Shown one piece after another: positions 1 to 53,670 of a DNA stretch of 53,670 bases. Each line of letters begins with the position of its first letter. The stretch's first letter is position 1. The notes beneath the pieces are model-generated. The model was not told the origin of the DNA. It saw only the letters and a program-made list of their open reading frames with translations, and searched no databases. Location of the stretch: the IMG/VR virus record IMGVR_UViG_3300048918_000117, positions 1 through 53,670 of that record; one strand, given 5' to 3'. The translations under genes were made by a program, and so were the position numbers. This DNA comes from a virus.

Positions 1-91
1 TGTCCTCCATCCAGAGGGCCAGCTGGAAAGACTTACGAGCCTGCAGACGCAGGATGGTCTGCTCCTCGGGGCTGTTACCGAGATAAGTCAT
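1..91 (-). CDS. 5' fragment of the receptor-binding-type protein (duplicate of 52755..53618 start)
   Basis: These bases encode the first 30 residues of the 287-residue protein annotated at 52755-53618, beginning MTYLGNSPEEQ. The reading frame is cut only by the window edge. It is not a separate gene: it is the same gene seen twice because the window overlaps itself. The start is preceded by a GAAAGGAAAG ribosome-binding region at about 93-104. Confidence 0.9.
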   Translation of the reverse strand, partial: MTYLGNSPEEQTILRLQARKSFQLALWMED

Positions 92-143
92 GAGTCTTTC
101 CTTTCATGGGAGTGGCGACGGCGAGGAAGGATCGCCGTCGCCA
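1..143. repeat. terminal overlap, left copy
   Basis: The first 143 bases are repeated at 53528-53670. The copies are identical except at three positions (127, 137 and 140 here), all in the last 17 bases of the right copy. The repeat contains the 5' end of a gene complete at the other end, so it reads as the overlap of a circular assembly. A true short direct terminal repeat cannot be excluded from sequence alone. Confidence 0.9.
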
Positions 144-146
144 CTC
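110..146 (-). terminator. 15-bp perfect hairpin between two virion genes
   Basis: Bases 110-124 pair perfectly with 132-146 around a 7-base loop. It lies downstream of the 85-residue ORF and just upstream of the next gene's ribosome-binding site. There is no T-run on the minus strand, so it would be an actinobacterial-style terminator without a T-tail or an RNA-processing hairpin. The right end of the contig stops inside the 3' arm of this hairpin. Confidence 0.6.
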
Positions 147-166
147 GCATTTGTCCTGCCGGAGCT

Positions 167-424
167 TTACCGAGGCGGGAACGGGGGACGCTGTCCGCCC
201 TCCTTGGGGGCGTCACCGTCCACTCCGGGCTTGTCGCCTTCGGCTGCGGCTTCCTTGGGGCTTTCGCTTCGCTCCTCGGCGGGCGAACCCTCCGGAGGCT
301 TGCCGCCGCCCTGGTGTTCTCCGTTCTGGCCGCCGCCCGTGGCCTTGTGGAGAACGTCGAGACCTGCACCCGACAGGTCGTTGAGCTGCTGAAGGATCTC
401 CTTCAGCGCAGAGATGGGGTCCAT
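167..424 (-). CDS. small acidic, proline/glycine-rich virion-block protein (85 aa)
   Basis: I do not recognise this protein. It begins MDPISALKEILQQLNDL, a short amphipathic helix. The rest (residues 30-85) is low complexity, rich in G, P, E and K, and probably disordered. It follows the capsid gene directly, with a purine-rich GAAAGGAC site before the ATG, and is bracketed by two strong hairpins (454-482 upstream, 110-146 downstream). A minor capsid or decoration role is possible from position only. Coding is supported by the ribosome-binding site, the gap it fills and its orientation. Confidence 0.6.
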   Translation of the reverse strand: MDPISALKEILQQLNDLSGAGLDVLHKATGGGQNGEHQGGGKPPEGSPAEERSESPKEAAAEGDKPGVDGDAPKEGGQRPPFPPR

Positions 425-453
425 CTGGTCCGTCCTTTCTAAGACGAGGGTTC

Positions 454-482
454 ATGGGTGGGGGCGCGTGGCCCCCACCCAT
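454..482 (-). terminator. hairpin after the capsid gene
   Basis: Bases 454-465 pair with 471-482 (ATGGGTGGGGGC against its complement) around a 5-base loop, seven bases beyond the stop of the capsid gene on the minus strand. It is a strong GC hairpin without a long T-run, probably a terminator or attenuator that sets capsid mRNA level relative to the genes downstream. Confidence 0.65.
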
Positions 483-488
483 TATGCC

Positions 489-2156
489 TTAGAGCAGGCG
501 ACGCCAGGTCGCGGTGCCATCGACGACGGTCTCGCCGATGTCCTTGCCGACGGTCCCCGGCTCGGCAGCCGCCGTGGTGCCCGCAACGGTGGCCTCCCAC
601 AGGGTGCCGGTCGCGAAGCGACGCTTGTCGCCGAGCACGACAGCCGTGGAGTTGGCACGGGCAGTCGAGTTGTCGACGACGGACTCGATGAGACCCGCGA
701 TCTCCTGGCGGTCGAGCGGGTTGTCGCCCGGCAGGACCGGGTGACGGTGAGCGACGTCGCCCGCCTCCTGCACCGGCAGGCCGGTGTTGATCGCGTTGGT
801 GTCCGTGTACGGCGCGGAGAACCACTCGGGGCGGCTCTTGTTGACGTCGGGACCGGAGGCCGGGTAGACCGAGGGCGAGGTACCCAGCTGGGCACGAGCG
901 GTGGCGAGAGCCGCAGCCACGCGAACGAACGAGTCGTTCACCGGCGTGTAGTTCACGTCCGTGGTGCCGTTGCCGTCGAGGTCGGCGGGCAGGAACAGGG
1001 GCACGATGCCCTCCGACTTCTGGTCGATGACCCAGGCGTCGTAGGAGAAGTCCTGCACGTACTCGGTTCCTTCGAACCGCGTGCCGCCGTCCTCCTGGCG
1101 CTTGTTCGCGAAGTACTCGTAGGTCTGCGCGGACGACTTGTAGGCCGCCAGAGCCGTGACCTGCTTGAGCGTGCGCGAGGCAGCGGTGCCGACACCGGTC
1201 AGCGTCGGGGACGGGTCCACGACGTTGTTCGAGTCGACGAACACCTTGGGCATGAACTCCGGGTGGATCTTGACGAAGTTCCAGCCGCGCAGCGAGCCGA
1301 AAAAGGCCGGACCCTGAACGCCGGACGTGTCCGCGTTCTTGTAGGTGTCGAAGCCCGCGTCGACGTACGTGCCCGCCTTGATCAGCTGGTCGCGGAAGCT
1401 GAGCTCCAGCGCCGACGTGATCAGCATGAACCGCTCGCTGTTGGGGATGTTCGAGTCGAACCAGTTCTCCGAGAAGAGCGTGGTCAGAGCGTCGAGCGTC
1501 TTGAGCGGGTCGGCCGCATCGAGGGTCATGCCCTTGATGGTGGCGAACGACGGCTGGATCTCGTTGTCCGAGCCCTCGCCCGGCTGCGCGATCCACTTGT
1601 AGTCCGCCTGGTTGCCGGTGCACGAGACCTCGGCAGCCGAGATGCCCGTGGTGGACTCGATCTGCGAGGTGTACGTGTCCGCCGACGTGCGGGCCACGAG
1701 CTTGCCGGTCATGCGACCGAGGATGATCGCGAGCAGGAGGTACTTGTCGTGGTCGCGGAGCACCGTGGTGCTCATCTTCCGCGCCAGGTACTCCTGCGGC
1801 AGGTTCTTGATCGGGGAGTACCGCTCCTGCTCGTCGAACACCGTGTAGCCGAAGCTGCGGTGGCGCGACATCGAGTAGTAGCGCCACTCGATGGGCGGCA
1901 CGCCGTTCTTCCACTTCGCGGTGAACTCGCTACCTTCGTAGTGGCTCACCCCGATGCGGCTGATCTCGGCGTCGACGATGTAGTCGTCCACGCGGATGTC
2001 CGGGACGGCGATGACGCGGGAGTTCATGAACTGACCCGCCTCGATCTCGTTGCCCGAGAACATGCCGCTGATGGGCGACGCGATCTTCATGTACTTGTGG
2101 AGGACGAGCTGATACTGTGTCAGGCTGTCCTTCTGAACGGGGGCTTGGGTTCCCAT
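489..2156 (-). CDS. probable major capsid protein (555 aa)
   Basis: It directly follows the portal gene and is flanked by its own ribosome-binding site (AAGAAAGGAAT) and a strong downstream hairpin, the usual context of a major capsid gene. The N-terminal 170 residues (KYMKIASPISGMFSGNEIEAGQ, the DDYIVDAEISRIGVS stretch, and a helix-rich MSTTVLRDHDKYLLLAIILGR region) are compatible with an HK97-type capsid, but I see no diagnostic motif. The C-terminal 60 residues (LWEATVAGTTAAAEPG, then TATWRRLL) resemble the small beta-rich W...G...W modules appended to phage structural proteins, so this may be a capsid with a surface-exposed decoration domain. Function is inferred from synteny, size and this fold-like pattern. 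Confidence 0.65.
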   Translation of the reverse strand: MGTQAPVQKDSLTQYQLVLHKYMKIASPISGMFSGNEIEAGQFMNSRVIAVPDIRVDDYIVDAEISRIGVSHYEGSEFTAKWKNGVPPIEWRYYSMSRHRSFGYTVFDEQERYSPIKNLPQEYLARKMSTTVLRDHDKYLLLAIILGRMTGKLVARTSADTYTSQIESTTGISAAEVSCTGNQADYKWIAQPGEGSDNEIQPSFATIKGMTLDAADPLKTLDALTTLFSENWFDSNIPNSERFMLITSALELSFRDQLIKAGTYVDAGFDTYKNADTSGVQGPAFFGSLRGWNFVKIHPEFMPKVFVDSNNVVDPSPTLTGVGTAASRTLKQVTALAAYKSSAQTYEYFANKRQEDGGTRFEGTEYVQDFSYDAWVIDQKSEGIVPLFLPADLDGNGTTDVNYTPVNDSFVRVAAALATARAQLGTSPSVYPASGPDVNKSRPEWFSAPYTDTNAINTGLPVQEAGDVAHRHPVLPGDNPLDRQEIAGLIESVVDNSTARANSTAVVLGDKRRFATGTLWEATVAGTTAAAEPGTVGKDIGETVVDGTATWRRLL

Positions 2157-2205
2157 CCGAGGATTCCTTTCTTATCGAAGGTGGACACAGGCGCGTCCTT
2201 GGATA

Positions 2206-4290
2206 CTAGTATGCCTGAGCCGGGACCGGCGCGGGCGCGGGCGCTGCGGGTGCCTGTTGCCCCGCTGCGGATGGATCCGGATAGCCCCCCACCCCCGCGT
2301 CCCCAGGCCCTGCGGGGCCGGGAGGCGGCGGCGTGGGGCCGGTCTGGCCCAAAAGTGCGGCGACGCCCTGAGACAGGATGGAGATCTGCTTCTGCATGTT
2401 CTCCAGCACGTCGACGTTGACGTCGGCGTCGGCCACGTAGTTGGAGTGGGTGCCACCGATGGCCTGCTCCAGCAGGTCCATGCGGCCGGACAGGGACTGC
2501 TGCTCCTCGGTGTTGCCGTCGAAGATGTCCTTGAGCTCGTGGCTGTGGGCAGAGCCGGACAGTTCAATCGTCTTCTTGACGATGTACTGCATGGCCGCGC
2601 TCGCCTGCTTGAGCGACTGCTGGTCTCCGGCCTGCGCCATAGCGGGCAGCGCCTGCGACAGCGGGACGAAGATCTCCTTGAGGATGCGCAGCTGCTTCTC
2701 GTCCTCGAGCTCGGTCAGAGAGCCTGGAACGCACTGCACGTAGTACAGCGTGGCCATGTCCGCGAAGTCGATCTGCAGCTGGCCGTCCTTGAGGCCGGTG
2801 CCGTCTGCAGGCGTCGTCTTGCTCTTGCCGGTCTCGGGGTCAACGAGTTCCTGCGCCTCGTGCAGGAACGCTTCGGGCGGCATACCGTCGTCGATCAGAG
2901 CCTTGCGGGTGTCTGCCGACGGCGTGATGACCTTGGTGCCCTTGAGCTCCTGGAAGTAGATCGTCAGCGCGTACGAGCAGTACTTGCTGAAGAACATTTC
3001 CATCGACTTCTGGTAGTTGTTGGTCGTGATGTCGACCATCGCCTGCTGGGCCTCGACGCCCTGTGGGGTCTGTGACATCATGCCGCCAGTGTTCTGAGCA
3101 GCCATCTGCTGGTCAGCAGCACCGAGCATGGAGACCATCGCGGCGCTGTTCTGATTGCTGATCTGACCGAACATCATGAGGCTCTGGCTGTCGACCGTGA
3201 ACGCCTCGACCTTGGCGTTGGGGTTCGCGATCGGCGTGTACTTGCCGGGGCTGAGGTTCGGCAGGGCGTTGATCGCACCGTACCCGAGGATTGGCGGGTT
3301 GATGTTCCGGTAGAACATCTTCATGGAGCCGTTCATGTACAGGTCCTGGAACTCCTGCCGACCGAAGGTCAGCGAGAGCAGGGACTTGCCCAGGGGCTGG
3401 AGGTCGTCCTTCTCGGCCACGTAGAAGTGGACCGGGTGTTCCTTCAGCGGGTGCTTGTTCTGCTCGATGCGGAGCAGGAACTTCTGGTTCGCATCGAACG
3501 TGAGGAACGGGTCACCGTAGCTGTTGTACCAGGTGATGATCTCGTAGGCCTCGGGGTTCGAGTGCTGCTTCTTCGACTCGTGGTCCACGTACTCGCGACG
3601 CATGGGGCGAGTCTTGGCCAGAGCCTTGAGTGCAGAGATGTCCCAGCCCTGCACCTGGTCGCGGATCAGGGCGTGGATCTGACCACGAGTCAGGTAGCGA
3701 CGGATGAAGACTTCCTTCGCCCGTCGCACATCCTTGGCTCCCGGCTCCGGGAAGACATCCTTGTAGTGGATGGTGTCGTACTGGATGAACCAGGACTTGT
3801 CCGCCGCCTGCTGCAGCACGGGGATGACACAGTCGAACCCGAGCGTGAAGCTGCGACGGGCGGTCGTGACGAGGTTCTGCTGCATGTTGTTGCTGTACTC
3901 GTCGTCCCCGATGATCTTGGTCTTGAGGATGTGACGAGCCAGAACGCCTGGGATGCTGTCATCGTCGAACTGGTTCGCGATGAACACGTTTGGCGTGTGC
4001 TGGACGACGTTGCGAGCGATGCGACGCACGAAGCCAGCGGACTCACCGGACGAGATGTTGGGGAGGTCGGGCTTCTCCGACACGACCTCGGCAGCCGCCT
4101 GCTTCTCGAACTTGTAGTAGTTCGCAGTGCGGATGTCCATCTCCATCTTGTAGTCCCGCCAGAGCTTCTGCTTGCGCACAGCACAAGGAGCGAACCCGCG
4201 AGGGTACAGGGCACCATCCTGATCATAAGTGACGGGGCCTGCGTACCAGTCAGCGAACTCGGTGACGGCTTCGAACTCTGTCTTGCTCAT
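2206..4290 (-). CDS. portal protein (694 aa)
   Basis: The length and position between the giant virion gene and the capsid gene fit a podovirus-type portal, the dodecameric ring through which DNA is packaged and ejected. Supporting regions are the tryptophan- and tyrosine-rich N-terminal segment (LWRDYKMEMDIRTANYY), a long central beta-rich region (residues about 180-330), and a helical stretch (QAMVDITTNNYQKSMEMFF, about residue 410-430) typical of portal stem helices. The C-terminal 60 residues are Pro/Ala/Gly-rich. Its ATG overlaps the stop of the giant gene (ATGA), so translation is coupled. Confidence 0.8.
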   Translation of the reverse strand: MSKTEFEAVTEFADWYAGPVTYDQDGALYPRGFAPCAVRKQKLWRDYKMEMDIRTANYYKFEKQAAAEVVSEKPDLPNISSGESAGFVRRIARNVVQHTPNVFIANQFDDDSIPGVLARHILKTKIIGDDEYSNNMQQNLVTTARRSFTLGFDCVIPVLQQAADKSWFIQYDTIHYKDVFPEPGAKDVRRAKEVFIRRYLTRGQIHALIRDQVQGWDISALKALAKTRPMRREYVDHESKKQHSNPEAYEIITWYNSYGDPFLTFDANQKFLLRIEQNKHPLKEHPVHFYVAEKDDLQPLGKSLLSLTFGRQEFQDLYMNGSMKMFYRNINPPILGYGAINALPNLSPGKYTPIANPNAKVEAFTVDSQSLMMFGQISNQNSAAMVSMLGAADQQMAAQNTGGMMSQTPQGVEAQQAMVDITTNNYQKSMEMFFSKYCSYALTIYFQELKGTKVITPSADTRKALIDDGMPPEAFLHEAQELVDPETGKSKTTPADGTGLKDGQLQIDFADMATLYYVQCVPGSLTELEDEKQLRILKEIFVPLSQALPAMAQAGDQQSLKQASAAMQYIVKKTIELSGSAHSHELKDIFDGNTEEQQSLSGRMDLLEQAIGGTHSNYVADADVNVDVLENMQKQISILSQGVAALLGQTGPTPPPPGPAGPGDAGVGGYPDPSAAGQQAPAAPAPAPVPAQAY

Positions 4291-7200
4291 TGCTGGTTGT
4301 TCAGCCTTCCTCGATCGCTGGAGAACCGCTCGCGACGGATGTCGGCGCGACGGGGGATTACGTTGTTGATGAAGATGTTCGGCATGTTGTCGGCGAACGG
4401 GACGTTCATACCGTTGAGGAACGGCATGAGCGACTCATTACCGTAGCGCGAGCCACCGCCACCGCCGCCACCAGGACCGAAGGCGTAGCCTCCACGCTTC
4501 GCGTAGGACGCGTAGTCCGCGGCCTGCAGGTCCTTGAGCTGGTCGGTGATAGCGGTCTGCGCGGCCTTGATCGCGTCCACGATGTCGGCGTCGTTCGGGA
4601 TGTCCCAGTTGCTGCCGATCTTCTGGAGCGCGCGACGACCGATGTTCTGCTGGGTGATCGGGTCGGTGGCGTTCAGGTTGCCGTCCTGGTTGAGACCGAA
4701 GGTCTGGGACTCGACTGCCTGAGTACCCTGGTACGGGTCGAGGCCGACCCACTGGTACAGGCTGCCGCGCTGGAGACCGGTCGCCCACGCCTTGCCGTCG
4801 GGACCGGTGGCGAACGTGGTGTTCAGCTGACGGTACCGAGTGGTCTGAGCGTAGGGCAGGCCGTTGTCACCGGCGAACTCACCCTGGTTCCAGACTACGT
4901 CGTTCAGGGGCGTAACGTACGGGTTGCTCTTGTCACCGTACCAGATCTTCGAGACACGGGCCTTGGCCTCTTCGTCGGTCAGACCAAGGGTCTCGCGACC
5001 CTCGATGTAGATCCGCTTCTGGAGGTCGACCATGATCGCCTGGCGAGTCGGGACGTCGATGTAGACGCCGTCGAGAGCAGGGTCGGTCGCCTTGACCGAG
5101 CCCATACCGAGCGACTGCAGGATGCGGTCTGCACCGTCACGAGTCAGGACCTCACGGTTGTTGTTCGGGTCCCAGACACTCAGGATGAGCGGCTCAGCCT
5201 GGTCGAAGCCCAGAGCCTTCTTGTACTGGACGACCTCGGACGGAACCATGTCCTGCCGCCAGTACGAGTTGATCGTGCCGGAGGTCGAGAACGCGATGTT
5301 GAGCATGGTCGCGAGGGTCGGACGCTCGGAGATAGCGGCGCGCAGCGCGCCTTCCTCTGGCGTGCGGTAGACCTTGCCCTCGTAGACGGTGCCGTCCGCG
5401 TTGGTCTTGTACTGGTATGCTTCGCTGGACTGCGGCACGCCGAGCTTGTCAGTAACGATGTTGCCCGACTCGTCGACCGCTCCGTACACCCACGGGTTAC
5501 GGTTATACTCGTCGGTGTTGACGTAGAGCGACGTGATGAAGTTGTTCTCGAGAGTCACCTTCTCCATCAGGAGCGCACCGGTCAGGAGCGGGTTGAGCGC
5601 GTCTGCGTACTCGCCCGGCGTCGCGGCCTTGTCGGCACCCTGTGCTGCGGCCTGGGCCAGAGCGGTGACGGTGTTGGCCGTGTCCTGCACGGAGAGGATC
5701 GACGAGAACGGCAGGGAGCCGACGGCGTCCTTGAAGCCTTCGAGCAGGTACGCGACGTTACCGGTGTCGAAGAAGTCGGCCATGCCCATTGCAGGGCTGA
5801 GGAACAGCTTAAGCGTCCAGTGAAGCTGGGCGGGGCTGCGCTCCGGCTGACCCTCGGCGTTCGGAGCCTGGAACAGCTCACCCAGCAAAGGGATGTTGTC
5901 CAGGTAGATCGCGTTGTAGTTACGGAAGTCGTTGGCGAGATCTTCCGGGTCGTACCACGCGCCGAGGCCCTGGTTCAGGTTGCGCTTGCGACGCTTGCGC
6001 TCTTCCTCGTCCTCGCCAGTTAGGCCGAGCGAACCGAAGATGAGACCCAGCATGAACAGGTGCATCTGGGTAACGCTGCCTCGGAGCATGGCCTCTGCGA
6101 GAGCGGTCTGGCCCATAACCTGCTCTTGCAGGTCGATAGCGTTCTCCAGGCCATTGTTGCGAGCGATGCCGTTGAAGACTCGGTTACCGAAAGTCTTACC
6201 ACCACGGCTGCCCTGGAGCAGAGTAGCTGCGATAGCGTTGAGACCCTGAGTACCGGTCGTGACCATGCCGGTGGTCCAGAAGAAGTTCTGGAAGACCGAC
6301 AGGCCCTTGAGGATGTTGCCCGACCAGTTGATCAGGGGGTTCGCCGAGTTGCGCGCGGCACCGAGCAGACCGTCCGTGATGGCTGCAGGGACCGTACGGT
6401 CGAAGCCCTTCTGGCGCTGGATCGCTCGCGACCCGACGTCGTGCAGGTCGGGTGCCTGCTCCTTGAGCATGCCACGGTTGTTACGCAGCATGAGCAGGAG
6501 TTCGCGCGGCGTGGTCGGGTGGTTCGTCGCGTGCATGTGACGGAGGATCGTGTCGATGTACATAGCGGCCTTGCCCCTCATGTACATACGGGACGTCGGG
6601 TCCTGCATGCGACCGAGGACGTCGAGCACCTTGTCGAGAGCCTCTTCGGGCTTGCCAGCGGAGGGGTCGATGACCTTGTGCTTCGACTCCGCGTTGATCT
6701 GGGTGCGCCACTCCTGTGAACCGGCGAGAGCCTCGATGACGTCTTGACGGAGCTTGAGGTCCTCCTGCGAGACGAACGGGGTCACGCCCGGAAGCAGGGC
6801 CTGGCCGTAGGTGCTCTGCAGGAACGACGGCCAGAGCTCGGTCAGAGCATTGTGCGTGCGGGCCGCGATCTGCTGCTGCCAGACGGTGGAACCGGTCAGC
6901 AGTCGCAGAGTCTTCTCCTGCGCACCGTTGCGGATTGCCTCAGCGCCACCCCAGATGATGATCTCAGGGTTAGCCATACCGACAGCAGCAACCCAGCGGT
7001 GCCAGACGCGGAAGGCGCGGTTGGAGAACGTGATCGCCGCACCCATCTTGCGGCCCTCGTTCACCTGCTGGCTGATGGTCTGCTTCGCCTTGGATTCCTT
7101 CTTGATACGGCGCTTGTCGAGGTAAGTCATCTTCTTACCGACACCGATGTAGGCGGGATACTCGCCGTCCTTGAGACCGGTGTTCCACGAGCCGCCGTAG

Positions 7201-10200
7201 TAGTACATACCGGACTGGCGACCGTTGCCGTCAGTCGGGTTGATCTCCAGCTGCTCCTGCGTGAGCGGGTCGAGTGTCGTGTACAGGCCACCGTCGCGAG
7301 GATCGATGAACCGGTCACGCACGGCGGGGTCGAGCGACACGATGTCCATGTCGAAGTAGTCTTCCCACGCGTGGACGAAGCCGTCCAGGGCGGGCAGGAA
7401 CTCCTGGTACGACAGCTGCGTGCCGTTCAGGATGATGTCACCCATGACGTGGTTGAAGGCTTCCTCCATGTTGGTGACGCCCTCTGGCAGCTTACCACCG
7501 TGTGCAAGGAGTTCCTGAACCATCTCCGGGTCAGGAATGAACAGGACTCCGCCCTCGGTCGGCCACTCCCCTGCCTCGATACGAGACAGGATCTGGTCGG
7601 CCTCGAACTCTGCGTCGGCCTGGAAGACCTCACCAGAGCGAGCGCCGGTCTCGTCCTTCTCGGACAGAGCAGCGAGGCGCTGGCGGACGAGCTGGTCGAC
7701 GAGGTAGCGGTAGTCACCGACAGGGGACAGGCCCCAGGCGTTGACGATGCGCTCGACGGTGTCGTTGTACAGCGTCGGGTCGGACCAGTTGCGCTGGTCC
7801 AGACGAGGCTGCGAGGCACGGTACCAACGAGTGGCCTTGGCACGAGCGATCTGCTCGCGCGGGGAGCGCAGACGGGTCTGCAGCTGGCGGTCGCGCGACC
7901 AGGCAGGCTTGGTGTCGAAGGTAGCTGCGACGCCCTCTGCCGTGTCGAGCGAGCCGACCATCGCTGCCTGACGGATCTGCTCCAGTCGCTTAGACGGAAC
8001 GTTGTAGCCCGTCTTGAGCATGGCGCTGTGAGTACCGAACGACGCCACCTGGAACGAGGAACGGTCGTCCGCGTTGGTGAGCTCGTGGTGCTCGACCAGC
8101 GCGGTGTAGTCCGAGCCGGTGGGCGACATGTGCGCCCACTGGTACATCTCCAGGTGCTCCTGACGCTTGCCGTTCTTCTGGGCGACGCGCTTGACTTCCC
8201 AGCTGGGCTGGAGTTCGTAGCCGTCCAGCAGCTCACCGGTCGCCTCGTCGTAGGTGTTCGACGTGTCGCGCAGGCGAGCGTTGATGTCGCGCTGGATCCA
8301 AGTCCGCAGGACATCGTAGCTGAACGCCTGCGACAGCGCCGGGCTGGGACGGAACGAGAAGCCGTTGCCGACGCCGATGTTGCTGATACCGGGAACGTTG
8401 ATCAGGTCCTCGATGCGGGTGCCCGGGTGCTTGAGCATCGCGGTCACCGCTTCGAGGTAGACCTTGCTGGCGGTCACCTGAGCGAGCGACTCAGCCGTGA
8501 AGCCGGTCTTGTAGCCGACCGGATAGCTGATCTGCATCTCCTGCTCACGAGCAAGAGCAGGGGTCAGGTACGCGTTCTTTTCGATGCCGTGAACGACCGC
8601 GTCAGCGAGCTCTGCACCGACGTAGATCGGGTCGTTCGCGCCCTCCTGCTGGATGGCACGGAGCGAGCGGATGACCGACTCGCGAACCTCCTGCTTCTGC
8701 ACGTCAGTCAAAGTCTCGTACTGGCTGGCGTCGGTGATACGACCACCCGTGTAGGTTGCAGTCGTTCCCTCTGCCAGCAGCGGGATGAAGTTGAAGCCCC
8801 AGAACGCAATGGCGTTGCCAGGGGCGTTCTGGACCTTGTCGAGCATACCCTTCTTGGCGGCGTCGCGGTAGCTGAGGTACATGGCGATGTGACGCTGACC
8901 GAGGACCGGCTTGCTGCTGACACCGAGCGGGGTCTCGGTGACCTCGACAGCGCGAGCCTTGTAGCCCGTGATGTTGATGAACTTGTTCGCGACGACACCC
9001 ATCGGCTGACGGAACTTGCCGCGCAGGCCGAAGCGCGGGTCTGGCTCCCAGTCCTCGATCGTACCGATCGGGGTGCTGGCGACGCTGGTCGACAGCTGCT
9101 TCTCCTGGTAGACAGCGATGTTCGGGAGGTTGTCTCCACCAGGATTACGCTTGAGCTGGCTGACTGCGTTGACGTCGTCGACCGGCTCGAAGCCAGCGAT
9201 GACAATACGGTAGCGACCGTTGTCGCCCTGCGTCAGGATGATGTCGCCGACGTTGAACGTCCTGTGACTCTTGCGCGGCAGGCCGTTGGCCGTGTCGAGC
9301 GTGTCCACAGCCTTGCGGACGCGTCCGCGCCAGGTGTCCACGAGGAGCTTGAACTCGCGGGAGTTCCTGTTGATCTGGCCGACCTCGAGCTCGGGGTCGG
9401 CAGCCAGCATGGACTGCTCTGCCAGGTACGCGTACCCGGTCATGTTGTCCAGCTGGGACAGGACGGTCTGCGCCTCGTTGCCCCACGCGTGGGTCATCGG
9501 GGTACCGAAGATGGTCGAGCCGGTGGTCGCGATCGCGCTGTTGCGGTACGCGGTACCTCCGATGAGACCGGCACGCTCGTCGTAGTACGCGCCGGACTCG
9601 TCCAGCGTGTACGAACCGTAGGCCATCAGGTGCGAGTCGTCTGCGTCGAGGTTCTCGACGTAGGTCCAGGCGGCGTCACGTGCTCGCTCATTGGCGTAGA
9701 GCGACGCGTTGTCAATCGGCTCCCACGTCGTGCCGTCCTGGCTGTAGTAGCCGAGGCTCTGCAGGATCTTCTTGCCCTCGGCGACCTGGTTCTGGTCGCG
9801 CGAGGCAAGAATGATCGGGTGGTGACGCTTAGCGAGGTCCGACAGGATGCTCTTGGCCCGGTTCTGGAAGTCCTTGCCGTAGATGTCACGGTCAAGACCG
9901 GACAGGTCGACAGCAAAGAAGTCCAGGTCGGGCGCGACGGCCTGCTGGCTGTTCGCGCTCCAGGTGTCCTTGGTCAGAACACCCTTGTCACGACCCTCGG
10001 CAGGGCTGGTGTTGGTGTCATACCACCACAGCACCGCGTTCTCCGAGAGCAGGCGGTCCGTCAGGACCTCGATCTGCTTCTTCGACATGAAGCGCTCGAA
10101 GTCGGGGCTGCCCTCGGTCGGAACCTTCTGGATCTTGGTCAGAGTCGAGGTCAGGAAGCCGAGGTTGAAGGTCGTGGCCTTGAACTCCGACAGCTTCTTG

Positions 10201-13200
10201 AGCGTCTGGCTGTTGATGTCGAGCCAGATGTTCTGCTTGTTGCCGATACGGTCGACTCGGACCTCGTCCTTTTCCTTGCGGAAGCGGTTCTTGACCTCGA
10301 TCGCCTTGCGACGCATCGTGATGCTCTCGATGCTCTTGCTGAGGTTGTTCGAGACACGCGCGGTGCTGGCCAGACGCGAGGCCGACAGCTGCTGCAGGAA
10401 CTGCTTGCGGCCCTTCGGCGTGGAGATGTCCACGTTGCCGAGCTTCGGGACCAGAGCGAGCATGTCGTCGCTGTACTGGCCGGTCCAGGGGTCCTGGTTG
10501 TTGACATAGGTCGCACCGACTGGACGCAGAGCAGCCTGCGCGAAGCGGTCGAAACCGCCACGCAGGGTGTTCAGGACGGTCTCGGACAGCCAGGTCACCT
10601 GCAGGTTGCCCTCGGGCTGAGCGCCCTGCAGGATCTGGTACGGCGTGTAGGACTTGCCCGCCTCGTCGGTCAGCATCATGTGGTCGACGACGGTCTTGTA
10701 CGCGTAGCGGTAGTTGTACCGGTCGAGAGGCTGACCGTCGCGCTCGATTGCCATGAACCCACGGACCTCGTCCTGGATGAAGGCTTCGAGGTTACCGGCG
10801 TAGTCGGTACCGGCAGGGGACACGATGCCGAGCTTCTGGATCGCGCTTGTAGCGTTCTTGCGCGAGTCGAAGACCGCACGAGTGCCCTGCTGGTTGGCGC
10901 TCTGTACACCGAAGTAGAACGCCTGGGTCAGCGAGTCTCCGTAGTCGCTGTCAGCAACGCCGATACGACCACCGAATGCCAGGTTGTTGGCATACTCCTC
11001 GCCGATCGGAGTGTCGAGCGGGTGGAAGTAGCTGAGCTCGACCGAGTCGATCTTGCCGCCCTCTGGGATGTTGATCGTCTGGTACGCAGCAGCGAACCGG
11101 TCGACATCGAAGGTGCGGTAGGTCGGGTCAGTGACGTCGGACTTGTCTTCGAGGTCAACGGAAACGGTCGGGTCGATTCCGTTGGACAGACGCTGGATCG
11201 GCAGCGAGACCTTACGACCGTCGGCCAGGGTCATGTTGACCATGATGCCGACGTTGTCGTTGGCCTCGCTGTACGGGTCGAGCAGGTCGACAGCGTTCCG
11301 ATCGCCGGTCGAGTGGACAGTCGCACCCTGCAGGATGTTCAGGTCCACGCCGCCGACAGGGTAGCCTGCCGCTGCGAGGTTGACGATGTCGAGAGCTTCC
11401 TCGTCGGTCAGGACCATCTTGCGGGCCATGTCGAGCGTGGGCCGCTTGAACGTGCGACGGTTGCTCGACATCTGAGTCTCGAGACGCTTGAAGCCAGAGC
11501 CGAGAGCGTCGATCTCGTGCATGCCTGCAGCCGAGCGAATCTTCTCGCGAGCCGAGATGTGCTGGATGACGTAGTCCGGCGAGTGCGGCGGCATGTCGTC
11601 CAGGTGCAGGATGTCGCCGAGAGCCTTGGGCACGTCGTCCACGGGCGTGGCCGGGGTCTCGACGCCGTAGGCGGTCGCACGGAACTTCGACGCCGACGCA
11701 GCCAGGTCGTAGAGCATGTCGGTCAGGTAGGACCGGTCACCGCGCATGAAGAACTGGTAGGCATCGGTCGAGAAGTACGAGCCGTTGTTCACGGTGTCGG
11801 GGCTACGACGCGACGGCTGAACCTCAAGGTTCGTCGCGATCGCAGTGGAGATGAGGTCCCAGTCGCCTTCCTTGAGCGAGTCAGGGTTCCGCTTCCACTG
11901 CGTGATCGCCTGCGACTCCTTGTTGTCGCTCATGCTGGTCAGGTCGTCCGCGTACCGGTTGAGGTACTGCGTGAGGTTCGCCTTCATGAGCGTGACCTGG
12001 TCGGCGTTGGCCCAGTCGAACTTCGTGCTGGCCAGCGTGTACTCGGCAGCGGTCTGAGCCTGAGCCTGCGCGTGCAGGATGTACTCCTGCAGCTGCAGAG
12101 CCGCGAGCTCCTCCGGAGACTTGGCGTTCTGCTTGGCCAGCAGGATCTTCTGCTGTTCCTCGTCGATAACACGCGCGATCGACGGCATCAGCGGGTCGAG
12201 CTCGCCTGCCTTGGTCTTGAGCGCAGTGGTACGAGCCAGGTCTTTGTACATCTTGACGTTGTCGGGAGTCAGGTTCCCGACCGTCTTGAGGGCACGAGCA
12301 AGGTCGACGACCGCGTTCTCGTACGAGTTCTCATGCTTGGCGTGAGCTTCTGCACTCTGACCCGACCGCAGAGTCATGAGAGCGGTCAGGAGCTCGGTGA
12401 CGAGGTAGTCGCCATGCAGGGACTGGACGAGACGAACGTACTCGTGCGAGTCCCAGAACGAGTCGGACTCCTGCAGGCGACGGTAGTGCGAGCCGTCGAC
12501 CCACTCCTGAAGGCCACGTCCGGCCTTCTGCGTGACCATACGGGTCTGGCCTTCGCCGTCAGTCGAGTAGCTCGACGGCCAGAAGATCTGCTGGAACAGT
12601 GGCTTGAAGAATCCGTTCTTCGCCTTGTACATGTCGAGCCAGCCCTCGACGTCGACCTCACCGTTGGCGTCGGTCGGGTTCCAGTCGAACGTCGAGCCGT
12701 CGTCCATCTGGATGCGGAGCGGCTGGAGCAGACGACGCGGGTTGGCGGTGAGCTCGTCGACGTAGATCGAGAACCGTTCCATCGTGGCGAGCTCGTGGAC
12801 GCTGGCGAACAGACGGCCCTGGAACAGAGCCTCCGTGTCGCCGAGGCCCTTGGTGCCGAAGCCCGACTCGCCCTTCTTGGCCGCGTTGTTGTCGATGCCC
12901 TCGACCAGGGTAAGAACCGCCAGCTGCTGGGTGTCGCCAGCAACTGTCGGGTTCTGGAACAGCAGCGCCTGCTCGATACGAGTCTTGACCAGCTTCTTGA
13001 TCGACGGGTTCTGTCTGATCTGCTGGTCGTAGGCGAGGTCGTCGGCCTCGTTGTCGGCGATCGTTTTGATACGACCGCCAGCGAGGTTGACGTACTGCTG
13101 CAGGTTTCGCATGGCCTCGCGGCGCTCGGTGTTGCTGCTGATCCACTGCCAGCCACCACGCGTCGCAGACAGGTCGGACAGGAACGTGTCCGACGTGTAG

Positions 13201-16200
13201 GCCAGGAGCGGGACATCGTCCTTGCGGAAGGTCTTGTTGACCCACGCCTCGAAGTCCATCAGGTCCTTGGCGTCGGCGATCCGGTCGAGGAACTCGTCGA
13301 TGCGACCGAGAGCCTGGATCTTGCGCATCGCAAGCACCCAGGGGTCGGTCGGGTCGCTGATCGCGTTCTCCAGCGTCTGGTTGTCCATCTGGAACTTGTG
13401 GATGAGCACGTTGCGGAACATGATCATCGCAGCCTCTTCGGGCTGTGCGAGAAGCATCTCGTAGACCCAGCGAGGAACGGTCGCGACGTTGATCTCGCCG
13501 TTCGGGTCGGCAGGCAGGAACGCCTGCAGAGTCTTCGGGAACAGCTTGAGGACCTGCTTGATGAGCTCGGTGTTGGTGCTGAGCTCGGTTGCCAGGTGTG
13601 CCGGGCCTTCCTTGCGCAGTCGCGCCAGGTTGAGCGGCTTGCCACGGAACTGCCGGGACACGCGGTCCAGGATGTCGCGGACACCCTGCATGGCACGGAG
13701 CATGTCTTCGTGCTCAGCCCGGTTGAGGGTAGCCAGCTCACCGAGCGGGCGACCGTTCTCACCGTGGGTCAGTTGAGTGTCCACGTTGCCAGTCACCGTG
13801 TCCACGAAGAACGTCCACGGGGTCATGACAGTGCCCGACTCGTACGGGAAGCCGTTCTTGACCGGCTTGCCGTCGAAGGTCGTGGCGGAGGCGGGGTCGC
13901 GCCTCCAACGAGTCCGAAGCGCGCTACGAGCATCGGCACCGAGGCCCATGTAGCGCGCGTTGATCATAGCCATGCTCTTGCCGGTCAGGTTGTGCTTGGC
14001 GGCGAGCTCGTCACCGACAATCGCCTCGACAGGCATGGCTGCGACCAGAGCGTTCGATGCGCCTTCTGGACTCAGGTTCCGATAGTATTGGATGCGCTTG
14101 GACTGCTCGCTCTCGTCGAGGCCGCTGTTGCGGGCCTCCATGTCAGCAGCGCTCCGCATGATGAGCTGCAGCACAGACACCGTGTTGCGCTCGCCGCGTC
14201 GCGTCTCCCAGAACGGAATCTGGTTGTTGACATCGTATTCAGTTGCCTCTGCAACAGTCATGGCCGCCAGGTTCGGCAGCACGAACTGGAGAGGAACGTC
14301 CGGGTACAGGACCTTCGCCAGGGCTTCGACGTCCTTGCGGGCCTGTGCAACGATCGGGTCGGCGTTCTTGACCAGCTGGTCGATCTTGCTGGTCTGACGC
14401 CCGCTGTTGATCGCGGTGTAGATGCGGATGAGCTCCTGCATCATGGGGTTCGGGTTCTCGTAGTTGCCCGAAACGAAGTCCTCGTTGTTGTACGAGTTGT
14501 ACGCGAGGCGAGTCTCGTTGCGGAACGTGTCCGAACCGTACGTAGCTTGGTGCAGGCTGATGCCGAGCGTGGAACCGGCCTGCGCAGCCTCGGTGCTCAC
14601 ACGACCGGCGACCGCCTCCGGCGTGGACGGCAGAGCGCCGTTCTCGTGGAGCAGCTGAGTGGTGACTCGCTGCGCGTTCTTCATGCGGAAGTCCTGCTGG
14701 TGAGCCTGGATGAGGCCCTCGATCAGCAGGATCGAGGAGCGGTTCTCGTAGACACGCGTGATCGGCTCGGCGTCGCCCTGCGGAATCTGGACCTCGGTCC
14801 GGAGCATGGACAGACGCTCCATGTTGTCAGGGTAGAGGCTGGCTAGCGTCTTGTAGAGGTTGGCCTTCCAGTCCTCGTTGCCGGAGCCGTACTCGCCGAC
14901 CATGTCGTTGCCATTCGAGTCCTTGACTCGGACGCGCAGCTGCGTCGCCTTGTCGACGCGGGACTTGCCGACAGCCTGCTCGACGACCTCGTTCGGGATA
15001 CCGACCGTCGCGAAGATCTTCTTGAGGCTCATCTCGAGACCCATGAGGAAGTTGTTCGCGATCGCGTTGTGCTCGTCGTCGGGGCTGGTCAGGGACTCCT
15101 GCACCAGCTGACGAGCATCCATCTCGTACTTGCGGTCGGGGACGTTGTAGGTACCGTCCGGCTTCTTGAGGAAGCTACCGTCCTTGATGCGCTGAGCTGC
15201 AATGCGGTTGATCGGGGCTGCACGAAGCTGCAGCTTGGCCTGGTCGCCGTCGGTGTCGGCGCTCAGGGCGTCGAAGACGGACTGGGACAGCTGCAGCACG
15301 CCGTTGCCGGACAGGATGTCGCCGTAGCCGTTGTCCATGCCCTGCGACAGCGAGTGGCTGACCTGCGGCACGATCGGGACGAACGAGCCGGGGTTGTCGT
15401 TCGGGTAGCGGGACACCATGAAGATGCCCTCGGTACGCGTGAACTCGTCGGACTGAGGGGGCAGGTTGCCGTTGTCGTCCGGCATGTAGCCGTTGGCGAT
15501 ACTGTTGAACAGGCCGTTGATCGAGTCGACCGCACTGAGGTCGCCGGTCAGGTAGAGCTCGTGCAGGTCGTCGAAGATCTGCTTGGTCCGCATGTGGAAC
15601 GCGAGAGCCTTCTGCGCGTACTCCAGGTTCGCCTGGATGTCTTCGGCGTTCTCGGACTGCTGCAGGTCCTTCTGACCGGCCTTGATGACGTCCTGCAGCT
15701 GCTGGATCTTGTCCGACAGCATGTGGCTGGTGGACTCCCAGGACTGGTAGCCTGCGTCCTCAAGACCCTTGCGGATGTCGGAGATCGGAGCGAGCGCGCG
15801 CATGTTCTCGACGCCGTCGCCCTGCAGCTTGATGCGGGCCTCCAGGTCGCTGGAGGCGTCGTACGCCTGCTCCAGGAACGCGTTGGTGTAGGCCTGGTCA
15901 CGCTGCCAGTCACGGGCGATTCGACGCATGCCCTCGCCCATGATGCGGGTCTCGTGCGTCTTGAGTGTCGTGGCGTCAGCACGAGCGGCGGGGTTCATCG
16001 CCTTGAGATCCTTCATCGTGATCTCAGGCTCGCCGTTGACGAAGTTGCGAGCGTTGATGCGGTCCAGGTCGCGCTGGTCGTTGTTCTGGTTGCGAGCAAC
16101 GCGAGCGGCGAAGTGTGTACCGGCAGTCTGGCCAGCACCACCGGCGAAGCCCATGAGCGCGGCCTGCACGATCTGGTCTCGCATGCCGTTGGTGTCGGAG

Positions 16201-17780
16201 TAGCCGACAGCGACGTTGTCGAGGACGGTCTGCGCGACCTCTTCGACCGCCTCGTGCCAGCCGTTGGTGATGACCTGGTACATGGCGGGAGCGTGGTGGA
16301 TGCGCTCAGCAGCGTTGAACAGGTCCTGGCTGGTGATCTTCGCGCCGGTCTTGTTGGCGGCGAGAGCAGCACCACGCAGGCCGACCCACTCGATCATGGT
16401 GGAAGGAGCCAGGAACGCAGGCACAGCATCGGCGATCTTGCGCCCGAGCGAGCGTTCCTGGACCGCCCAGTTGCCCGCGTCGTCCTGGATGCGGGTGAAC
16501 GTACGGCCACCGGCCTGCGTGACCTCGCTGGTCGCTGCACGCTCGGCACCGATCGCAGCTTTCGCGCTGCGGAACAGGATGCTCGGCACGAACATCTGAG
16601 CAGCGTCGATGCCAGCAGAGGCGGCAGCAGCGAGCACGTTGTCCGGCGTGACCCAGCTCTGGCTGTAGTCGCTCCAGACCTTGCCACCGGTCAGGCTCAG
16701 CGCCTTGCCAGTGGCGGCAGCGCCCATGCTGGCGGTGTACGCGACACGACCAGGGGCGCTCGCAGACAGCAGAGCGGAGTCACCGAACTGCAGCACGCCA
16801 TCGAGCACGTCTGCGCCGAGACCCTTGTTCTGGGTCTGGTAGTAGGCGGACTGTCCGTCGCCGATACCACCCGGCAGGGCAGCGTCATAGATGCCGTGCT
16901 CAATCGCACGCAGGGTTCCGGAGTTCATGGCCAGACCGCCGAAGGCCTGAGCAGCACCACCGATACCGACGGCGGCGTTCTGCTTGAAGCCCTGGCTGGT
17001 CTGGTCGGTCGCGCGAGCAGCGAGGTCGATGACCTCGTCCCGGTTCAGCAGACCGCCGACGAAGCCAGCGATCGAGCCACCCACAGCGCCCCACGGACCG
17101 AACGCCGCGCCCTGCAGGGCACCCATGCCGGTCTGAGCAGCGATGGCGATCGGAGCATCGAAGCCCGACTTCTTCCAGTCGGCCTTGAGCTTGGAGACAC
17201 GTTCCTCGGTCTCGCGGCTGGTAAGGCCAGCTTCGACCGTCTTGCCTTCCTTGGTACCCTGCTGGAGCGTCTGCTCCTTGATCGCGTCCTGGTTTCCGTC
17301 GGCGTCACGGTAGATTCGACCCGCGTCTTTCCCCGTAACGAGCGGAGTCAGGATCGCGTTGGCCTCTTCGGTGGTGACGTTCGAGTTGTGGTCGTACAGG
17401 TTGTATTGGAACTTCCCGTTCTCGTACACGTCACCGGTCTTGAAGTTGCGCTTGTCCGGGTCGCCGTCCTTGAACTGCTGATCCCAGGTAACGATACCCG
17501 TGAAGTCCTTGTTCTGGAACAGACGAGACTGGTAGGTAGGATCAGCGTCGATCTTAGCCTGCTCAGCATCGCGCTGCTTGCGCATCTGGTCGTAGAACTC
17601 GTTGCTGAACCCGGACTTTTCGCTGTTCGGGTTGCCACCAGTCTGCCACGCGGGAAGGCGGTTCGGATTCTGGTTGCCAGCTTTGACACCGTTGAAGTTC
17701 GACCAGTCCGTCGTCAAACCACTTGGAGCGTTATCCTTCGGGGTGTTGTCCTGACCGAAGGTGGACCAGTCTGTTGCCAC
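4287..17780 (-). CDS. giant virion protein (4497 aa) with RNA-polymerase beta-prime-like catalytic motif
   Basis: One uninterrupted frame takes a quarter of the genome. The start is GTG at 17778-17780 after AAGGAGTTACCG, and the stop overlaps the portal ATG. The N-terminus (1-200) is polar. Residues about 217-243 are Gly/Ala-rich and hydrophobic, and 640-740 are predicted coiled helices. Residues about 787-850 run from MVSRYPNDNPGS to VLQLSQSVFDALSADTDGDQ. The DTDGD aspartates are D842, D844 and D846 (bases 15243-15257), and this stretch aligns by eye with the NADFDGD region of RNA polymerase beta-prime. A compact alpha/beta-like region lies at about 2617-2677. Two hydrophobic stretches near 3812-3856 and 3900-3915 could cross a membrane, and the C-terminus has a poly-Gly linker. 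Position before the portal, and size, suggest an ejected internal virion protein. I cannot place the second barrel expected of a two-barrel RNA polymerase. Confidence 0.75.
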   Translation of the reverse strand: MATDWSTFGQDNTPKDNAPSGLTTDWSNFNGVKAGNQNPNRLPAWQTGGNPNSEKSGFSNEFYDQMRKQRDAEQAKIDADPTYQSRLFQNKDFTGIVTWDQQFKDGDPDKRNFKTGDVYENGKFQYNLYDHNSNVTTEEANAILTPLVTGKDAGRIYRDADGNQDAIKEQTLQQGTKEGKTVEAGLTSRETEERVSKLKADWKKSGFDAPIAIAAQTGMGALQGAAFGPWGAVGGSIAGFVGGLLNRDEVIDLAARATDQTSQGFKQNAAVGIGGAAQAFGGLAMNSGTLRAIEHGIYDAALPGGIGDGQSAYYQTQNKGLGADVLDGVLQFGDSALLSASAPGRVAYTASMGAAATGKALSLTGGKVWSDYSQSWVTPDNVLAAAASAGIDAAQMFVPSILFRSAKAAIGAERAATSEVTQAGGRTFTRIQDDAGNWAVQERSLGRKIADAVPAFLAPSTMIEWVGLRGAALAANKTGAKITSQDLFNAAERIHHAPAMYQVITNGWHEAVEEVAQTVLDNVAVGYSDTNGMRDQIVQAALMGFAGGAGQTAGTHFAARVARNQNNDQRDLDRINARNFVNGEPEITMKDLKAMNPAARADATTLKTHETRIMGEGMRRIARDWQRDQAYTNAFLEQAYDASSDLEARIKLQGDGVENMRALAPISDIRKGLEDAGYQSWESTSHMLSDKIQQLQDVIKAGQKDLQQSENAEDIQANLEYAQKALAFHMRTKQIFDDLHELYLTGDLSAVDSINGLFNSIANGYMPDDNGNLPPQSDEFTRTEGIFMVSRYPNDNPGSFVPIVPQVSHSLSQGMDNGYGDILSGNGVLQLSQSVFDALSADTDGDQAKLQLRAAPINRIAAQRIKDGSFLKKPDGTYNVPDRKYEMDARQLVQESLTSPDDEHNAIANNFLMGLEMSLKKIFATVGIPNEVVEQAVGKSRVDKATQLRVRVKDSNGNDMVGEYGSGNEDWKANLYKTLASLYPDNMERLSMLRTEVQIPQGDAEPITRVYENRSSILLIEGLIQAHQQDFRMKNAQRVTTQLLHENGALPSTPEAVAGRVSTEAAQAGSTLGISLHQATYGSDTFRNETRLAYNSYNNEDFVSGNYENPNPMMQELIRIYTAINSGRQTSKIDQLVKNADPIVAQARKDVEALAKVLYPDVPLQFVLPNLAAMTVAEATEYDVNNQIPFWETRRGERNTVSVLQLIMRSAADMEARNSGLDESEQSKRIQYYRNLSPEGASNALVAAMPVEAIVGDELAAKHNLTGKSMAMINARYMGLGADARSALRTRWRRDPASATTFDGKPVKNGFPYESGTVMTPWTFFVDTVTGNVDTQLTHGENGRPLGELATLNRAEHEDMLRAMQGVRDILDRVSRQFRGKPLNLARLRKEGPAHLATELSTNTELIKQVLKLFPKTLQAFLPADPNGEINVATVPRWVYEMLLAQPEEAAMIMFRNVLIHKFQMDNQTLENAISDPTDPWVLAMRKIQALGRIDEFLDRIADAKDLMDFEAWVNKTFRKDDVPLLAYTSDTFLSDLSATRGGWQWISSNTERREAMRNLQQYVNLAGGRIKTIADNEADDLAYDQQIRQNPSIKKLVKTRIEQALLFQNPTVAGDTQQLAVLTLVEGIDNNAAKKGESGFGTKGLGDTEALFQGRLFASVHELATMERFSIYVDELTANPRRLLQPLRIQMDDGSTFDWNPTDANGEVDVEGWLDMYKAKNGFFKPLFQQIFWPSSYSTDGEGQTRMVTQKAGRGLQEWVDGSHYRRLQESDSFWDSHEYVRLVQSLHGDYLVTELLTALMTLRSGQSAEAHAKHENSYENAVVDLARALKTVGNLTPDNVKMYKDLARTTALKTKAGELDPLMPSIARVIDEEQQKILLAKQNAKSPEELAALQLQEYILHAQAQAQTAAEYTLASTKFDWANADQVTLMKANLTQYLNRYADDLTSMSDNKESQAITQWKRNPDSLKEGDWDLISTAIATNLEVQPSRRSPDTVNNGSYFSTDAYQFFMRGDRSYLTDMLYDLAASASKFRATAYGVETPATPVDDVPKALGDILHLDDMPPHSPDYVIQHISAREKIRSAAGMHEIDALGSGFKRLETQMSSNRRTFKRPTLDMARKMVLTDEEALDIVNLAAAGYPVGGVDLNILQGATVHSTGDRNAVDLLDPYSEANDNVGIMVNMTLADGRKVSLPIQRLSNGIDPTVSVDLEDKSDVTDPTYRTFDVDRFAAAYQTINIPEGGKIDSVELSYFHPLDTPIGEEYANNLAFGGRIGVADSDYGDSLTQAFYFGVQSANQQGTRAVFDSRKNATSAIQKLGIVSPAGTDYAGNLEAFIQDEVRGFMAIERDGQPLDRYNYRYAYKTVVDHMMLTDEAGKSYTPYQILQGAQPEGNLQVTWLSETVLNTLRGGFDRFAQAALRPVGATYVNNQDPWTGQYSDDMLALVPKLGNVDISTPKGRKQFLQQLSASRLASTARVSNNLSKSIESITMRRKAIEVKNRFRKEKDEVRVDRIGNKQNIWLDINSQTLKKLSEFKATTFNLGFLTSTLTKIQKVPTEGSPDFERFMSKKQIEVLTDRLLSENAVLWWYDTNTSPAEGRDKGVLTKDTWSANSQQAVAPDLDFFAVDLSGLDRDIYGKDFQNRAKSILSDLAKRHHPIILASRDQNQVAEGKKILQSLGYYSQDGTTWEPIDNASLYANERARDAAWTYVENLDADDSHLMAYGSYTLDESGAYYDERAGLIGGTAYRNSAIATTGSTIFGTPMTHAWGNEAQTVLSQLDNMTGYAYLAEQSMLAADPELEVGQINRNSREFKLLVDTWRGRVRKAVDTLDTANGLPRKSHRTFNVGDIILTQGDNGRYRIVIAGFEPVDDVNAVSQLKRNPGGDNLPNIAVYQEKQLSTSVASTPIGTIEDWEPDPRFGLRGKFRQPMGVVANKFINITGYKARAVEVTETPLGVSSKPVLGQRHIAMYLSYRDAAKKGMLDKVQNAPGNAIAFWGFNFIPLLAEGTTATYTGGRITDASQYETLTDVQKQEVRESVIRSLRAIQQEGANDPIYVGAELADAVVHGIEKNAYLTPALAREQEMQISYPVGYKTGFTAESLAQVTASKVYLEAVTAMLKHPGTRIEDLINVPGISNIGVGNGFSFRPSPALSQAFSYDVLRTWIQRDINARLRDTSNTYDEATGELLDGYELQPSWEVKRVAQKNGKRQEHLEMYQWAHMSPTGSDYTALVEHHELTNADDRSSFQVASFGTHSAMLKTGYNVPSKRLEQIRQAAMVGSLDTAEGVAATFDTKPAWSRDRQLQTRLRSPREQIARAKATRWYRASQPRLDQRNWSDPTLYNDTVERIVNAWGLSPVGDYRYLVDQLVRQRLAALSEKDETGARSGEVFQADAEFEADQILSRIEAGEWPTEGGVLFIPDPEMVQELLAHGGKLPEGVTNMEEAFNHVMGDIILNGTQLSYQEFLPALDGFVHAWEDYFDMDIVSLDPAVRDRFIDPRDGGLYTTLDPLTQEQLEINPTDGNGRQSGMYYYGGSWNTGLKDGEYPAYIGVGKKMTYLDKRRIKKESKAKQTISQQVNEGRKMGAAITFSNRAFRVWHRWVAAVGMANPEIIIWGGAEAIRNGAQEKTLRLLTGSTVWQQQIAARTHNALTELWPSFLQSTYGQALLPGVTPFVSQEDLKLRQDVIEALAGSQEWRTQINAESKHKVIDPSAGKPEEALDKVLDVLGRMQDPTSRMYMRGKAAMYIDTILRHMHATNHPTTPRELLLMLRNNRGMLKEQAPDLHDVGSRAIQRQKGFDRTVPAAITDGLLGAARNSANPLINWSGNILKGLSVFQNFFWTTGMVTTGTQGLNAIAATLLQGSRGGKTFGNRVFNGIARNNGLENAIDLQEQVMGQTALAEAMLRGSVTQMHLFMLGLIFGSLGLTGEDEEERKRRKRNLNQGLGAWYDPEDLANDFRNYNAIYLDNIPLLGELFQAPNAEGQPERSPAQLHWTLKLFLSPAMGMADFFDTGNVAYLLEGFKDAVGSLPFSSILSVQDTANTVTALAQAAAQGADKAATPGEYADALNPLLTGALLMEKVTLENNFITSLYVNTDEYNRNPWVYGAVDESGNIVTDKLGVPQSSEAYQYKTNADGTVYEGKVYRTPEEGALRAAISERPTLATMLNIAFSTSGTINSYWRQDMVPSEVVQYKKALGFDQAEPLILSVWDPNNNREVLTRDGADRILQSLGMGSVKATDPALDGVYIDVPTRQAIMVDLQKRIYIEGRETLGLTDEEAKARVSKIWYGDKSNPYVTPLNDVVWNQGEFAGDNGLPYAQTTRYRQLNTTFATGPDGKAWATGLQRGSLYQWVGLDPYQGTQAVESQTFGLNQDGNLNATDPITQQNIGRRALQKIGSNWDIPNDADIVDAIKAAQTAITDQLKDLQAADYASYAKRGGYAFGPGGGGGGGSRYGNESLMPFLNGMNVPFADNMPNIFINNVIPRRADIRRERFSSDRGRLNNQQ

Positions 17781-18286
17781 CGGTAACTCCTTGTAGTTCG
17801 GGGACGGCTGCTACGCCTATTATACCGGCTGGCCGCCCACCGCGGGAAAATCGCCGCTAAAGCACGGCTTTGAACGACCGTTCGGGGAAGACAAGCACTG
17901 GCCCTGAGCAGGGGAATCAAGGTCGGAGTGGAAGGATCGGTCAGTCGTATCTGTCCTTGTCACCGGGGTAGAGGCAATGGCCTGTCCGGGCCTCGACGTC
18001 TCATGTGACGTATCGGGGACTGGGAACCAGGATCTGAAAAATTTGGTAACTTTTTGGGGGCAGATGGATGAAATATATAAAATACATAATAAACATCATA
18101 TACCCCCCATATATTAATAAATATATAAGTATCTAATTGGTCACAATTAGCTACTATCTAGTATCCCATCATCATCTAATATCTATTTTTTGAAGCTAGA
18201 AAGGCAACAGGTCTATGGTGCTTTTAATGCTGCTTTTAAATCATTTAATGTAAGTGTAAATCGGAACCAACAGATTGGAACGTAAC
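17781..18286. other. gene-free left part of the control region with AT-rich island
   Basis: No gene is visible. Bases 17781-18030 have the genome's usual GC-rich composition. From about 18050 the DNA becomes very AT-rich, with runs of ATATATAA and TTAATAA. A perfect 7-bp hairpin with loop GTCA (CTAATTG/CAATTAG) lies at 18133-18150. Such an easily melted stretch beside iterons is typical of replication origins. Confidence 0.6.
17819..17824 (-). promoter_or_regulatory. TATAAT box for the virion block
   Basis: A perfect minus-strand TATAAT lies 39 bases upstream of the GTG start of the giant gene, with no TTGACA-like element 16-18 bases further upstream. It is probably the first promoter of the minus-strand virion operon. 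It belongs to a set of similar -35-less boxes at 20803, 22944, 32316, 34805 and 46795. Confidence 0.55.
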
Positions 18287-18655
18287 ATGTCAGACAACAA
18301 CGAGATCGTGTTTGCTGCGCAGAACAACGTCGACGTCGTGTCGATGGTGTCACGTGCTGCATCGGCTGGTCCCATGGCTGTTCAGTCGCTCACAATGGCG
18401 CTGGACAGGCTGGATGACGACTTCAAGCACGTGTACATCGACAACATGTACACGACGGCGAACGAGCGCAAGCAACAGTTCCTGTCCATGTATGCTCCCA
18501 AGGAGCAGTGGCAGGACACGATCGTTCGTAACTCGGACGGTAGCATCGTCTTCCAGGCTGACGGTGTCACACCGTACACTGAGAAGACGTTGGTGCCGTC
18601 CAGGTACGACAACTTGCTGGCTGCAATCGCAACGCCACTCGTGCGTGAGCAGTAA
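18287..18655 (+). CDS. hypothetical early protein (122 aa)
   Basis: First gene of the plus-strand block; I do not recognise it. The chosen ATG (MSDNNEIVFAAQNN) follows a weak GGAAC site; a TTG four codons upstream would add MERN. The middle (MALDRLDDDFKHVYIDNMYTTANERKQQF) looks helical and charged, with no membrane segment or cysteine motif. It sits alone inside the control region, between the AT-rich island and its own strong terminator, so it is expressed separately from the main early operon. Its GC content is near the genome average although its surroundings are AT-rich, which supports coding. Location beside iterons makes a replication or early regulatory role conceivable, but nothing in the sequence shows it. 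Confidence 0.7.
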   Translation: MSDNNEIVFAAQNNVDVVSMVSRAASAGPMAVQSLTMALDRLDDDFKHVYIDNMYTTANERKQQFLSMYAPKEQWQDTIVRNSDGSIVFQADGVTPYTEKTLVPSRYDNLLAAIATPLVREQ

Positions 18656-18662
18656 CAAGTAA

Positions 18663-18700
18663 CAAATGCGTTAGCTGAAAAGCTAATGCATTTGTTTTTT
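18663..18700 (+). terminator. intrinsic terminator after the 122-aa gene
   Basis: Bases 18663-18676 pair with 18681-18694 (14 bp with one G-T wobble) around a GAAA loop, followed by a run of six T. This is a textbook rho-independent terminator and one of the few in this genome with a T-tract. Confidence 0.9.
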
Positions 18701-18721
18701 ATTTAATTTTTTCTTTATATG

Positions 18722-18847
18722 GCAATACAAATTCTCACGTTAGCGAATAGCCTAGTACATAATGAATTTATATCTAGCCACTTGGCGCTTGCCTCGCTGA
18801 ATAGCGAGGTGGTTAACCAATTGAAACGCTCGTGGAATTTGTATTGC
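18722..18847. ncRNA. large branched structure: candidate non-coding RNA or origin cruciform
   Basis: Bases 18722-18734 are the perfect 13-bp complement of 18835-18847. The pairing continues after a bulged T as CACG (18736-18739) with CGTG (18831-18834), and after a TT bulge as AGCG (18742-18745) with CGCT (18827-18830), giving a 21-bp closing stem. Inside are a CTAG-closed AT-rich arm (18752-18777) and an arm TTGG/CCAA enclosing a perfect 7-bp CCTCGCT-GAAT-AGCGAGG hairpin (18792-18809). The region has no ORF. It could be an RNA on either strand or a DNA cruciform. A minus-strand promoter-like sequence points into it. Confidence 0.5.
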
Positions 18848-18849
18848 TC

Positions 18850-18878
18850 ATTATAGTATCTTTTTAAGAACTAGTTAA
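18850..18878 (-). promoter_or_regulatory. candidate promoter reading into the branched structure
   Basis: On the minus strand, TTAACT (18878-18873) and a perfect TATAAT (18855-18850) are separated by 17 bases. The expected start, about 18844, lies within the closing stem of the 18722-18847 structure. It is the only TATAAT in the window for which I see a reasonable -35 element at optimal spacing. Confidence 0.5.
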
Positions 18879-18960
18879 TAAATTTTTAATATTAACTTTG
18901 TTAATATATTTTAATTATCTTTTTATTGTTACTGTCTTTATTTATATTGTATATCACTAG

Positions 18961-19018
18961 TGCTTGTCACGTCTCTAATCACATTGCTTGTCACATTGCT
19001 TGTCACATTACGTGAGAC
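18961..19018 (+). repeat. 12-bp-phased iteron array (TGCTTGTCAC)
   Basis: TGCTTGTCAC occurs exactly at 18961-18970, 18985-18994 and 18997-19006. Degenerate copies (6 of 10 matches) fall on the same 12-bp phase at 18973 and 19009. Five units with a fixed 12-bp period next to an AT-rich region resemble iterons bound by a replication initiator. Confidence 0.65.
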
Positions 19019-19040
19019 ACGTTGATCGAGTAGTTAATGA

Positions 19041-19327
19041 GCGTAACCGGTTGTAACCGCCCGCAACCGCGGGCGTAACCGGTCCGCTTGCCATGCGGGA
19101 CATGGAAAGGTGGGGCGTAACCGGTTGTAACCGGCCGCGCGGAACCTTTCTATAGTCCACATATACTGGCAACTACTTCAGAACTACCACCTGGTTGGGG
19201 AAAACCGGTTACTTCCGGTTACGCCCCAGCTTACCATGTCTCGCATGGGAACCAGCGTAACCGTTGGGGCGGTTACGCCCGGTTACAACCGGTTACGCCG
19301 GGCCGGGTGGCTCCATGCAACGCATGG
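19041..19327. repeat. complex inverted-repeat region built from GTAACC half-sites
   Basis: GTAACC starts at 19043, 19053, 19075, 19117, 19127 and 19257; its complement GGTTAC starts at 19207, 19217, 19271, 19281 and 19291. Most neighbours are 10 bp apart. Bases 19114-19134 are the exact reverse complement of 19279-19299, and 19112-19134 match 19205-19227 at 21 of 23 positions in inverted orientation. Bases 19255-19263 and 19270-19278 form a 9-bp hairpin. Three CCATG-N5-CATGG hairpins lie at 19091-19105, 19234-19248 and 19313-19327. A cooperative protein-binding locus such as an origin or operator cluster is the likely reading. Confidence 0.75.
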
Positions 19328-19471
19328 GCTGGAGGCAGAGACGAGCACGAAACTCTGCTCGTGATAGGCGGCTCAAAGCGGGCTGTCTGTATTCCTGCTC
19401 AGGCCGCAAGCAATATCCAGAACTAACGTTATGTATTTTATATATGTCATTATGTCTTTGTAACGATGATG

Positions 19472-19522
19472 GGTGCTGGCTAGCACCTTGACACGGCTGT
19501 GTCACACCGCATGGCTATGCGG
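19472..19522 (+). promoter_or_regulatory. three adjacent 6-bp hairpins with identical GGCT loops
   Basis: Stem-loops at 19472-19487 (GGTGCT/AGCACC), 19489-19504 (TGACAC/GTGTCA) and 19507-19522 (CCGCAT/ATGCGG) each have a perfect 6-bp stem and the loop GGCT. The stems are unrelated in sequence while the loop, stem length and 1-2 base spacing are constant. A vestigial AAT-GGCT-ATT follows at 19527-19536. The set lies about 100 bases before the first gene of the early operon. Its function is unknown. Confidence 0.7.
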
Positions 19523-19534
19523 AGACAATGGCTA

Positions 19535-19572
19535 TTTATTGAAAGTGAAATGGTTTATTGGAAATGAAATGG
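19535..19572 (+). repeat. two tandem 19-bp repeats upstream of the early operon
   Basis: Bases 19535-19553 and 19554-19572 are head-to-tail copies of a 19-mer (TTTATTGRAARTGAAATGG) matching at 17 of 19 positions. They end 46 bases before the ATG at 19619 and directly precede TATAGA. They may be a tandem operator or activator site for the early promoter. Confidence 0.55.
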
Positions 19573-19618
19573 TATAGAGAAATCTAAGTATCTATATCGA
19601 ATAACTATAAGGAGAATC

Positions 19619-19849
19619 ATGAACCGAGAGTTCGAAGAGCAGCTGAAGACCGCTTGCCTGGACGGCGAGTGGCACCTTGCGATCGAGGCCGCTATCCGTA
19701 AGGATGCGACCGACGCGCGCAAGCACGGGTTCGTCACGTCGTTCCGGCGGCGCAGTGGCTCTGGCCACGACCTGTACGTCAAGCGCCTGCGTCACCAACG
19801 TGCGCAGGACCGTCTGGACCTGATCACCACCCGTCACAACGCAGCATAG
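19619..19849 (+). CDS. hypothetical early protein (76 aa), basic
   Basis: First gene of the main early operon, with a clear ATAAGGAG ribosome-binding site seven bases before ATG. I do not recognise the family. The N-terminus (MNREFEEQLKTACLDGEWHL) is acidic and helical. The C-terminal half is strongly basic (FRRRSGSGHDLYVKRLRHQR), so nucleic-acid or host-target binding is possible. It has no membrane segment. Small early phage proteins in this position often take over host functions; that is a positional inference only. Confidence 0.75.
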   Translation: MNREFEEQLKTACLDGEWHLAIEAAIRKDATDARKHGFVTSFRRRSGSGHDLYVKRLRHQRAQDRLDLITTRHNAA

Positions 19850-19869
19850 AGCAGCCAGGAGTAACTAGC

Positions 19870-20223
19870 ATGGTAACCATCAGCAACGCAATTCTGTTCG
19901 CAGTCATCCTGGCTGCGCTGGCCTCGATCGTCACAGGCTTTACCGTGGACACGGTGAAGCGCTGGTACGGTCAGGCCGTCGAAGACGACCTCAAGGTCAC
20001 GATCGAGAACCTGGAGAACCAGCTCGCTGATCACTCACTGATCATCGTCGAGCTGTTCAACAGCCAGGACGACAACTACGTGTCTCACCACGAGTTCAAC
20101 TACGTGGTGGACGCGTTCCAGTTCATCAGTACGCGTCACGCGATCTACGACATCCGTGTCACCGTTCGCGGCGACACGCATGACGACATCACGCTCATGA
20201 TCATGAATCAGAAGAACATCTAA
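19870..20223 (+). CDS. small membrane-anchored protein (117 aa)
   Basis: A hydrophobic N-terminal segment (ISNAILFAVILAALASIVTG, residues 4-23) is a single membrane anchor or uncleaved signal. It is followed by a cytoplasmic-type domain beginning VDTVKRWYGQAVEDD with a short coiled-coil stretch (ENLENQLADH). The family is unknown to me. The start follows AGGAGTAACTAGC, the recurring leader seen before several early genes. The stop overlaps the next start (TAATG), so the two genes are translationally coupled. Confidence 0.75.
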   Translation: MVTISNAILFAVILAALASIVTGFTVDTVKRWYGQAVEDDLKVTIENLENQLADHSLIIVELFNSQDDNYVSHHEFNYVVDAFQFISTRHAIYDIRVTVRGDTHDDITLMIMNQKNI

Positions 20224-20504
20224 TGGCGCGCGATCCGTACCGCATCCAGATCATGGATGCGCGCTACATCGATGCTCGTGCTGAGCGCGAGCGTGTGATG
20301 GCTCCGTACGATCGCAACGTGTTGCAGGCTAAGAACGCGTTGCTTCGTGAGATCGCAATCTACTACGACATCAGCATGCGTGCTGTGGCGCTCGGTCCCT
20401 GGGACTGTCCCGCCAGTCCGACCGAGATGTGCATCTATAATAGCGACAAGGATCCGAGCCATGACGCATGCATCGTATGCGGCCAGCCGGAGGAACGGAA
20501 GTGA
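20223..20504 (+). CDS. small cysteine-containing protein (93 aa)
   Basis: I do not recognise it. A charged helical N-terminal half (RYIDARAERERVMAPYDRN) is followed by a C-terminal patch with C62, C70, H80, C83 and C86, ending CIVCGQPEERK. This could bind one zinc ion, as do several neighbouring small proteins. Its ATG overlaps the upstream stop (TAATG), and the next gene begins two bases after its stop. Confidence 0.75.
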   Translation: MARDPYRIQIMDARYIDARAERERVMAPYDRNVLQAKNALLREIAIYYDISMRAVALGPWDCPASPTEMCIYNSDKDPSHDACIVCGQPEERK

Positions 20505-20505
20505 C

Positions 20506-20736
20506 ATGTACAGGAACAACATCGCACATCGACGTCGTCCAACACTTCGTCAGGCTCTGCTGTCGAACCAGGCAGTGGTCGGCTTCATTATGATCGTCGT
20601 GCTGACAGGCGCGATAATCGTACTGTTCAAGGTGGCAACACCTGTTCAGGACGTTCCATGCTCGAAGCAGAGCTCGGCCAGCATCTACAAGCTGCCGGAA
20701 GCATGGCATCCGCCACTGCTTCCGGTTTGCCGATAG
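20506..20736 (+). CDS. small membrane protein (76 aa)
   Basis: A basic N-terminus (MYRNNIAHRRRPTLRQ) precedes one membrane segment at about residues 25-44 (VVGFIMIVVLTGAIIVLF). A short tail follows, with two cysteines (C52 and C75) that would be outside if the positive-inside rule holds. The ATG lies 10 bases after CCGGAGGAAC, which favours this start over an upstream in-frame one. No family is recognised. It ends the first early sub-operon; a strong terminator follows 28 bases later. Confidence 0.65.
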   Translation: MYRNNIAHRRRPTLRQALLSNQAVVGFIMIVVLTGAIIVLFKVATPVQDVPCSKQSSASIYKLPEAWHPPLLPVCR

Positions 20737-20764
20737 CACATGTACCCGACGTGTGCTATTGGTA

Positions 20765-20800
20765 GCGTCCCAGTCCGCGACCCGAAGCGGGCTGGGACGC
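20765..20800 (+). terminator. 14-bp hairpin terminator
   Basis: Bases 20765-20778 pair with 20787-20800 (one T-G wobble) around an 8-base loop. It closes the first early sub-operon. There is no T-run; instead a TATAAT box starts two bases after the hairpin. Confidence 0.7.
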
Positions 20801-20802
20801 GC

Positions 20803-20808
20803 TATAAT
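20803..20808 (+). promoter_or_regulatory. TATAAT box for the 154-aa gene
   Basis: A perfect TATAAT directly follows the terminator hairpin and lies 137 bases before the ATG of the next gene. There is no recognisable -35 hexamer because that position is inside the hairpin. The long leader contains the palindromes at 20884-20912. Confidence 0.5.
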
Positions 20809-20883
20809 GGTTACACGCCACTCCCACCGCCTGCGGTGTGTGGCCCAAGATCCGGCACCGGCGTCCCGGCTCTTGGACCGCAC

Positions 20884-20912
20884 ACTGGGTACGGTACCCA
20901 GTAACCGGTTAC
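20884..20912 (+). promoter_or_regulatory. two overlapping palindromes, candidate operator
   Basis: ACTGGGTAC-G-GTACCCAGT (20884-20902) is a perfect 19-base palindrome. It overlaps by two bases GTAACCGGTTAC (20901-20912), a perfect 12-base palindrome made of the same GTAACC half-site that is repeated eleven times at 19043-19296. The site lies in the leader of the 154-aa gene, so a protein that binds the control region may also act here. Confidence 0.6.
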
Positions 20913-20945
20913 ACAGACCGCCCACAATGGAAGGAATACCACATC

Positions 20946-21410
20946 ATGGCACCGAAGAAGTCCGACGAGACCGTGTCCACCGAGGTCAGCGAGGCGGCCG
21001 CCGCCACCCGCGCCGAGATCGGCAACCGTCCGCGTCAGAGCGTGAAGCGCTTCGTGGAGCACTACATCGTCATCAAGGAGACCGCGCCCGACGAGCTGGA
21101 CCGCCTGTTCGGCGACCAGCAGGCGGCGCTGGAGGAGAACGTCGACAAGGTCGACAACCCCGTCCAGGCCGCGATCGAGAAGGCGACGACCGAGCTGCGC
21201 GACCGCTCGATCAAGGCCCTCGAGAACGAGGACGAGCTCAACGGCTACGCCCACTACGTCTTCGACCAGGAGACGTTCGACGAGAAGACCCGCGTCAAGG
21301 CCCCGCGCACCCGCAAGACCGTCGCCGAGAAGGCCACGGACCTGCTGGCCGAGGCGTCCGACGAGGACCTCGCCGCCCTCAAGGAGCTGCTCGCCGCTCG
21401 CGGTCTCTGA
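20946..21410 (+). CDS. hypothetical, probably highly expressed early protein (154 aa)
   Basis: It starts MAPKKSDETVSTEVSE after AATGGAAGGAAT. It is charged, alanine-rich and almost entirely helical, with a basic patch late in the sequence (KAPRTRKTVAEK) and an acidic helix after it (EASDEDLAALKELL). No family is recognised. It is a single-gene unit with its own TATAAT box, palindromic operator-like leader and strong terminator. Third codon positions are nearly all G or C, more extreme than its neighbours, which suggests high expression. An abundant nucleic-acid-binding or host-modulating protein is possible, but this is inference. Confidence 0.8.
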   Translation: MAPKKSDETVSTEVSEAAAATRAEIGNRPRQSVKRFVEHYIVIKETAPDELDRLFGDQQAALEENVDKVDNPVQAAIEKATTELRDRSIKALENEDELNGYAHYVFDQETFDEKTRVKAPRTRKTVAEKATDLLAEASDEDLAALKELLAARGL

Positions 21411-21426
21411 TCTCAACAGAACCGCC

Positions 21427-21465
21427 AAGGCCGTCACCCGCTTATCCGGGTGGCGGCCTTGCTTT
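21427..21465 (+). terminator. intrinsic terminator after the 154-aa gene
   Basis: Bases 21427-21440 pair with 21447-21460 (AAGGCCG-T-CACCCG against its partner, one T-G wobble), loop CTTATC, followed by GCTTTAT. It isolates the 154-aa gene from the next cluster. Confidence 0.85.
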
Positions 21466-21484
21466 ATGTAACTAGGAGGTAACT

Positions 21485-21775
21485 ATGGCAACACACGAAT
21501 CGTGCCTGCGCTGTGGACATCAGCAGGACAGGCACTATAATCGCCTCGGCTATTGCCGCGTCGAGAACTGCCCGTGCACCGAGTACAGCAACAGCCTGCC
21601 GGAGCCTGAGACCTTGAACTGGAAGATCAAGTTCGACAGCGACAAGCAGGAGTACCGTGGCACGATGATCATCAAGGCGGACAACCTCAAGGAGGCGATC
21701 GACAAGTTCGATCGCATCTCGTTGGACGCTCTGGTCATGCTGTCCATCAATCCCACGTCCGACAAGGACGCGTGA
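21485..21775 (+). CDS. small zinc-finger-like protein (96 aa)
   Basis: The N-terminus carries a dense metal-binding pattern: C7, C10, H12, H17, C24, C29 and C31 (CLRCGH, then GYCRVENCPC). The C-terminal 55 residues look like a small alpha/beta domain (WKIKFDSDKQEYRGTMIIKA). The exact family is unknown to me; similar short CxxCGH proteins are common in actinophages. The start follows TAGGAGGTAACT, the strongest ribosome-binding site in this cluster. It is first of six overlapping small genes ending at 22819. Confidence 0.75.
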   Translation: MATHESCLRCGHQQDRHYNRLGYCRVENCPCTEYSNSLPEPETLNWKIKFDSDKQEYRGTMIIKADNLKEAIDKFDRISLDALVMLSINPTSDKDA

Positions 21776-21984
21776 TGGATGAGCGCATTCTCGTTGCGTA
21801 CCTACACAATGGATTCTCCATGCAGGTACAGGGCAACGAGCGCAGCATCGATGTGCTGAAGCAGTTGATCGTGCCCAACACGCTAGTGAAGGGTATCGCG
21901 ATCTATACTGCTGAGCCTGTCCCGACCGAGCGTAGCAAGGTCGAGCAGCTCAACTACACAGCACTGAAAGCGCTGCGTGAGTGA
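21775..21984 (+). CDS. hypothetical small protein (69 aa)
   Basis: MDERILVAYLHNGFSMQVQ begins at an ATG overlapping the previous stop (TGATG). A GTG just upstream is an alternative start adding one residue. It looks like a compact alpha/beta protein with a central helix (ERSIDVLKQLIV) and has no cysteine. No family is recognised. Tight coupling on both sides (TGATG again at 21982-21986) supports it as a real gene. Confidence 0.65.
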   Translation: MDERILVAYLHNGFSMQVQGNERSIDVLKQLIVPNTLVKGIAIYTAEPVPTERSKVEQLNYTALKALRE

Positions 21985-22181
21985 TGGCATTCGACGCGCG
22001 ATATCCAGGCGTGTGCGCTAGCTGTGGCGAGCGCATCAAGGTCGGTGACCTGATTCGTAGCACGGATGACGGGTATGTACACGAGGATTGTGATGATCCG
22101 ATGTACCTGCCTGTCACGCGCAAGGTCGAGGTCTGCACAACGTGTTGGCTTGAGAAGCCGTGCGAGTGCGACGATGACTGA
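21984..22181 (+). CDS. small double zinc-motif protein (65 aa)
   Basis: Two metal-binding groups are visible: C11-x2-C14 with H33-x2-C36 (GVCASCGERIKVGDLI, then GYVHEDC), and C51-x2-C54 with C60 and C62 (CTTCWLEKPCEC). The first group resembles the small CxxC...HxxC proteins common in actinobacterial phages. The tail is acidic. Its ATG overlaps the preceding stop. A nucleic-acid or protein adaptor role is plausible. Confidence 0.75.
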   Translation: MAFDARYPGVCASCGERIKVGDLIRSTDDGYVHEDCDDPMYLPVTRKVEVCTTCWLEKPCECDDD

Positions 22182-22467
22182 GTCACCCGTACGTAATCTC
22201 GAGCGCGAGATCCAGTATAATAAGCTGGTGTTCGAGTTGCTGAACGAGAAAGGTATCGACCATCTCGTACACTACGATTCGTCTGGACGAACCGTAGAGG
22301 CTAAGACCGGCGTAGCTGGTCTGGCTATCCTGATCAAGACAGCACCGATGCCTGATGGTAAGGTGCTGTTGGTAGTGAAGCCTACGAACATGAAGCCGTT
22401 CGTCGAGACAATCGACGAGCGGCTTCTGAAGCAACGGCTGCACAAGTGGATCGGAGATCTCTTGTGA
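22174..22467 (+). CDS. hypothetical small protein (97 aa)
   Basis: It starts at ATG 22174 inside the last codons of the preceding gene (MTESPVRNLEREIQYNK). The middle alternates predicted strands and short loops (HLVHYDSSGRTVEAKTG, then GLAILIKTAPMPDGKVLLVV) and ends with a basic helix (ERLLKQRLHKWIGDLL). No family is recognised. An overlap of 8 bases upstream and 4 downstream makes it part of the coupled cluster. Confidence 0.65.
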   Translation: MTESPVRNLEREIQYNKLVFELLNEKGIDHLVHYDSSGRTVEAKTGVAGLAILIKTAPMPDGKVLLVVKPTNMKPFVETIDERLLKQRLHKWIGDLL

Positions 22468-22688
22468 TCCGACTCATTAGTACACGTGAACCACGCGTTG
22501 AGAAGCGTGTGGCAACCTTCGTTATGGACCCGACCATCATTGGTCTGGGTCCACATGAGCTTGAGAAGCGTCAGCGCATCTTCAAGCGTAACGAAGGTGT
22601 ACCGCCCGAGGTCTCGTTCAAGTGGATCACGGGAAAGAACGGTATGCCCGACAAGATGGAATGGACTTGGTGGGAGATCATAGCATGA
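22464..22688 (+). CDS. hypothetical small protein (74 aa)
   Basis: A GTG start at 22464 overlaps the previous stop (GTGA). The product is basic (STREPRVEKRVATF, then HELEKRQRIFKRNEG) and ends with a tryptophan-rich segment (MEWTWWEIIA). No motif is recognised. The start is chosen from the coupling pattern shared by the whole cluster. Confidence 0.55.
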   Translation: MIRLISTREPRVEKRVATFVMDPTIIGLGPHELEKRQRIFKRNEGVPPEVSFKWITGKNGMPDKMEWTWWEIIA

Positions 22689-22819
22689 TGGACCTCGAAG
22701 ACGACGAGTACGTCTGCCCTGTGTGTGGCGGACGTATGATCTATGACATCATGCTGGACATGTACCGCTGTCTTGACTGCGGACACGTCCAGGATGAGCG
22801 ACCCCCGCGGGCGGACTAG
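22685..22819 (+). CDS. 44-residue zinc-ribbon protein
   Basis: A complete zinc-ribbon knuckle pair is visible: CPVCGG (C11, C14) and CLDCGH (C29, C32), separated by 14 residues, as in transcription-factor and ribosomal zinc ribbons. The ATG overlaps the previous stop (ATGA). It is the last gene of the small-ORF cluster and is followed by a very large hairpin. A role in binding nucleic acid or RNA polymerase would fit the fold but is not shown. Confidence 0.7.
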   Translation: MMDLEDDEYVCPVCGGRMIYDIMLDMYRCLDCGHVQDERPPRAD

Positions 22820-22838
22820 CCACAGGCTGGCCGCCAGC

Positions 22839-22909
22839 CGCCGACTCTGGGACAAACCCGGGGCGCGCACCCAACCCTGTTGGCGCGCGTCCCGGGGCCA
22901 GAGGCGGCG
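22839..22909 (+). terminator. very long two-tier hairpin
   Basis: The outer stem 22839-22850 pairs with 22898-22909 (one mismatch). The inner stem 22857-22868 (CCCGGGGCGCGC) pairs with 22883-22888 and 22891-22896 around a GT bulge; the loop is 14 bases. In total about 23 pairs, almost all G-C. It ends the small-ORF cluster; no T-run follows. Confidence 0.65.
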
Positions 22910-22943
22910 AATTTCCGGGGGTGCGTCGGCCGCCAGTTCGCGT

Positions 22944-22949
22944 TATAAT
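22944..22949 (+). promoter_or_regulatory. TATAAT box upstream of the DUF932 gene
   Basis: A perfect TATAAT (GCGTTATAATTG context) lies 34 bases beyond the long hairpin and 64 bases before the ATG at 23014. No -35 hexamer is seen at normal spacing. It probably starts the replication operon. Confidence 0.5.
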
Positions 22950-23013
22950 TGAACTATCGTCACGCCCGACGATGGGTCTCAACAAAGTACCCTGTAACGG
23001 AAGGACACAGGCA

Positions 23014-24009
23014 ATGCACGAGATCACGAAGAGTGATAAGGTCTTGGCGGTACGCGAGGCTACATGGCACGGGCTCGAAGAGCTCCTGCCCGAGTACCCG
23101 ACCAGGGAACAGGCGGAGTCGCTTGTTCACGACTGGTCGGTGATCCGCGAACCTCTGTATCGCAAGAAATTTTCGGTGGACGAGCAGGGTCCACACGAAG
23201 AGTTCGAGCTGATCGAGGAATTCCAGCTGAACACTCGCTCCGATACTGGAGCAGAGCTCAGCGTGGTTCCGAGCGAGCGGATCGACATCCAGCCCCACGA
23301 GATGTGGGACATGGCAGAGCTCATTCAGGGCAACGACAAGAACGTCCAGTACGAGACTGCTGGCAGCCTTCGTGGTGGACGTGACGTCTGGATCCTGATC
23401 CGACTCAACGAGCCGGTCGTCATCAATGGCGACCCGCAAGGCGAGAGCCTGCCGTACTTCGCACTGCAGAACGGCTACGAGCCTGGTGTCGCGTTCCGTG
23501 GTCAGGCCACGAACGTGCGCATCGTCTGCAAGAACACGAGTCGGCTGTCCGACCTCGTGGCCGAGGCGAAGGGCGTGAACTTCTCGTTCCGCCACGGCGC
23601 AACGCTGCGTGAGCGGATCGAAGAGATCCAGGACGCGCTGGCTGCATGGCGTGAGTCCGTGCAGGCATGGAAGGCTCAGAAGGAGTTTATGCTGACGCAG
23701 CGTGTCAACGCTCGTCAGGCGAACTGGTTCGTAGAGCAGTTCATCGAGATGCCCCACGTGTCTCTGACCACCGACCGTGTCAAGCAGAACGTCGAGCTTG
23801 CTCGACTGGAGCTTGTCACGGAGCTCTACGGTGGCATGAACGTCGGCATCACGCACACCGCGCTCGGACTCTTCGAGGCAGCGTCCTCGTGGAACGAGCA
23901 TGTGCGTGCAGCACAGACGCCCATCACTCGGTTCAAGCGCAGCGTGCTGTCGCCGACCGACATCCTGGAGCACGCACACCACCTCGCACTTGAGGCGGTG
24001 AACATCTAG
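23014..24009 (+). CDS. DUF932 / phage-plasmid-like protein (331 aa)
   Basis: The pattern fits the DUF932 family found in phages and plasmids: an N-terminal WHGLEELL stretch, a central block with SLRGGRDVWILIRL and LPYFALQNGYEPG, and the conserved NVRIVCKNTSRL followed by RHGA. The biochemical function of this family is not established; it is often near recombination and replication genes. The ATG follows AACGGAAGGACA. It opens a long operon and its stop overlaps the next start (TAGTG). Confidence 0.75.
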   Translation: MHEITKSDKVLAVREATWHGLEELLPEYPTREQAESLVHDWSVIREPLYRKKFSVDEQGPHEEFELIEEFQLNTRSDTGAELSVVPSERIDIQPHEMWDMAELIQGNDKNVQYETAGSLRGGRDVWILIRLNEPVVINGDPQGESLPYFALQNGYEPGVAFRGQATNVRIVCKNTSRLSDLVAEAKGVNFSFRHGATLRERIEEIQDALAAWRESVQAWKAQKEFMLTQRVNARQANWFVEQFIEMPHVSLTTDRVKQNVELARLELVTELYGGMNVGITHTALGLFEAASSWNEHVRAAQTPITRFKRSVLSPTDILEHAHHLALEAVNI

Positions 24010-24392
24010 TGGCGGACAGGGTACTGAACCAGTACCAGGAACCTGAACAGGGTTCTTGGAAGCACGCGCTGGAAGTTCAGCGCAGCAGTGCTGGACAGCC
24101 TGGGCTGCTGTTCACTGCTCAGCGGTGGCAGTCGCCCATGCACGTCGAAGAGATTACCATCAGCGTTCCTGATGGTGACGAGTTCCTCGCTCCCGTGTTG
24201 GAGTGGCTTGGCCGCTCACGCACGGCGAACGAGGATACCGTACCTTCACTGGACACAGTGAAGATGTACGCAGTGTACGGACGCGTGTCCGGACACTTCA
24301 AGGAACTGGTAACCGAAGATGAGGTCGCAGAGTTGAAAGACTACTACGACCTCATCGAGGTCCAGGTGCCCTACAACTACACGAGTAACTAG
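24009..24392 (+). CDS. hypothetical protein (127 aa)
   Basis: A GTG start overlaps the DUF932 stop, giving MADRVLNQYQEPEQGSW. It looks like a soluble alpha/beta protein with an acidic C-terminal half (ELVTEDEVAELKDYYDLIEV). I recognise no family. Its position between the DUF932 gene and the ssDNA-binding-type gene suggests a part in DNA metabolism, by context only. Confidence 0.7.
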   Translation: MADRVLNQYQEPEQGSWKHALEVQRSSAGQPGLLFTAQRWQSPMHVEEITISVPDGDEFLAPVLEWLGRSRTANEDTVPSLDTVKMYAVYGRVSGHFKELVTEDEVAELKDYYDLIEVQVPYNYTSN

Positions 24393-24401
24393 GAGTAACT
24401 A

Positions 24402-24728
24402 GTGGTAACCTTTAACAAGGAACAGACCGAGGCAGTCGTCACGAACATTCGTGAGAAGATTCGTGAGACCACTCCGGTCAACGAGCACCCGGAAGGTACC
24501 ATCATCCGTGTGAAGCGTGTCGGACAGGACGGGAAGACGCGTACCTACGCGTTCATCTATGAGTCCGGATCGTGGTGGAGCACGGCAGTCAGCCGTGCTC
24601 ATGTGCACTCGCGCTACAACAACCAGGACTTCATGGAGTTCCTGGCTGCGAGCAAGACCACCAAGGTCGAGGTCGCTGCGGCGTTCGAGGTCATCAAGCG
24701 TCGCAAGACGAAGCACACCGAGCAGTAA
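24402..24728 (+). CDS. hypothetical protein (108 aa)
   Basis: A GTG start at 24402 follows GGAGTAACTA, the shared early leader. The protein has strand-rich segments (GTIIRVKRVGQDGKTRTYAF and IYESGSWWSTA) and a basic tail (EVIKRRKTKHTEQ). No family is recognised. It precedes the probable ssDNA-binding protein by 46 bases. Confidence 0.65.
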   Translation: MVTFNKEQTEAVVTNIREKIRETTPVNEHPEGTIIRVKRVGQDGKTRTYAFIYESGSWWSTAVSRAHVHSRYNNQDFMEFLAASKTTKVEVAAAFEVIKRRKTKHTEQ

Positions 24729-24774
24729 CAAGACAACAACCATCAGCAACACTTAGTAGAAAGCAGTAACTATC

Positions 24775-25488
24775 ATGGCAAAGTTCACGGGCGAGTACCC
24801 GAAGAACCTGAACGTGCAGGGTGTCCTGTCGTTCCCGATCACGAGCGACGCGGACCTCGCGGCGCTCAAGGAGTGGCGCGACAAGAAGGGCATCAAGAAG
24901 CCCAAGTTCGCCGACAAGATCGGTGGCTCGCTGTTCATCACGGACAAGATGGCGGAGCGTATCGCCGACCACCTGGAGACGGTGTACCTGCCGTTCGTCG
25001 ACGTGCTCTACAAGGAGACCGACGGCGAGAAGGGCGTCGGCCCGGCGCAGGTCAAGGAGCTCCTGGCCCTCGTCAAGAAGCGTGACTGGTCCACCAAGCA
25101 GCTGCCGCTGCGGGAGCTCACGCCGAAGGACGTGGAGAACAGGCCGGACGACAAGTACAGCCTGAAGCTCAAGTTCCAGGGTCCGTACGAGTCGGACATC
25201 AGCAAGAAGGCGATCGTGTACGACGGCAACACGCCGATGATCACGTCGCTCGACAGCCTCGACGACGAGAACGCGCTGCCCGAGAGCCGCGCGGACTACG
25301 ACGAGCTGTGGTGGGGCGCTGGCTGGACGTTCCGTGCGAACATCCGGTTCAACGCCTTCGACACCGCATCGCTCGGTGTGACGGGCTACGCCCCGACGCT
25401 GTTCCTGCTGCCCCACCTGGGCATGCCGGTCAGCGGTGGCGGCGACGGTGCCGTCCTCGAAGAGGGCGACGACTGGGCAGACGACTAA
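24775..25488 (+). CDS. probable single-stranded DNA-binding protein, DUF2815 / T7 gp2.5-like (237 aa)
   Basis: Length, beta-rich middle (SLKLKFQGPYESDISKKAIV, then YDELWWGAGWTFRANIRFN) and a short, very acidic C-terminal tail (LEEGDDWADD) match the phage ssDNA-binding proteins of the DUF2815/gp2.5 type, whose acidic tail contacts polymerase and helicase. GC-biased third positions suggest high expression, expected for a protein that coats ssDNA. The start follows AGCAGTAACTATC and a strong terminator follows the gene. The family assignment is by pattern, not by search. Confidence 0.65.
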   Translation: MAKFTGEYPKNLNVQGVLSFPITSDADLAALKEWRDKKGIKKPKFADKIGGSLFITDKMAERIADHLETVYLPFVDVLYKETDGEKGVGPAQVKELLALVKKRDWSTKQLPLRELTPKDVENRPDDKYSLKLKFQGPYESDISKKAIVYDGNTPMITSLDSLDDENALPESRADYDELWWGAGWTFRANIRFNAFDTASLGVTGYAPTLFLLPHLGMPVSGGGDGAVLEEGDDWADD

Positions 25489-25498
25489 CCATTCGTCT

Positions 25499-25529
25499 AC
25501 GGGCCAGGGGCCACAAGCCCCTGGCCCGT
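25499..25529 (+). terminator. 12-bp perfect hairpin after the ssDNA-binding gene
   Basis: Bases 25499-25510 (ACGGGCCAGGGG) pair perfectly with 25518-25529 around a 7-base loop, just beyond the stop at 25488. There is no T-run; it is probably a partial terminator that lets the SSB gene be expressed more than downstream genes. Confidence 0.7.
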
Positions 25530-25548
25530 TCCATGTCTGGAGGACATC

Positions 25549-25701
25549 ATGGAACCAATGAGTGACGAAGAACAGCTGGACTACTATGTCCAGTACATCG
25601 GCAATTGGACGGTCGAGGAGATCCGCAAGGATCCACAGACCTACCAGAACCTGATCAGTGAGTTCATGCAGTACCTGGCTGAGACAGACAGGCTGTCATG
25701 A
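25549..25701 (+). CDS. small acidic hypothetical protein (50 aa)
   Basis: A 50-codon frame from ATG 25549 (MEPMSDEEQLDYYVQYIGNW) to TGA 25699-25701, preceded by TCTGGAGGACATC, a strong ribosome-binding site. Its stop overlaps the next start (ATGA). The product is acidic and helical, with no motif. The ribosome-binding site, coupling and filling of an otherwise empty gap support it. Confidence 0.65.
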   Translation: MEPMSDEEQLDYYVQYIGNWTVEEIRKDPQTYQNLISEFMQYLAETDRLS

Positions 25702-26906
25702 CCGAGTACAAGTTCGGTGACTGCATGCAGCAGCCCTGCTTCAGCAACAAGCTGAAGGGCTATGATGTATGTCACGCGCACTTGGTACTGATCAAGTGTG
25801 AGCTGAAGACATGTGATGAGTGGGTGTGGAAACCCTACACCACATGTCGGAAGCACACACGGCTGCTCTACCAGCTGGGTGAGCAGCCAGTGTATCTCAT
25901 GACCAACGACTACGGAGGACTTAGGATTCCAGTGGACAACAACGACTTCCGGTTCTCCGCATCGTATGCGAGCCGGTACAACAACTGCCATGGATCGGCG
26001 AATCTCGCTGAGGCGATCCCTGGCTTCGAGCATCCTGCTCGTAACGACAACGGCATGAAGGGCGAGGGTACGAAGCTTCACGAAATTTTCGCGGTAGCAA
26101 TTTCGTCTGGCAACGATCTGGAAGCGTGTGCCAAGCTTCTGGAGGTCGTCGCCGCACTGTGGGGACCGAAGCGCGTTGCGTTCCTCAAGGACGAGAAGAA
26201 GTACATCATCAGCTGGTTCATGCAGCACAAGTCGGAGCCGCCGATCGAGATGAAGGTGCTGGCTGACAACCTGATCCTGAACAAGGAGCAGCTGGACACG
26301 GACGGTAATGGTACCGGCGTGTTCAAGGAGTACAGCATCGCACCGCGTCGCATCCTGTTCGTGGCCGAGGCTCTGCGCTATGTCAAGGGCATCATCGAGG
26401 ACATGGACGCAGACACGCTCGAACTGTTGGTTGAGGTTAAGGCGGAGGCCGCATGGCTGACGTCGAAACCGAAGACCACGGTCGACCTCATCATCCGGGA
26501 CAAGGACCGGATGCATGTGCTGGACCTCAAGATGGGTGACCTGGAAGTGTCGCCCATCATGAACGAGCAGTTGATGTACTACACTGAGACGTTCATCCTC
26601 AAGGCAGATGGTACTCGGTACGAGGACATCACACTGCACATCATGCAGCGTGGTTACACGGACGAGTGGATTCTGCCTGCAACAGTCCACAAGGCGTGGA
26701 CAGAGAAGGTCAAGGCTAGTGAGCAGGCTATCCTCGACGGTGACCTTACACTGAGTGCAGGGTCACACTGCAAGTTCTGCCCTGCCAACCCTCACGGTCG
26801 TGGTGACCGTGGGAACAAAGCCTGTCCTGTCATGATGACGCTGCTGTACGGCGAGCGTGACAGGCAGCAGGCAGACGATGAGATCCTGGAGGAACTCGAT
26901 GCTTGA
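25698..26906 (+). CDS. DUF2800-type PD-(D/E)XK nuclease with tandem zinc modules (402 aa)
   Basis: The C-terminal 300 residues fit the DUF2800/Cas4-like phage exonuclease family: GEGTKLHE (H128), a catalytic core TVDLIIRDKDRMHVLDLKMG (about 262-281) with the D...DxK arrangement, then NEQLMYYTE, and a terminal HCKFCPAN cysteine patch that could hold a metal cluster. It probably trims dsDNA ends during recombination or replication. Unusually, the N-terminus has two identical-geometry modules, C9-x4-C14-x10-C25-x2-H28 and C34-x4-C39-x10-C50-x2-H53, which look like tandem zinc fingers. The ATG overlaps the preceding stop. Confidence 0.75.
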   Translation: MTEYKFGDCMQQPCFSNKLKGYDVCHAHLVLIKCELKTCDEWVWKPYTTCRKHTRLLYQLGEQPVYLMTNDYGGLRIPVDNNDFRFSASYASRYNNCHGSANLAEAIPGFEHPARNDNGMKGEGTKLHEIFAVAISSGNDLEACAKLLEVVAALWGPKRVAFLKDEKKYIISWFMQHKSEPPIEMKVLADNLILNKEQLDTDGNGTGVFKEYSIAPRRILFVAEALRYVKGIIEDMDADTLELLVEVKAEAAWLTSKPKTTVDLIIRDKDRMHVLDLKMGDLEVSPIMNEQLMYYTETFILKADGTRYEDITLHIMQRGYTDEWILPATVHKAWTEKVKASEQAILDGDLTLSAGSHCKFCPANPHGRGDRGNKACPVMMTLLYGERDRQQADDEILEELDA

Positions 26907-27252
26907 GAACAACGCGTTCCGCTTCGAAGAAGCGGATGTGCCTTCGCCGTTCGGCATGTATGTCGACGGCGAGAAGGTGGAGCAGATCGGTGAGCCGACG
27001 CTGCACACCCACTTCCCGGGTCTCGTGGACCCGGTCACGGGCTACATCATGGAGCTCAACACTGATGAAGAGATGGGTAAGCTGATGGACAGCGATCCCT
27101 TCATCAGCGTGGTGTTCGACATCGTGAACCCCGAGGTCTTGCGTCGCATCATGCGCGTGACCGAGAGGATCGTGGTCGAGTACATCAAGGAGCTCAACGA
27201 GGACAACGACCACCCGCTGCGCAACAGCGGTGAAGGGAACACGGACGAGTGA
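26899..27252 (+). CDS. hypothetical protein (117 aa)
   Basis: The ATG at 26899 follows CTGGAGGAACTCG and overlaps the nuclease end by 8 bases. The protein is acidic (NTDEEMGKLMDSDPF, EYIKELNEDND), with one predicted long helix near the C-terminus. No family is recognised. It lies between the nuclease and the DNA polymerase in one coupled operon; the stop overlaps the polymerase GTG (GTGA). Confidence 0.7.
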   Translation: MLENNAFRFEEADVPSPFGMYVDGEKVEQIGEPTLHTHFPGLVDPVTGYIMELNTDEEMGKLMDSDPFISVVFDIVNPEVLRRIMRVTERIVVEYIKELNEDNDHPLRNSGEGNTDE

Positions 27253-29420
27253 AGACCTACTACGGACTGGACTACGAGACGTTCTCGAAGACCAACCTGC
27301 CTGAGCGGGGTCTGGACAACTACGTCAACGACGAGTCGTTCAGACCCCTGCTCGCGTCGTTCAGCACTCCGCTGGGCGAGTTCACCTACGACTTCGTGTA
27401 TGGCATGGTCCGTAACACGGACGAGCCTGACTACGAGTCGGATGTGCCCGACGACTTCATGCGCTACATGCTGGCGTTCGAGGATAACGAGACCATCATC
27501 GCACACAACGCTCCATTCGAGCGTGCGGTGACGGACAAGGTCGTGCCTGCCTTTGACTGGAAGAAGATCGAGGACTCTGCTGTCGACGCCCGTATGCTGG
27601 GCGCTGAGAGCAAGCTCGAGGTCGCGTCCAGGCAGCTGACGGACAACGCCAAGCTGGAGGTCGGTCACGACCTGGTCATGCTGTTCTGCGTACCCAACGA
27701 CTACTACCCCGAGGGTCCGACGCCCGAGCTGATTGCTCAGCACGGACACGAGGAGAAGTGGGCGACGTTCATCGAGTACTGCGAGATGGATGCCAAGGCA
27801 TGTGTGAGCATCAGGCTCGTGGCTCACGAGATTCTCGATGAGCTGCACCCTGGTCTCATCGAGCGTGAAGCTCGCTTCGAACAGGAGACCTACCTGATGA
27901 ATCAGGCTGGATGGGCTGTCGACAAGAAGCTCGTCGAGCAGATGAAGCGCAGGGCGTGGGCGAACAGCATCATCGCTCAGCGTGCGTTCATGACGGAGAA
28001 CGACCAGCTGGTGAACTTCAACTCGCCGAAGCAGCTCAGGGCTTTCTGTGAGCAGCGAGGCGTGAAGGTCAGCAGCCTGGACAAGTACCACCTGCCGGTG
28101 GTACTGAACAAGGTCAAGGAACGACTCGCTAAGTACAGCGAGAAGGACGACGGACTTGAGCTCAAGAAGGCGTATGCTATGCTCAAGGAAGTCGAGGCAC
28201 TGCTGGAAACCAAGCTCGAGATCGGAGGCTCGACGCTCAGCAAGTTGCCTGTCATCCTGAACCTGATGAACGTCAACGACGGAATCCTGCGTGACCAGTA
28301 CATGCATGTAGGTGCTGGTCAGACGTTCCGCACCACAGGTCGTGGTGTGCAGATGCAGAACATTAAGAAGCTGGATGGGAACATTCGTGACACTGAAACG
28401 ATATACGACCTCCAGTGCCACTGGTCGAACGGTGATATGGCTGGTCAGCTACGGCAGGTATTCACTTCTCGGCACCCGGACGGTGAGCTCATCACAGGTG
28501 ACTTCGCTGGTGTGGAAAGCCGAGGTCTCGCTTACGAGGCGGGCGAAGAATGGAAGCTGGAAGTCTTCCGTTCTGGCCGCGACGTGTACAAGGAGTTGGT
28601 CGTCCGATTCATTCCCGGACTCACCTACGACCAGGTCACGTCTGAGCTTCGCCCGCGTGGGAAGTACAGCGAGCTGAGCTGTGGGTACCAGGCCAGCGGT
28701 CAGGCTGTCCAGGACTTCATGTTCCGGCTCGGCTTCGAGATCAGTCTCGAAGACGCTACCCAGAACGTGGTGGACTGGCGTGGAGCCTGTCCGGCGATCG
28801 TGAACTACTGGGCTGTGCTGGATGACCTGCTCAAGGACGCAGTCAAGAGCAACATGCAGCTGACCGCACCGCTGGCCAATGGCCTGTCGGCGCGTGTTAC
28901 CCCGTTCGCTCTCAAGAGCGTACAGGAGCAGCATCCTGGTTCTGTGAGCCTGGCACTGCAGATCCTCGTGGACGGGAAACCGTTCGTCACGAGGTTCGTT
29001 CATGGTGCCTACTTCAAGGGCAGCAGGCTGTGCTACTACAAGGCAGCAGATCGTCTGTCTCGTGGTGAGCTCTGGATTCCAGACTACACTCACCCGAAGC
29101 AGAAGGGTCCGAAGGGTGAGCCGCTCAAGGTGCTGTACAGCATCTATGGCGGCAAGCTCGCGGGCATCTTCACGCAGAGCCTCTGCCGTGAGATGTTCTT
29201 CGAGTCGCTCGTACGACTGCGCGAGCTCTTCGTCGAGCACAACGTTCAGAACGCGTTCATCTGCGGTCAGTTCCATGACGAGATCAACGTGGACTGGGTG
29301 CCCGGCGAACACAGTCTGGAGTTCGTGAAGGGACTGCAGGAACAAGCAATGACCGAGACGCGACTGAAAGGATTCCCGCTGGACGCGGAAGTCAAGACGT
29401 CGTATCGGTACATCAAGTAA
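27249..29420 (+). CDS. family A DNA polymerase with 3'-5' exonuclease (723 aa)
   Basis: This is the replicative polymerase. The exonuclease domain shows Exo I GLDYETF (D8, E10), Exo II IIAHNAPFE (near 85) and Exo III YCEMDAKA (near 178). The polymerase domain shows motif A GDFAGVESRGLAYEAG (near 417), motif B RPRGKYSELSCGYQ (near 468) with the R...K...Y signature, and motif C QFHDEINVDW (near 675). All catalytic residues appear intact. Length is normal for phage pol I-type enzymes lacking the 5' nuclease. It starts with GTG overlapping the previous stop; a terminator hairpin follows. Confidence 0.95.
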   Translation: MKTYYGLDYETFSKTNLPERGLDNYVNDESFRPLLASFSTPLGEFTYDFVYGMVRNTDEPDYESDVPDDFMRYMLAFEDNETIIAHNAPFERAVTDKVVPAFDWKKIEDSAVDARMLGAESKLEVASRQLTDNAKLEVGHDLVMLFCVPNDYYPEGPTPELIAQHGHEEKWATFIEYCEMDAKACVSIRLVAHEILDELHPGLIEREARFEQETYLMNQAGWAVDKKLVEQMKRRAWANSIIAQRAFMTENDQLVNFNSPKQLRAFCEQRGVKVSSLDKYHLPVVLNKVKERLAKYSEKDDGLELKKAYAMLKEVEALLETKLEIGGSTLSKLPVILNLMNVNDGILRDQYMHVGAGQTFRTTGRGVQMQNIKKLDGNIRDTETIYDLQCHWSNGDMAGQLRQVFTSRHPDGELITGDFAGVESRGLAYEAGEEWKLEVFRSGRDVYKELVVRFIPGLTYDQVTSELRPRGKYSELSCGYQASGQAVQDFMFRLGFEISLEDATQNVVDWRGACPAIVNYWAVLDDLLKDAVKSNMQLTAPLANGLSARVTPFALKSVQEQHPGSVSLALQILVDGKPFVTRFVHGAYFKGSRLCYYKAADRLSRGELWIPDYTHPKQKGPKGEPLKVLYSIYGGKLAGIFTQSLCREMFFESLVRLRELFVEHNVQNAFICGQFHDEINVDWVPGEHSLEFVKGLQEQAMTETRLKGFPLDAEVKTSYRYIK

Positions 29421-29426
29421 CCAGCT

Positions 29427-29459
29427 GTGGTGGGGCGAGACCAGACTCCGCCCCACCAC
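29427..29459 (+). terminator. 11-bp hairpin after DNA polymerase
   Basis: Bases 29427-29437 (GTGGTGGGGCG) pair perfectly with 29449-29459 around an 11-base loop, starting six bases after the polymerase stop. It has no T-run. Confidence 0.7.
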
Positions 29460-29483
29460 GGCTCCAACAGAAGGGATTGAACA

Positions 29484-30041
29484 GTGCAGCTGACACTGAT
29501 CGGGATTGATCCCGGTATCGTAGACTCGGGGGCAGTGGCTGTAACGCTGGACTTCGAGAAGAGAACCGTCTACATCACGACAAAGCTCTGGAGCTACGTC
29601 ACTGAGCGTAGCAAGACCAACAAGCAGAAGATCATTGTGAGCGAGAAGTTCCTGGATGAGCTCCGGGAATTCGCTCAGTGGCTTCGGCGTGACACCAAGG
29701 GTCCGGTGTTCGTGGGCATCGAGGGCTACAGACCTCGTGGCTTCAACATCGACCAGGACGCTCGCATGACGGACCTGGTTCAGACCATCAACCGTAACCT
29801 GCCACAGAGCAAGGTCGTGGACAACACGGGTATCAAGAAAGTAGTCAAGCAGGGACTACTCGACATGATGAACCTGTCACGATTTAAGCGTGGTGGTAAC
29901 CACTCGGACCTCAAGAGTGCTGCTCGCGTCGCTCTGGTCCTCGGCATCAAGAACGAAGGCATGAATGCTCTGCTGTCTGACTTCGTTCGTGACAACCTGG
30001 ATGGTCTCTCGTGGTCGTTCGTCTCTACGTCGACACGGTAA
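29484..30041 (+). CDS. RuvC-like Holliday-junction resolvase (185 aa)
   Basis: The RNase H-fold nuclease signature is visible: GIDPGIVDSGAV (first Asp, D9), FVGIEGYRPRG (Glu near 80) and NHSDLKSAARVALVLG (C-terminal Asp near 142). The length is close to bacterial RuvC (about 170 residues). It would resolve branched replication or recombination intermediates before packaging. The ATG-type start is a GTG following AGAAGGGATTGAACA. The C-terminus overlaps the next gene by 31 bases in another frame. Confidence 0.8.
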   Translation: MQLTLIGIDPGIVDSGAVAVTLDFEKRTVYITTKLWSYVTERSKTNKQKIIVSEKFLDELREFAQWLRRDTKGPVFVGIEGYRPRGFNIDQDARMTDLVQTINRNLPQSKVVDNTGIKKVVKQGLLDMMNLSRFKRGGNHSDLKSAARVALVLGIKNEGMNALLSDFVRDNLDGLSWSFVSTSTR

Positions 30042-30334
30042 CGCACGCGGCTCCTGACCGGGAGCCGTGGATGGACGATGCAGAATGTCTTAATCAGCCT
30101 CTACAGAAATTTTTTCCGACGAAGGTTCGGGAACATGAGGCTGGCAAAGAAGTCTGCAACGGTAACAAGGACGACGGCATCAAGCCGTGTCCTGTCAGGC
30201 TGCAATGTCTGGCATGGATCATGTCCATCGAGAAAGGACAACACAAGCGGTATGGTGTTGTCGGCGGCCTGGAACCCCAGGAACGCAAGGAACTACAGCG
30301 GAAGCTGGATAGGCTCAAGGAGCTGGGAGCATGA
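30011..30334 (+). CDS. WhiB-family transcription factor (107 aa)
   Basis: Four cysteines expected to bind a [4Fe-4S] cluster are present: C26, C49, C60 and C66, with the conserved W20 before the first, CPVRLQCLAW around the last two, and a turn GVVGGLEPQER before a basic C-terminal helix. Two oddities: the second and third cysteines are 10 residues apart instead of the usual two, and the family's G-[VI]-W-G-G tryptophan is replaced by V. WhiB proteins bind the host primary sigma factor, so this may redirect or shut off host transcription. GTG start at 30011; an ATG at residue 21 would lose W20. Confidence 0.85.
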   Translation: MVVRLYVDTVTHAAPDREPWMDDAECLNQPLQKFFPTKVREHEAGKEVCNGNKDDGIKPCPVRLQCLAWIMSIEKGQHKRYGVVGGLEPQERKELQRKLDRLKELGA

Positions 30335-31098
30335 ATGACAAGATCAGTAGCAACAGCAACATCCCCGCGCAGGATCTGGAGCAGCGTGGCTGCTTCCAGA
30401 GGGAGACGCATTTCCCGCACGTCTGGCACAGCAAGTTCTGGTGCAACGGTCTCGGCCTGGACGAGAGCAACCGGCTGCGTGGGCCGGTGCCGGACCACAA
30501 CCACACCGAGGTCCTGACTGCCGAAGGCAGCAAGATCAAGGGGTTCGAGCAGCCGACCATCGGCTACTCCGCTCCAGAGCTCAACATGCTCGGCGACGCG
30601 GATATCGAGGTCGAGACGACCGAGGCTCCACTCGACGAGACCGACGCGCTGCTGGCCAGCCGTCTGGCTGTGTACGGCGACCGCATCAACAACATGGAGC
30701 GGGTTGCGAAGATCTGGAGCGGTCTGCTGGGCGTGGAGATCCACGACTGGCAGGTGCCGCTGCTGATGGGCGCGTACAAGATGTTCCGTACGTTCCAGAC
30801 GCCGGACTACTCGGACAACTCCGACGACATCTTTGGCTGGGGCAAGATGTTCCAGGAGGTCATGGAGGCGAACCACGGCGGCATCGTCAAGGCTCGTACA
30901 GTCGAGGAGTACGAGGCCGCTGTGCAGGTGCGTGACGCCACGACCAGCGACCAGATCCAGTTCTACAAGGACCACATGGACCTGTCCAAGTACAAGTGGG
31001 TCGGCAGCGACAACCCTGCGTTCAAGCAGGCGGAGAAGCAGTCGAACTACGGTGCGCAGGACGGCCCGTGCGAGGACCCGGAATGCAAGGCGTGCTGA
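30331..31098 (+). CDS. DUF6378-like protein with long N-terminal extension (255 aa)
   Basis: Residues about 108-180 match the phage DUF6378 pattern: LLASRLAVYGDRINNMERVA, KIWSGLLGVEIHDWQVP, MFRTFQTPDYSDNSDDIFGW. This family is distantly reminiscent of MazG-type nucleotide pyrophosphohydrolases, but its activity is not established. The N-terminal 100 residues contain histidine and cysteine (RETHFPHVWHSKFWCNG) and look like a separate small domain. The C-terminus ends PCEDPECKAC. The ATG overlaps the WhiB gene end (GCATGAATG). Confidence 0.7.
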   Translation: MNDKISSNSNIPAQDLEQRGCFQRETHFPHVWHSKFWCNGLGLDESNRLRGPVPDHNHTEVLTAEGSKIKGFEQPTIGYSAPELNMLGDADIEVETTEAPLDETDALLASRLAVYGDRINNMERVAKIWSGLLGVEIHDWQVPLLMGAYKMFRTFQTPDYSDNSDDIFGWGKMFQEVMEANHGGIVKARTVEEYEAAVQVRDATTSDQIQFYKDHMDLSKYKWVGSDNPAFKQAEKQSNYGAQDGPCEDPECKAC

Positions 31099-32279
31099 GC
31101 TGGGCCGACTGCGCCAAGCGCTTTGGCATCGCCTGGAAGGACGGACAGCAGGACGCGTACGACCAGTGGCAAGCACTGGAGCGGAAGCGTATGCTGCTGT
31201 TCTTCCCGACCGGAGAGGGCAAGAGCAAGACAGCCCTTGCCCTGCTCCGGTCGCAGGGTCACACGACAGCTGTGATCATTGCGCCTCCGAAGACACACAA
31301 GCAGTGGCAGGCCGATGCGCGTACGCTCGGCATGGACGTGGTACTGCACAGTGTACAGAAGTTCCGGATGAAGGACACGAAGTACAGCCGCAATATCGAT
31401 GCCTGGTTGGTGGACGAGTTCCACCAGATGGGCGGACATGGCGGCGCTGGCTTCATGAAGTTCGCTCGGATGATGCGCGGCTTCACAGGCAGCGTGATGT
31501 TGCTGTCGGCTACGCCGAACTACAACGACGCTGAGCGTGTCTTCTGTGCACTGGCGATCGGGGACGAGATGCCCTCGATGAACTACGGTGACTGGCTCAT
31601 GGCCAACTGTCGGGTGCAGGCGAGCAGGTTCTCGCACTACCCCGACGTGTTGGGCTTCCTGAACTTCGACAGCGCGATCGACTTCCTGCGGAGCAGGCCG
31701 TGGGTCGCGTACATCGAAGACAAGGCGAAGTGGACGCCAGTGGACCTGATCATACCGCGGTACAAGGGGCAGGACATGCTGGACTTCCTGCGTCTGGGGT
31801 ACTACCGTCGTGTGCACAAGATCACCGCAAGCGATATGGAAGACCGGCACAAGCTGGTCGACCTGAGCTACATCGCCGACGATGGACGTATCCGCAAGGG
31901 CATCTACGACCAGGTCGTAGCACTGCTGCAGACGTACCCGGAGCGTGGACGATGGTTCATCTTCTGTCAGCACGCGACAGTGGCCCGTGCCCTGCACAGG
32001 ACACTGCCGGGTAGCTGGATCATCGACGGTGACTCGTCCAAGAAGCAGATCGACCATGCCGTGGAGAGCTTCTCTGCAGCAGACATGGGACTACTGATCG
32101 GCACAACTGCAATTGCGACGGGCGTCGATGGTATCGACAAGGTCTGTCAGTCCATGCTAATTCTGGACGACATCGAGGGTGATCCCTCGATGCGTCGGCA
32201 ACTCATTGGTCGTATCCTGCCGCGAGGACTTCAGGACGACCGGGAGCGGATCGTGGTGACTGCAAGCTTTGGCTTGTAG
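31083..32279 (+). CDS. SF2 DEAD/DEAH-type helicase (398 aa)
   Basis: Helicase motifs are clear: motif I FFPTGEGKSKTAL (near 41), motif II VDEFHQ (near 112, DEFH variant of DEAH), motif III LLSATPN (near 142) and motif VI RRQLIGRILPRG (near 370). The ATG at 31083 overlaps the end of the previous gene; longer in-frame extension upstream would only read through that gene out of frame. It probably remodels forks or recombination intermediates beside the resolvase. It is shorter than most fused phage helicase-nucleases and has no extra domain. Confidence 0.85.
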   Translation: MQGVLSWADCAKRFGIAWKDGQQDAYDQWQALERKRMLLFFPTGEGKSKTALALLRSQGHTTAVIIAPPKTHKQWQADARTLGMDVVLHSVQKFRMKDTKYSRNIDAWLVDEFHQMGGHGGAGFMKFARMMRGFTGSVMLLSATPNYNDAERVFCALAIGDEMPSMNYGDWLMANCRVQASRFSHYPDVLGFLNFDSAIDFLRSRPWVAYIEDKAKWTPVDLIIPRYKGQDMLDFLRLGYYRRVHKITASDMEDRHKLVDLSYIADDGRIRKGIYDQVVALLQTYPERGRWFIFCQHATVARALHRTLPGSWIIDGDSSKKQIDHAVESFSAADMGLLIGTTAIATGVDGIDKVCQSMLILDDIEGDPSMRRQLIGRILPRGLQDDRERIVVTASFGL

Positions 32280-32315
32280 ACAGCAGGGCCGCGCCAGTAA
32301 AACCAGAAATGATGG

Positions 32316-32321
32316 TATAAT
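32316..32321 (+). promoter_or_regulatory. TATAAT box between helicase genes
   Basis: A perfect TATAAT ends two bases before the GTG proposed for the 46-residue ORF. Transcripts starting at normal distance would begin inside that ORF, so either that start is wrong or the box serves the SF3 helicase gene at 32534. Confidence 0.35.
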
Positions 32322-32322
32322 T

Positions 32323-32463
32323 GTGGAAGAGAAAGACATCAAGGACGAGATCGTGAAGCAGATCGTCGATGGTGACCGGTACCAACTCGAGCTCGCGCGA
32401 GACAAGGTGGATCTGCTCCGTAACATTGGAGCGATCCAACAGCCGGTAGAACCGCAGGCATAA
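32323..32463 (+). CDS. small hypothetical protein (46 aa)
   Basis: GTG 32323 opens EEKDIKDEIVKQIVDGDRYQ, a charged, helical 46-residue product ending at TAA 32461-32463. A TTG at 32269 would add 18 residues and overlap the helicase end, which would place the TATAAT box inside the gene. No clear ribosome-binding site is visible for either start, so the assignment is weak. A perfect hairpin follows directly. Confidence 0.45.
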   Translation: MEEKDIKDEIVKQIVDGDRYQLELARDKVDLLRNIGAIQQPVEPQA

Positions 32464-32467
32464 GATA

Positions 32468-32504
32468 GGGGGCACCTGCCACAAGCAGGATGGCAGGTGC
32501 CCCC
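32468..32504 (+). terminator. 13-bp perfect hairpin
   Basis: Bases 32468-32480 (GGGGGCACCTGCC) pair perfectly with 32492-32504 around an 11-base loop. It lies between the 46-aa ORF and the SF3 helicase gene. No T-run follows. Confidence 0.7.
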
Positions 32505-32533
32505 GACCGACCGAACGAAGGGACATATATATT

Positions 32534-33943
32534 ATGCCACGACTCCGGACTCCACTGGAAAGAGCGAGTATTGCTGACACGCTCGTAACAACTTTCGGGC
32601 TAGTGGAGTACCAGGGTTCGCTGTACATGCCTCAGCATTTCACGACCAGGGAGCCGTTCCCGGCTACGCCGGAAGAGACGATCTGGGTTCCGCTATCGCA
32701 GCGGAAGGTGATGGCAATGGCGAACTTCGCTGGCATCCTATTTCTGAACGACGGAGAGATCCGTTCGTTCGTGGGGATGCTACGACAGCTGGCGACGCAG
32801 GAGCTCGATGCTCAGGGCCTGCTCGTTAATGTTGACAACAAGGAAGTGAAGCTGCTCGGTGAAGACGGTAAGCTCCACGATGTGACGGGCGACTTCGTCC
32901 CGAACTATCTGGATGTCCCGTATCAGAGCAAGAACCCACTGGCTGATGAGCTGTTCAAGATCATCGTCGAGTGGTTGGGGAGCGAAGAACAGGCGCGCAG
33001 CTTGCTGCACCACCTGGCTACGATACTCCAGCCGGGGTTCAGCGCCGTGAAGTACGTCCTCATGCTAGGTAAGGGACGTAACGGTAAATCGACACTGCTG
33101 AAGATGCTCAAGAAGCTGATCGGCGCTGACAACGTCAGCGGCGTAAAGCGACAAGACATGGCAGTGACGAGTGTGATCATGAAGTCACTGAACAATAAGC
33201 TGGCGAACATTGTCTTCGACGGTCCGAAGGAGTTCCTGAAGGACAGTAGTACGGAGAAGACGCTGATCGCCGGTGAGGAACTGGTTATCGAGCTCAAGTA
33301 CGAGAACGAACCTGTGACGATCCAGACGAACGCTCTGTTCATCGAGGGTCTGCAGCAGGAGCCGAAGGTAAGCGACAAGTCAGTCGCACTTCAGAAGCGG
33401 TTGGTTCGCTTCTGGTTCCCGAATGAGTACGCGCTGGACCTCAAGTTCGAGGAGCGTATGCTCAAGCCAGATATGCTGGCTGCGCTGCTACATCTGCTGC
33501 TCATGCACTGGGTCAACCGGGACGAGGTTGCTACTAAGCTCGCCCTCACGGTTGAGAGCATGGACCTGCAGATGGAGTCTGTGTGGCAGGCGTCGAGTGT
33601 GCTGCGCTTCCTGGAGGAAACAGCACGACGAGACCCGCAGTTCTTGACCAACATCCTCGCTAAGAAGATGATGACGGATGTGTTCCTGACCAGCTACCGC
33701 CCGTGGCTGGACTCGAACGGGTACAAGAACATGGAGGATGACTACCTCCTGACACAGCTGAACGATCACTTCACGATGGATCGGAAGTCGTTCAGGGTCG
33801 AGGGTCGTACCACGACCCGACGCTACATCAAGACTGTGTCACCCGACACACTCAACGTAATGAACAGACTGTTGGCAGGCCACGGCCTTGAGGATCTCAA
33901 GGGAGATGAAGCTGACGTTCTGAACGACGCTATGGAAGGATAG
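32534..33943 (+). CDS. SF3-type (D5/P4-like) replicative helicase (469 aa)
   Basis: Residues about 100-330 form a primase-associated SF3 helicase: Walker A GKGRNGKSTLLKML (near 178), Walker B-like LANIVFDGPKE (near 223), and a sensor-like QTNALFIEGLQQEP (near 264) followed by arginines (LQKRLVRFWFP). The N-terminal 100 residues resemble the D5_N-type helical region. It should unwind DNA 3'-5' as a hexamer at the fork. In many phages this module is fused to a primase; here the primase is the next gene, three bases downstream. Confidence 0.85.
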   Translation: MPRLRTPLERASIADTLVTTFGLVEYQGSLYMPQHFTTREPFPATPEETIWVPLSQRKVMAMANFAGILFLNDGEIRSFVGMLRQLATQELDAQGLLVNVDNKEVKLLGEDGKLHDVTGDFVPNYLDVPYQSKNPLADELFKIIVEWLGSEEQARSLLHHLATILQPGFSAVKYVLMLGKGRNGKSTLLKMLKKLIGADNVSGVKRQDMAVTSVIMKSLNNKLANIVFDGPKEFLKDSSTEKTLIAGEELVIELKYENEPVTIQTNALFIEGLQQEPKVSDKSVALQKRLVRFWFPNEYALDLKFEERMLKPDMLAALLHLLLMHWVNRDEVATKLALTVESMDLQMESVWQASSVLRFLEETARRDPQFLTNILAKKMMTDVFLTSYRPWLDSNGYKNMEDDYLLTQLNDHFTMDRKSFRVEGRTTTRRYIKTVSPDTLNVMNRLLAGHGLEDLKGDEADVLNDAMEG

Positions 33944-33946
33944 CTA

Positions 33947-34762
33947 GTGCAGACGAAGAGATGGTTCGAGAACCTCGAACAGTACACGGTCGAGAACCCT
34001 GTACCGCGACAGCTGGAGTACGACAAGCTGTCCCTGGTCCGTGTCTACCCGAACGGGAAGACGCAGCCGGGCTGGGGCGGTAAGGAGTTCGTCGACAACT
34101 ATGCGAAGAACGCATTCGACCCGGCACGAGCACTGCGCTTCTACCAGAAGTACGGTGCGCCGTTCGGGATCGTGATGCGCTCGCTGCCGTTCCTCTGCGT
34201 CGATATCGACGGCAAGAACGGCGGCATCGAGACTGCTCGCACGCTGAACCTCCCCGAGACGTTCGCGGAGCGAAGCAAGAGCAACAACGGGTTCCACCTG
34301 TTCTACAGGATTCCGTACACCAACTGGGTCCACGACCGTGGGTTCAGCGAGTATCCTGACCTCATCGGTCTGGTACCGGGTGTGGACATCAAGGGAACGG
34401 GTGTGGTGTTCCACCACAAGCAGCAGCGCTGGAACGACCTGGAGGTCGCAGAGGCTCCGGTGTCGCTCATGTCGGTCGTCGGGCGTGCCCGCGACGCGCG
34501 GCGTGCGGCGAGGGTCACGCGCAGCGGGACACAGTCGCTGGACCCGGAAGAGCTGCTGATGGTGCACGACGAGCTTCTGACCGATCTTGCAGGGCGGTTC
34601 GAAGTTGGGAAGCGCAACCAGAAGCTGTTCGCGATTGCAGCAAGGATGCTGGCTGCAGGTGTGCCGCACTGGGACACGCTGGTGTATGACAGAGGCTTGG
34701 AGATCGGGCTGGAACTGGACGAGATCCAGGAGCTCATCAACAACGTCGACAAGTACAGCTGA
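33947..34762 (+). CDS. PrimPol-type (archaeo-eukaryotic) primase (271 aa)
   Basis: The bifunctional primase/polymerase N-terminal family pattern is present: FLCVDIDGKNGG with the catalytic DxD (D86, D88), SNNGFHLFYRIP supplying the conserved histidine (near 115), and GVDIKGTGVVFHH (near 145). The C-terminal 80 residues are helical and may contact the adjacent helicase. It would make primers for the family A polymerase. GTG start, three bases after the helicase stop. The freestanding primase is the reciprocal half of the usual primase-helicase fusion. Confidence 0.85.
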   Translation: MQTKRWFENLEQYTVENPVPRQLEYDKLSLVRVYPNGKTQPGWGGKEFVDNYAKNAFDPARALRFYQKYGAPFGIVMRSLPFLCVDIDGKNGGIETARTLNLPETFAERSKSNNGFHLFYRIPYTNWVHDRGFSEYPDLIGLVPGVDIKGTGVVFHHKQQRWNDLEVAEAPVSLMSVVGRARDARRAARVTRSGTQSLDPEELLMVHDELLTDLAGRFEVGKRNQKLFAIAARMLAAGVPHWDTLVYDRGLEIGLELDEIQELINNVDKYS

Positions 34763-34766
34763 AGGG

Positions 34767-34800
34767 AAGACCGGGCCTCGCGCCCGGTCTTTCCTTTTAT
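34767..34800 (+). terminator. intrinsic terminator after the primase
   Basis: AAGACCGGGC (34767-34776) pairs with 34782-34791 around CTCGC, followed by TCCTTTTATTTG. A good rho-independent terminator ending the replication operon. Confidence 0.85.
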
Positions 34801-34804
34801 TTGT

Positions 34805-34810
34805 TATAAT
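34805..34810 (+). promoter_or_regulatory. TATAAT box for the last early genes
   Basis: A perfect TATAAT begins 13 bases after the terminator stem and lies 36 bases before the GTG at 34846. The -35 position falls in the hairpin and has no consensus. Confidence 0.5.
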
Positions 34811-34845
34811 GGGTCGCAGGCCCCATACGTTGGAAGGAAACAACC

Positions 34846-35454
34846 GTGGCAGGAGAGCGTCGCGCAGACCTGAACGCGATCGAGCGTCAGCTGCAGGAGC
34901 AGTTCAGACCGGAGTCGACACGTCGCCGGTTCACCAGCACCGTCGAAGACACGATCGAGACGAGCGAGTACATCAAGAACCTCGCACTGCCCATCGGCTC
35001 TCGTGGCAAGATGCCGCTGACTCAGGACAAGTATGTCATCAACGAGAATCCTGCTCGTATCGAGTGGGAGCGGCAGGTGCGGATGTTCCTGGCCAGGCTG
35101 GACAAGAGCATGAGCCACCGCGTTACAGCTCCCATGATCTACGAGTGGACGACCGGCATCAGCATCGCTGAGCTCGCAGAGCTCGAAGGCGTAGCTGACG
35201 CCGACGGTCGCGGTGGTGGCAAGACAGGTAGCGCGAACATGCACCTGCGTCACATCAACGCGATCCTCTTCGACTACTTCGGCAAGCCGTACAAGACGAA
35301 GATCGCTGGCCGTCAGGTCGGCAAGGCGTACAAGGTGCGTCAGTACTTCCGTGTCGCAGACAAGAAGCCGATGCAGCTGGCTCTGTGGCCGGAGTTCGAG
35401 CGGGGCCTGCTCCAGGATCAGCGAGGTAAGCTTCCGAATGGTCGCTCAGCATGA
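34846..35454 (+). CDS. hypothetical, possibly DNA-binding protein (202 aa)
   Basis: GTG start after TTGGAAGGAAACAACC. The protein is basic and mostly helical. A segment near residues 93-118 (RVTAPMIYEWTTGISIAELA, then ELEGVADADGR) could be a helix-turn-helix, and the C-terminal half is rich in basic residues (YKTKIAGRQVGKAYKVRQYF). No family is recognised with confidence. It has its own promoter box. As one of the last early genes it could be a middle/late regulator, but this is inference. Confidence 0.7.
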   Translation: MAGERRADLNAIERQLQEQFRPESTRRRFTSTVEDTIETSEYIKNLALPIGSRGKMPLTQDKYVINENPARIEWERQVRMFLARLDKSMSHRVTAPMIYEWTTGISIAELAELEGVADADGRGGGKTGSANMHLRHINAILFDYFGKPYKTKIAGRQVGKAYKVRQYFRVADKKPMQLALWPEFERGLLQDQRGKLPNGRSA

Positions 35455-35792
35455 GTGGTCCCAAGCAGGATCTCACGCCGGAGGCGTACGAGAGATGGAA
35501 GGCAAGGCATAGGGTAGTAGAGCGATATAGGATTTGGGTAAAGCAACTAGAAGAGAATCCTATTAAGGCTCTGCCCCTGGCAGAGCGCGGTCCCTTGCCT
35601 ATAACCTCGTCGCTTGTTGAGGCGTTTTGGCACCCACTTGCGTGCAAGTGTGGTTCCTGCGATTACGCGGAAGCGCGAGCCGTGAAAAATTTTCGGCTCA
35701 CGCTTTCGCCTATCCCGCCGGCGGTCAAAGCACTAACGAGTCCTCTTCCACAATTGCCTGATCAGGTATTGCGCCACCTTCAAGGCGCTTGA
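35451..35792 (+). CDS. hypothetical protein at the convergence point (113 aa)
   Basis: The ATG overlaps the previous stop (ATGA). The N-terminal 55 residues are helical (LTPEAYERWKARHRVVERY). A short cysteine patch CKCGSC (near 64-69) could bind metal. The gene runs through a strong hairpin at 35671-35705 and overlaps the convergent gene by 68 bases, so the C-terminal 40 residues are less certain. No family is recognised. Confidence 0.6.
   Translation: MSGPKQDLTPEAYERWKARHRVVERYRIWVKQLEENPIKALPLAERGPLPITSSLVEAFWHPLACKCGSCDYAEARAVKNFRLTLSPIPPAVKALTSPLPQLPDQVLRHLQGA
35671..35705. terminator. hairpin between the two convergent blocks
   Basis: AAGCG-C-GAGCCG (35671-35682) pairs with CGGCTC-A-CGCTT (35694-35705) with one mismatch, around an AT-rich loop. 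It lies near where plus- and minus-strand transcription meet and could stop either, although it falls inside the last plus-strand gene. Confidence 0.4.
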
Positions 35793-36009
35793 GGACGAGC
35801 TCGATGGACGGCAGGTGGCCGGACCATGCGGCCTGAATGACCAGGGTCGCGGCCATCTTGTCGAGGATGTCGTCGGTGCGCATGTAGATGCTCTGCACCA
35901 CGATGAGTCGCTGGTTCCAGAGCCACTGCACGCGGGTGTCCGCGGACGCGCGGTGCTCCTCGGGAATGTTGGACTTGAGCCGCTTGGTAAGCTCATCAGT
36001 CTTCGACAT
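35725..36009 (-). CDS. small terminase-like protein, possible TerS part (94 aa)
   Basis: The C-terminal stretch MAATLVIQAAWSGHLPSIEL followed by VLKRLEGGAIPDQA resembles the common small-terminase pattern in which a helix and the phrase G-(D/H)-x2-A/S-I-E-x-(V/L)-L-x-R-x-E/G-G lead to the C-terminus. The N-terminus is a charged helix (MSKTDELTKRLKSNIPEEHR). It is the last minus-strand gene, two genes after the large terminase, and overlaps the preceding gene by 14 bases. The TerS assignment is inference. Confidence 0.5.
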   Translation of the reverse strand: MSKTDELTKRLKSNIPEEHRASADTRVQWLWNQRLIVVQSIYMRTDDILDKMAATLVIQAAWSGHLPSIELVLKRLEGGAIPDQAIVEEDSLVL

Positions 36010-36331
36010 CTTCGTCCTCCTCGGGCGTGGGGAGCATGCCCTGCGTCAGGTCAACCATCTCAAGACGGTTGGCGTTCTGGACGGCAGGGTTGGTGCCCAT
36101 GCGGCGCGTGCCTGCCGTGCGGTCGAGGATGATACGCTGGGCGCGCGTCGCTTTGTTGACGCTGCCCACGACCTTCATGTCCGGGAAGTTGGCGATGTCG
36201 AACAGCTGGCGGCCGATCAGCTCCCAGATCGGCATCTCCAGGCGGCTGGTGAGATCCTCGTCCGGCCACTGAGGGTGGCGGACGACGTACTCCAGCGCCT
36301 GTCGCACTGTCTTGTGCTTGGCTAGAGGCAT
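35996..36331 (-). CDS. hypothetical terminase-linked protein (111 aa)
   Basis: It lies between the large terminase cluster and the TerS-like gene. It contains a possible helix-turn-helix (RLEMPIWELIGRQLFDIANF, residues about 29-48), a basic middle (NKATRAQRIILDRTAGTRRM) and a very acidic C-terminus (PTPEEDEDVED). Such an arrangement could be the DNA-recognition half of a split small terminase, with the 94-aa protein as partner. I have no family match. The stop region overlaps the next start. Confidence 0.55.
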   Translation of the reverse strand: MPLAKHKTVRQALEYVVRHPQWPDEDLTSRLEMPIWELIGRQLFDIANFPDMKVVGSVNKATRAQRIILDRTAGTRRMGTNPAVQNANRLEMVDLTQGMLPTPEEDEDVED

Positions 36332-36513
36332 CAGTAGTTCCTTCCGTATCTGATGTAGGCTCGCAGGCGGAGCGAGTCCAGTGTCTGGCTAGCTCGATGA
36401 AGCTTGGTGATAGGACTGAAGCCACGGCCAGTCCCAACATAGTAGTGCCATTCCTTTCGGAGTGCACGCTTGATCGCTTTCTTGTAGGTGCGGCGCGAGA
36501 ACTTCAATTCCAT
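36331..36513 (-). CDS. small, highly basic protein (60 aa)
   Basis: About one third of residues are K or R (KFSRRTYKKAIKRALRKEWH, then LDSLRLRAYIRYGRNY). It overlaps the terminase stop by 10 bases and the following gene by 1. It may bind DNA or RNA, or be a structural cofactor. No family is recognised. Confidence 0.6.
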   Translation of the reverse strand: MELKFSRRTYKKAIKRALRKEWHYYVGTGRGFSPITKLHRASQTLDSLRLRAYIRYGRNY

Positions 36514-38006
36514 ACTCCCGAGTAGTCTTCGATGTAATCTCCAACTCCCGGCGTCTGGCTGTTATCGTACAGAGACCCGCCGAAGAACCCAAGCTCCTTG
36601 ATAGCTTGGACCACATAACGGAGCGCGTCCATCATGTGGGAGTACTTGTCGTGGACCGGAGTAGGCGAGTACTCGCCGGTCTTCTCGTTGAAGGAGTACT
36701 TGTAGTTCTCCATGCACTCAAGCAACCAGTCGCAGTTCGGGCGGAGTGTGCTCTTGAGCTCGTTGTTGTTCTCGTCAAGACCGTTGATGAAGGTCTTGTA
36801 CATCTGGAGGCGAACCTGCTGTACCATCGTGATGATGTCAGCATTGTCCGTGTTGGGCAGACCCTTGACCGTCCAGATGTTCGTGCCTTTGGCGAGCACC
36901 GCAACATTTGGAAATCTCTGCCGCATCATGTCGGCGGGGGTTGTGTTTACGGCGGTCTCGTGGTGGTCGCCGTCCCAGGGCAGGATGATCTGGGCGAGCT
37001 GCGAGTACCACGGCTTCATGGCTAGGACGTCCACATACTCCGGTAGAGCCTTTCCATGACCTTCCCCGCAATCGATGAGAAAGAGGTTGTTGTTGAACCA
37101 CTGGAAGGCGATCCAGGCGGTGGCGTCGGAATGTTTACCACTGGAACCGATATCGAACGCAACGTAGATCGGATGACCGCGGTCCCAGTTGAAAGCTCGG
37201 TTACGGTGCTCTGCCATGATTCGAGAGAGCGCCTCGCCATAGACAGCGGCAGCGTCCATCTCCTCGAACGAGCAGTAGTACTCCTGCTCGAACATTCGAG
37301 CGTTACCAAATCGGCGAAGGTAAGCTTCCTTGTCGAGCTCAAGCTGCTGCTGGCTGCGGACGGGTGGAAGGCCATGCCGTCGCATGATCTCGTTGAGGTC
37401 ATCGATCGTCCTAATGATGATCTGGTAGTTGGGCTGACCTTCGAGAGCGGACATGAGTGCCCACAGTGGGTTGCGGCGTTTGCCTCGGGGCGTGGCCACA
37501 CCCATGAGCCTCTTGTTCGGCTGCTCGGAAGTGATGATCGGCATCAGACGCGGGATCGGGTCGTCGCGAGTGAACAGCGAGAGCTCCGTGATTGAGTAGT
37601 CGTCGAACGACGTACCCACACCGTTCTGGTCTTTGCCGGACTGGAAGTAACCTTCTAGCTTCAAGATGCTCTTGTTCGTGAAACGACCCTCCATGCGGGT
37701 ATCTTTCCACGAGACCTGGCTGTCAGGCACGTTGTCCTGGAGCATCCGAACCATCTGCTGGGAGTTCGGGTCCCAGTAAGTCTTGTCCCAGAGAATGTTA
37801 CGCACAGAGGGCGTATCGGGCGCGATGTACACGCCGGTCGTCTTGGGGCGGAGAAGACGTGCAGTGCACGACTCCATGCTCATGGCGACGTCTTTCCCTG
37901 ACTGTCGGGGGTAAACAGCCAACCCTACACGGTTGCGTTGCCACATCTGGTGTAGCTCCGCCTGGTAGGGACGGGGACGGTAGTACCGGGGAAAGACGTC
38001 GCCCAT
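36504..38006 (-). CDS. terminase large subunit (500 aa)
   Basis: The ATPase domain shows a Walker A variant VYPRQSGKDVAMS (near 31-43), a Walker B/catalytic pattern DDYSITELSLF (near 135) and coupling motif MGVATPRGKRR (near 168). The nuclease domain shows AFDIGSSGKHSDATAW (near 284), a second acidic site around LPWDGDHHE, and HDKYSHMMDALRY near the C-terminus, the usual third Asp. All expected motor and nuclease residues seem present. It powers packaging through the portal. The gene is far from the portal and capsid genes, an unusual arrangement. Confidence 0.9.
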   Translation of the reverse strand: MGDVFPRYYRPRPYQAELHQMWQRNRVGLAVYPRQSGKDVAMSMESCTARLLRPKTTGVYIAPDTPSVRNILWDKTYWDPNSQQMVRMLQDNVPDSQVSWKDTRMEGRFTNKSILKLEGYFQSGKDQNGVGTSFDDYSITELSLFTRDDPIPRLMPIITSEQPNKRLMGVATPRGKRRNPLWALMSALEGQPNYQIIIRTIDDLNEIMRRHGLPPVRSQQQLELDKEAYLRRFGNARMFEQEYYCSFEEMDAAAVYGEALSRIMAEHRNRAFNWDRGHPIYVAFDIGSSGKHSDATAWIAFQWFNNNLFLIDCGEGHGKALPEYVDVLAMKPWYSQLAQIILPWDGDHHETAVNTTPADMMRQRFPNVAVLAKGTNIWTVKGLPNTDNADIITMVQQVRLQMYKTFINGLDENNNELKSTLRPNCDWLLECMENYKYSFNEKTGEYSPTPVHDKYSHMMDALRYVVQAIKELGFFGGSLYDNSQTPGVGDYIEDYSGVWN

Positions 38007-38009
38007 GAG

Positions 38010-38240
38010 TTACTTCTCGAAGCTGGAGGCTTCGTCCACGGACGCCTTGACAGCCAGCTGGAGGCCGGTCAAGGAGTTGAGGATGCGCTGCTTGCGCGGG
38101 TCCTCGTCGTGGACCTGGTCGTTGACCTCGACCCAGAGGGCGTTGAACTTGTCGTTCAGCGTCTCCTCGGTCTTGGTCTCCTTTTCCGCGGGCTTGTCCG
38201 CGGGCTTGGATGCGGCGGGTGCCGCCTTGGTGTCAGCCAT
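38010..38240 (-). CDS. hypothetical small protein (76 aa)
   Basis: The N-terminal 27 residues are low-complexity Ala/Lys/Pro/Glu (ADTKAAPAASKPADKPAEKE) and probably disordered. The C-terminal half is helical (LNDKFNALWVEVNDQVH). The preceding AGGAGACAAGGAGACAGCC gives a good ribosome-binding site. It sits between the scaffold-like and terminase genes, three bases before the latter. It may be a minor capsid or assembly cofactor. Confidence 0.65.
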   Translation of the reverse strand: MADTKAAPAASKPADKPAEKETKTEETLNDKFNALWVEVNDQVHDEDPRKQRILNSLTGLQLAVKASVDEASSFEK

Positions 38241-38267
38241 TGGCTGTCTCCTTGTCTCCTGTAGAGG

Positions 38268-39380
38268 TTACAGGTTGATGTTCGGCATCCCGACGCCAGA
38301 CCAGAAGGTACTGAAGTCGGTCTCGTCGGACGCCTCGCCACCGCGCTGGGCGGTGGACGGGATGCCCGCCTGTGGAGCCGAGAACTGCCCGTTGTCCTCG
38401 CGCTGCTGAGCCGCTGCTGCGGCCCTCTGCTGCGCGGCACGGTCTTCCTGGCGCTGACCGTTGGCTCCGCGCTCACGCTCCAGGCTGGCGCGAATGCTGT
38501 TGACCAGCGGCTGGACATTGACCGTGTACCCGTACAGCTTGTCGCCGGTACGGAACTCGTAGTCCTTCGCCATTTCGGTGAAGCGAGCACCGAGCTCCGG
38601 GTCGAACTGCTTGGTGCCGGGGATCAGGTCCGGGTTGTTCTGGAACAGCAGGTAGGACTCCTGGATGATGGAAACCGTCTCACGGACACCGTCCTGCTTC
38701 TGGGCAACGCGATCGTCGAGCTCAGCGTTGATGAGCTGTCCGGTCGCCTCCTGCCAGTCCTTGGCTTCGGCGGTGTCGCGAATGCGCATCATCGCACCCT
38801 GAGCAGCGCCGTGGCGGACGTCAGGAACCTCCATGCCGACAAGCTGCATGGGGTGCTGCTTGAGCGCATCGATGAACTGAGGCGCGACCTCGGCCTGGAA
38901 CTCCTGGATTGCCTGCTGGCGGAAAGCAGCAGCCATGTTCTCCGACGCCTTCTGAGAGGCGGCGGCAAACATGGGCGTTACTTCGGCGGCGTCGAGGTCT
39001 CCGACTCCTGCTGCGCGAGCAGCTGCTCCAGCATCGTCGACTTGCCCGCCTGCCGGGGCCTGGCCGTCCACTCCAGCTTGGGGAGCGGAGCCAGCCACTC
39101 CTGTTCCAGCGGCTCCGGCTTCGGAGGCAGCGGCGAGATCAGCGGCGTTGGGAAGAGCTCCAGCACCCTGTGCTCCAGCATCTCCCGCTGCTGCTGCAGC
39201 TCCTTGAGCTCCAGCAGCTGCGCCCTGGTCTCCTGCTCCAGCAGCGCCAGCCGCCGCTCCGCTTTCACCTGCTTCCTTTGAAGCCTCCGGAAAGTAGACC
39301 TCGTTGAAAGCCTGCGCAAATAGCGAGTCAATCTCAGAGACGATAGGCGCGTCCGGAATGTCGTCGCGGGCATCAGACAT
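38268..39380 (-). CDS. scaffold-like virion assembly protein (370 aa)
   Basis: An acidic N-terminus (DARDDIPDAPIVSEID) is followed by about 90 residues almost entirely of A, G, D and Q (about 50-140). Then comes a long helical domain (ASENMAAAFRQQAIQEFQAE, QHPMQLVGMEV) and a short conserved-looking C-terminus. Scaffolding proteins typically have this disordered-plus-helical make-up with a short capsid-binding tail, so an assembly role is reasonable, but the gene is not beside the capsid gene. The ATG at 39380 lies 7 bases after AGGTGG; GTG 39389 and ATG 39383 are alternatives. Confidence 0.6.
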   Translation of the reverse strand: MSDARDDIPDAPIVSEIDSLFAQAFNEVYFPEASKEAGESGAAAGAAGAGDQGAAAGAQGAAAAAGDAGAQGAGALPNAADLAAASEAGAAGTGVAGSAPQAGVDGQAPAGGQVDDAGAAARAAGVGDLDAAEVTPMFAAASQKASENMAAAFRQQAIQEFQAEVAPQFIDALKQHPMQLVGMEVPDVRHGAAQGAMMRIRDTAEAKDWQEATGQLINAELDDRVAQKQDGVRETVSIIQESYLLFQNNPDLIPGTKQFDPELGARFTEMAKDYEFRTGDKLYGYTVNVQPLVNSIRASLERERGANGQRQEDRAAQQRAAAAAQQREDNGQFSAPQAGIPSTAQRGGEASDETDFSTFWSGVGMPNINL

Positions 39381-40029
39381 CATCGCCACCTGCGGCGATG
39401 CGCTCCATCATGTCCGCGCCCTCGGCTTCGGTGATGTTGAACCCAGCGAGGTTCCGCATCCACTCGATGATGCCGTTGTCCGTGTTGAGGATCATGGCGA
39501 TCGCGTCGGCGGCGGCGGCGTGGACGACGCCCTTCTGCGGCTTGTTGAGTGGGATCGCCATCCAGGCCTCGTTCCAGTCCTGGGTCATGACGGTCCACGC
39601 CACGATGACCTTGATGTAGTCATCCTTGTGGCGCTCCCAGTCGTCCTCGTTCTCCAGGTACAGGAGCTCGGCGGGCTTCGGGTAGCACTCCTCCAGGACG
39701 CGCATCGCCTTGTGGAGGTACGTGGTCCGGGTGGCGAGGTAGCCGGGCAGGTCGAAGTAGCGGAGCCACGGCCACTGGCGAAGCAGGCCGTTGGCGACGA
39801 CCATGCTGAGCGGCTCTTCGGCCTGCTGGATCGCGACCTCCAGGTACTCGTGCCACATCTCGAAGAGCGTGGTCTCGTACTGGCCGGTGACGCTGTTCGC
39901 CTGGGCCTTGGCGAACTGCTCGCTGGTCAGCGGCTCGTTCGACTCGGTCTCGATCGTGTCGTCTTCCACCGGGGGAAGTTCCACGACAGGCTTGTCGGTC
40001 TCCAGCGTGGGGTCTTCGGTGTACTCCAT
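39373..40029 (-). CDS. hypothetical virion-block protein (218 aa)
   Basis: Start at ATG 40027-40029, overlapping the preceding stop (TAATG). The N-terminal 30 residues are acidic. The rest is helical, with several tryptophans (LLRQWPWLRYFDLPGY, MTQDWNEAWMAIPLN). No family is recognised. It lies in the head/tail assembly cluster, between two genes of unknown function. The stop overlaps the next gene start. Confidence 0.7.
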   Translation of the reverse strand: MEYTEDPTLETDKPVVELPPVEDDTIETESNEPLTSEQFAKAQANSVTGQYETTLFEMWHEYLEVAIQQAEEPLSMVVANGLLRQWPWLRYFDLPGYLATRTTYLHKAMRVLEECYPKPAELLYLENEDDWERHKDDYIKVIVAWTVMTQDWNEAWMAIPLNKPQKGVVHAAAADAIAMILNTDNGIIEWMRNLAGFNITEAEGADMMERIAAGGDDV

Positions 40030-40916
40030 TAGTATTCGCTCCTTCCGAGCTGACGGTCGCGGAGTTCGCGCTCCATCGTGTCGCGTACTGCGTTCATGTC
40101 GAAGCACAGGTCCGTGCCTACGTACATGGTCTTGCTCTGGATGCTGGACGGCACCAGGTCGAGGCCACCGTAGAAGTCGCGGATTTCGTTGTAGTCGAAA
40201 CCACGGCGACCGTTGTACTGGTGGATCTTGAACGGCATGCGCGGGTCAAAGTAGATTCCGACCTGCATCGAGGGCAAGGTGATCTTGATCTCGATGTCGC
40301 TGCGCACTTCACCGGCGACCTCGAAGGACTCTTCGAGATGGCCGGATGCGTCGCGGCGCTCCTGCACGACGACGTTGTTGGAGATGGACTTGACCTTGCG
40401 GGTCATGCGGGCCTTCGGGATCGCGGGCTTCTGGACCTCGTCCATGTACCACACGCGACCGAGGCTGTCGATGCGCAGCGGGTCGTCCGGGCCGTGCGTG
40501 TTGAACGTCAGGCCTGCTCGCTCAGCGTTGCGATCGCTGAGCGGGACGCCCAAGATCTGAGCCAGGTGCGAAGGGCTGAGCTTGCCCCACTGATCGCGGG
40601 GCGGGACAGGCTCGCCGCTGGCCGCCTGTGCCCGCCTCTGGGCCGCGACGGTGGGCTGAGCCGGTGGGGTCGCCCGCGTCGGAACGGCTGCGAGGTCGGC
40701 GACGGCGGGCCGCTCCGGCTCAGGCTCGGGCAGGGCTGCGGCGAACTCGGCGGGGCCGATGCCATCGAAGGTCTCGCCGACGAACTTGACGACGAGAGCT
40801 TCGAGCTCTGCCTCAGTCCAGGCGACGTACGTCTTCTTGTCGAGAGGGATGTCGAGGCCGTAGCTGGCGGCCTCCTTGAGCTGGTTGTAGAGCATGCTCT
40901 TGCGAGGCGGTGCCAT
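40029..40916 (-). CDS. hypothetical virion-block protein (295 aa)
   Basis: The chosen ATG (MAPPRKSMLYNQLKEA) follows a perfect GGAGG at 7 bases; an upstream in-frame ATG lacks such a site. A short helical N-terminal domain is joined by a Pro/Ala-rich linker (about 75-115) to a C-terminal domain with strand-rich segments (DPLRIDSLGRVWYMDEVQKP, IEIKITLPSMQVGIYFD). It starts a new unit after a 73-base gap with small hairpins and a TAAAAT box. No family is recognised. Confidence 0.7.
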   Translation of the reverse strand: MAPPRKSMLYNQLKEAASYGLDIPLDKKTYVAWTEAELEALVVKFVGETFDGIGPAEFAAALPEPEPERPAVADLAAVPTRATPPAQPTVAAQRRAQAASGEPVPPRDQWGKLSPSHLAQILGVPLSDRNAERAGLTFNTHGPDDPLRIDSLGRVWYMDEVQKPAIPKARMTRKVKSISNNVVVQERRDASGHLEESFEVAGEVRSDIEIKITLPSMQVGIYFDPRMPFKIHQYNGRRGFDYNEIRDFYGGLDLVPSSIQSKTMYVGTDLCFDMNAVRDTMERELRDRQLGRSEY

Positions 40917-40989
40917 GAGTCCTCCAGGATAGGCGGCGGGTGGGGGCCATTCCGGCCCATACACCGCAATTTTACCCGGAAAAACCGGC
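40917..40989 (-). promoter_or_regulatory. short intergenic gap with hairpins and possible -10 box
   Basis: On the minus strand this gap holds CCGG-TTTTT-CCGG, then TAAAAT, a GGGCC/GGCCC hairpin and the GGAGG ribosome-binding site. TAAAAT could be the -10 of a minus-strand promoter for the assembly genes; no -35 is evident. Confidence 0.35.
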
Positions 40990-43641
40990 CTACGGGCGCG
41001 ACGTGTCCATCGGCATCGTCACACCATTGGCAGTGACATTGTCGTTCCCGATAGCAGCGTTTCGCTGATACTGGAAGGTCTGGATACTGCCTTCCTCGTA
41101 GCCGTAGTTCGTCGTCAGCTGCGTGATCAGGAACTGCACGAAGTCGATCTGGCCGTAGGACATCTCGCCGGGGATGGATTCGGCGTAGAAGCGCCACTCC
41201 ATCATGTCGCGCTGAACGCCCATGTCGTCGTTCATGTCACCAAGGTCGTTGAAGCCGGACAGGTGACCGCTGGTCAGGTCAACGCCCGTGTTGCTCTGCT
41301 TCATGCGCGTGATCTTGTTCACGTCGACCATCATGCCGTTGGCGTCCTGGCCGCGCACGCCCCACTTGAATGCACCGAGCGAGTCGCCGACGTGCACCTG
41401 TGCCTTGTACAGCAGAGCGAGAGCGTCGTGCTGACGGTTGGCTCCGAGCGTGTTGGTCTCCAGCTTCCACGGAATCGGCTGCAGCTGGGTGCCTGCACCT
41501 GCGGCGTACTCGTCCATGTACGAGTAGTAGTCCAGGATGAAGATCGCGTCGGGTCGGACGACGGCCATGTAGAGCTTGTCGCCGATCTGGACCTTCTTGA
41601 GGCTGATGCCCTGGACCTTCCAGCGGCTCCACGTCGGCTTGTCGGTGCCGACGTCGAGCACCCAGATCTCGTTACCCATGCAGTCGTGTTCGAGCGTATC
41701 CCCCTCGGGGTTGTAGACGAGGTAATAGATACGACCGTCGTGCTGGCTGCTGACAATGTCTTCCTTGTTCAGCAGAGCCTGCCACTTGTTGGCGATATCG
41801 GTCGACATCGTCTTGTGGCTGATGGTATAGTTCGCGGCAGTGGACTTCATCAACTCCGCTTCGAGCGGATGGTAAAGCCCGTTGTTGTACACCTCAACAC
41901 CGTATGGACTGATTGTCCCCGGAGTGGCAGTGGTCTCCTCGAAGCCCATGATGAGAGTCGAGTCGCTCTGGCCACTGACGGAAGCAGGTGCCATGTAGTA
42001 AGCCGCGTGATATCCATTGAGCCCCTTACAGAGAATGACGATGGTATCGGTCGACTGTGGGTTCTGCCACAGCTGCACGTTCAGAGGAACCAGGAGGTTA
42101 CCACTGGACAGTGTCTTGGTCCCGCCGCCCTTGGTCGACGAGAAGTTCGTGTACTCGTTCGGGACGTTGGCAGACCAGCGGATGATTGCCTGGTTGATAC
42201 CGTCGTTGACGAGGATCAGGCGGTCTCCGACTGCCAGGCCCTGACGTCCGAGTGGAGCGCCGGACGAGTTGAGCCTGTTGTCCTTGTTGGGAACGGGGAC
42301 GATGTAGCTGTCGCTGGGCGCAGCTGCGGTGTTGATCGCCCACGACTCCATCGCCTCAGTGCCTGCGGCAGTGATGGGAACGGAGTCGATCAGCGTGGCT
42401 ACCGACGGTACGGGGCTAAGGTTGTTCCAGGAGAACTGGTACAGGTTCCACGCGATCGCTCCTGCAGCCTTGGCGGTCGCGTACTGACCTACAGGAAGCA
42501 GTGCGACCAGCTGGTCCATTGCGAGCTCGGGGTCCGTGACGATCGTGGTCTCCGGGTTACCGTTGGCGTCAGGGCTGTTGAACTTCCACTGGCTCCAGCC
42601 TCGCTGGGTCGTCACAACGGTCACGGCAGATGCGGCGCTCTCACCGAACTCTGTCGAGAACGTGTAGAAGTAGCCGAAGCTATAAGCGTTCGGCGTCTGC
42701 TTGGTCGAGCCATCTGCCATCGGTCCGTAGGACATGGTGTGGACGCCGGACTGAGAGCCAGACGTGACGATCTCAGTGCCACCGAGTGTGGTGGCGAGAG
42801 TGAACGTGTCGGGCGAGCGGACAGCTCGGACGAAGTAGTTGGTGTTGGTCGCAAGACCTGTGGGCAGAGCGCCCGTCGTCGCGACCGTGACCTGCTGACC
42901 AACCGTCAGGTTGTGGCCGAGCAGGGTGAACACGCCGGGCGAAGCGATGGTCACCGTGAACGTCCCCAGAGCAGGGAAGGCAGCGACAAGCGTCTGCGGT
43001 GTGGGAGTCTCAGCAGTGGGCCGGGTCACCTTGACAGCTGTGTCGATCCAGGCGGCGTCAGGATGGACGACCGTCAGGGCATCCGTCGCTGCAGGCAGCG
43101 TCAGTCCTGCCGACGAGACCTTCTTGGCGCTCTTTGTTGCGCCGACATTGAACAGGATCGCGGGCTCTGTTGGATCGTCCGACAGCGCGAGGATCTTGTT
43201 GTCGATCTGCAGGTACTTGATGAAGGTCGTGCCAGACCCGAACGACACGTTGGTGAACAGACCGGGCTGGTCGTCATAACGGTTGGTCGTCTTGTTGTAG
43301 GTGACGACACGGAACTTGACGGCACCTACGGAGTTGCGTGTCGCAAAGAGCAGAGCGAGCTTACCGGTCGTGTCGAAGATGAAGTGTTCGAAGCTGCCGA
43401 TGATGGTCTCGCCTGCGTTACCGAGCCACCAGTCGGCGGTGAAGATGGACCTGATCCCGGGCCGGATGCGTGCTGCACCCTCACGTGTGATGTAGACGTT
43501 CTCCATCGTACGCAGTGAGGTCGGGTCGCTGAGACCCGGAGGGTATGCCGTCGACCAGCCGCTGAACTCGCGCAGGTAAGCACGAGACAGTGGCCGGTCG
43601 ATCGGCTGCTGCATGGGAGCGCCCTTGCCGGGACCTGCCAT
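40990..43641 (-). CDS. tail tube/nozzle-like protein (883 aa)
   Basis: Size and position directly after the adaptor-like gene fit the podovirus nozzle (T7 gp12 / P22 gp10 type). The N-terminus DRPLSRAYLREFSGWSTAYP, then LRTMENVYITREGAARIRPG resembles the start of tail-tube/stopper proteins that list 'defects' of the tail tip. The body is beta-rich throughout, including a Thr/Val-rich module near 215-300 (FTVTIASPGVFTLLGHNLTV), a likely inserted Ig-like or carbohydrate-contact domain. The C-terminus is QYQRNAAIGNDN. The start overlaps the previous stop (TAATG). Confidence 0.65.
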   Translation of the reverse strand: MAGPGKGAPMQQPIDRPLSRAYLREFSGWSTAYPPGLSDPTSLRTMENVYITREGAARIRPGIRSIFTADWWLGNAGETIIGSFEHFIFDTTGKLALLFATRNSVGAVKFRVVTYNKTTNRYDDQPGLFTNVSFGSGTTFIKYLQIDNKILALSDDPTEPAILFNVGATKSAKKVSSAGLTLPAATDALTVVHPDAAWIDTAVKVTRPTAETPTPQTLVAAFPALGTFTVTIASPGVFTLLGHNLTVGQQVTVATTGALPTGLATNTNYFVRAVRSPDTFTLATTLGGTEIVTSGSQSGVHTMSYGPMADGSTKQTPNAYSFGYFYTFSTEFGESAASAVTVVTTQRGWSQWKFNSPDANGNPETTIVTDPELAMDQLVALLPVGQYATAKAAGAIAWNLYQFSWNNLSPVPSVATLIDSVPITAAGTEAMESWAINTAAAPSDSYIVPVPNKDNRLNSSGAPLGRQGLAVGDRLILVNDGINQAIIRWSANVPNEYTNFSSTKGGGTKTLSSGNLLVPLNVQLWQNPQSTDTIVILCKGLNGYHAAYYMAPASVSGQSDSTLIMGFEETTATPGTISPYGVEVYNNGLYHPLEAELMKSTAANYTISHKTMSTDIANKWQALLNKEDIVSSQHDGRIYYLVYNPEGDTLEHDCMGNEIWVLDVGTDKPTWSRWKVQGISLKKVQIGDKLYMAVVRPDAIFILDYYSYMDEYAAGAGTQLQPIPWKLETNTLGANRQHDALALLYKAQVHVGDSLGAFKWGVRGQDANGMMVDVNKITRMKQSNTGVDLTSGHLSGFNDLGDMNDDMGVQRDMMEWRFYAESIPGEMSYGQIDFVQFLITQLTTNYGYEEGSIQTFQYQRNAAIGNDNVTANGVTMPMDTSRP

Positions 43642-44438
43642 TAGTTGTACCGTCTCTTATCGAAGTTGGCGGTCGGACGACCGGAGTAGACACGAGCGGG
43701 GCGGATGCCGGAGTCAATACCCAGGTCCCACTCGTTCTGGTACGGCGTGTCGGTGTTGCGGCTGTCACGCTCGGTGAGGGCGTACATCATGTCCTTGTAC
43801 GTCGCCTCCAGCGTCTGAACGCGAGGCTGCCAGAGCGGGTTGCTCTGTGCGTAGAACCATGCAGCCTTCATGACGACGAGGTCAGGGTAGTCGAAGTCGA
43901 CGTACTGCTCTCGGACGTCGTCGGGAACCGTGATGATCGGATCAGCAGGGTTCTCGGGACGCTCGGGCAGGCGGAACATGCGAGGCTCTCGCATGATCGG
44001 CACCTGGATGCGCAGGCCCTCTTCGCTGGCGTAGAACGCTCTGCTGAACTCTAGTGTGCTGCGGGTGTGCGCGCACTTGAGTTCGGGTACAGCAGCGTAC
44101 TTAGAGAGGGCGTCGCGAGGAAGGAAGTATGCCCACACCACGGCAGCGCCAGCGTCGTTGACCAGTCGGACGGCGTCATCGTTGATGATACGTGGACGAA
44201 TTGACTCCCGCAGGGGCACAATTCGATCTCCTTCGTGGGCATAGCCGACCTCCTCGACGTCAGAGTAGTAGGACCACTCTGCCTCCAGCGCCACCGCACG
44301 GAGTGCGCGGTTGATCTGCCGTGTCACTGCGTAGTAGCGGTCCTGTTCCGGGACGTACGGCAGGTCCAGGCCGACGAGCTGGCCGAGCACGTCGGCCACC
44401 GCGTCGTCCAGGGTCAGAGCGACCTCGACGTTGACCAT
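43641..44438 (-). CDS. tail adaptor-like protein (265 aa)
   Basis: The helix-rich N-terminus (LTLDDAVADVLGQLVGLDLP, then QINRALRAVALEAEWSYYSD) and the C-terminal helical pattern (YPDLVVMKAAWFYAQSNPLW, LEATYKDMMYALTERD) resemble podovirus head-to-tail adaptors such as T7 gp11/tail tubular protein A. It precedes the nozzle-like gene, as in T7-like phages, and both junctions are TAATG overlaps. The assignment is by pattern and order. Confidence 0.65.
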   Translation of the reverse strand: MVNVEVALTLDDAVADVLGQLVGLDLPYVPEQDRYYAVTRQINRALRAVALEAEWSYYSDVEEVGYAHEGDRIVPLRESIRPRIINDDAVRLVNDAGAAVVWAYFLPRDALSKYAAVPELKCAHTRSTLEFSRAFYASEEGLRIQVPIMREPRMFRLPERPENPADPIITVPDDVREQYVDFDYPDLVVMKAAWFYAQSNPLWQPRVQTLEATYKDMMYALTERDSRNTDTPYQNEWDLGIDSGIRPARVYSGRPTANFDKRRYN

Positions 44439-45466
44439 TAGCTCTTACCTCGCAGGGTTGCGCCCTCCGCCGCCTTCGGGGCCTTGATGGTCACGGCTGC
44501 GGCACGGTTGGATGTGTTGCTCTCGTTACGAGAGTTCGGCTGGATCTTGCCGTCCCAGTTGCGGAAGAACTGGTCGTCCTTCTTGACGGCCTGGTAGGTC
44601 TTGCCCGCGTACTGGGCAGCCTCGCTGACCGGGTTGTGGCCCTTGAAGTCAGCGGTGAAGCCCGTCACGTAGTCGGAGTCGACGTTGTTGTTCTGAGCAG
44701 CAGTGCGCTGGATGTTCGTCAGCGTGTCCTGCATGTTCTTGAAGTAGTCGTTCTGCGCCTTGCCGATGGCCTCCTGGTTCTGCGCCCATGCACTGCGGCG
44801 CTGGGTCTCAGCCTGGTTGTTGGCACCGGCGATCTGCGACAGGATCGAGCGGTTCGTGTCCTGGTATGCGCGGTCGACTTCCTGCTGGTTGGCGTCACCG
44901 TTGAGGAAGGCCTGGATCTGGGCCTTCATCTGGTCGGTCTCGCCTGCGCCCTGGCTCGCTGCGTTCTGCAGCAGGCTCATGCGCTCGCGAGCACGGTTGG
45001 TGACGTTGGCAGCCGACTTTGCAGCCTGGTCAGCGTCGTTCGCGTCGCCGGACTTCTGGTAGTCCTGCGACGCCTGGTTGTAGTTCTGCAGGATGGACAG
45101 CAGCGTGTCGTCCAGCGACTTGTTCGCGTTGTTCACCTGCACGTCGCGACCACTGGCGAAGCCGCCGAGCGCGCCGAGCAGCTGGTCGAGGATCGCCTGG
45201 GTGTTCGCGTTCTCTTTGGCGGTCTGCGCCTTGCCGTCTGCCTTGGCCTTGGCCGTGGCAGCGGCGGCGGCAGCAGCAGCAGCGCTCGCGCCACCGTCGC
45301 TGGAGCCTCCACCGCCACCGGAAGCGCCGGGCGCGTCCTTGGTTGTGCTACCGCTGGTCGATCCGGGCGGTGCCTGGATCGAGGGCGGCAGGAGCGGCGG
45401 GTGCCACTCTGCGTCCTTTGCCTTCTGCTCCGGCGTCTTGAACAGGTCGAGCCACGTCGATGCCAT
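44438..45466 (-). CDS. internal or ejection-type virion protein (342 aa)
   Basis: Long Gly/Ser/Ala-rich linker (about residues 30-75) followed by a large Gln/Asn/Ala-rich helical domain (SLDDTLLSILQNYNQASQDY, QAQIQ-type coils). Low aromatic content and coiled character are typical of podovirus internal or ejection proteins. The strong AGGAGGG ribosome-binding site fixes the ATG. It forms a pair with the upstream gene, which has the same style. Confidence 0.6.
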   Translation of the reverse strand: MASTWLDLFKTPEQKAKDAEWHPPLLPPSIQAPPGSTSGSTTKDAPGASGGGGGSSDGGASAAAAAAAAATAKAKADGKAQTAKENANTQAILDQLLGALGGFASGRDVQVNNANKSLDDTLLSILQNYNQASQDYQKSGDANDADQAAKSAANVTNRARERMSLLQNAASQGAGETDQMKAQIQAFLNGDANQQEVDRAYQDTNRSILSQIAGANNQAETQRRSAWAQNQEAIGKAQNDYFKNMQDTLTNIQRTAAQNNNVDSDYVTGFTADFKGHNPVSEAAQYAGKTYQAVKKDDQFFRNWDGKIQPNSRNESNTSNRAAAVTIKAPKAAEGATLRGKS

Positions 45467-45468
45467 GA

Positions 45469-46770
45469 TTATCCCTCCTGGATCCAGTTCTTCTTGAAGT
45501 CCTCGAAGGACATTTGGTTGGGGTCGGTCGTGTCTGCCTGATAGTTCTCGAGCATGTACTGGGTGGCGAGCTTCGGGTCGATGCCCTGGTACGCCTCGGA
45601 GATGGTGGACTTGAGAGCGTTGTTGACGTTCGGATCGCTCTGGATCTGGTCCCAGACGTCCTTGCGACGCATGCCCATCTGAGCGTTGTCGAGAAGCTTG
45701 CGCTGTGCCTCAGTCAACTGTCCGGCTGCAGTGAGACCGACACCCGCCTGCTTGAGGAAGTCGTCGCTGAAGTTGCTGGCTCGACGCAGAGCATCGAGCA
45801 GAGGCAGACCAGCACCCTCGGCGGCAGTGACGTTGTCACCGGAGAAGTTCGAGGCGTTGGCCAGACGGTTGAACAGGTCGGCGCGAGCCTGCGTGCTTGG
45901 TGTGTCTCGGGAAGTGTTCCACGAGTTGTTCAGCACGCCACCGTTGAGGAATTCATCGAGGTCCTCGCTGCCGCTGTTCTTGAAGCCGAGGTCCTGCAGC
46001 ACCTTGACGGTGTTGGGGGCGTAGCTGTCGCTACCGCCCTTGTCACCAAAGAGCTTCGAGACATCGTCGTTGTAGTGCGTGTCTCGGCTGGCGTCCTTGG
46101 GCAGAGCCTTGTCTGCGAGAGAAGCCTGATACAGCGCGTAGTTGGCGATGATGCCCTTCTGCTGTTGCGGAGTCATGGCATCCCAGTCGGCCTGGGATAC
46201 CTCCTGCACAGTCATGTTGGGCGCGGCCTGGAACTTGGACGCGTACGAGTCGTGGGCCTCTTGGTCGGCCTTGTCCTGAACGAAGTTCTGGTGCTGCTTG
46301 GTCGCGATGCCGAACGGGTCGTGCTGGGCGACCTGAGCCTGGTTGTACAGGTTCGCGTAGTCGCGAGTGGACTTGTCGAAGTCAGAGCCTGCGCTCATCT
46401 GCTCGTTGAGACCGCCCCAGAAGTCGTTCCATGGCTTCCACGGGTCGTTCTTCACACCGGCGGTCGGGTCGTCCTGCGGAAGCTGCGACTCAACCTTCTG
46501 GTTGTTCTTGGTCGCGCCTGTGCGCTGGACGATGTTGTCGAAGTTCGTGGGAGTGACAGCAGCCCTCTGACCGCCGCCACCCCCACCGCTGCTGCTGCCC
46601 GAAGCAGGAGCAGAGGAGTCGGCGTTGGGACGGTAGCCACCAGTCCAGACGCCAGAAGGAGCCGAGGGCTTCGGGGCTGGCGACGACGTCGGCTTGTTTG
46701 TCGACGTCGAAGGACCGCCACCACTTAGTCCCTTAGAGACATTGTGAAGAAGATCTTCCCAGAAGCCCAT
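45469..46770 (-). CDS. internal or ejection-type virion protein (433 aa)
   Basis: ATG 46768-46770 follows GGAAAGGAGAGG and a minus-strand TATAAT 24 bases upstream. A Ser/Pro/Gly-rich N-terminus (MGFWEDLLHNVSKGLSGGGP then linker to about 85) leads to a helical body with many Gln, Asn and Asp. Its C-terminus (QMSFEDFKKNWIQEG) ends two bases before the next gene. No enzymatic motif is visible. By composition and location it may be ejected with the giant protein. Confidence 0.6.
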   Translation of the reverse strand: MGFWEDLLHNVSKGLSGGGPSTSTNKPTSSPAPKPSAPSGVWTGGYRPNADSSAPASGSSSGGGGGGQRAAVTPTNFDNIVQRTGATKNNQKVESQLPQDDPTAGVKNDPWKPWNDFWGGLNEQMSAGSDFDKSTRDYANLYNQAQVAQHDPFGIATKQHQNFVQDKADQEAHDSYASKFQAAPNMTVQEVSQADWDAMTPQQQKGIIANYALYQASLADKALPKDASRDTHYNDDVSKLFGDKGGSDSYAPNTVKVLQDLGFKNSGSEDLDEFLNGGVLNNSWNTSRDTPSTQARADLFNRLANASNFSGDNVTAAEGAGLPLLDALRRASNFSDDFLKQAGVGLTAAGQLTEAQRKLLDNAQMGMRRKDVWDQIQSDPNVNNALKSTISEAYQGIDPKLATQYMLENYQADTTDPNQMSFEDFKKNWIQEG

Positions 46771-46794
46771 CGGCCTCTCCTTTCCGCTAAGCGA

Positions 46795-46800
46795 ATTATA
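46795..46800 (-). promoter_or_regulatory. minus-strand TATAAT before the internal-protein genes
   Basis: A perfect TATAAT (CCGTTATAATTC context) in the 35-base gap between the lysis and internal-protein genes, with no -35 consensus. A GCGCC/GGCGC hairpin lies 11 bases upstream at 46811-46825. Confidence 0.5.
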
Positions 46801-46805
46801 ACGGG

Positions 46806-47234
46806 TTACAGCGCCGGAGTGGCGCGGTGCTTTGCTTCGGCGACGGCCACAGCCGTCGCCTGTCTGTTGCCGACGAGAACGGCGACGAAGTTGGACAACA
46901 CCGTGAGGAACAGCGACAGCCCGATGGTGAACTGCGAGCTGAAGTCGTTGGTCCAGACACCGAGCGCCACCAGGACGGGGGCGATCGCGAGACCTGCGGT
47001 GTAGATCGCGGCACGCAGGATCGTCCAGCCGGTGCTCCAGTCGCCCTTCTTGAGGGACAGCAGGGACAGCAGGCTGGCAACGAACTGCAGGGCGATCGCG
47101 AGCAGGATCAGGATCTGGTCCCACGCGTCCTTGTTGCCGAAGCCGAACAGGATGAGGAGCGGAGCGAGGGTCGCTGCGAGCAGACGGATCGCGTCACGAC
47201 GCTCCAGCGTGAACCAGGCGGCGAACTTCTTCAT
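46806..47234 (-). CDS. four-helix membrane protein, probable holin (142 aa)
   Basis: Four hydrophobic segments are evident: about 17-34 (IRLLAATLAPLLILFGFG), 40-60 (QILILLAIALQFVASLLSLL), 70-92 (ILRAAIYTAGLAIAPVLVAL) and 103-122 (TIGLSLFLTVLSNFVAVLVG). The N-terminus is basic (MKKFAAWFTLERRD). Size, topology and location two genes downstream of the endolysin fit a holin that permeabilises the membrane at lysis. The ATG overlaps the preceding stop (ATGA). Confidence 0.6.
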   Translation of the reverse strand: MKKFAAWFTLERRDAIRLLAATLAPLLILFGFGNKDAWDQILILLAIALQFVASLLSLLSLKKGDWSTGWTILRAAIYTAGLAIAPVLVALGVWTNDFSSQFTIGLSLFLTVLSNFVAVLVGNRQATAVAVAEAKHRATPAL

Positions 47235-47566
47235 TTGACTACTTCCTTGTTGGGCTCCTCGTCGGGAGCATCTTCCTCAAGAGTGGAATGTTCTCGAGGG
47301 CTGAGCACTGCGGCGTCGCCGTAGAGCTCGTACATGCGGCGCGCGAAGCCCTTGAAGGCTCCGCGCACCGCATAGTACTTGTCTTCCCACCGACGGGCGA
47401 GAGCACGTGCCCGATCCGCTTCCCGCCACGCTTCCATGACATCTGGAGCGTGGTCGCTGTCGGAGGAATACTTAGTGTTACGCTTATTGAATACCACCGT
47501 GACGACTGCTACCACGAGCAGGAATACACCGGTGATGCTGGGAGCGACCCACTCCAGACCTGGCAT
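47231..47566 (-). CDS. single-span membrane protein of the lysis cassette (111 aa)
   Basis: One membrane segment at about residues 8-26 (PSITGVFLLVVAVVTVVF) is followed by a charged, coiled-coil-like cytoplasmic part (MEAWREADRARALARRWEDK) and an acidic tail. This could be a holin partner or antiholin. No family is recognised. The gene begins three bases after the preceding gene. Confidence 0.6.
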   Translation of the reverse strand: MPGLEWVAPSITGVFLLVVAVVTVVFNKRNTKYSSDSDHAPDVMEAWREADRARALARRWEDKYYAVRGAFKGFARRMYELYGDAAVLSPREHSTLEEDAPDEEPNKEVVK

Positions 47567-47569
47567 GTG

Positions 47570-48103
47570 CTAGCCTTTCGCTTTGCGGAGCTTGCGCTCC
47601 TTTAGCACCTGCGCGATTAGCCAGAACATTCGGATCAGTGGTCCTGTCGTGAGCCAGGCGAACCCGGCTCCGGCAGCGACACGGCCTACATCCCCGATAA
47701 TGTAGCCTAGGAACAGAAGTGTTCCAGCGTAGGTGAAGAGAGTCACGGACAGGATGGTTGCAGCGACAAGCTCGGAGGCCCGAGCTCTGGTAGTGTCGCT
47801 GGCAATTCCGAGCAGGCCGAGAGGTCCTGCAAGGATGAGGAGGCTAGCCCATATCGGGGTCCAGCCTTCCGGGGCGGTGAGGTCGAACGCAGGGACACCG
47901 GCGATAAGCGCACTGACGCCGAAGTACATGGCGAAAGTGTAACTCAGCAGGAGACCCAAGCGGTAGGCGGGGATTTCAGTCCACGCCCACCGCTCGAACC
48001 GAGTCTGTCGCCGCTGCTTCTTGATCTCTCGATCAGTCCGACGACGAAGTCGCGCGCGGCTTTTCACCGAGCGCTCCATCGTGTTTTCCAGCAGCGGGTC
48101 CAT
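47570..48103 (-). CDS. four-span membrane protein of the lysis cassette (177 aa)
   Basis: A very basic N-terminus (VKSRARLRRRTDREIKKQRR) precedes hydrophobic segments at about 47-70, 85-102, 112-135 and 140-165. By topology it is a multi-span inner-membrane protein, a candidate second holin or membrane modulator next to the endolysin. No family is recognised. Confidence 0.6.
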   Translation of the reverse strand: MDPLLENTMERSVKSRARLRRRTDREIKKQRRQTRFERWAWTEIPAYRLGLLLSYTFAMYFGVSALIAGVPAFDLTAPEGWTPIWASLLILAGPLGLLGIASDTTRARASELVAATILSVTLFTYAGTLLFLGYIIGDVGRVAAGAGFAWLTTGPLIRMFWLIAQVLKERKLRKAKG

Positions 48104-48106
48104 CGC

Positions 48107-48787
48107 TTAGAAGGCCGCCCCATTGGCGTTGCTCGCTGCCTGCAGGGCCGCGTTCGTCTGCGGGCCGGGGATACCGTCGATCGCTCCACGGTAGCCGTAG
48201 CGGGCCTGCAGCCAGCGCTGCGTGGCCTTCCACGTCGGACCGCCCACGGAGGCGACACCGTCGATGATGCCGGTGTAGCCCCAGTTGGCCTTGAGGAAGC
48301 GCTGCATGGCGCTCCAGGTACCGTTGCCCGGGAGGTTGTCGATCGCACCGGTGTAGCCGTACTTGGCCTTGAGCATCTTCTGGATGCCCGACCAGAGGCC
48401 GGTCGCAACCGGGACGGGCGGCGCGCCCTTCGACTGGTCGCGGTCCTCGTGGTACACGAAGTGCACCGGGTCGGACGGGACGTCCTGGAACCAGCCGTAG
48501 AACTGGCCCTCGCGCTTGGCGCGCTCGATCTGGTCCGTGTCGATGGCGTGGCCACCAACGTGCGGACCCTGCGCGGCAGGCTCGTAGGGCTTGTACAGGT
48601 AGGGCGGACGGTTGTACGTCCCACCGGCGTACCAGCGGTTGATGAGGCCCTGCTGCTCACCTTCGGTACGTCCGGCGTCCGTGAGGTTCAGCTTGCCCTT
48701 GGCGGCCTCCCAGCGGTTGAGCGACGCAGCGGCTGCTGCATCGAGCCACATGCCGCTGTGGTTGGCGAGTGCTGTCTGAGTTGTCAT
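48107..48787 (-). CDS. endolysin: LAS-type peptidase with three wall-binding repeats (226 aa)
   Basis: Residues 1-115 resemble VanY/LAS D,D- or L,D-peptidases: LNLTDAGRTEGEQQGLINRW, the metal-binding GGHAIDTD (H80, D83) and VHFVYHED (H109). Residues about 130-215 hold three related repeats, each with a W/tryptophan-bearing QxxLKAxYGYTGxIDG core (near 131-151, 158-177 and 187-206), which resemble peptidoglycan-binding domains. It would cleave peptide cross-links in the host wall. AAGGAAGG precedes the ATG. Confidence 0.75.
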   Translation of the reverse strand: MTTQTALANHSGMWLDAAAAASLNRWEAAKGKLNLTDAGRTEGEQQGLINRWYAGGTYNRPPYLYKPYEPAAQGPHVGGHAIDTDQIERAKREGQFYGWFQDVPSDPVHFVYHEDRDQSKGAPPVPVATGLWSGIQKMLKAKYGYTGAIDNLPGNGTWSAMQRFLKANWGYTGIIDGVASVGGPTWKATQRWLQARYGYRGAIDGIPGPQTNAALQAASNANGAAF

Positions 48788-48801
48788 TGTACCTTCCTTT
48801 G

Positions 48802-48984
48802 TTAAACCACGACCACGAACTGGTCGAGGAATTCTTGGACCGGCAGCTGGTTGACCAGCATGCCGTTGCTGCTAACAGCGACATAGGGCAGGTCGCCCGG
48901 GTCGCTGCGAATCAGCTCGATGTCGTACTCCCGGCGACTGGTGAACTTCTTCGTCGGGTCTATTCCCTGGTACTCGTCGTCCAT
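48802..48984 (-). CDS. small hypothetical protein (60 aa)
   Basis: Start at ATG 48982-48984 overlapping the fibre-gene stop (TAATG), giving MDDEYQGIDPTKKFTSRREY. A longer in-frame start would lie inside the fibre gene and is unlikely. It is a compact charged protein ending VQEFLDQFVVVV. It lies between fibre and endolysin genes. No family is recognised. Confidence 0.6.
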   Translation of the reverse strand: MDDEYQGIDPTKKFTSRREYDIELIRSDPGDLPYVAVSSNGMLVNQLPVQEFLDQFVVVV

Positions 48985-51131
48985 TACGTCGTTCCTATCT
49001 CTGGAATCCACATGAGACCGTCGAGGGTCATCCATGCGGTACCTGTCTTACCGACCATCTGACCATTGGGGGTGATGTCCACACGTCCACGTGCGTCGCC
49101 GCTCGGCTGGTTCTGGAGATACCCCGAGTCCAGGTTACTGAGAGCGTTGAGCGGCTTGGGCCGGAATGAGCGGTCAATCATGAACATGGCGGTACCAGCC
49201 GTGCCCATCGAGTAGAGACCGCGAGTGATAGCAATCTCTCCACGCATGCCGAAGGCCGGGTTGTTGAAGATGCTACCATAGGGCGACCAGCCCGCGACCT
49301 CTGGCTGCTTCCAGGTGATTGTGTTGGTCGCGATCGGCATGACCACGCCAGAGAGGCTGAGGTAGCCATTGGCTCCCCAGTTGGTTCCGGTCTTGAAGTT
49401 GATCGCGAGAGCACTGTGGCCGCTGAGACCGTTGTCCCAGCCGACAAAGCCCCAGATGCCGCCGTTGCCGACACAGATGTGGTGGCCTTGGTTATCCGGA
49501 GCGAGAGCACTCGTGAGACCGATAATACCGGTATTCGTCGTGGGGGCTGCAGAGGCATTGGTAACCATGCCCTGGATCCAGAAACAACCCCAGCTGTCAA
49601 GTGCCCAGCGGGGGTTAAGGCTGCTGCCACCTGCGAACTTGCTCCAGCCGTTGACGAAGGCAACCGCATTGGCCGTGCCCTGTGGTGCGACGTCTGTCCA
49701 GACGAGACCTGCAGCAGCGGTCGGCCAGCGGAGGCCGGTGAAGCTGATGTACTGACCGGCAGACAGTGCGATCGCGTTACGAACCTCGCCGTTGCCATAG
49801 ACGTACAGGCTGGCGGCAGTGTCGCTAAAGTTCGCCTGCACCATGATGTAAGCGGTAGACGGGATGTCGGGCCGAAGCTCTGGTGGGAGCGTGAAGAGCA
49901 GTGTACTGGCTGCGATAGCTCCCGAGCTCGGGATGACCAGTCCCTGAAGGATAGCGAAGCCGTCACTGGTCAGGCAGGCCTGTCCGAAGCACCAGTCGGT
50001 ACCGTAGTCTCGGTGGGCGGTCAGGGCGATGAGCGAGTTGAGCCGCCAGGAGCGGAGCGTGTTACGACCAAGGATCGTGTACTTGGTGTCGGTGCCACGA
50101 CCCATGTAGACACGGTCACCGACATAGGGAATGTAGCCACGGATGCTCAGGACATTGGAGACTGGGCTGCCGCTGTCGCGCATGACTGTGCAGGTACCGT
50201 CTGCATTGATGCCGGTTACGTTGCCATACGTGAGCAGGCGAGGATCAACGTAGCCTGCGACGTACGACTGATAGGCCGTTGTGATCGATGCGGTCTGTGC
50301 GGTGTCCTGAGTGTCGCTGTAGTTCTTGGCCAGGTTCATCTTGGCTGTGGCATCGGACGCCGCGTTGCCAGCGACGATGTTGTCCTGTGAAGTAGCCCAC
50401 GTCCTGGTGGCGTTGTCACGGGTAACCTCGTTGGCGACGATCGCGTTGTCGGCGTCGATACGAGCGCTGGTCTCGTTGGCCAGGTCAAGCGGGACGACGG
50501 CCTGTTTCCACGTCCAGTGGTTGAAGCCGTCTGCCATTGGTACGTAGTTGGCTGGGACGCCTGCAGCGGACAGGGAGCCGTTGACGCTCGTCCAGACGAG
50601 ATCGTATGGGCCGGGTCCGCTCTTCGAGAGCACGTCACCCTGAACACCACCGCCCGGGATGCGGAGCAGGTCGGGCGGCAGGGTGTGATCGATCGTGACG
50701 TGAACATCGTTCTGGCGGAGCAGCACGCTCGCCTGCTGAGCCGCATTGTTCGTGTCGTAGACCTCGTCGATCGAGGCGTACTCAGTGTTCGGCAGGAGCT
50801 TGATGTCACCGCGCAGCATGACAGTACTGTAGCCGCCGCTGATCATGGTCACGTTGTACTTGTAGGTACCGGCCTTGAGGTCGAGGTCGGAGGCCTGCAG
50901 GTTGAACCGCGTGTAGCCCATGATTGCGACCTCAGCGTAGGCCGGGACACTGAACAGGAAGTCGACGGAGCCGTCACGGTTCGGCTTGCCGACCGTGAAC
51001 GTGAACTCAGCGCCGGCGATGTCGAGGTACTTGTCTTTGGTCTCCTGGACCCAGAGACCGAAGGCAAAGCTCTTACGTTGCTCGATCTCGAGGATCAGTG
51101 TGTCTTGAGGCGTGTTGGTTAGCATGGGCAT
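48984..51131 (-). CDS. tail fibre/receptor-binding protein with conserved virion-anchor domain (715 aa)
   Basis: Residues 1-130 (QRKSFAFGLWVQE, LDIAGAEFTF, GYTRFNLQASDLD, SGGYSTVMLRGDIKLL) are clearly homologous to the N-terminus of the 287-aa protein at 52755-53618, and so mark a shared attachment domain resembling baseplate-upper-protein N-termini. A helical region near 290-380 contains coiled-coil-type repeats, and the C-terminal 350 residues are beta-rich, Gly/Trp-rich and end MTLDGLMWIPEIGTT, typical of a trimeric fibre tip. It probably recognises the cell surface. Start overlaps the Fn3 gene stop (TGATG). Confidence 0.75.
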   Translation of the reverse strand: MPMLTNTPQDTLILEIEQRKSFAFGLWVQETKDKYLDIAGAEFTFTVGKPNRDGSVDFLFSVPAYAEVAIMGYTRFNLQASDLDLKAGTYKYNVTMISGGYSTVMLRGDIKLLPNTEYASIDEVYDTNNAAQQASVLLRQNDVHVTIDHTLPPDLLRIPGGGVQGDVLSKSGPGPYDLVWTSVNGSLSAAGVPANYVPMADGFNHWTWKQAVVPLDLANETSARIDADNAIVANEVTRDNATRTWATSQDNIVAGNAASDATAKMNLAKNYSDTQDTAQTASITTAYQSYVAGYVDPRLLTYGNVTGINADGTCTVMRDSGSPVSNVLSIRGYIPYVGDRVYMGRGTDTKYTILGRNTLRSWRLNSLIALTAHRDYGTDWCFGQACLTSDGFAILQGLVIPSSGAIAASTLLFTLPPELRPDIPSTAYIMVQANFSDTAASLYVYGNGEVRNAIALSAGQYISFTGLRWPTAAAGLVWTDVAPQGTANAVAFVNGWSKFAGGSSLNPRWALDSWGCFWIQGMVTNASAAPTTNTGIIGLTSALAPDNQGHHICVGNGGIWGFVGWDNGLSGHSALAINFKTGTNWGANGYLSLSGVVMPIATNTITWKQPEVAGWSPYGSIFNNPAFGMRGEIAITRGLYSMGTAGTAMFMIDRSFRPKPLNALSNLDSGYLQNQPSGDARGRVDITPNGQMVGKTGTAWMTLDGLMWIPEIGTT

Positions 51132-52744
51132 CAGAGGGCCTGCTTCCACACACCGGCGACGTTGACCCAGAGCTCGGCAGACTTCCAGACTCCGGCGACG
51201 TTGACCCAGAGCTCGCCGTTTTTCCACACGGTAGCGACGTTGAGCCAGAGATCGTTCGTGCTGCCGCCACCACCTGTGGTCGCGAACTGCAGCACGGGCG
51301 AGGCGGAACCCTTGCCGTTGTTGGTCTCGGTCCAGACCTGTGCGTAGTAGGTCGTGGCAGGGGTCAGTTGATCGACGACCTGGGACAGCGAGCCGATGAC
51401 AGTGATGTCACGAACATTGGCCGTCATCGCCTTGTTCGAGGCGATACGGAGCGTGTAGCTGTTGATCGTAGCGCCGTTGAGCGCAGTCGGTGCAGCCCAC
51501 TGCAACGTAGCAGTCGTCGAGCCAGCGGTGTTGAGCGAGAGCGCTGGGGCGTTGGGGACATTGGCCAGCGTGGTGAACGCGGTCCAGGCACCATACGCTC
51601 CCCAGCCACCGCCGTTAGCGGTGTTGAACGCCGCCTGCGCGACGTAGTACGTCGTGCCGAGCGTGAGGCCTGTGAGGAAGATCGGGCTCCAGGTGTCCTG
51701 GGTGATCGTGTTAACGAGGCCGACGTCACTCGCGGTTGTGCTGACCTTGATACGCACCTGCGACGGAGCTGCACCGCCATTGTCAGCGATCGAGCCGAGC
51801 GAGCAGGTAGCGCTGGTGGACGTGACGTCGTACAGTGTGTAGCCGGTAGGGGCAGAGGGCGGTGCTCCAGGAATCTGGATGTTCGCCGTATCGCTCCATG
51901 CACTGTCACCGACGCTGTTGGTCATCTTGATGCGACCGTAGTACAGCGTGTTACGGCTCAGACCGCTGATGGTGAACGGAGAGGCGGTGGGGTTTGCAGT
52001 TAGCACACCCGTGGCAAAGGTCGGGTCGGTGCTGTACTGGAACGTCCTGGACGAGATTGCCGCGCCGCCGTTCGACGGATCGACGTACGCTAGAGTTGCA
52101 GTACTGCTTGTCGTGCTGCTGACAGTCGGTGCAGCAGGCTTGGACGGCTCGATGAGGGTGATTGCGTTGCCGGTACCCGACCAGCCGCCCCAGCCTACAG
52201 CGTTGTGGCCACGAGCACGCCAGTAGTACCGAGTGCCCTTGGTGAGACCGGTGATGTCACTCGTGCCATTGCTCGTGATGGTAACGACGTTGGCCGTAAA
52301 ACCTGCGTCCGTCGCGCGCTGCAGCTGCCACTGATCAACGGCTGCACCGCCTGTACCCTGGCTGCTGAACGACACACGCATGGTCGTGCCCGTGATGAGC
52401 GAGCATGCAGGCGTGGTCGGAGCAGGCGGGACGGTCGCACGGTTGACGGCAACAGGACCGGCAGTCGCAGGACCACCAAGACCGCTCGTGCCGGTCGCAC
52501 CCATCGTGAAGGTAGCGGTCGTGTTGGAGCTGACGGTGTACGAGGCGACAGTGACCTGGCCTGCACCGGCAGGAAAGTTGAACGTGCCACCAACATTGAC
52601 ACCGTTGATGTTGCCGGACCATGCGTTACCGCTGGTGTTGGTGGCGCTGTTCGTACACTTGACGATGAAGGAAACGGTAGAGCCGTTGTCGTCGATGATG
52701 ACTGTACCAGCTGTGCCGGTACCAGTCTGGGCGATGATGGTCAC
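51131..52744 (-). CDS. fibronectin type III-repeat virion protein (537 aa)
   Basis: After a small N-terminal beta-sandwich-like region (1-105) come four Fn3-like domains, each with Pro-rich starts and TxYYxRxxAxNxxG-like ends: near 108-205 (YYWRARGHNAVGWG), 206-300 (LYYGRIKMTNSVGD), 305-400 and 401-490 (TYYAQVWTETNNGKG). The C-terminus has three 13-residue repeats of the LWVNVAGVWKSAE type. Fn3 domains on phage virions bind carbohydrate weakly or act as spacers. It lies between the two anchor-domain proteins. Confidence 0.75.
   Translation of the reverse strand: MTIIAQTGTGTAGTVIIDDNGSTVSFIVKCTNSATNTSGNAWSGNINGVNVGGTFNFPAGAGQVTVASYTVSSNTTATFTMGATGTSGLGGPATAGPVAVNRATVPPAPTTPACSLITGTTMRVSFSSQGTGGAAVDQWQLQRATDAGFTANVVTITSNGTSDITGLTKGTRYYWRARGHNAVGWGGWSGTGNAITLIEPSKPAAPTVSSTTSSTATLAYVDPSNGGAAISSRTFQYSTDPTFATGVLTANPTASPFTISGLSRNTLYYGRIKMTNSVGDSAWSDTANIQIPGAPPSAPTGYTLYDVTSTSATCSLGSIADNGGAAPSQVRIKVSTTASDVGLVNTITQDTWSPIFLTGLTLGTTYYVAQAAFNTANGGGWGAYGAWTAFTTLANVPNAPALSLNTAGSTTATLQWAAPTALNGATINSYTLRIASNKAMTANVRDITVIGSLSQVVDQLTPATTYYAQVWTETNNGKGSASPVLQFATTGGGGSTNDLWLNVATVWKNGELWVNVAGVWKSAELWVNVAGVWKQAL
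51134..51250 (-). repeat. three 39-bp repeats at the 3' end of the Fn3 gene
   Basis: The last 39 codons consist of three 39-bp units encoding LWLNVATVWKNGE, LWVNVAGVWKSAE and LWVNVAGVWKQAL. Two adjacent units share the DNA segment GGCGACGTTGACCCAGAGCT on the plus strand. The repeats could vary in number by slippage. Confidence 0.75.
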
Positions 52745-52754
52745 ACGTCACCGC

Positions 52755-53618
52755 CTACGTGTACTTGATGTAGAGGTCTCCATCGCTACCACCGGATGGT
52801 GCAGCGGTACCCCGGCTGATGCCACGGAGATTGATGACCGTGGGAACGCGGGCATTGTTGAGAACGCCCGACGTCACGTCCGTAGCAGCGTTGACGTGGG
52901 TCGGAGTCAAGAAGTCCGAGGCGTTGTGCGTGACGATGTCGCCGAACGTCGGCAGGTTGTCGAGCTGCGTGTAGTCCTTGGTCAGACTGGCGAGCTTCGC
53001 GCGCTCTGCGATGGTCATGATGACCTTGTTGATACCGTCCGCGATCTGGTCGGCGGTAAGCGTCTGACCAGCGGCAACAGCACCAGCGAAGATCTGGTTG
53101 AGCATGTCCTCCATCATGTGCGTGAAGGTCGCCTGGCCTGGTGCGAGGATCGGGCCGGTCTTCACATACAGGACGCCCTGCTCGCGCATGGCAACACGGA
53201 GCGAAGTAGAGATCTGGTCACCGGGCATGTAGCTCTCGGTGGTGCTCGTGAACTCGGTGTTCTGAATGATCTCCAGAACACCCTGCACGATCGTGCTGGT
53301 ATACCCGCCCTCGGAGAGTACGATGCTGTATGCGTACTCGCCGGGCGCTTCATCGAGCTCGGACGCCTGGAGGTTGAACCTCGCGTATCCGAGGGCGGGT
53401 GTAACGATCTCAGCCGTCGAGTTGACGATGAGGTTGTCCGCGTCGCTCGAAGTCGAGGACGGGAAGTTCTTTTTGCGAACGACCATTCGGAGGGTCGAGC
53501 TCGCGATGTCGAGCGGGTTGCCGTTCTTGTCCTCCATCCAGAGGGCCAGCTGGAAAGACTTACGAGCCTGCAGACGCAGGATGGTCTGCTCCTCGGGGCT
53601 GTTACCGAGATAAGTCAT
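52755..53618 (-). CDS. receptor-binding-type/anchor protein (287 aa)
   Basis: The N-terminal 130 residues (QARKSFQLALWMED, LDIASSTLRMVV, GYARFNLQASELD, SEGGYTSTIVQGVLEII, NTEFTSTTE) are homologous to the N-terminus of the 715-aa fibre protein. The middle has a helical stretch (MMEDMLNQIFAGAVAAGQTL), and the C-terminus GTAAPSGGSDGDLYIKYT is a common fibre-end motif. It appears to be a shorter fibre or a co-fibre sharing the same virion attachment module. Its 5' end is duplicated at 1-91. Confidence 0.75.
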   Translation of the reverse strand: MTYLGNSPEEQTILRLQARKSFQLALWMEDKNGNPLDIASSTLRMVVRKKNFPSSTSSDADNLIVNSTAEIVTPALGYARFNLQASELDEAPGEYAYSIVLSEGGYTSTIVQGVLEIIQNTEFTSTTESYMPGDQISTSLRVAMREQGVLYVKTGPILAPGQATFTHMMEDMLNQIFAGAVAAGQTLTADQIADGINKVIMTIAERAKLASLTKDYTQLDNLPTFGDIVTHNASDFLTPTHVNAATDVTSGVLNNARVPTVINLRGISRGTAAPSGGSDGDLYIKYT

Positions 53619-53670
53619 GAGTCTTTCCTTTCATGGGAGTGGCGACGGCGAGGTAGGATCGCCCTCCCCA
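53528..53670. repeat. terminal overlap, right copy
   Basis: Identical to bases 1-143 except at 53654, 53664 and 53667. All three differences lie at the very end, within the second half of the 110-146 hairpin, where sequencing or assembly is likely to fail. Joining the ends gives a circle of about 53,527 bases. Confidence 0.9.

Follow-up and report, generated by a model that had tools for sequence, protein, structure and literature searches.

In plasmids and lambdoid phages, iteron origins are clusters of short repeats about one helical turn apart with an adjoining AT-richer stretch, and their initiators are RepA/Rep-type or O-type proteins that lack a helicase of their own. In the satellite islands of the PICI/SaPI type, which carry no virion genes, the origin adjoins the rep gene in a compact module. 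The PICI origins consist of two iteron sets around an AT-rich region, and the function of the pri-rep-ori unit has been tested (PMC6092414). In P4, the primase (of the Toprim type), the helicase and origin binding are combined in a single protein, alpha, which binds the origin repeats by its C-terminal winged helix (PMC4234260).

The locus analyzed here belongs to a 53,670-base virus record (IMG/VR IMGVR_UViG_3300048918_000117); this whole stretch of DNA, at its full length, is referred to below as the window. It represents a lytic podophage genome of ~54 kb, with genes for the terminase large subunit and the tail. The early operon, which runs rightward from ~19620, encodes a Cas4-type exonuclease, DNA polymerase I, a DEAD-box helicase, an SF3 helicase and a PrimPol, and the virion genes in the right part of the genome run leftward. 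Between this operon and a small rightward ORF that ends at 18655, 1 kb of non-coding DNA contains an array of short sites that is probably an iteron replication origin read by the C-terminal domain of the phage SF3 helicase.

Like the PICI/SaPI pri-rep-ori, this system comprises two sets of short iterons around a central stretch (in 29 of 38 phages, including the window phage; this stretch is mostly AT-richer than the flanks), an SF3 candidate initiator with the fold of SaPI Rep/PriRep, and a neighboring primase function. It differs from the compact PICI/SaPI module in that the putative origin lies ~13 kb from the candidate initiator gene, and from the satellite islands in being part of a complete phage genome, in the presence of interleaved CCATG-N5-CATGG palindromes and in the location of the PrimPol on a separate gene. 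With P4 alpha and its origin, the window shares an SF3 helicase, whose C-terminal part has a predicted winged-helix topology that may correspond to the origin-binding domain of alpha; unlike in P4, a gene of its own encodes the primase, a PrimPol. Short repeats clustered at intervals of roughly one helical turn are common to the window and to plasmid and lambdoid origins, and the adjoining stretch is AT-richer, if only mildly so in the window; the initiators differ, that of the window being likely the helicase itself. Given the distance between the origin and the initiator gene, the full phage genome and the separate PrimPol, we do not classify this system as a PICI or P4 replicon; by analogy, we propose that it would work in the same way as the PICI/SaPI and P4 origins.

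Among named phages, those nearest to the window phage belong to cluster EK of the Microbacterium phages (subfamily Eekayvirinae: Akonivirus, Tinytimothyvirus), with Burrovirus more distant. To our knowledge, no origin has been mapped in this group, and a search of the literature outside subscription journals found no paper that combines Microbacterium phages with iterons. The cluster EK and Burro phages, including their giant gene, were described in 2020 (PMC7302621); the published accounts of cluster EK (PMC7302621, PMC8281081) make no mention of the array and give no origin.

The GTAACC array of the window phage

The array and the palindromes associated with it consist of the following parts:

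19043-19132, plus strand: left iteron set, with GTAACC at 19043, 19053, 19075, 19117 and 19127
19133-19206: central spacer, bounded on either side by one of the facing inner pairs; presumed melting region
19207-19296, minus strand: right iteron set, with GGTTAC at 19207, 19217, 19271, 19281 and 19291, enclosing one forward GTAACC (19257)
19091-19105: interleaved palindrome CCATG-CGGGA-CATGG
19234-19248: interleaved palindrome CCATG-TCTCG-CATGG, which has the consensus sequence of the cultured relatives
19313-19327: palindrome CCATG-CAACG-CATGG, at the right edge of the array

An exact-word count gives 11 GTAACC hexamers, six forward and five reverse, within 254 bp (19043-19296), the densest cluster of this word in the genome; AACCGG, drawn from the same sites of the array, is present in 12 copies, and hexamers elsewhere in the genome reach at most 7 per 255 bp. 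Given the frequency of GTAACC in the genome, 11 copies in 255 bp have a Poisson probability of 4e-17, and 2000 dinucleotide shuffles of the array stretch yielded a mean of 0.67 and a maximum of 5 copies, which bears out the claim of the preliminary description that 11 GTAACC/GGTTAC half-sites occur here far more densely than expected by chance. An extended site, GCGTAACCGG, is present in five copies, all within the array. Iteron origins have a cluster of at least three short repeats that lie, outside genes, roughly a helical turn from each other, and the array shows such a cluster. The spacer is mildly AT-rich, with a GC content of 51% compared to 62% in the flanks.

Two further claims, of 10-bp phasing on one face of the helix and of a giant palindrome, hold in part. 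Five of the gaps between neighboring sites are exactly 10 bp; over the whole window array, however, phase coherence with a single helical face is not significant (p=0.087), and given this value and the gaps of 8-12 bp in related phages, placement on the same face can be only approximate. The inverted copies at 19114-19134 and 19279-19299 are indeed identical at 21 of 21 positions, and 70% of positions agree when 19041-19298 is compared with its reverse complement. The relatives share just two facing sets around a central spacer; to judge from the sequences compared, the near-perfect giant palindrome is peculiar to the window phage.

The GC skew of the plus strand at third codon positions is positive (0.10 to 0.34) in all tested leftward genes and about zero in most rightward ones, and over the whole window it shows no inversion at the array. 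GC skew is positive over most of the genome and does not mark the array. An Rfam search returned nothing that reached the gathering threshold, with one snoRNA match at chance level (E 0.13).

The cluster EK genomes are circularly permuted (PMC8281081), so that a packaging start is expected somewhere in them, and the array could conceivably be a packaging (pac) or segregation site for the terminase or a partition protein. We consider this very unlikely given that the terminase gene is located ~17 kb from the array, that no partition gene was found among the proteins scanned and that the phages are described as lytic.

The palindromes, which escaped the preliminary description, have the form CCATG-N5-CATGG and occur only three times in the genome (19091, 19234 and 19313). 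Single palindromes of the window show modest folding as DNA. CCATG-TCTCG-CATGG or close variants are interleaved with the sites in all 17 named relatives, usually ~20 bp after one iteron block and 24 bp before the next, and these offsets account for iteron blocks often being 42-44 bp apart. In several remoter phages, about the same position is occupied by other sequence, for example CAGGTCAGAG/CTCTGACCTG, instead. The palindrome alone is not diagnostic because the CCATGTCTCGCATGG bait also matched unrelated DNA in contigs L045, L046, L048, L049, L050, L055 and L057. The palindromes may either be sites for a second protein or form small hairpins once the DNA has been opened.

Layout and site words in related phages

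We compared the array with the equivalent gap of 17 named phages and with environmental relatives that were found via the SF3 helicase and via the palindrome; the N-terminus of the giant protein, used as a bait for relatives, yielded no loci. The preliminary description had staked its reading on the presence of the half-sites in closely related phages. A comparable array, consisting of 5 to 17 short sites, was found at the same place in all 38 phages examined (the window phage included), that is, in every relative compared, with words that differ by lineage. Among the same-strand gaps shorter than 16 bp in these 38 phages, 165 of 169 are 8-12 bp long. Inner sites face each other over a spacer of 50-100 bp (mean 75) in 29 of the 38 phages; in the remaining nine, additional sites interrupt the spacer or it is longer, exceeding 200 bp in both G020 and G024. 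The 50-100 bp spacers have a mean GC content of 0.41 (32-54% in the relatives), mostly below that of the flanks.

The site words include GTAACC, GAACCG, GGTAACG, GTAACGA, GTGTATC, GTAGTCAC, GTAGACAC, AAAACGCG and TTAGAAGC, each characteristic of a lineage. Akonivirus-type phages possess 13-14 GTAACC sites; Tinytimothyvirus, Zhengyi and KingKamren, 12-13 GAACCG sites; and two Burroviruses, 12 GGTAACG sites. The environmental relatives use GTAACC, GGTAACG, GTAACGA, GTGTATC, GTAGTCAC, GTAGACAC, AAAACGCG or TTAGAAGC, and one of the GTAGTCAC type carries GCAGTCAC. G018 showed no clear iteron word. In L168 and L171 (G020 and G024), a small number of sites, with the words AAAACGCG and TTAGAAGC, surround a long AT-rich spacer that exceeds 200 bp; these arrays are a divergent version of the common layout.

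The 300-nt stretch that encompasses the array of the window phage, when folded as single-stranded DNA, is far more stable than its shuffled versions (z -10.75), which would be compatible with a single-stranded or cruciform structure in which the hexamers are mere by-products of a long hairpin. However, the relatives retain the sites and their spacing and vary the orientation of the sites outside the inner pairs, so that a long hairpin is not the conserved feature, and we regard this explanation, too, as very improbable.

All 17 named relatives were isolated on Microbacterium foliorum, in most cases recorded as strain NRRL B-24224, and the phages of clusters EK1 and EK2 and the Burroviruses from this host use three different words (GTAACC, GAACCG and GGTAACG). 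The GlnR sites of actinomycetes contain GTnAC words, and a host protein borrowed by the phage, such as a GlnR-like regulator, might be thought to read the resembling sites of the array. The use of three words at the same place by phages of a single host species makes a host reader a most improbable candidate and points to a reader encoded by the phages themselves.

The SF3 helicase as the likely reader of the array

The proteins considered here are encoded in the early operon as follows:

32534-33943, plus strand: SF3 (DUF5906) helicase, annotated as 'DNA primase' in relatives; candidate initiator
33635-33904, plus strand: C-terminal domain of the SF3 helicase (residues 368-457), predicted to fold as a winged helix with a beta wing and presumed to read the iterons
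33947-34762, plus strand: PrimPol (PF09250), adjoining the helicase gene; presumed priming partner

The SF3 gene is located ~13 kb from the array (32.5 kb and 19.2 kb, respectively) and is found at the same place in 17 of 17 named relatives; PrimPol is present in 30 of 30 phages. Profile searches matched DUF5906 in all 16 members of the SF3 family and, weakly, Pox_D5 in the C-terminal part of 9 of the 16. The domain order of D5-type proteins is D5_N, DUF5906, Pox_D5 (PMC9611036). An AlphaFold2 model built from 56 sequences (pLDDT 92.3, pTM 0.87) has as its best PDB match the SaPI5 primase-helicase (PDB 7OLA; Foldseek E 5e-18, VIA Z 27.7), which is also the best match by sequence (E 1e-11); African swine fever virus PrimPol, poxvirus D5/E5 and phage NrS-1 rank next in the structural comparison. 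The last part of the model follows the order helix-helix-strand-strand-helix, a winged-helix pattern. Modeled alone (pLDDT 84), the C-terminal domain matched mostly winged-helix structures, all weakly (best Z 5.5), and the P4 origin-binding domain is absent among these fold matches.

To relate sites and proteins, we set the similarity between the site consensus sequences of 29 phages against the identity of regions of their proteins. When the consensus words were set by hand, the C-terminal domain of the SF3 helicase gave the highest rank correlation with site similarity (rho 0.746), followed by the first domain of the same protein (0.657), PrimPol (0.526), the helicase core (0.501) and the DNA polymerase (0.500). 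With the identities of PrimPol and the polymerase held constant, the C-terminal domain retained r of 0.62, compared to 0.32 for the first domain and 0.10 for the helicase core; with the C-terminal domain held constant, the polymerase, PrimPol and the helicase core kept little or no signal. A second version, in which site similarity was derived automatically from repeated 5-mers, again ranked the C-terminal domain first, among seven protein regions (rho 0.692, partial r 0.577). The permutation (Mantel-type) p-values are optimistic in this comparison because the phages are related. Residues 1-130 of the SF3 protein also carry some signal (partial r 0.32-0.40). As candidate readers, PrimPol and the DNA polymerase were rejected for partial signals weaker than that of the C-terminal domain in the 5-mer version (0.33 and 0.20), and the DEAD-box helicase and a 202-aa protein (34846-35454) for the lack of any partial signal.

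Among pairs of phages with a background identity of 50-60%, the C-terminal domains are 0.56 identical when the site word is the same and 0.43 when it differs, whereas the helicase core has 0.64 in both cases. The window phage, with its GTAACC word, combines a helicase core nearer to the GAACC-type phages (0.715, compared to 0.673 to the GTAACC type) with a C-terminal domain nearer to the GTAACC-type phages (0.588 and 0.512 to the GAACC type). At residue 430, in the wing, every TAAC-type protein compared has K or R, and 9 of 9 GAACC-type proteins have L; given that the GAACC group looks like a single lineage and that the columns separating the two types are spread across the SF3 protein as well as the wing, this switch is weak evidence by itself. 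Taken with the predicted fold, the co-variation suggests that the phage SF3 helicase is the likely reader of the array, via its C-terminal winged helix.

The array might instead be a master operator, through which a phage DNA-binding protein, possibly the SF3 helicase, controls the early genes from ~19620 and the small gene on the left. The location of the array in the control region before the early operon fits such a role, and multiple sites could permit graded control. Yet a promoter scan found no promoter-like site within the array and nothing above chance in the region; the extended GCGTAACCGG sites occur nowhere else in the genome, unlike those of a regulon; the ~12 sites around a spacer have the layout of an origin; and the co-varying protein is a helicase. 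Together, these observations make an operator unlikely. Of the roles offered in the preliminary description (replication origin, segregation site or master operator), the comparison lends good support to the origin, with the other two less favored, and the suggested occupation of many sites by one protein is plausible, with the SF3 helicase as a candidate. Points against the origin are the absence of a skew inversion at the array, the mild AT-richness of the window spacer and the ~13 kb that separate the SF3 gene from the array.

A possible replication mechanism

The array, its conserved place, the change of its word between lineages, the fold match of the helicase and the co-variation of the site with the C-terminal domain were observed; binding, melting, priming and origin activity we infer as follows. 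Several copies of the SF3 helicase would bind the tandem GTAACC sites via the C-terminal winged helix, and as the two sets face each other, hexamers could assemble on either side of the central spacer, melt it and begin unwinding. The neighboring PrimPol would then make primers, to be extended by the phage DNA polymerase I.

More tentatively, we suggest that the whole phage group may use a single layout with an interchangeable word, the nine or more iteron sequences each having a fitting SF3 winged helix, so that relatives that co-infect one host could replicate independently; the palindrome might then be a second, more slowly changing code for another factor.

For a group of podophages, the array and the helicase are thereby concrete candidates for the origin and its initiator, and they link the replication of lytic phages with that of SaPI-type satellites. 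The natural pairs of site and presumed reader, at least nine in number, could reveal the rules by which a winged-helix SF3 initiator recognizes its sites, and they are candidates for mutually independent replicons in actinobacterial plasmids.

Other features of the region

Several additional elements were observed around the array. The only credible terminator in the scanned region, outside the array, is a strong hairpin at 18661-18696, with 16 pairs and a T-rich tail, directly after the small ORF. A very AT-rich segment (13% GC) at 18850-18940 lies ~100 bp to the left of the array; the relatives read showed nothing comparably AT-rich there. Directly to the left of the array, TGCTTGTCAC words are repeated at 18961-19008, and similar words are found upstream of a small ORF in PhriedRice and Akoni. 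On the other side, a tandem 19-bp repeat, TTTATTGRAARTGAAATGG, at 19535-19572, directly precedes the first early gene. The perfect palindrome GTAACCGGTTAC, formed by two facing iteron words, is present once in the genome, at 20901-20912, inside the ORF 20753-21475. Far to the left, a giant leftward gene of 4497 codons (4287-17780, minus strand) occupies the position of the 13-kb gene of cluster EK (PMC7302621).

Finally, a conserved RNA-like element with the form CTAG-stem-...CGCTTGC-hairpin is located a few hundred bases to the left of the array, on the strand of the early genes (18774-18822, plus strand, within a larger fold at 18715-18860). It matches no Rfam family; the 146-nt fold of the window has a z of -5.4, and the stem pairs in 21 of 21 distinct sequences of relatives, with many compensatory changes. 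This element is possibly a new small RNA.

Follow-up and report, generated by a model that had tools for sequence, protein, structure and literature searches.

A phased four-hairpin array upstream of the putative early operon in podophages with a giant protein: a candidate promoter for a proposed virion RNA polymerase

What would preserve a run of adjacent hairpins that share a loop and no stem sequence, and what would read them? The question is raised by a locus in the window analysed here, which is the whole of a 53.7-kb IMG/VR virus record from an actinobacterial podophage family. The family comprises Microbacterium podophages of cluster EK, Burrovirus, Arthrobacter phage MissAmericana and many IMG/VR contigs, all encoding full-length homologues, ~4,500 aa, of the window's giant protein (4497 aa, a candidate virion RNA polymerase; 4287–17780, minus strand). 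Gene order is common to them: the giant gene, a small gene, an intergenic region of ~0.8–1.2 kb, then a replication operon in the opposite direction. The corresponding window operon (19619–35792, plus strand), which we infer to be early, is ordered as in Mazun and Akoni, with genes for a DUF932 protein, a DUF2800 protein (matching the position of a Cas4-type exonuclease), DNA polymerase A, a DEAD helicase, Prim-Pol and others. Two relatives of the giant protein (L053 and L054) sit in contigs of genome_contigs MAGs binned as Propionibacterium/Propionibacteriaceae, suggesting hosts beyond Microbacterium and Arthrobacter, or else a binning error.

Hairpins and core motif

The first-pass annotation described three adjacent hairpins with 6-bp stems, GGCT loops and unrelated stem sequences, and they are present as described. 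Hairpin 1 (GGTGCT-GGCT-AGCACC, 19472–19487), hairpin 2 (TGACAC-GGCT-GTGTCA, 19489–19504) and hairpin 3 (CCGCAT-GGCT-ATGCGG, 19507–19522) all have perfect stems and lie on the plus strand. They are the only hairpins in the whole window with a GGCT or AGCC loop and a stem of at least 6 bp. Perfect hairpins with a 6-bp stem and 4-nt loop number 38 in the window, against 17.9 in dinucleotide shuffles, and the one triple at 16–18-nt spacing compares with none in 150 such shuffles. Folded as single-stranded DNA, both strands formed exactly these hairpins (z = −4.4 and −5.0).

Each of the 25 relatives examined carries an array of this kind ahead of its first early gene, so that array and giant gene occur together in 26 of 26 phages. 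Stems are unrelated between neighbours and between phages, while complementarity is kept throughout: over 83 scored hairpins from the 26 phages, 401 of 415 inner-five stem pairs were Watson-Crick, with three G-T and three A-C, in a scoring that was biased toward pairing. Because of that bias an unbiased test was made, in which the core motif described below served as anchor and complementarity was counted at every distance, with no sites chosen beforehand. Anchors came from the motif finder, except that those of the window, TinyTimothy, Phedro and L079, together with some small register shifts, were set by eye; in a few lineages, among them the window and L079, array sites were partly picked by eye too. 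Measured upstream from the core, complementarity around a 4-nt loop peaked among 22 lineages at exactly 22, 39, 56 and 73 nt (means of 4.0, 4.1, 3.2 and 2.7 pairs out of 6; background 1.64), with no further peak at 90 or 107 nt. There are therefore four hairpin positions, at a 17-nt pitch and phased to the core. The pitch holds whether stems are 5 or 8 bp long.

The fourth position is degenerate in the window, AAT-GGCT-ATT (19527–19536), its stem a weak 3 bp; the GGCT at 19530 keeps the register, lying 21 nt before the core start. In Atraxi, Phedro and Akoni the same position keeps GGCT on a 2-bp stem. Loops of window hairpins 1, 2 and 3 start 73, 56 and 38 nt upstream of the core, a register kept in the relatives. 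Two of the original details needed adjustment. Exact spacing does not hold in the window, where successive loop starts of hairpins 1–3 lie 17 and then 18 nt apart; the supposedly invariant GGCT loop is the rule in the window and in most EK hairpins, but other lineages have TGCT, CGCT, CGCA or TGCG, giving a wider consensus of NGCN.

Array plus core is single-copy in each genome scanned, and no second hairpin array was found in the window, Akoni, Burro, MissAmericana or part of Xitlalli. When viral contigs were scanned for a pattern of two GCT loops and a core, 68 matches came back; hairpins were kept in only two, and both of these contigs encode the giant protein. The first-pass annotation had proposed selection for structure plus loop, with covariation in relatives as the check; stems do change while pairing persists, and together with the phasing this makes it almost certain that the array structure is under selection. 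Rather than three separate promoters, the hairpins form one array of four, in phase with a single core.

The core was found unsupervised as the family motif ACTnTTTTTGGAAA; a motif search over the 80 nt that follow the array gave ACTATTTTTGGAAA (LL 105.6, against 36–40 in shuffled sequence). In most cases the core starts 22 nt beyond the first base of the last hairpin's loop; L078 lacks a clear one. Ahead of the array the search yielded only a weak motif, common to close relatives (LL 54, against 38–42 shuffled). By family motif and by register with the hairpins, the putative promoter core of the window is TGGTTTATTGGAAA (19551–19564, plus strand), with a putative transcription start at the GG at 19560–19561. 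The core region is also part of a window-specific, imperfect tandem duplication of 19 bp (19535–19572, repeat family D5). From the GG, a purine-rich leader with a ribosome-binding site extends to the first operon gene (19560–19618); across 22 lineages the purine fraction of the first 40 nt is 0.75, against 0.46 in an upstream control.

Two further features of the core surroundings were noted. Second core-like sites (TCTATTTTTTGAAG, TCAATTTTTGGA), lacking hairpins, occur close to the small gene that lies between the array and the giant gene, at 18182–18195 in the window, ~1,015 nt upstream of the core in Araxxi and Burro and ~1,350 nt upstream in L073; these are possibly another start site. Between the final hairpin and the GG, the AT-rich sequence often resembles a weak inverted repeat (AAAG...CTTT), which we do not claim as such, since A-rich/T-rich composition alone could produce it.

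DNA element, RNA element or origin

Three features led us to regard the array as DNA: wobble pairs are scarce, the pitch stays at 17 nt with 5-bp and 8-bp stems alike, and downstream lies a core that is in phase with the hairpins and has a start-like GG. On this sequence evidence the array probably acts as DNA and, a little less surely, as an early promoter.

A different reading, which we consider unlikely, places a host promoter upstream of the array, so that the hairpins are transcribed and fold in the leader RNA; they would then serve put-like antitermination, or offer their loops to a phage protein, so as to let host RNA polymerase read the long early operon. Hairpins set side by side with 1–3-nt linkers, at the start of a ~16-kb operon, would suit such a role, the hairpins themselves are as compatible with RNA as with DNA, and directly upstream of the window array is an AT-rich stretch (19429–19450) that has an inverted copy at 18068–18089. 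This stretch was not seen in relatives, however; an Rfam search gave no match, G-T pairs are nearly absent and no more frequent than A-C mismatches, and the hairpins keep a fixed register with a downstream T-tract/GG core. Nor was a conserved or host-like promoter found upstream of the array: sigma-70-type −35/−10 pairs, sought there and at the core, did not rise above shuffles. The purine-rich leader beginning at the GG, combined with this lack of a host-type promoter, favours a DNA element just upstream of a transcription start over RNA hairpins.

Less probable again is a replication element, in which single-stranded hairpins would recruit an initiator or the phage primase and the AT-rich core would serve for unwinding, beside a repeat-rich origin. 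There is a Prim-Pol gene within the operon, and a repeat-dense block with GTAACCGG and CATG palindromes just upstream of the array; but the types of upstream repeat vary by lineage while the hairpin array is constant, and the core, in a single orientation, runs straight into the purine-rich leader and first gene. Least likely is that the core is a promoter for host RNA polymerase and that the palindromes are dyads bound, on duplex DNA, by a dimeric activator or repressor of phage or host origin: cores are T/A-rich, some contain TATTCT-like hexamers and regularly pitched dyads recall operator arrays, but a −10 pattern is missing from cores such as ACTCTTTGGGG, no −35/−10 pair exceeds shuffles, and half-sites unrelated even between neighbours could not be read by a dimer on duplex DNA.

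The sequence upstream of the array has features of its own. The repeat-dense block (18960–19340) contains GTAACCGG/CCGGTTAC repeats and CATG-n5-6-CATG palindromes, partly as interlocking inverted repeats of up to 47 nt, and is a candidate replication origin; EK phages have similar CATGTCTCGCATGG palindromes. The AT-rich inverted repeat mentioned above is 22 nt long, with copies 1.3 kb apart, one facing the giant gene and the other directly preceding the array. It was considered as a shared promoter and dropped because it is absent from relatives. A terminator-like site (18661–18696), a 16-pair hairpin followed by a T-run, lies where the putative small gene ends.

The early-promoter reading can be framed as a mechanism. 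Four DNA hairpins, in tandem at a 17-nt pitch, would form the upstream portion of a single composite early promoter, and the core phased to them (A-rich, ACTnTTTTTGG, purine-rich start) would drive the early operon. The giant virion protein, as a two-barrel RNA polymerase, would be injected along with the phage DNA. The palindromes may extrude through negative supercoiling or through opening coupled to DNA entry, and the polymerase or a partner would then read the GC-centred loops at their fixed spacing, recognising structure and not stem sequence. The core would melt and RNA would begin at the GG.

The giant protein as candidate polymerase

The polymerase assignment starts from a signature at residues 791–846 (15243–15410, minus strand), R-x-P-x4-G-S-F ... 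D-T-D-G-D, which is invariant in the aligned relatives. This candidate catalytic barrel (DPBB-A) has what characterises two-barrel phage RNA polymerases, a DxDxD metal-binding motif preceded by R-x-P. The pattern is also present in gp96 and gp64 of Thermus phage P23-45 and in phi14:2 gp66; gp96 reads FRNPVMGHGG...VDFDGDT and gp66 reads RIPNQGQSS...SDFDIDK. P23-45 gp96 is a virion RNA polymerase fused to the tape measure, and was first recognised by its R-x-P...DxDxD motif (PMC10770324). A profile of the signature stretch ranked the validated polymerases gp96 and gp64 first and second among 81 proteins of P23-45 and phi14:2, with gp66 low-ranked and all scores weak. The same stretch of the giant protein gave weak profile matches to phage RNA polymerase beta'-type chains.

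A second barrel (DPBB-B) is more tentative. It is marked by K-x7-K at residues 2933–2941 (8958–8984, minus strand), invariant in 20 of 20 sequences, and the segment around K2933 and K2941 has a predicted strand order of b-b-a-b twice. It lies ~2,000 residues after the first, the reverse of the usual barrel order. Conservation within the giant protein is highest over its C-terminal ~600 residues (4287–6080; 37–61% identity), which end in a near-invariant RRERFSSxRGRLNNQQ tail.

Other searches did not add to this. The giant protein matched nothing in Pfam or PHROGs, six-frame searches with the Pfam RNA polymerase models PF00623 and PF05183 gave no match, and neither did a made-up catalytic-motif peptide. 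Scanning close relatives with the window protein alone also failed to give a match; alignments were needed. Confidence in the AlphaFold models of residues 573–1700 and 2080–3180 was low to middling, and Foldseek searches of the PDB with them returned no RNA polymerase. We found no open-licence paper in which the giant protein is named as an RNA polymerase or the array is described. In Burro the homologue is virion-associated at ~250 kDa, and no similarity to the N4 virion RNA polymerase was reported for the protein (PMC7302621).

Judged from sequence, the giant protein is likely a two-barrel RNA polymerase. A conserved array at a fixed distance from its core, combined with a giant particle protein that bears a polymerase-like signature in the relatives, points to the array as probably the first switch for an injected polymerase. 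We therefore lean slightly toward a tandem-hairpin early promoter used by a giant virion RNA polymerase as the overall reading. The earlier proposal that the hairpins are promoters of an injected polymerase survives in this form, as the best reading, but with one phased array in place of three promoters, a giant protein that is not N4/T7-like, and a geometry unlike that of N4. The ~4,500-aa protein, a quarter of these genomes and described as having an unknown role, gains a candidate function that can be tested in cultured Microbacterium phages.

Comparison with known systems

The put antitermination RNA of HK022 consists of adjacent stem-loops heading an early operon, acting as RNA downstream of a promoter. 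The present array is likewise a set of adjacent stem-loops at an early-operon head, but it lacks wobble pairs and has its conserved core downstream of the hairpins.

N4 virion RNA polymerase promoters have one hairpin each, with a 3-nt loop and a dyad ~11–12 nt from the start, occur as several promoters, and are used by a T7-like polymerase (PMC4496689). Supercoil-driven extrusion and dependence on SSB are further marks of the N4 type. Like those of N4 (Schitoviridae), the hairpins here are short DNA hairpins just upstream of early genes, with a GC-centred, conserved loop and inverted repeats conserved as pairing and not as sequence, and there is a giant virion protein that would be injected. 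They differ in being four phased hairpins with mostly 4-nt NGCN loops, in placing the nearest dyad ~29 nt from a putative, unmapped start, in forming one array per genome, and in accompanying a non-T7-like protein with a DxDGD signature. By analogy the array would work like an N4 hairpin promoter, while falling outside the N4 type in hairpin number, position and polymerase type.

With P23-45 gp96 and gp66 of crAss-like phi14:2, the resemblance is in the polymerase: a giant virion protein with an R-x-P...DxDxD signature, expected to transcribe the first genes. The difference is that the candidate second barrel here follows the first, ~2,000 residues on. P23-45 virion RNA polymerase promoters have been described as an AT-rich motif, and a hairpin array was not mentioned (PMC10770324).

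A structure-read, sequence-free DNA code of fixed pitch would be a distinct way to specify a promoter. To our knowledge, hairpin promoters come only from N4-type phages, and we know of no two-barrel, cellular-type phage RNA polymerase that uses them; the array suggests that hairpin promoters also occur with cellular-type polymerases. We raise, tentatively, a new promoter class: a giant two-barrel virion RNA polymerase, its barrels reversed and ~2,000 residues apart, would use four tandem extruded hairpins as a structural ruler, their 17-nt pitch being fixed. If so, recognition of hairpin promoters would have arisen separately from N4, in a cellular-type RNA polymerase lineage.
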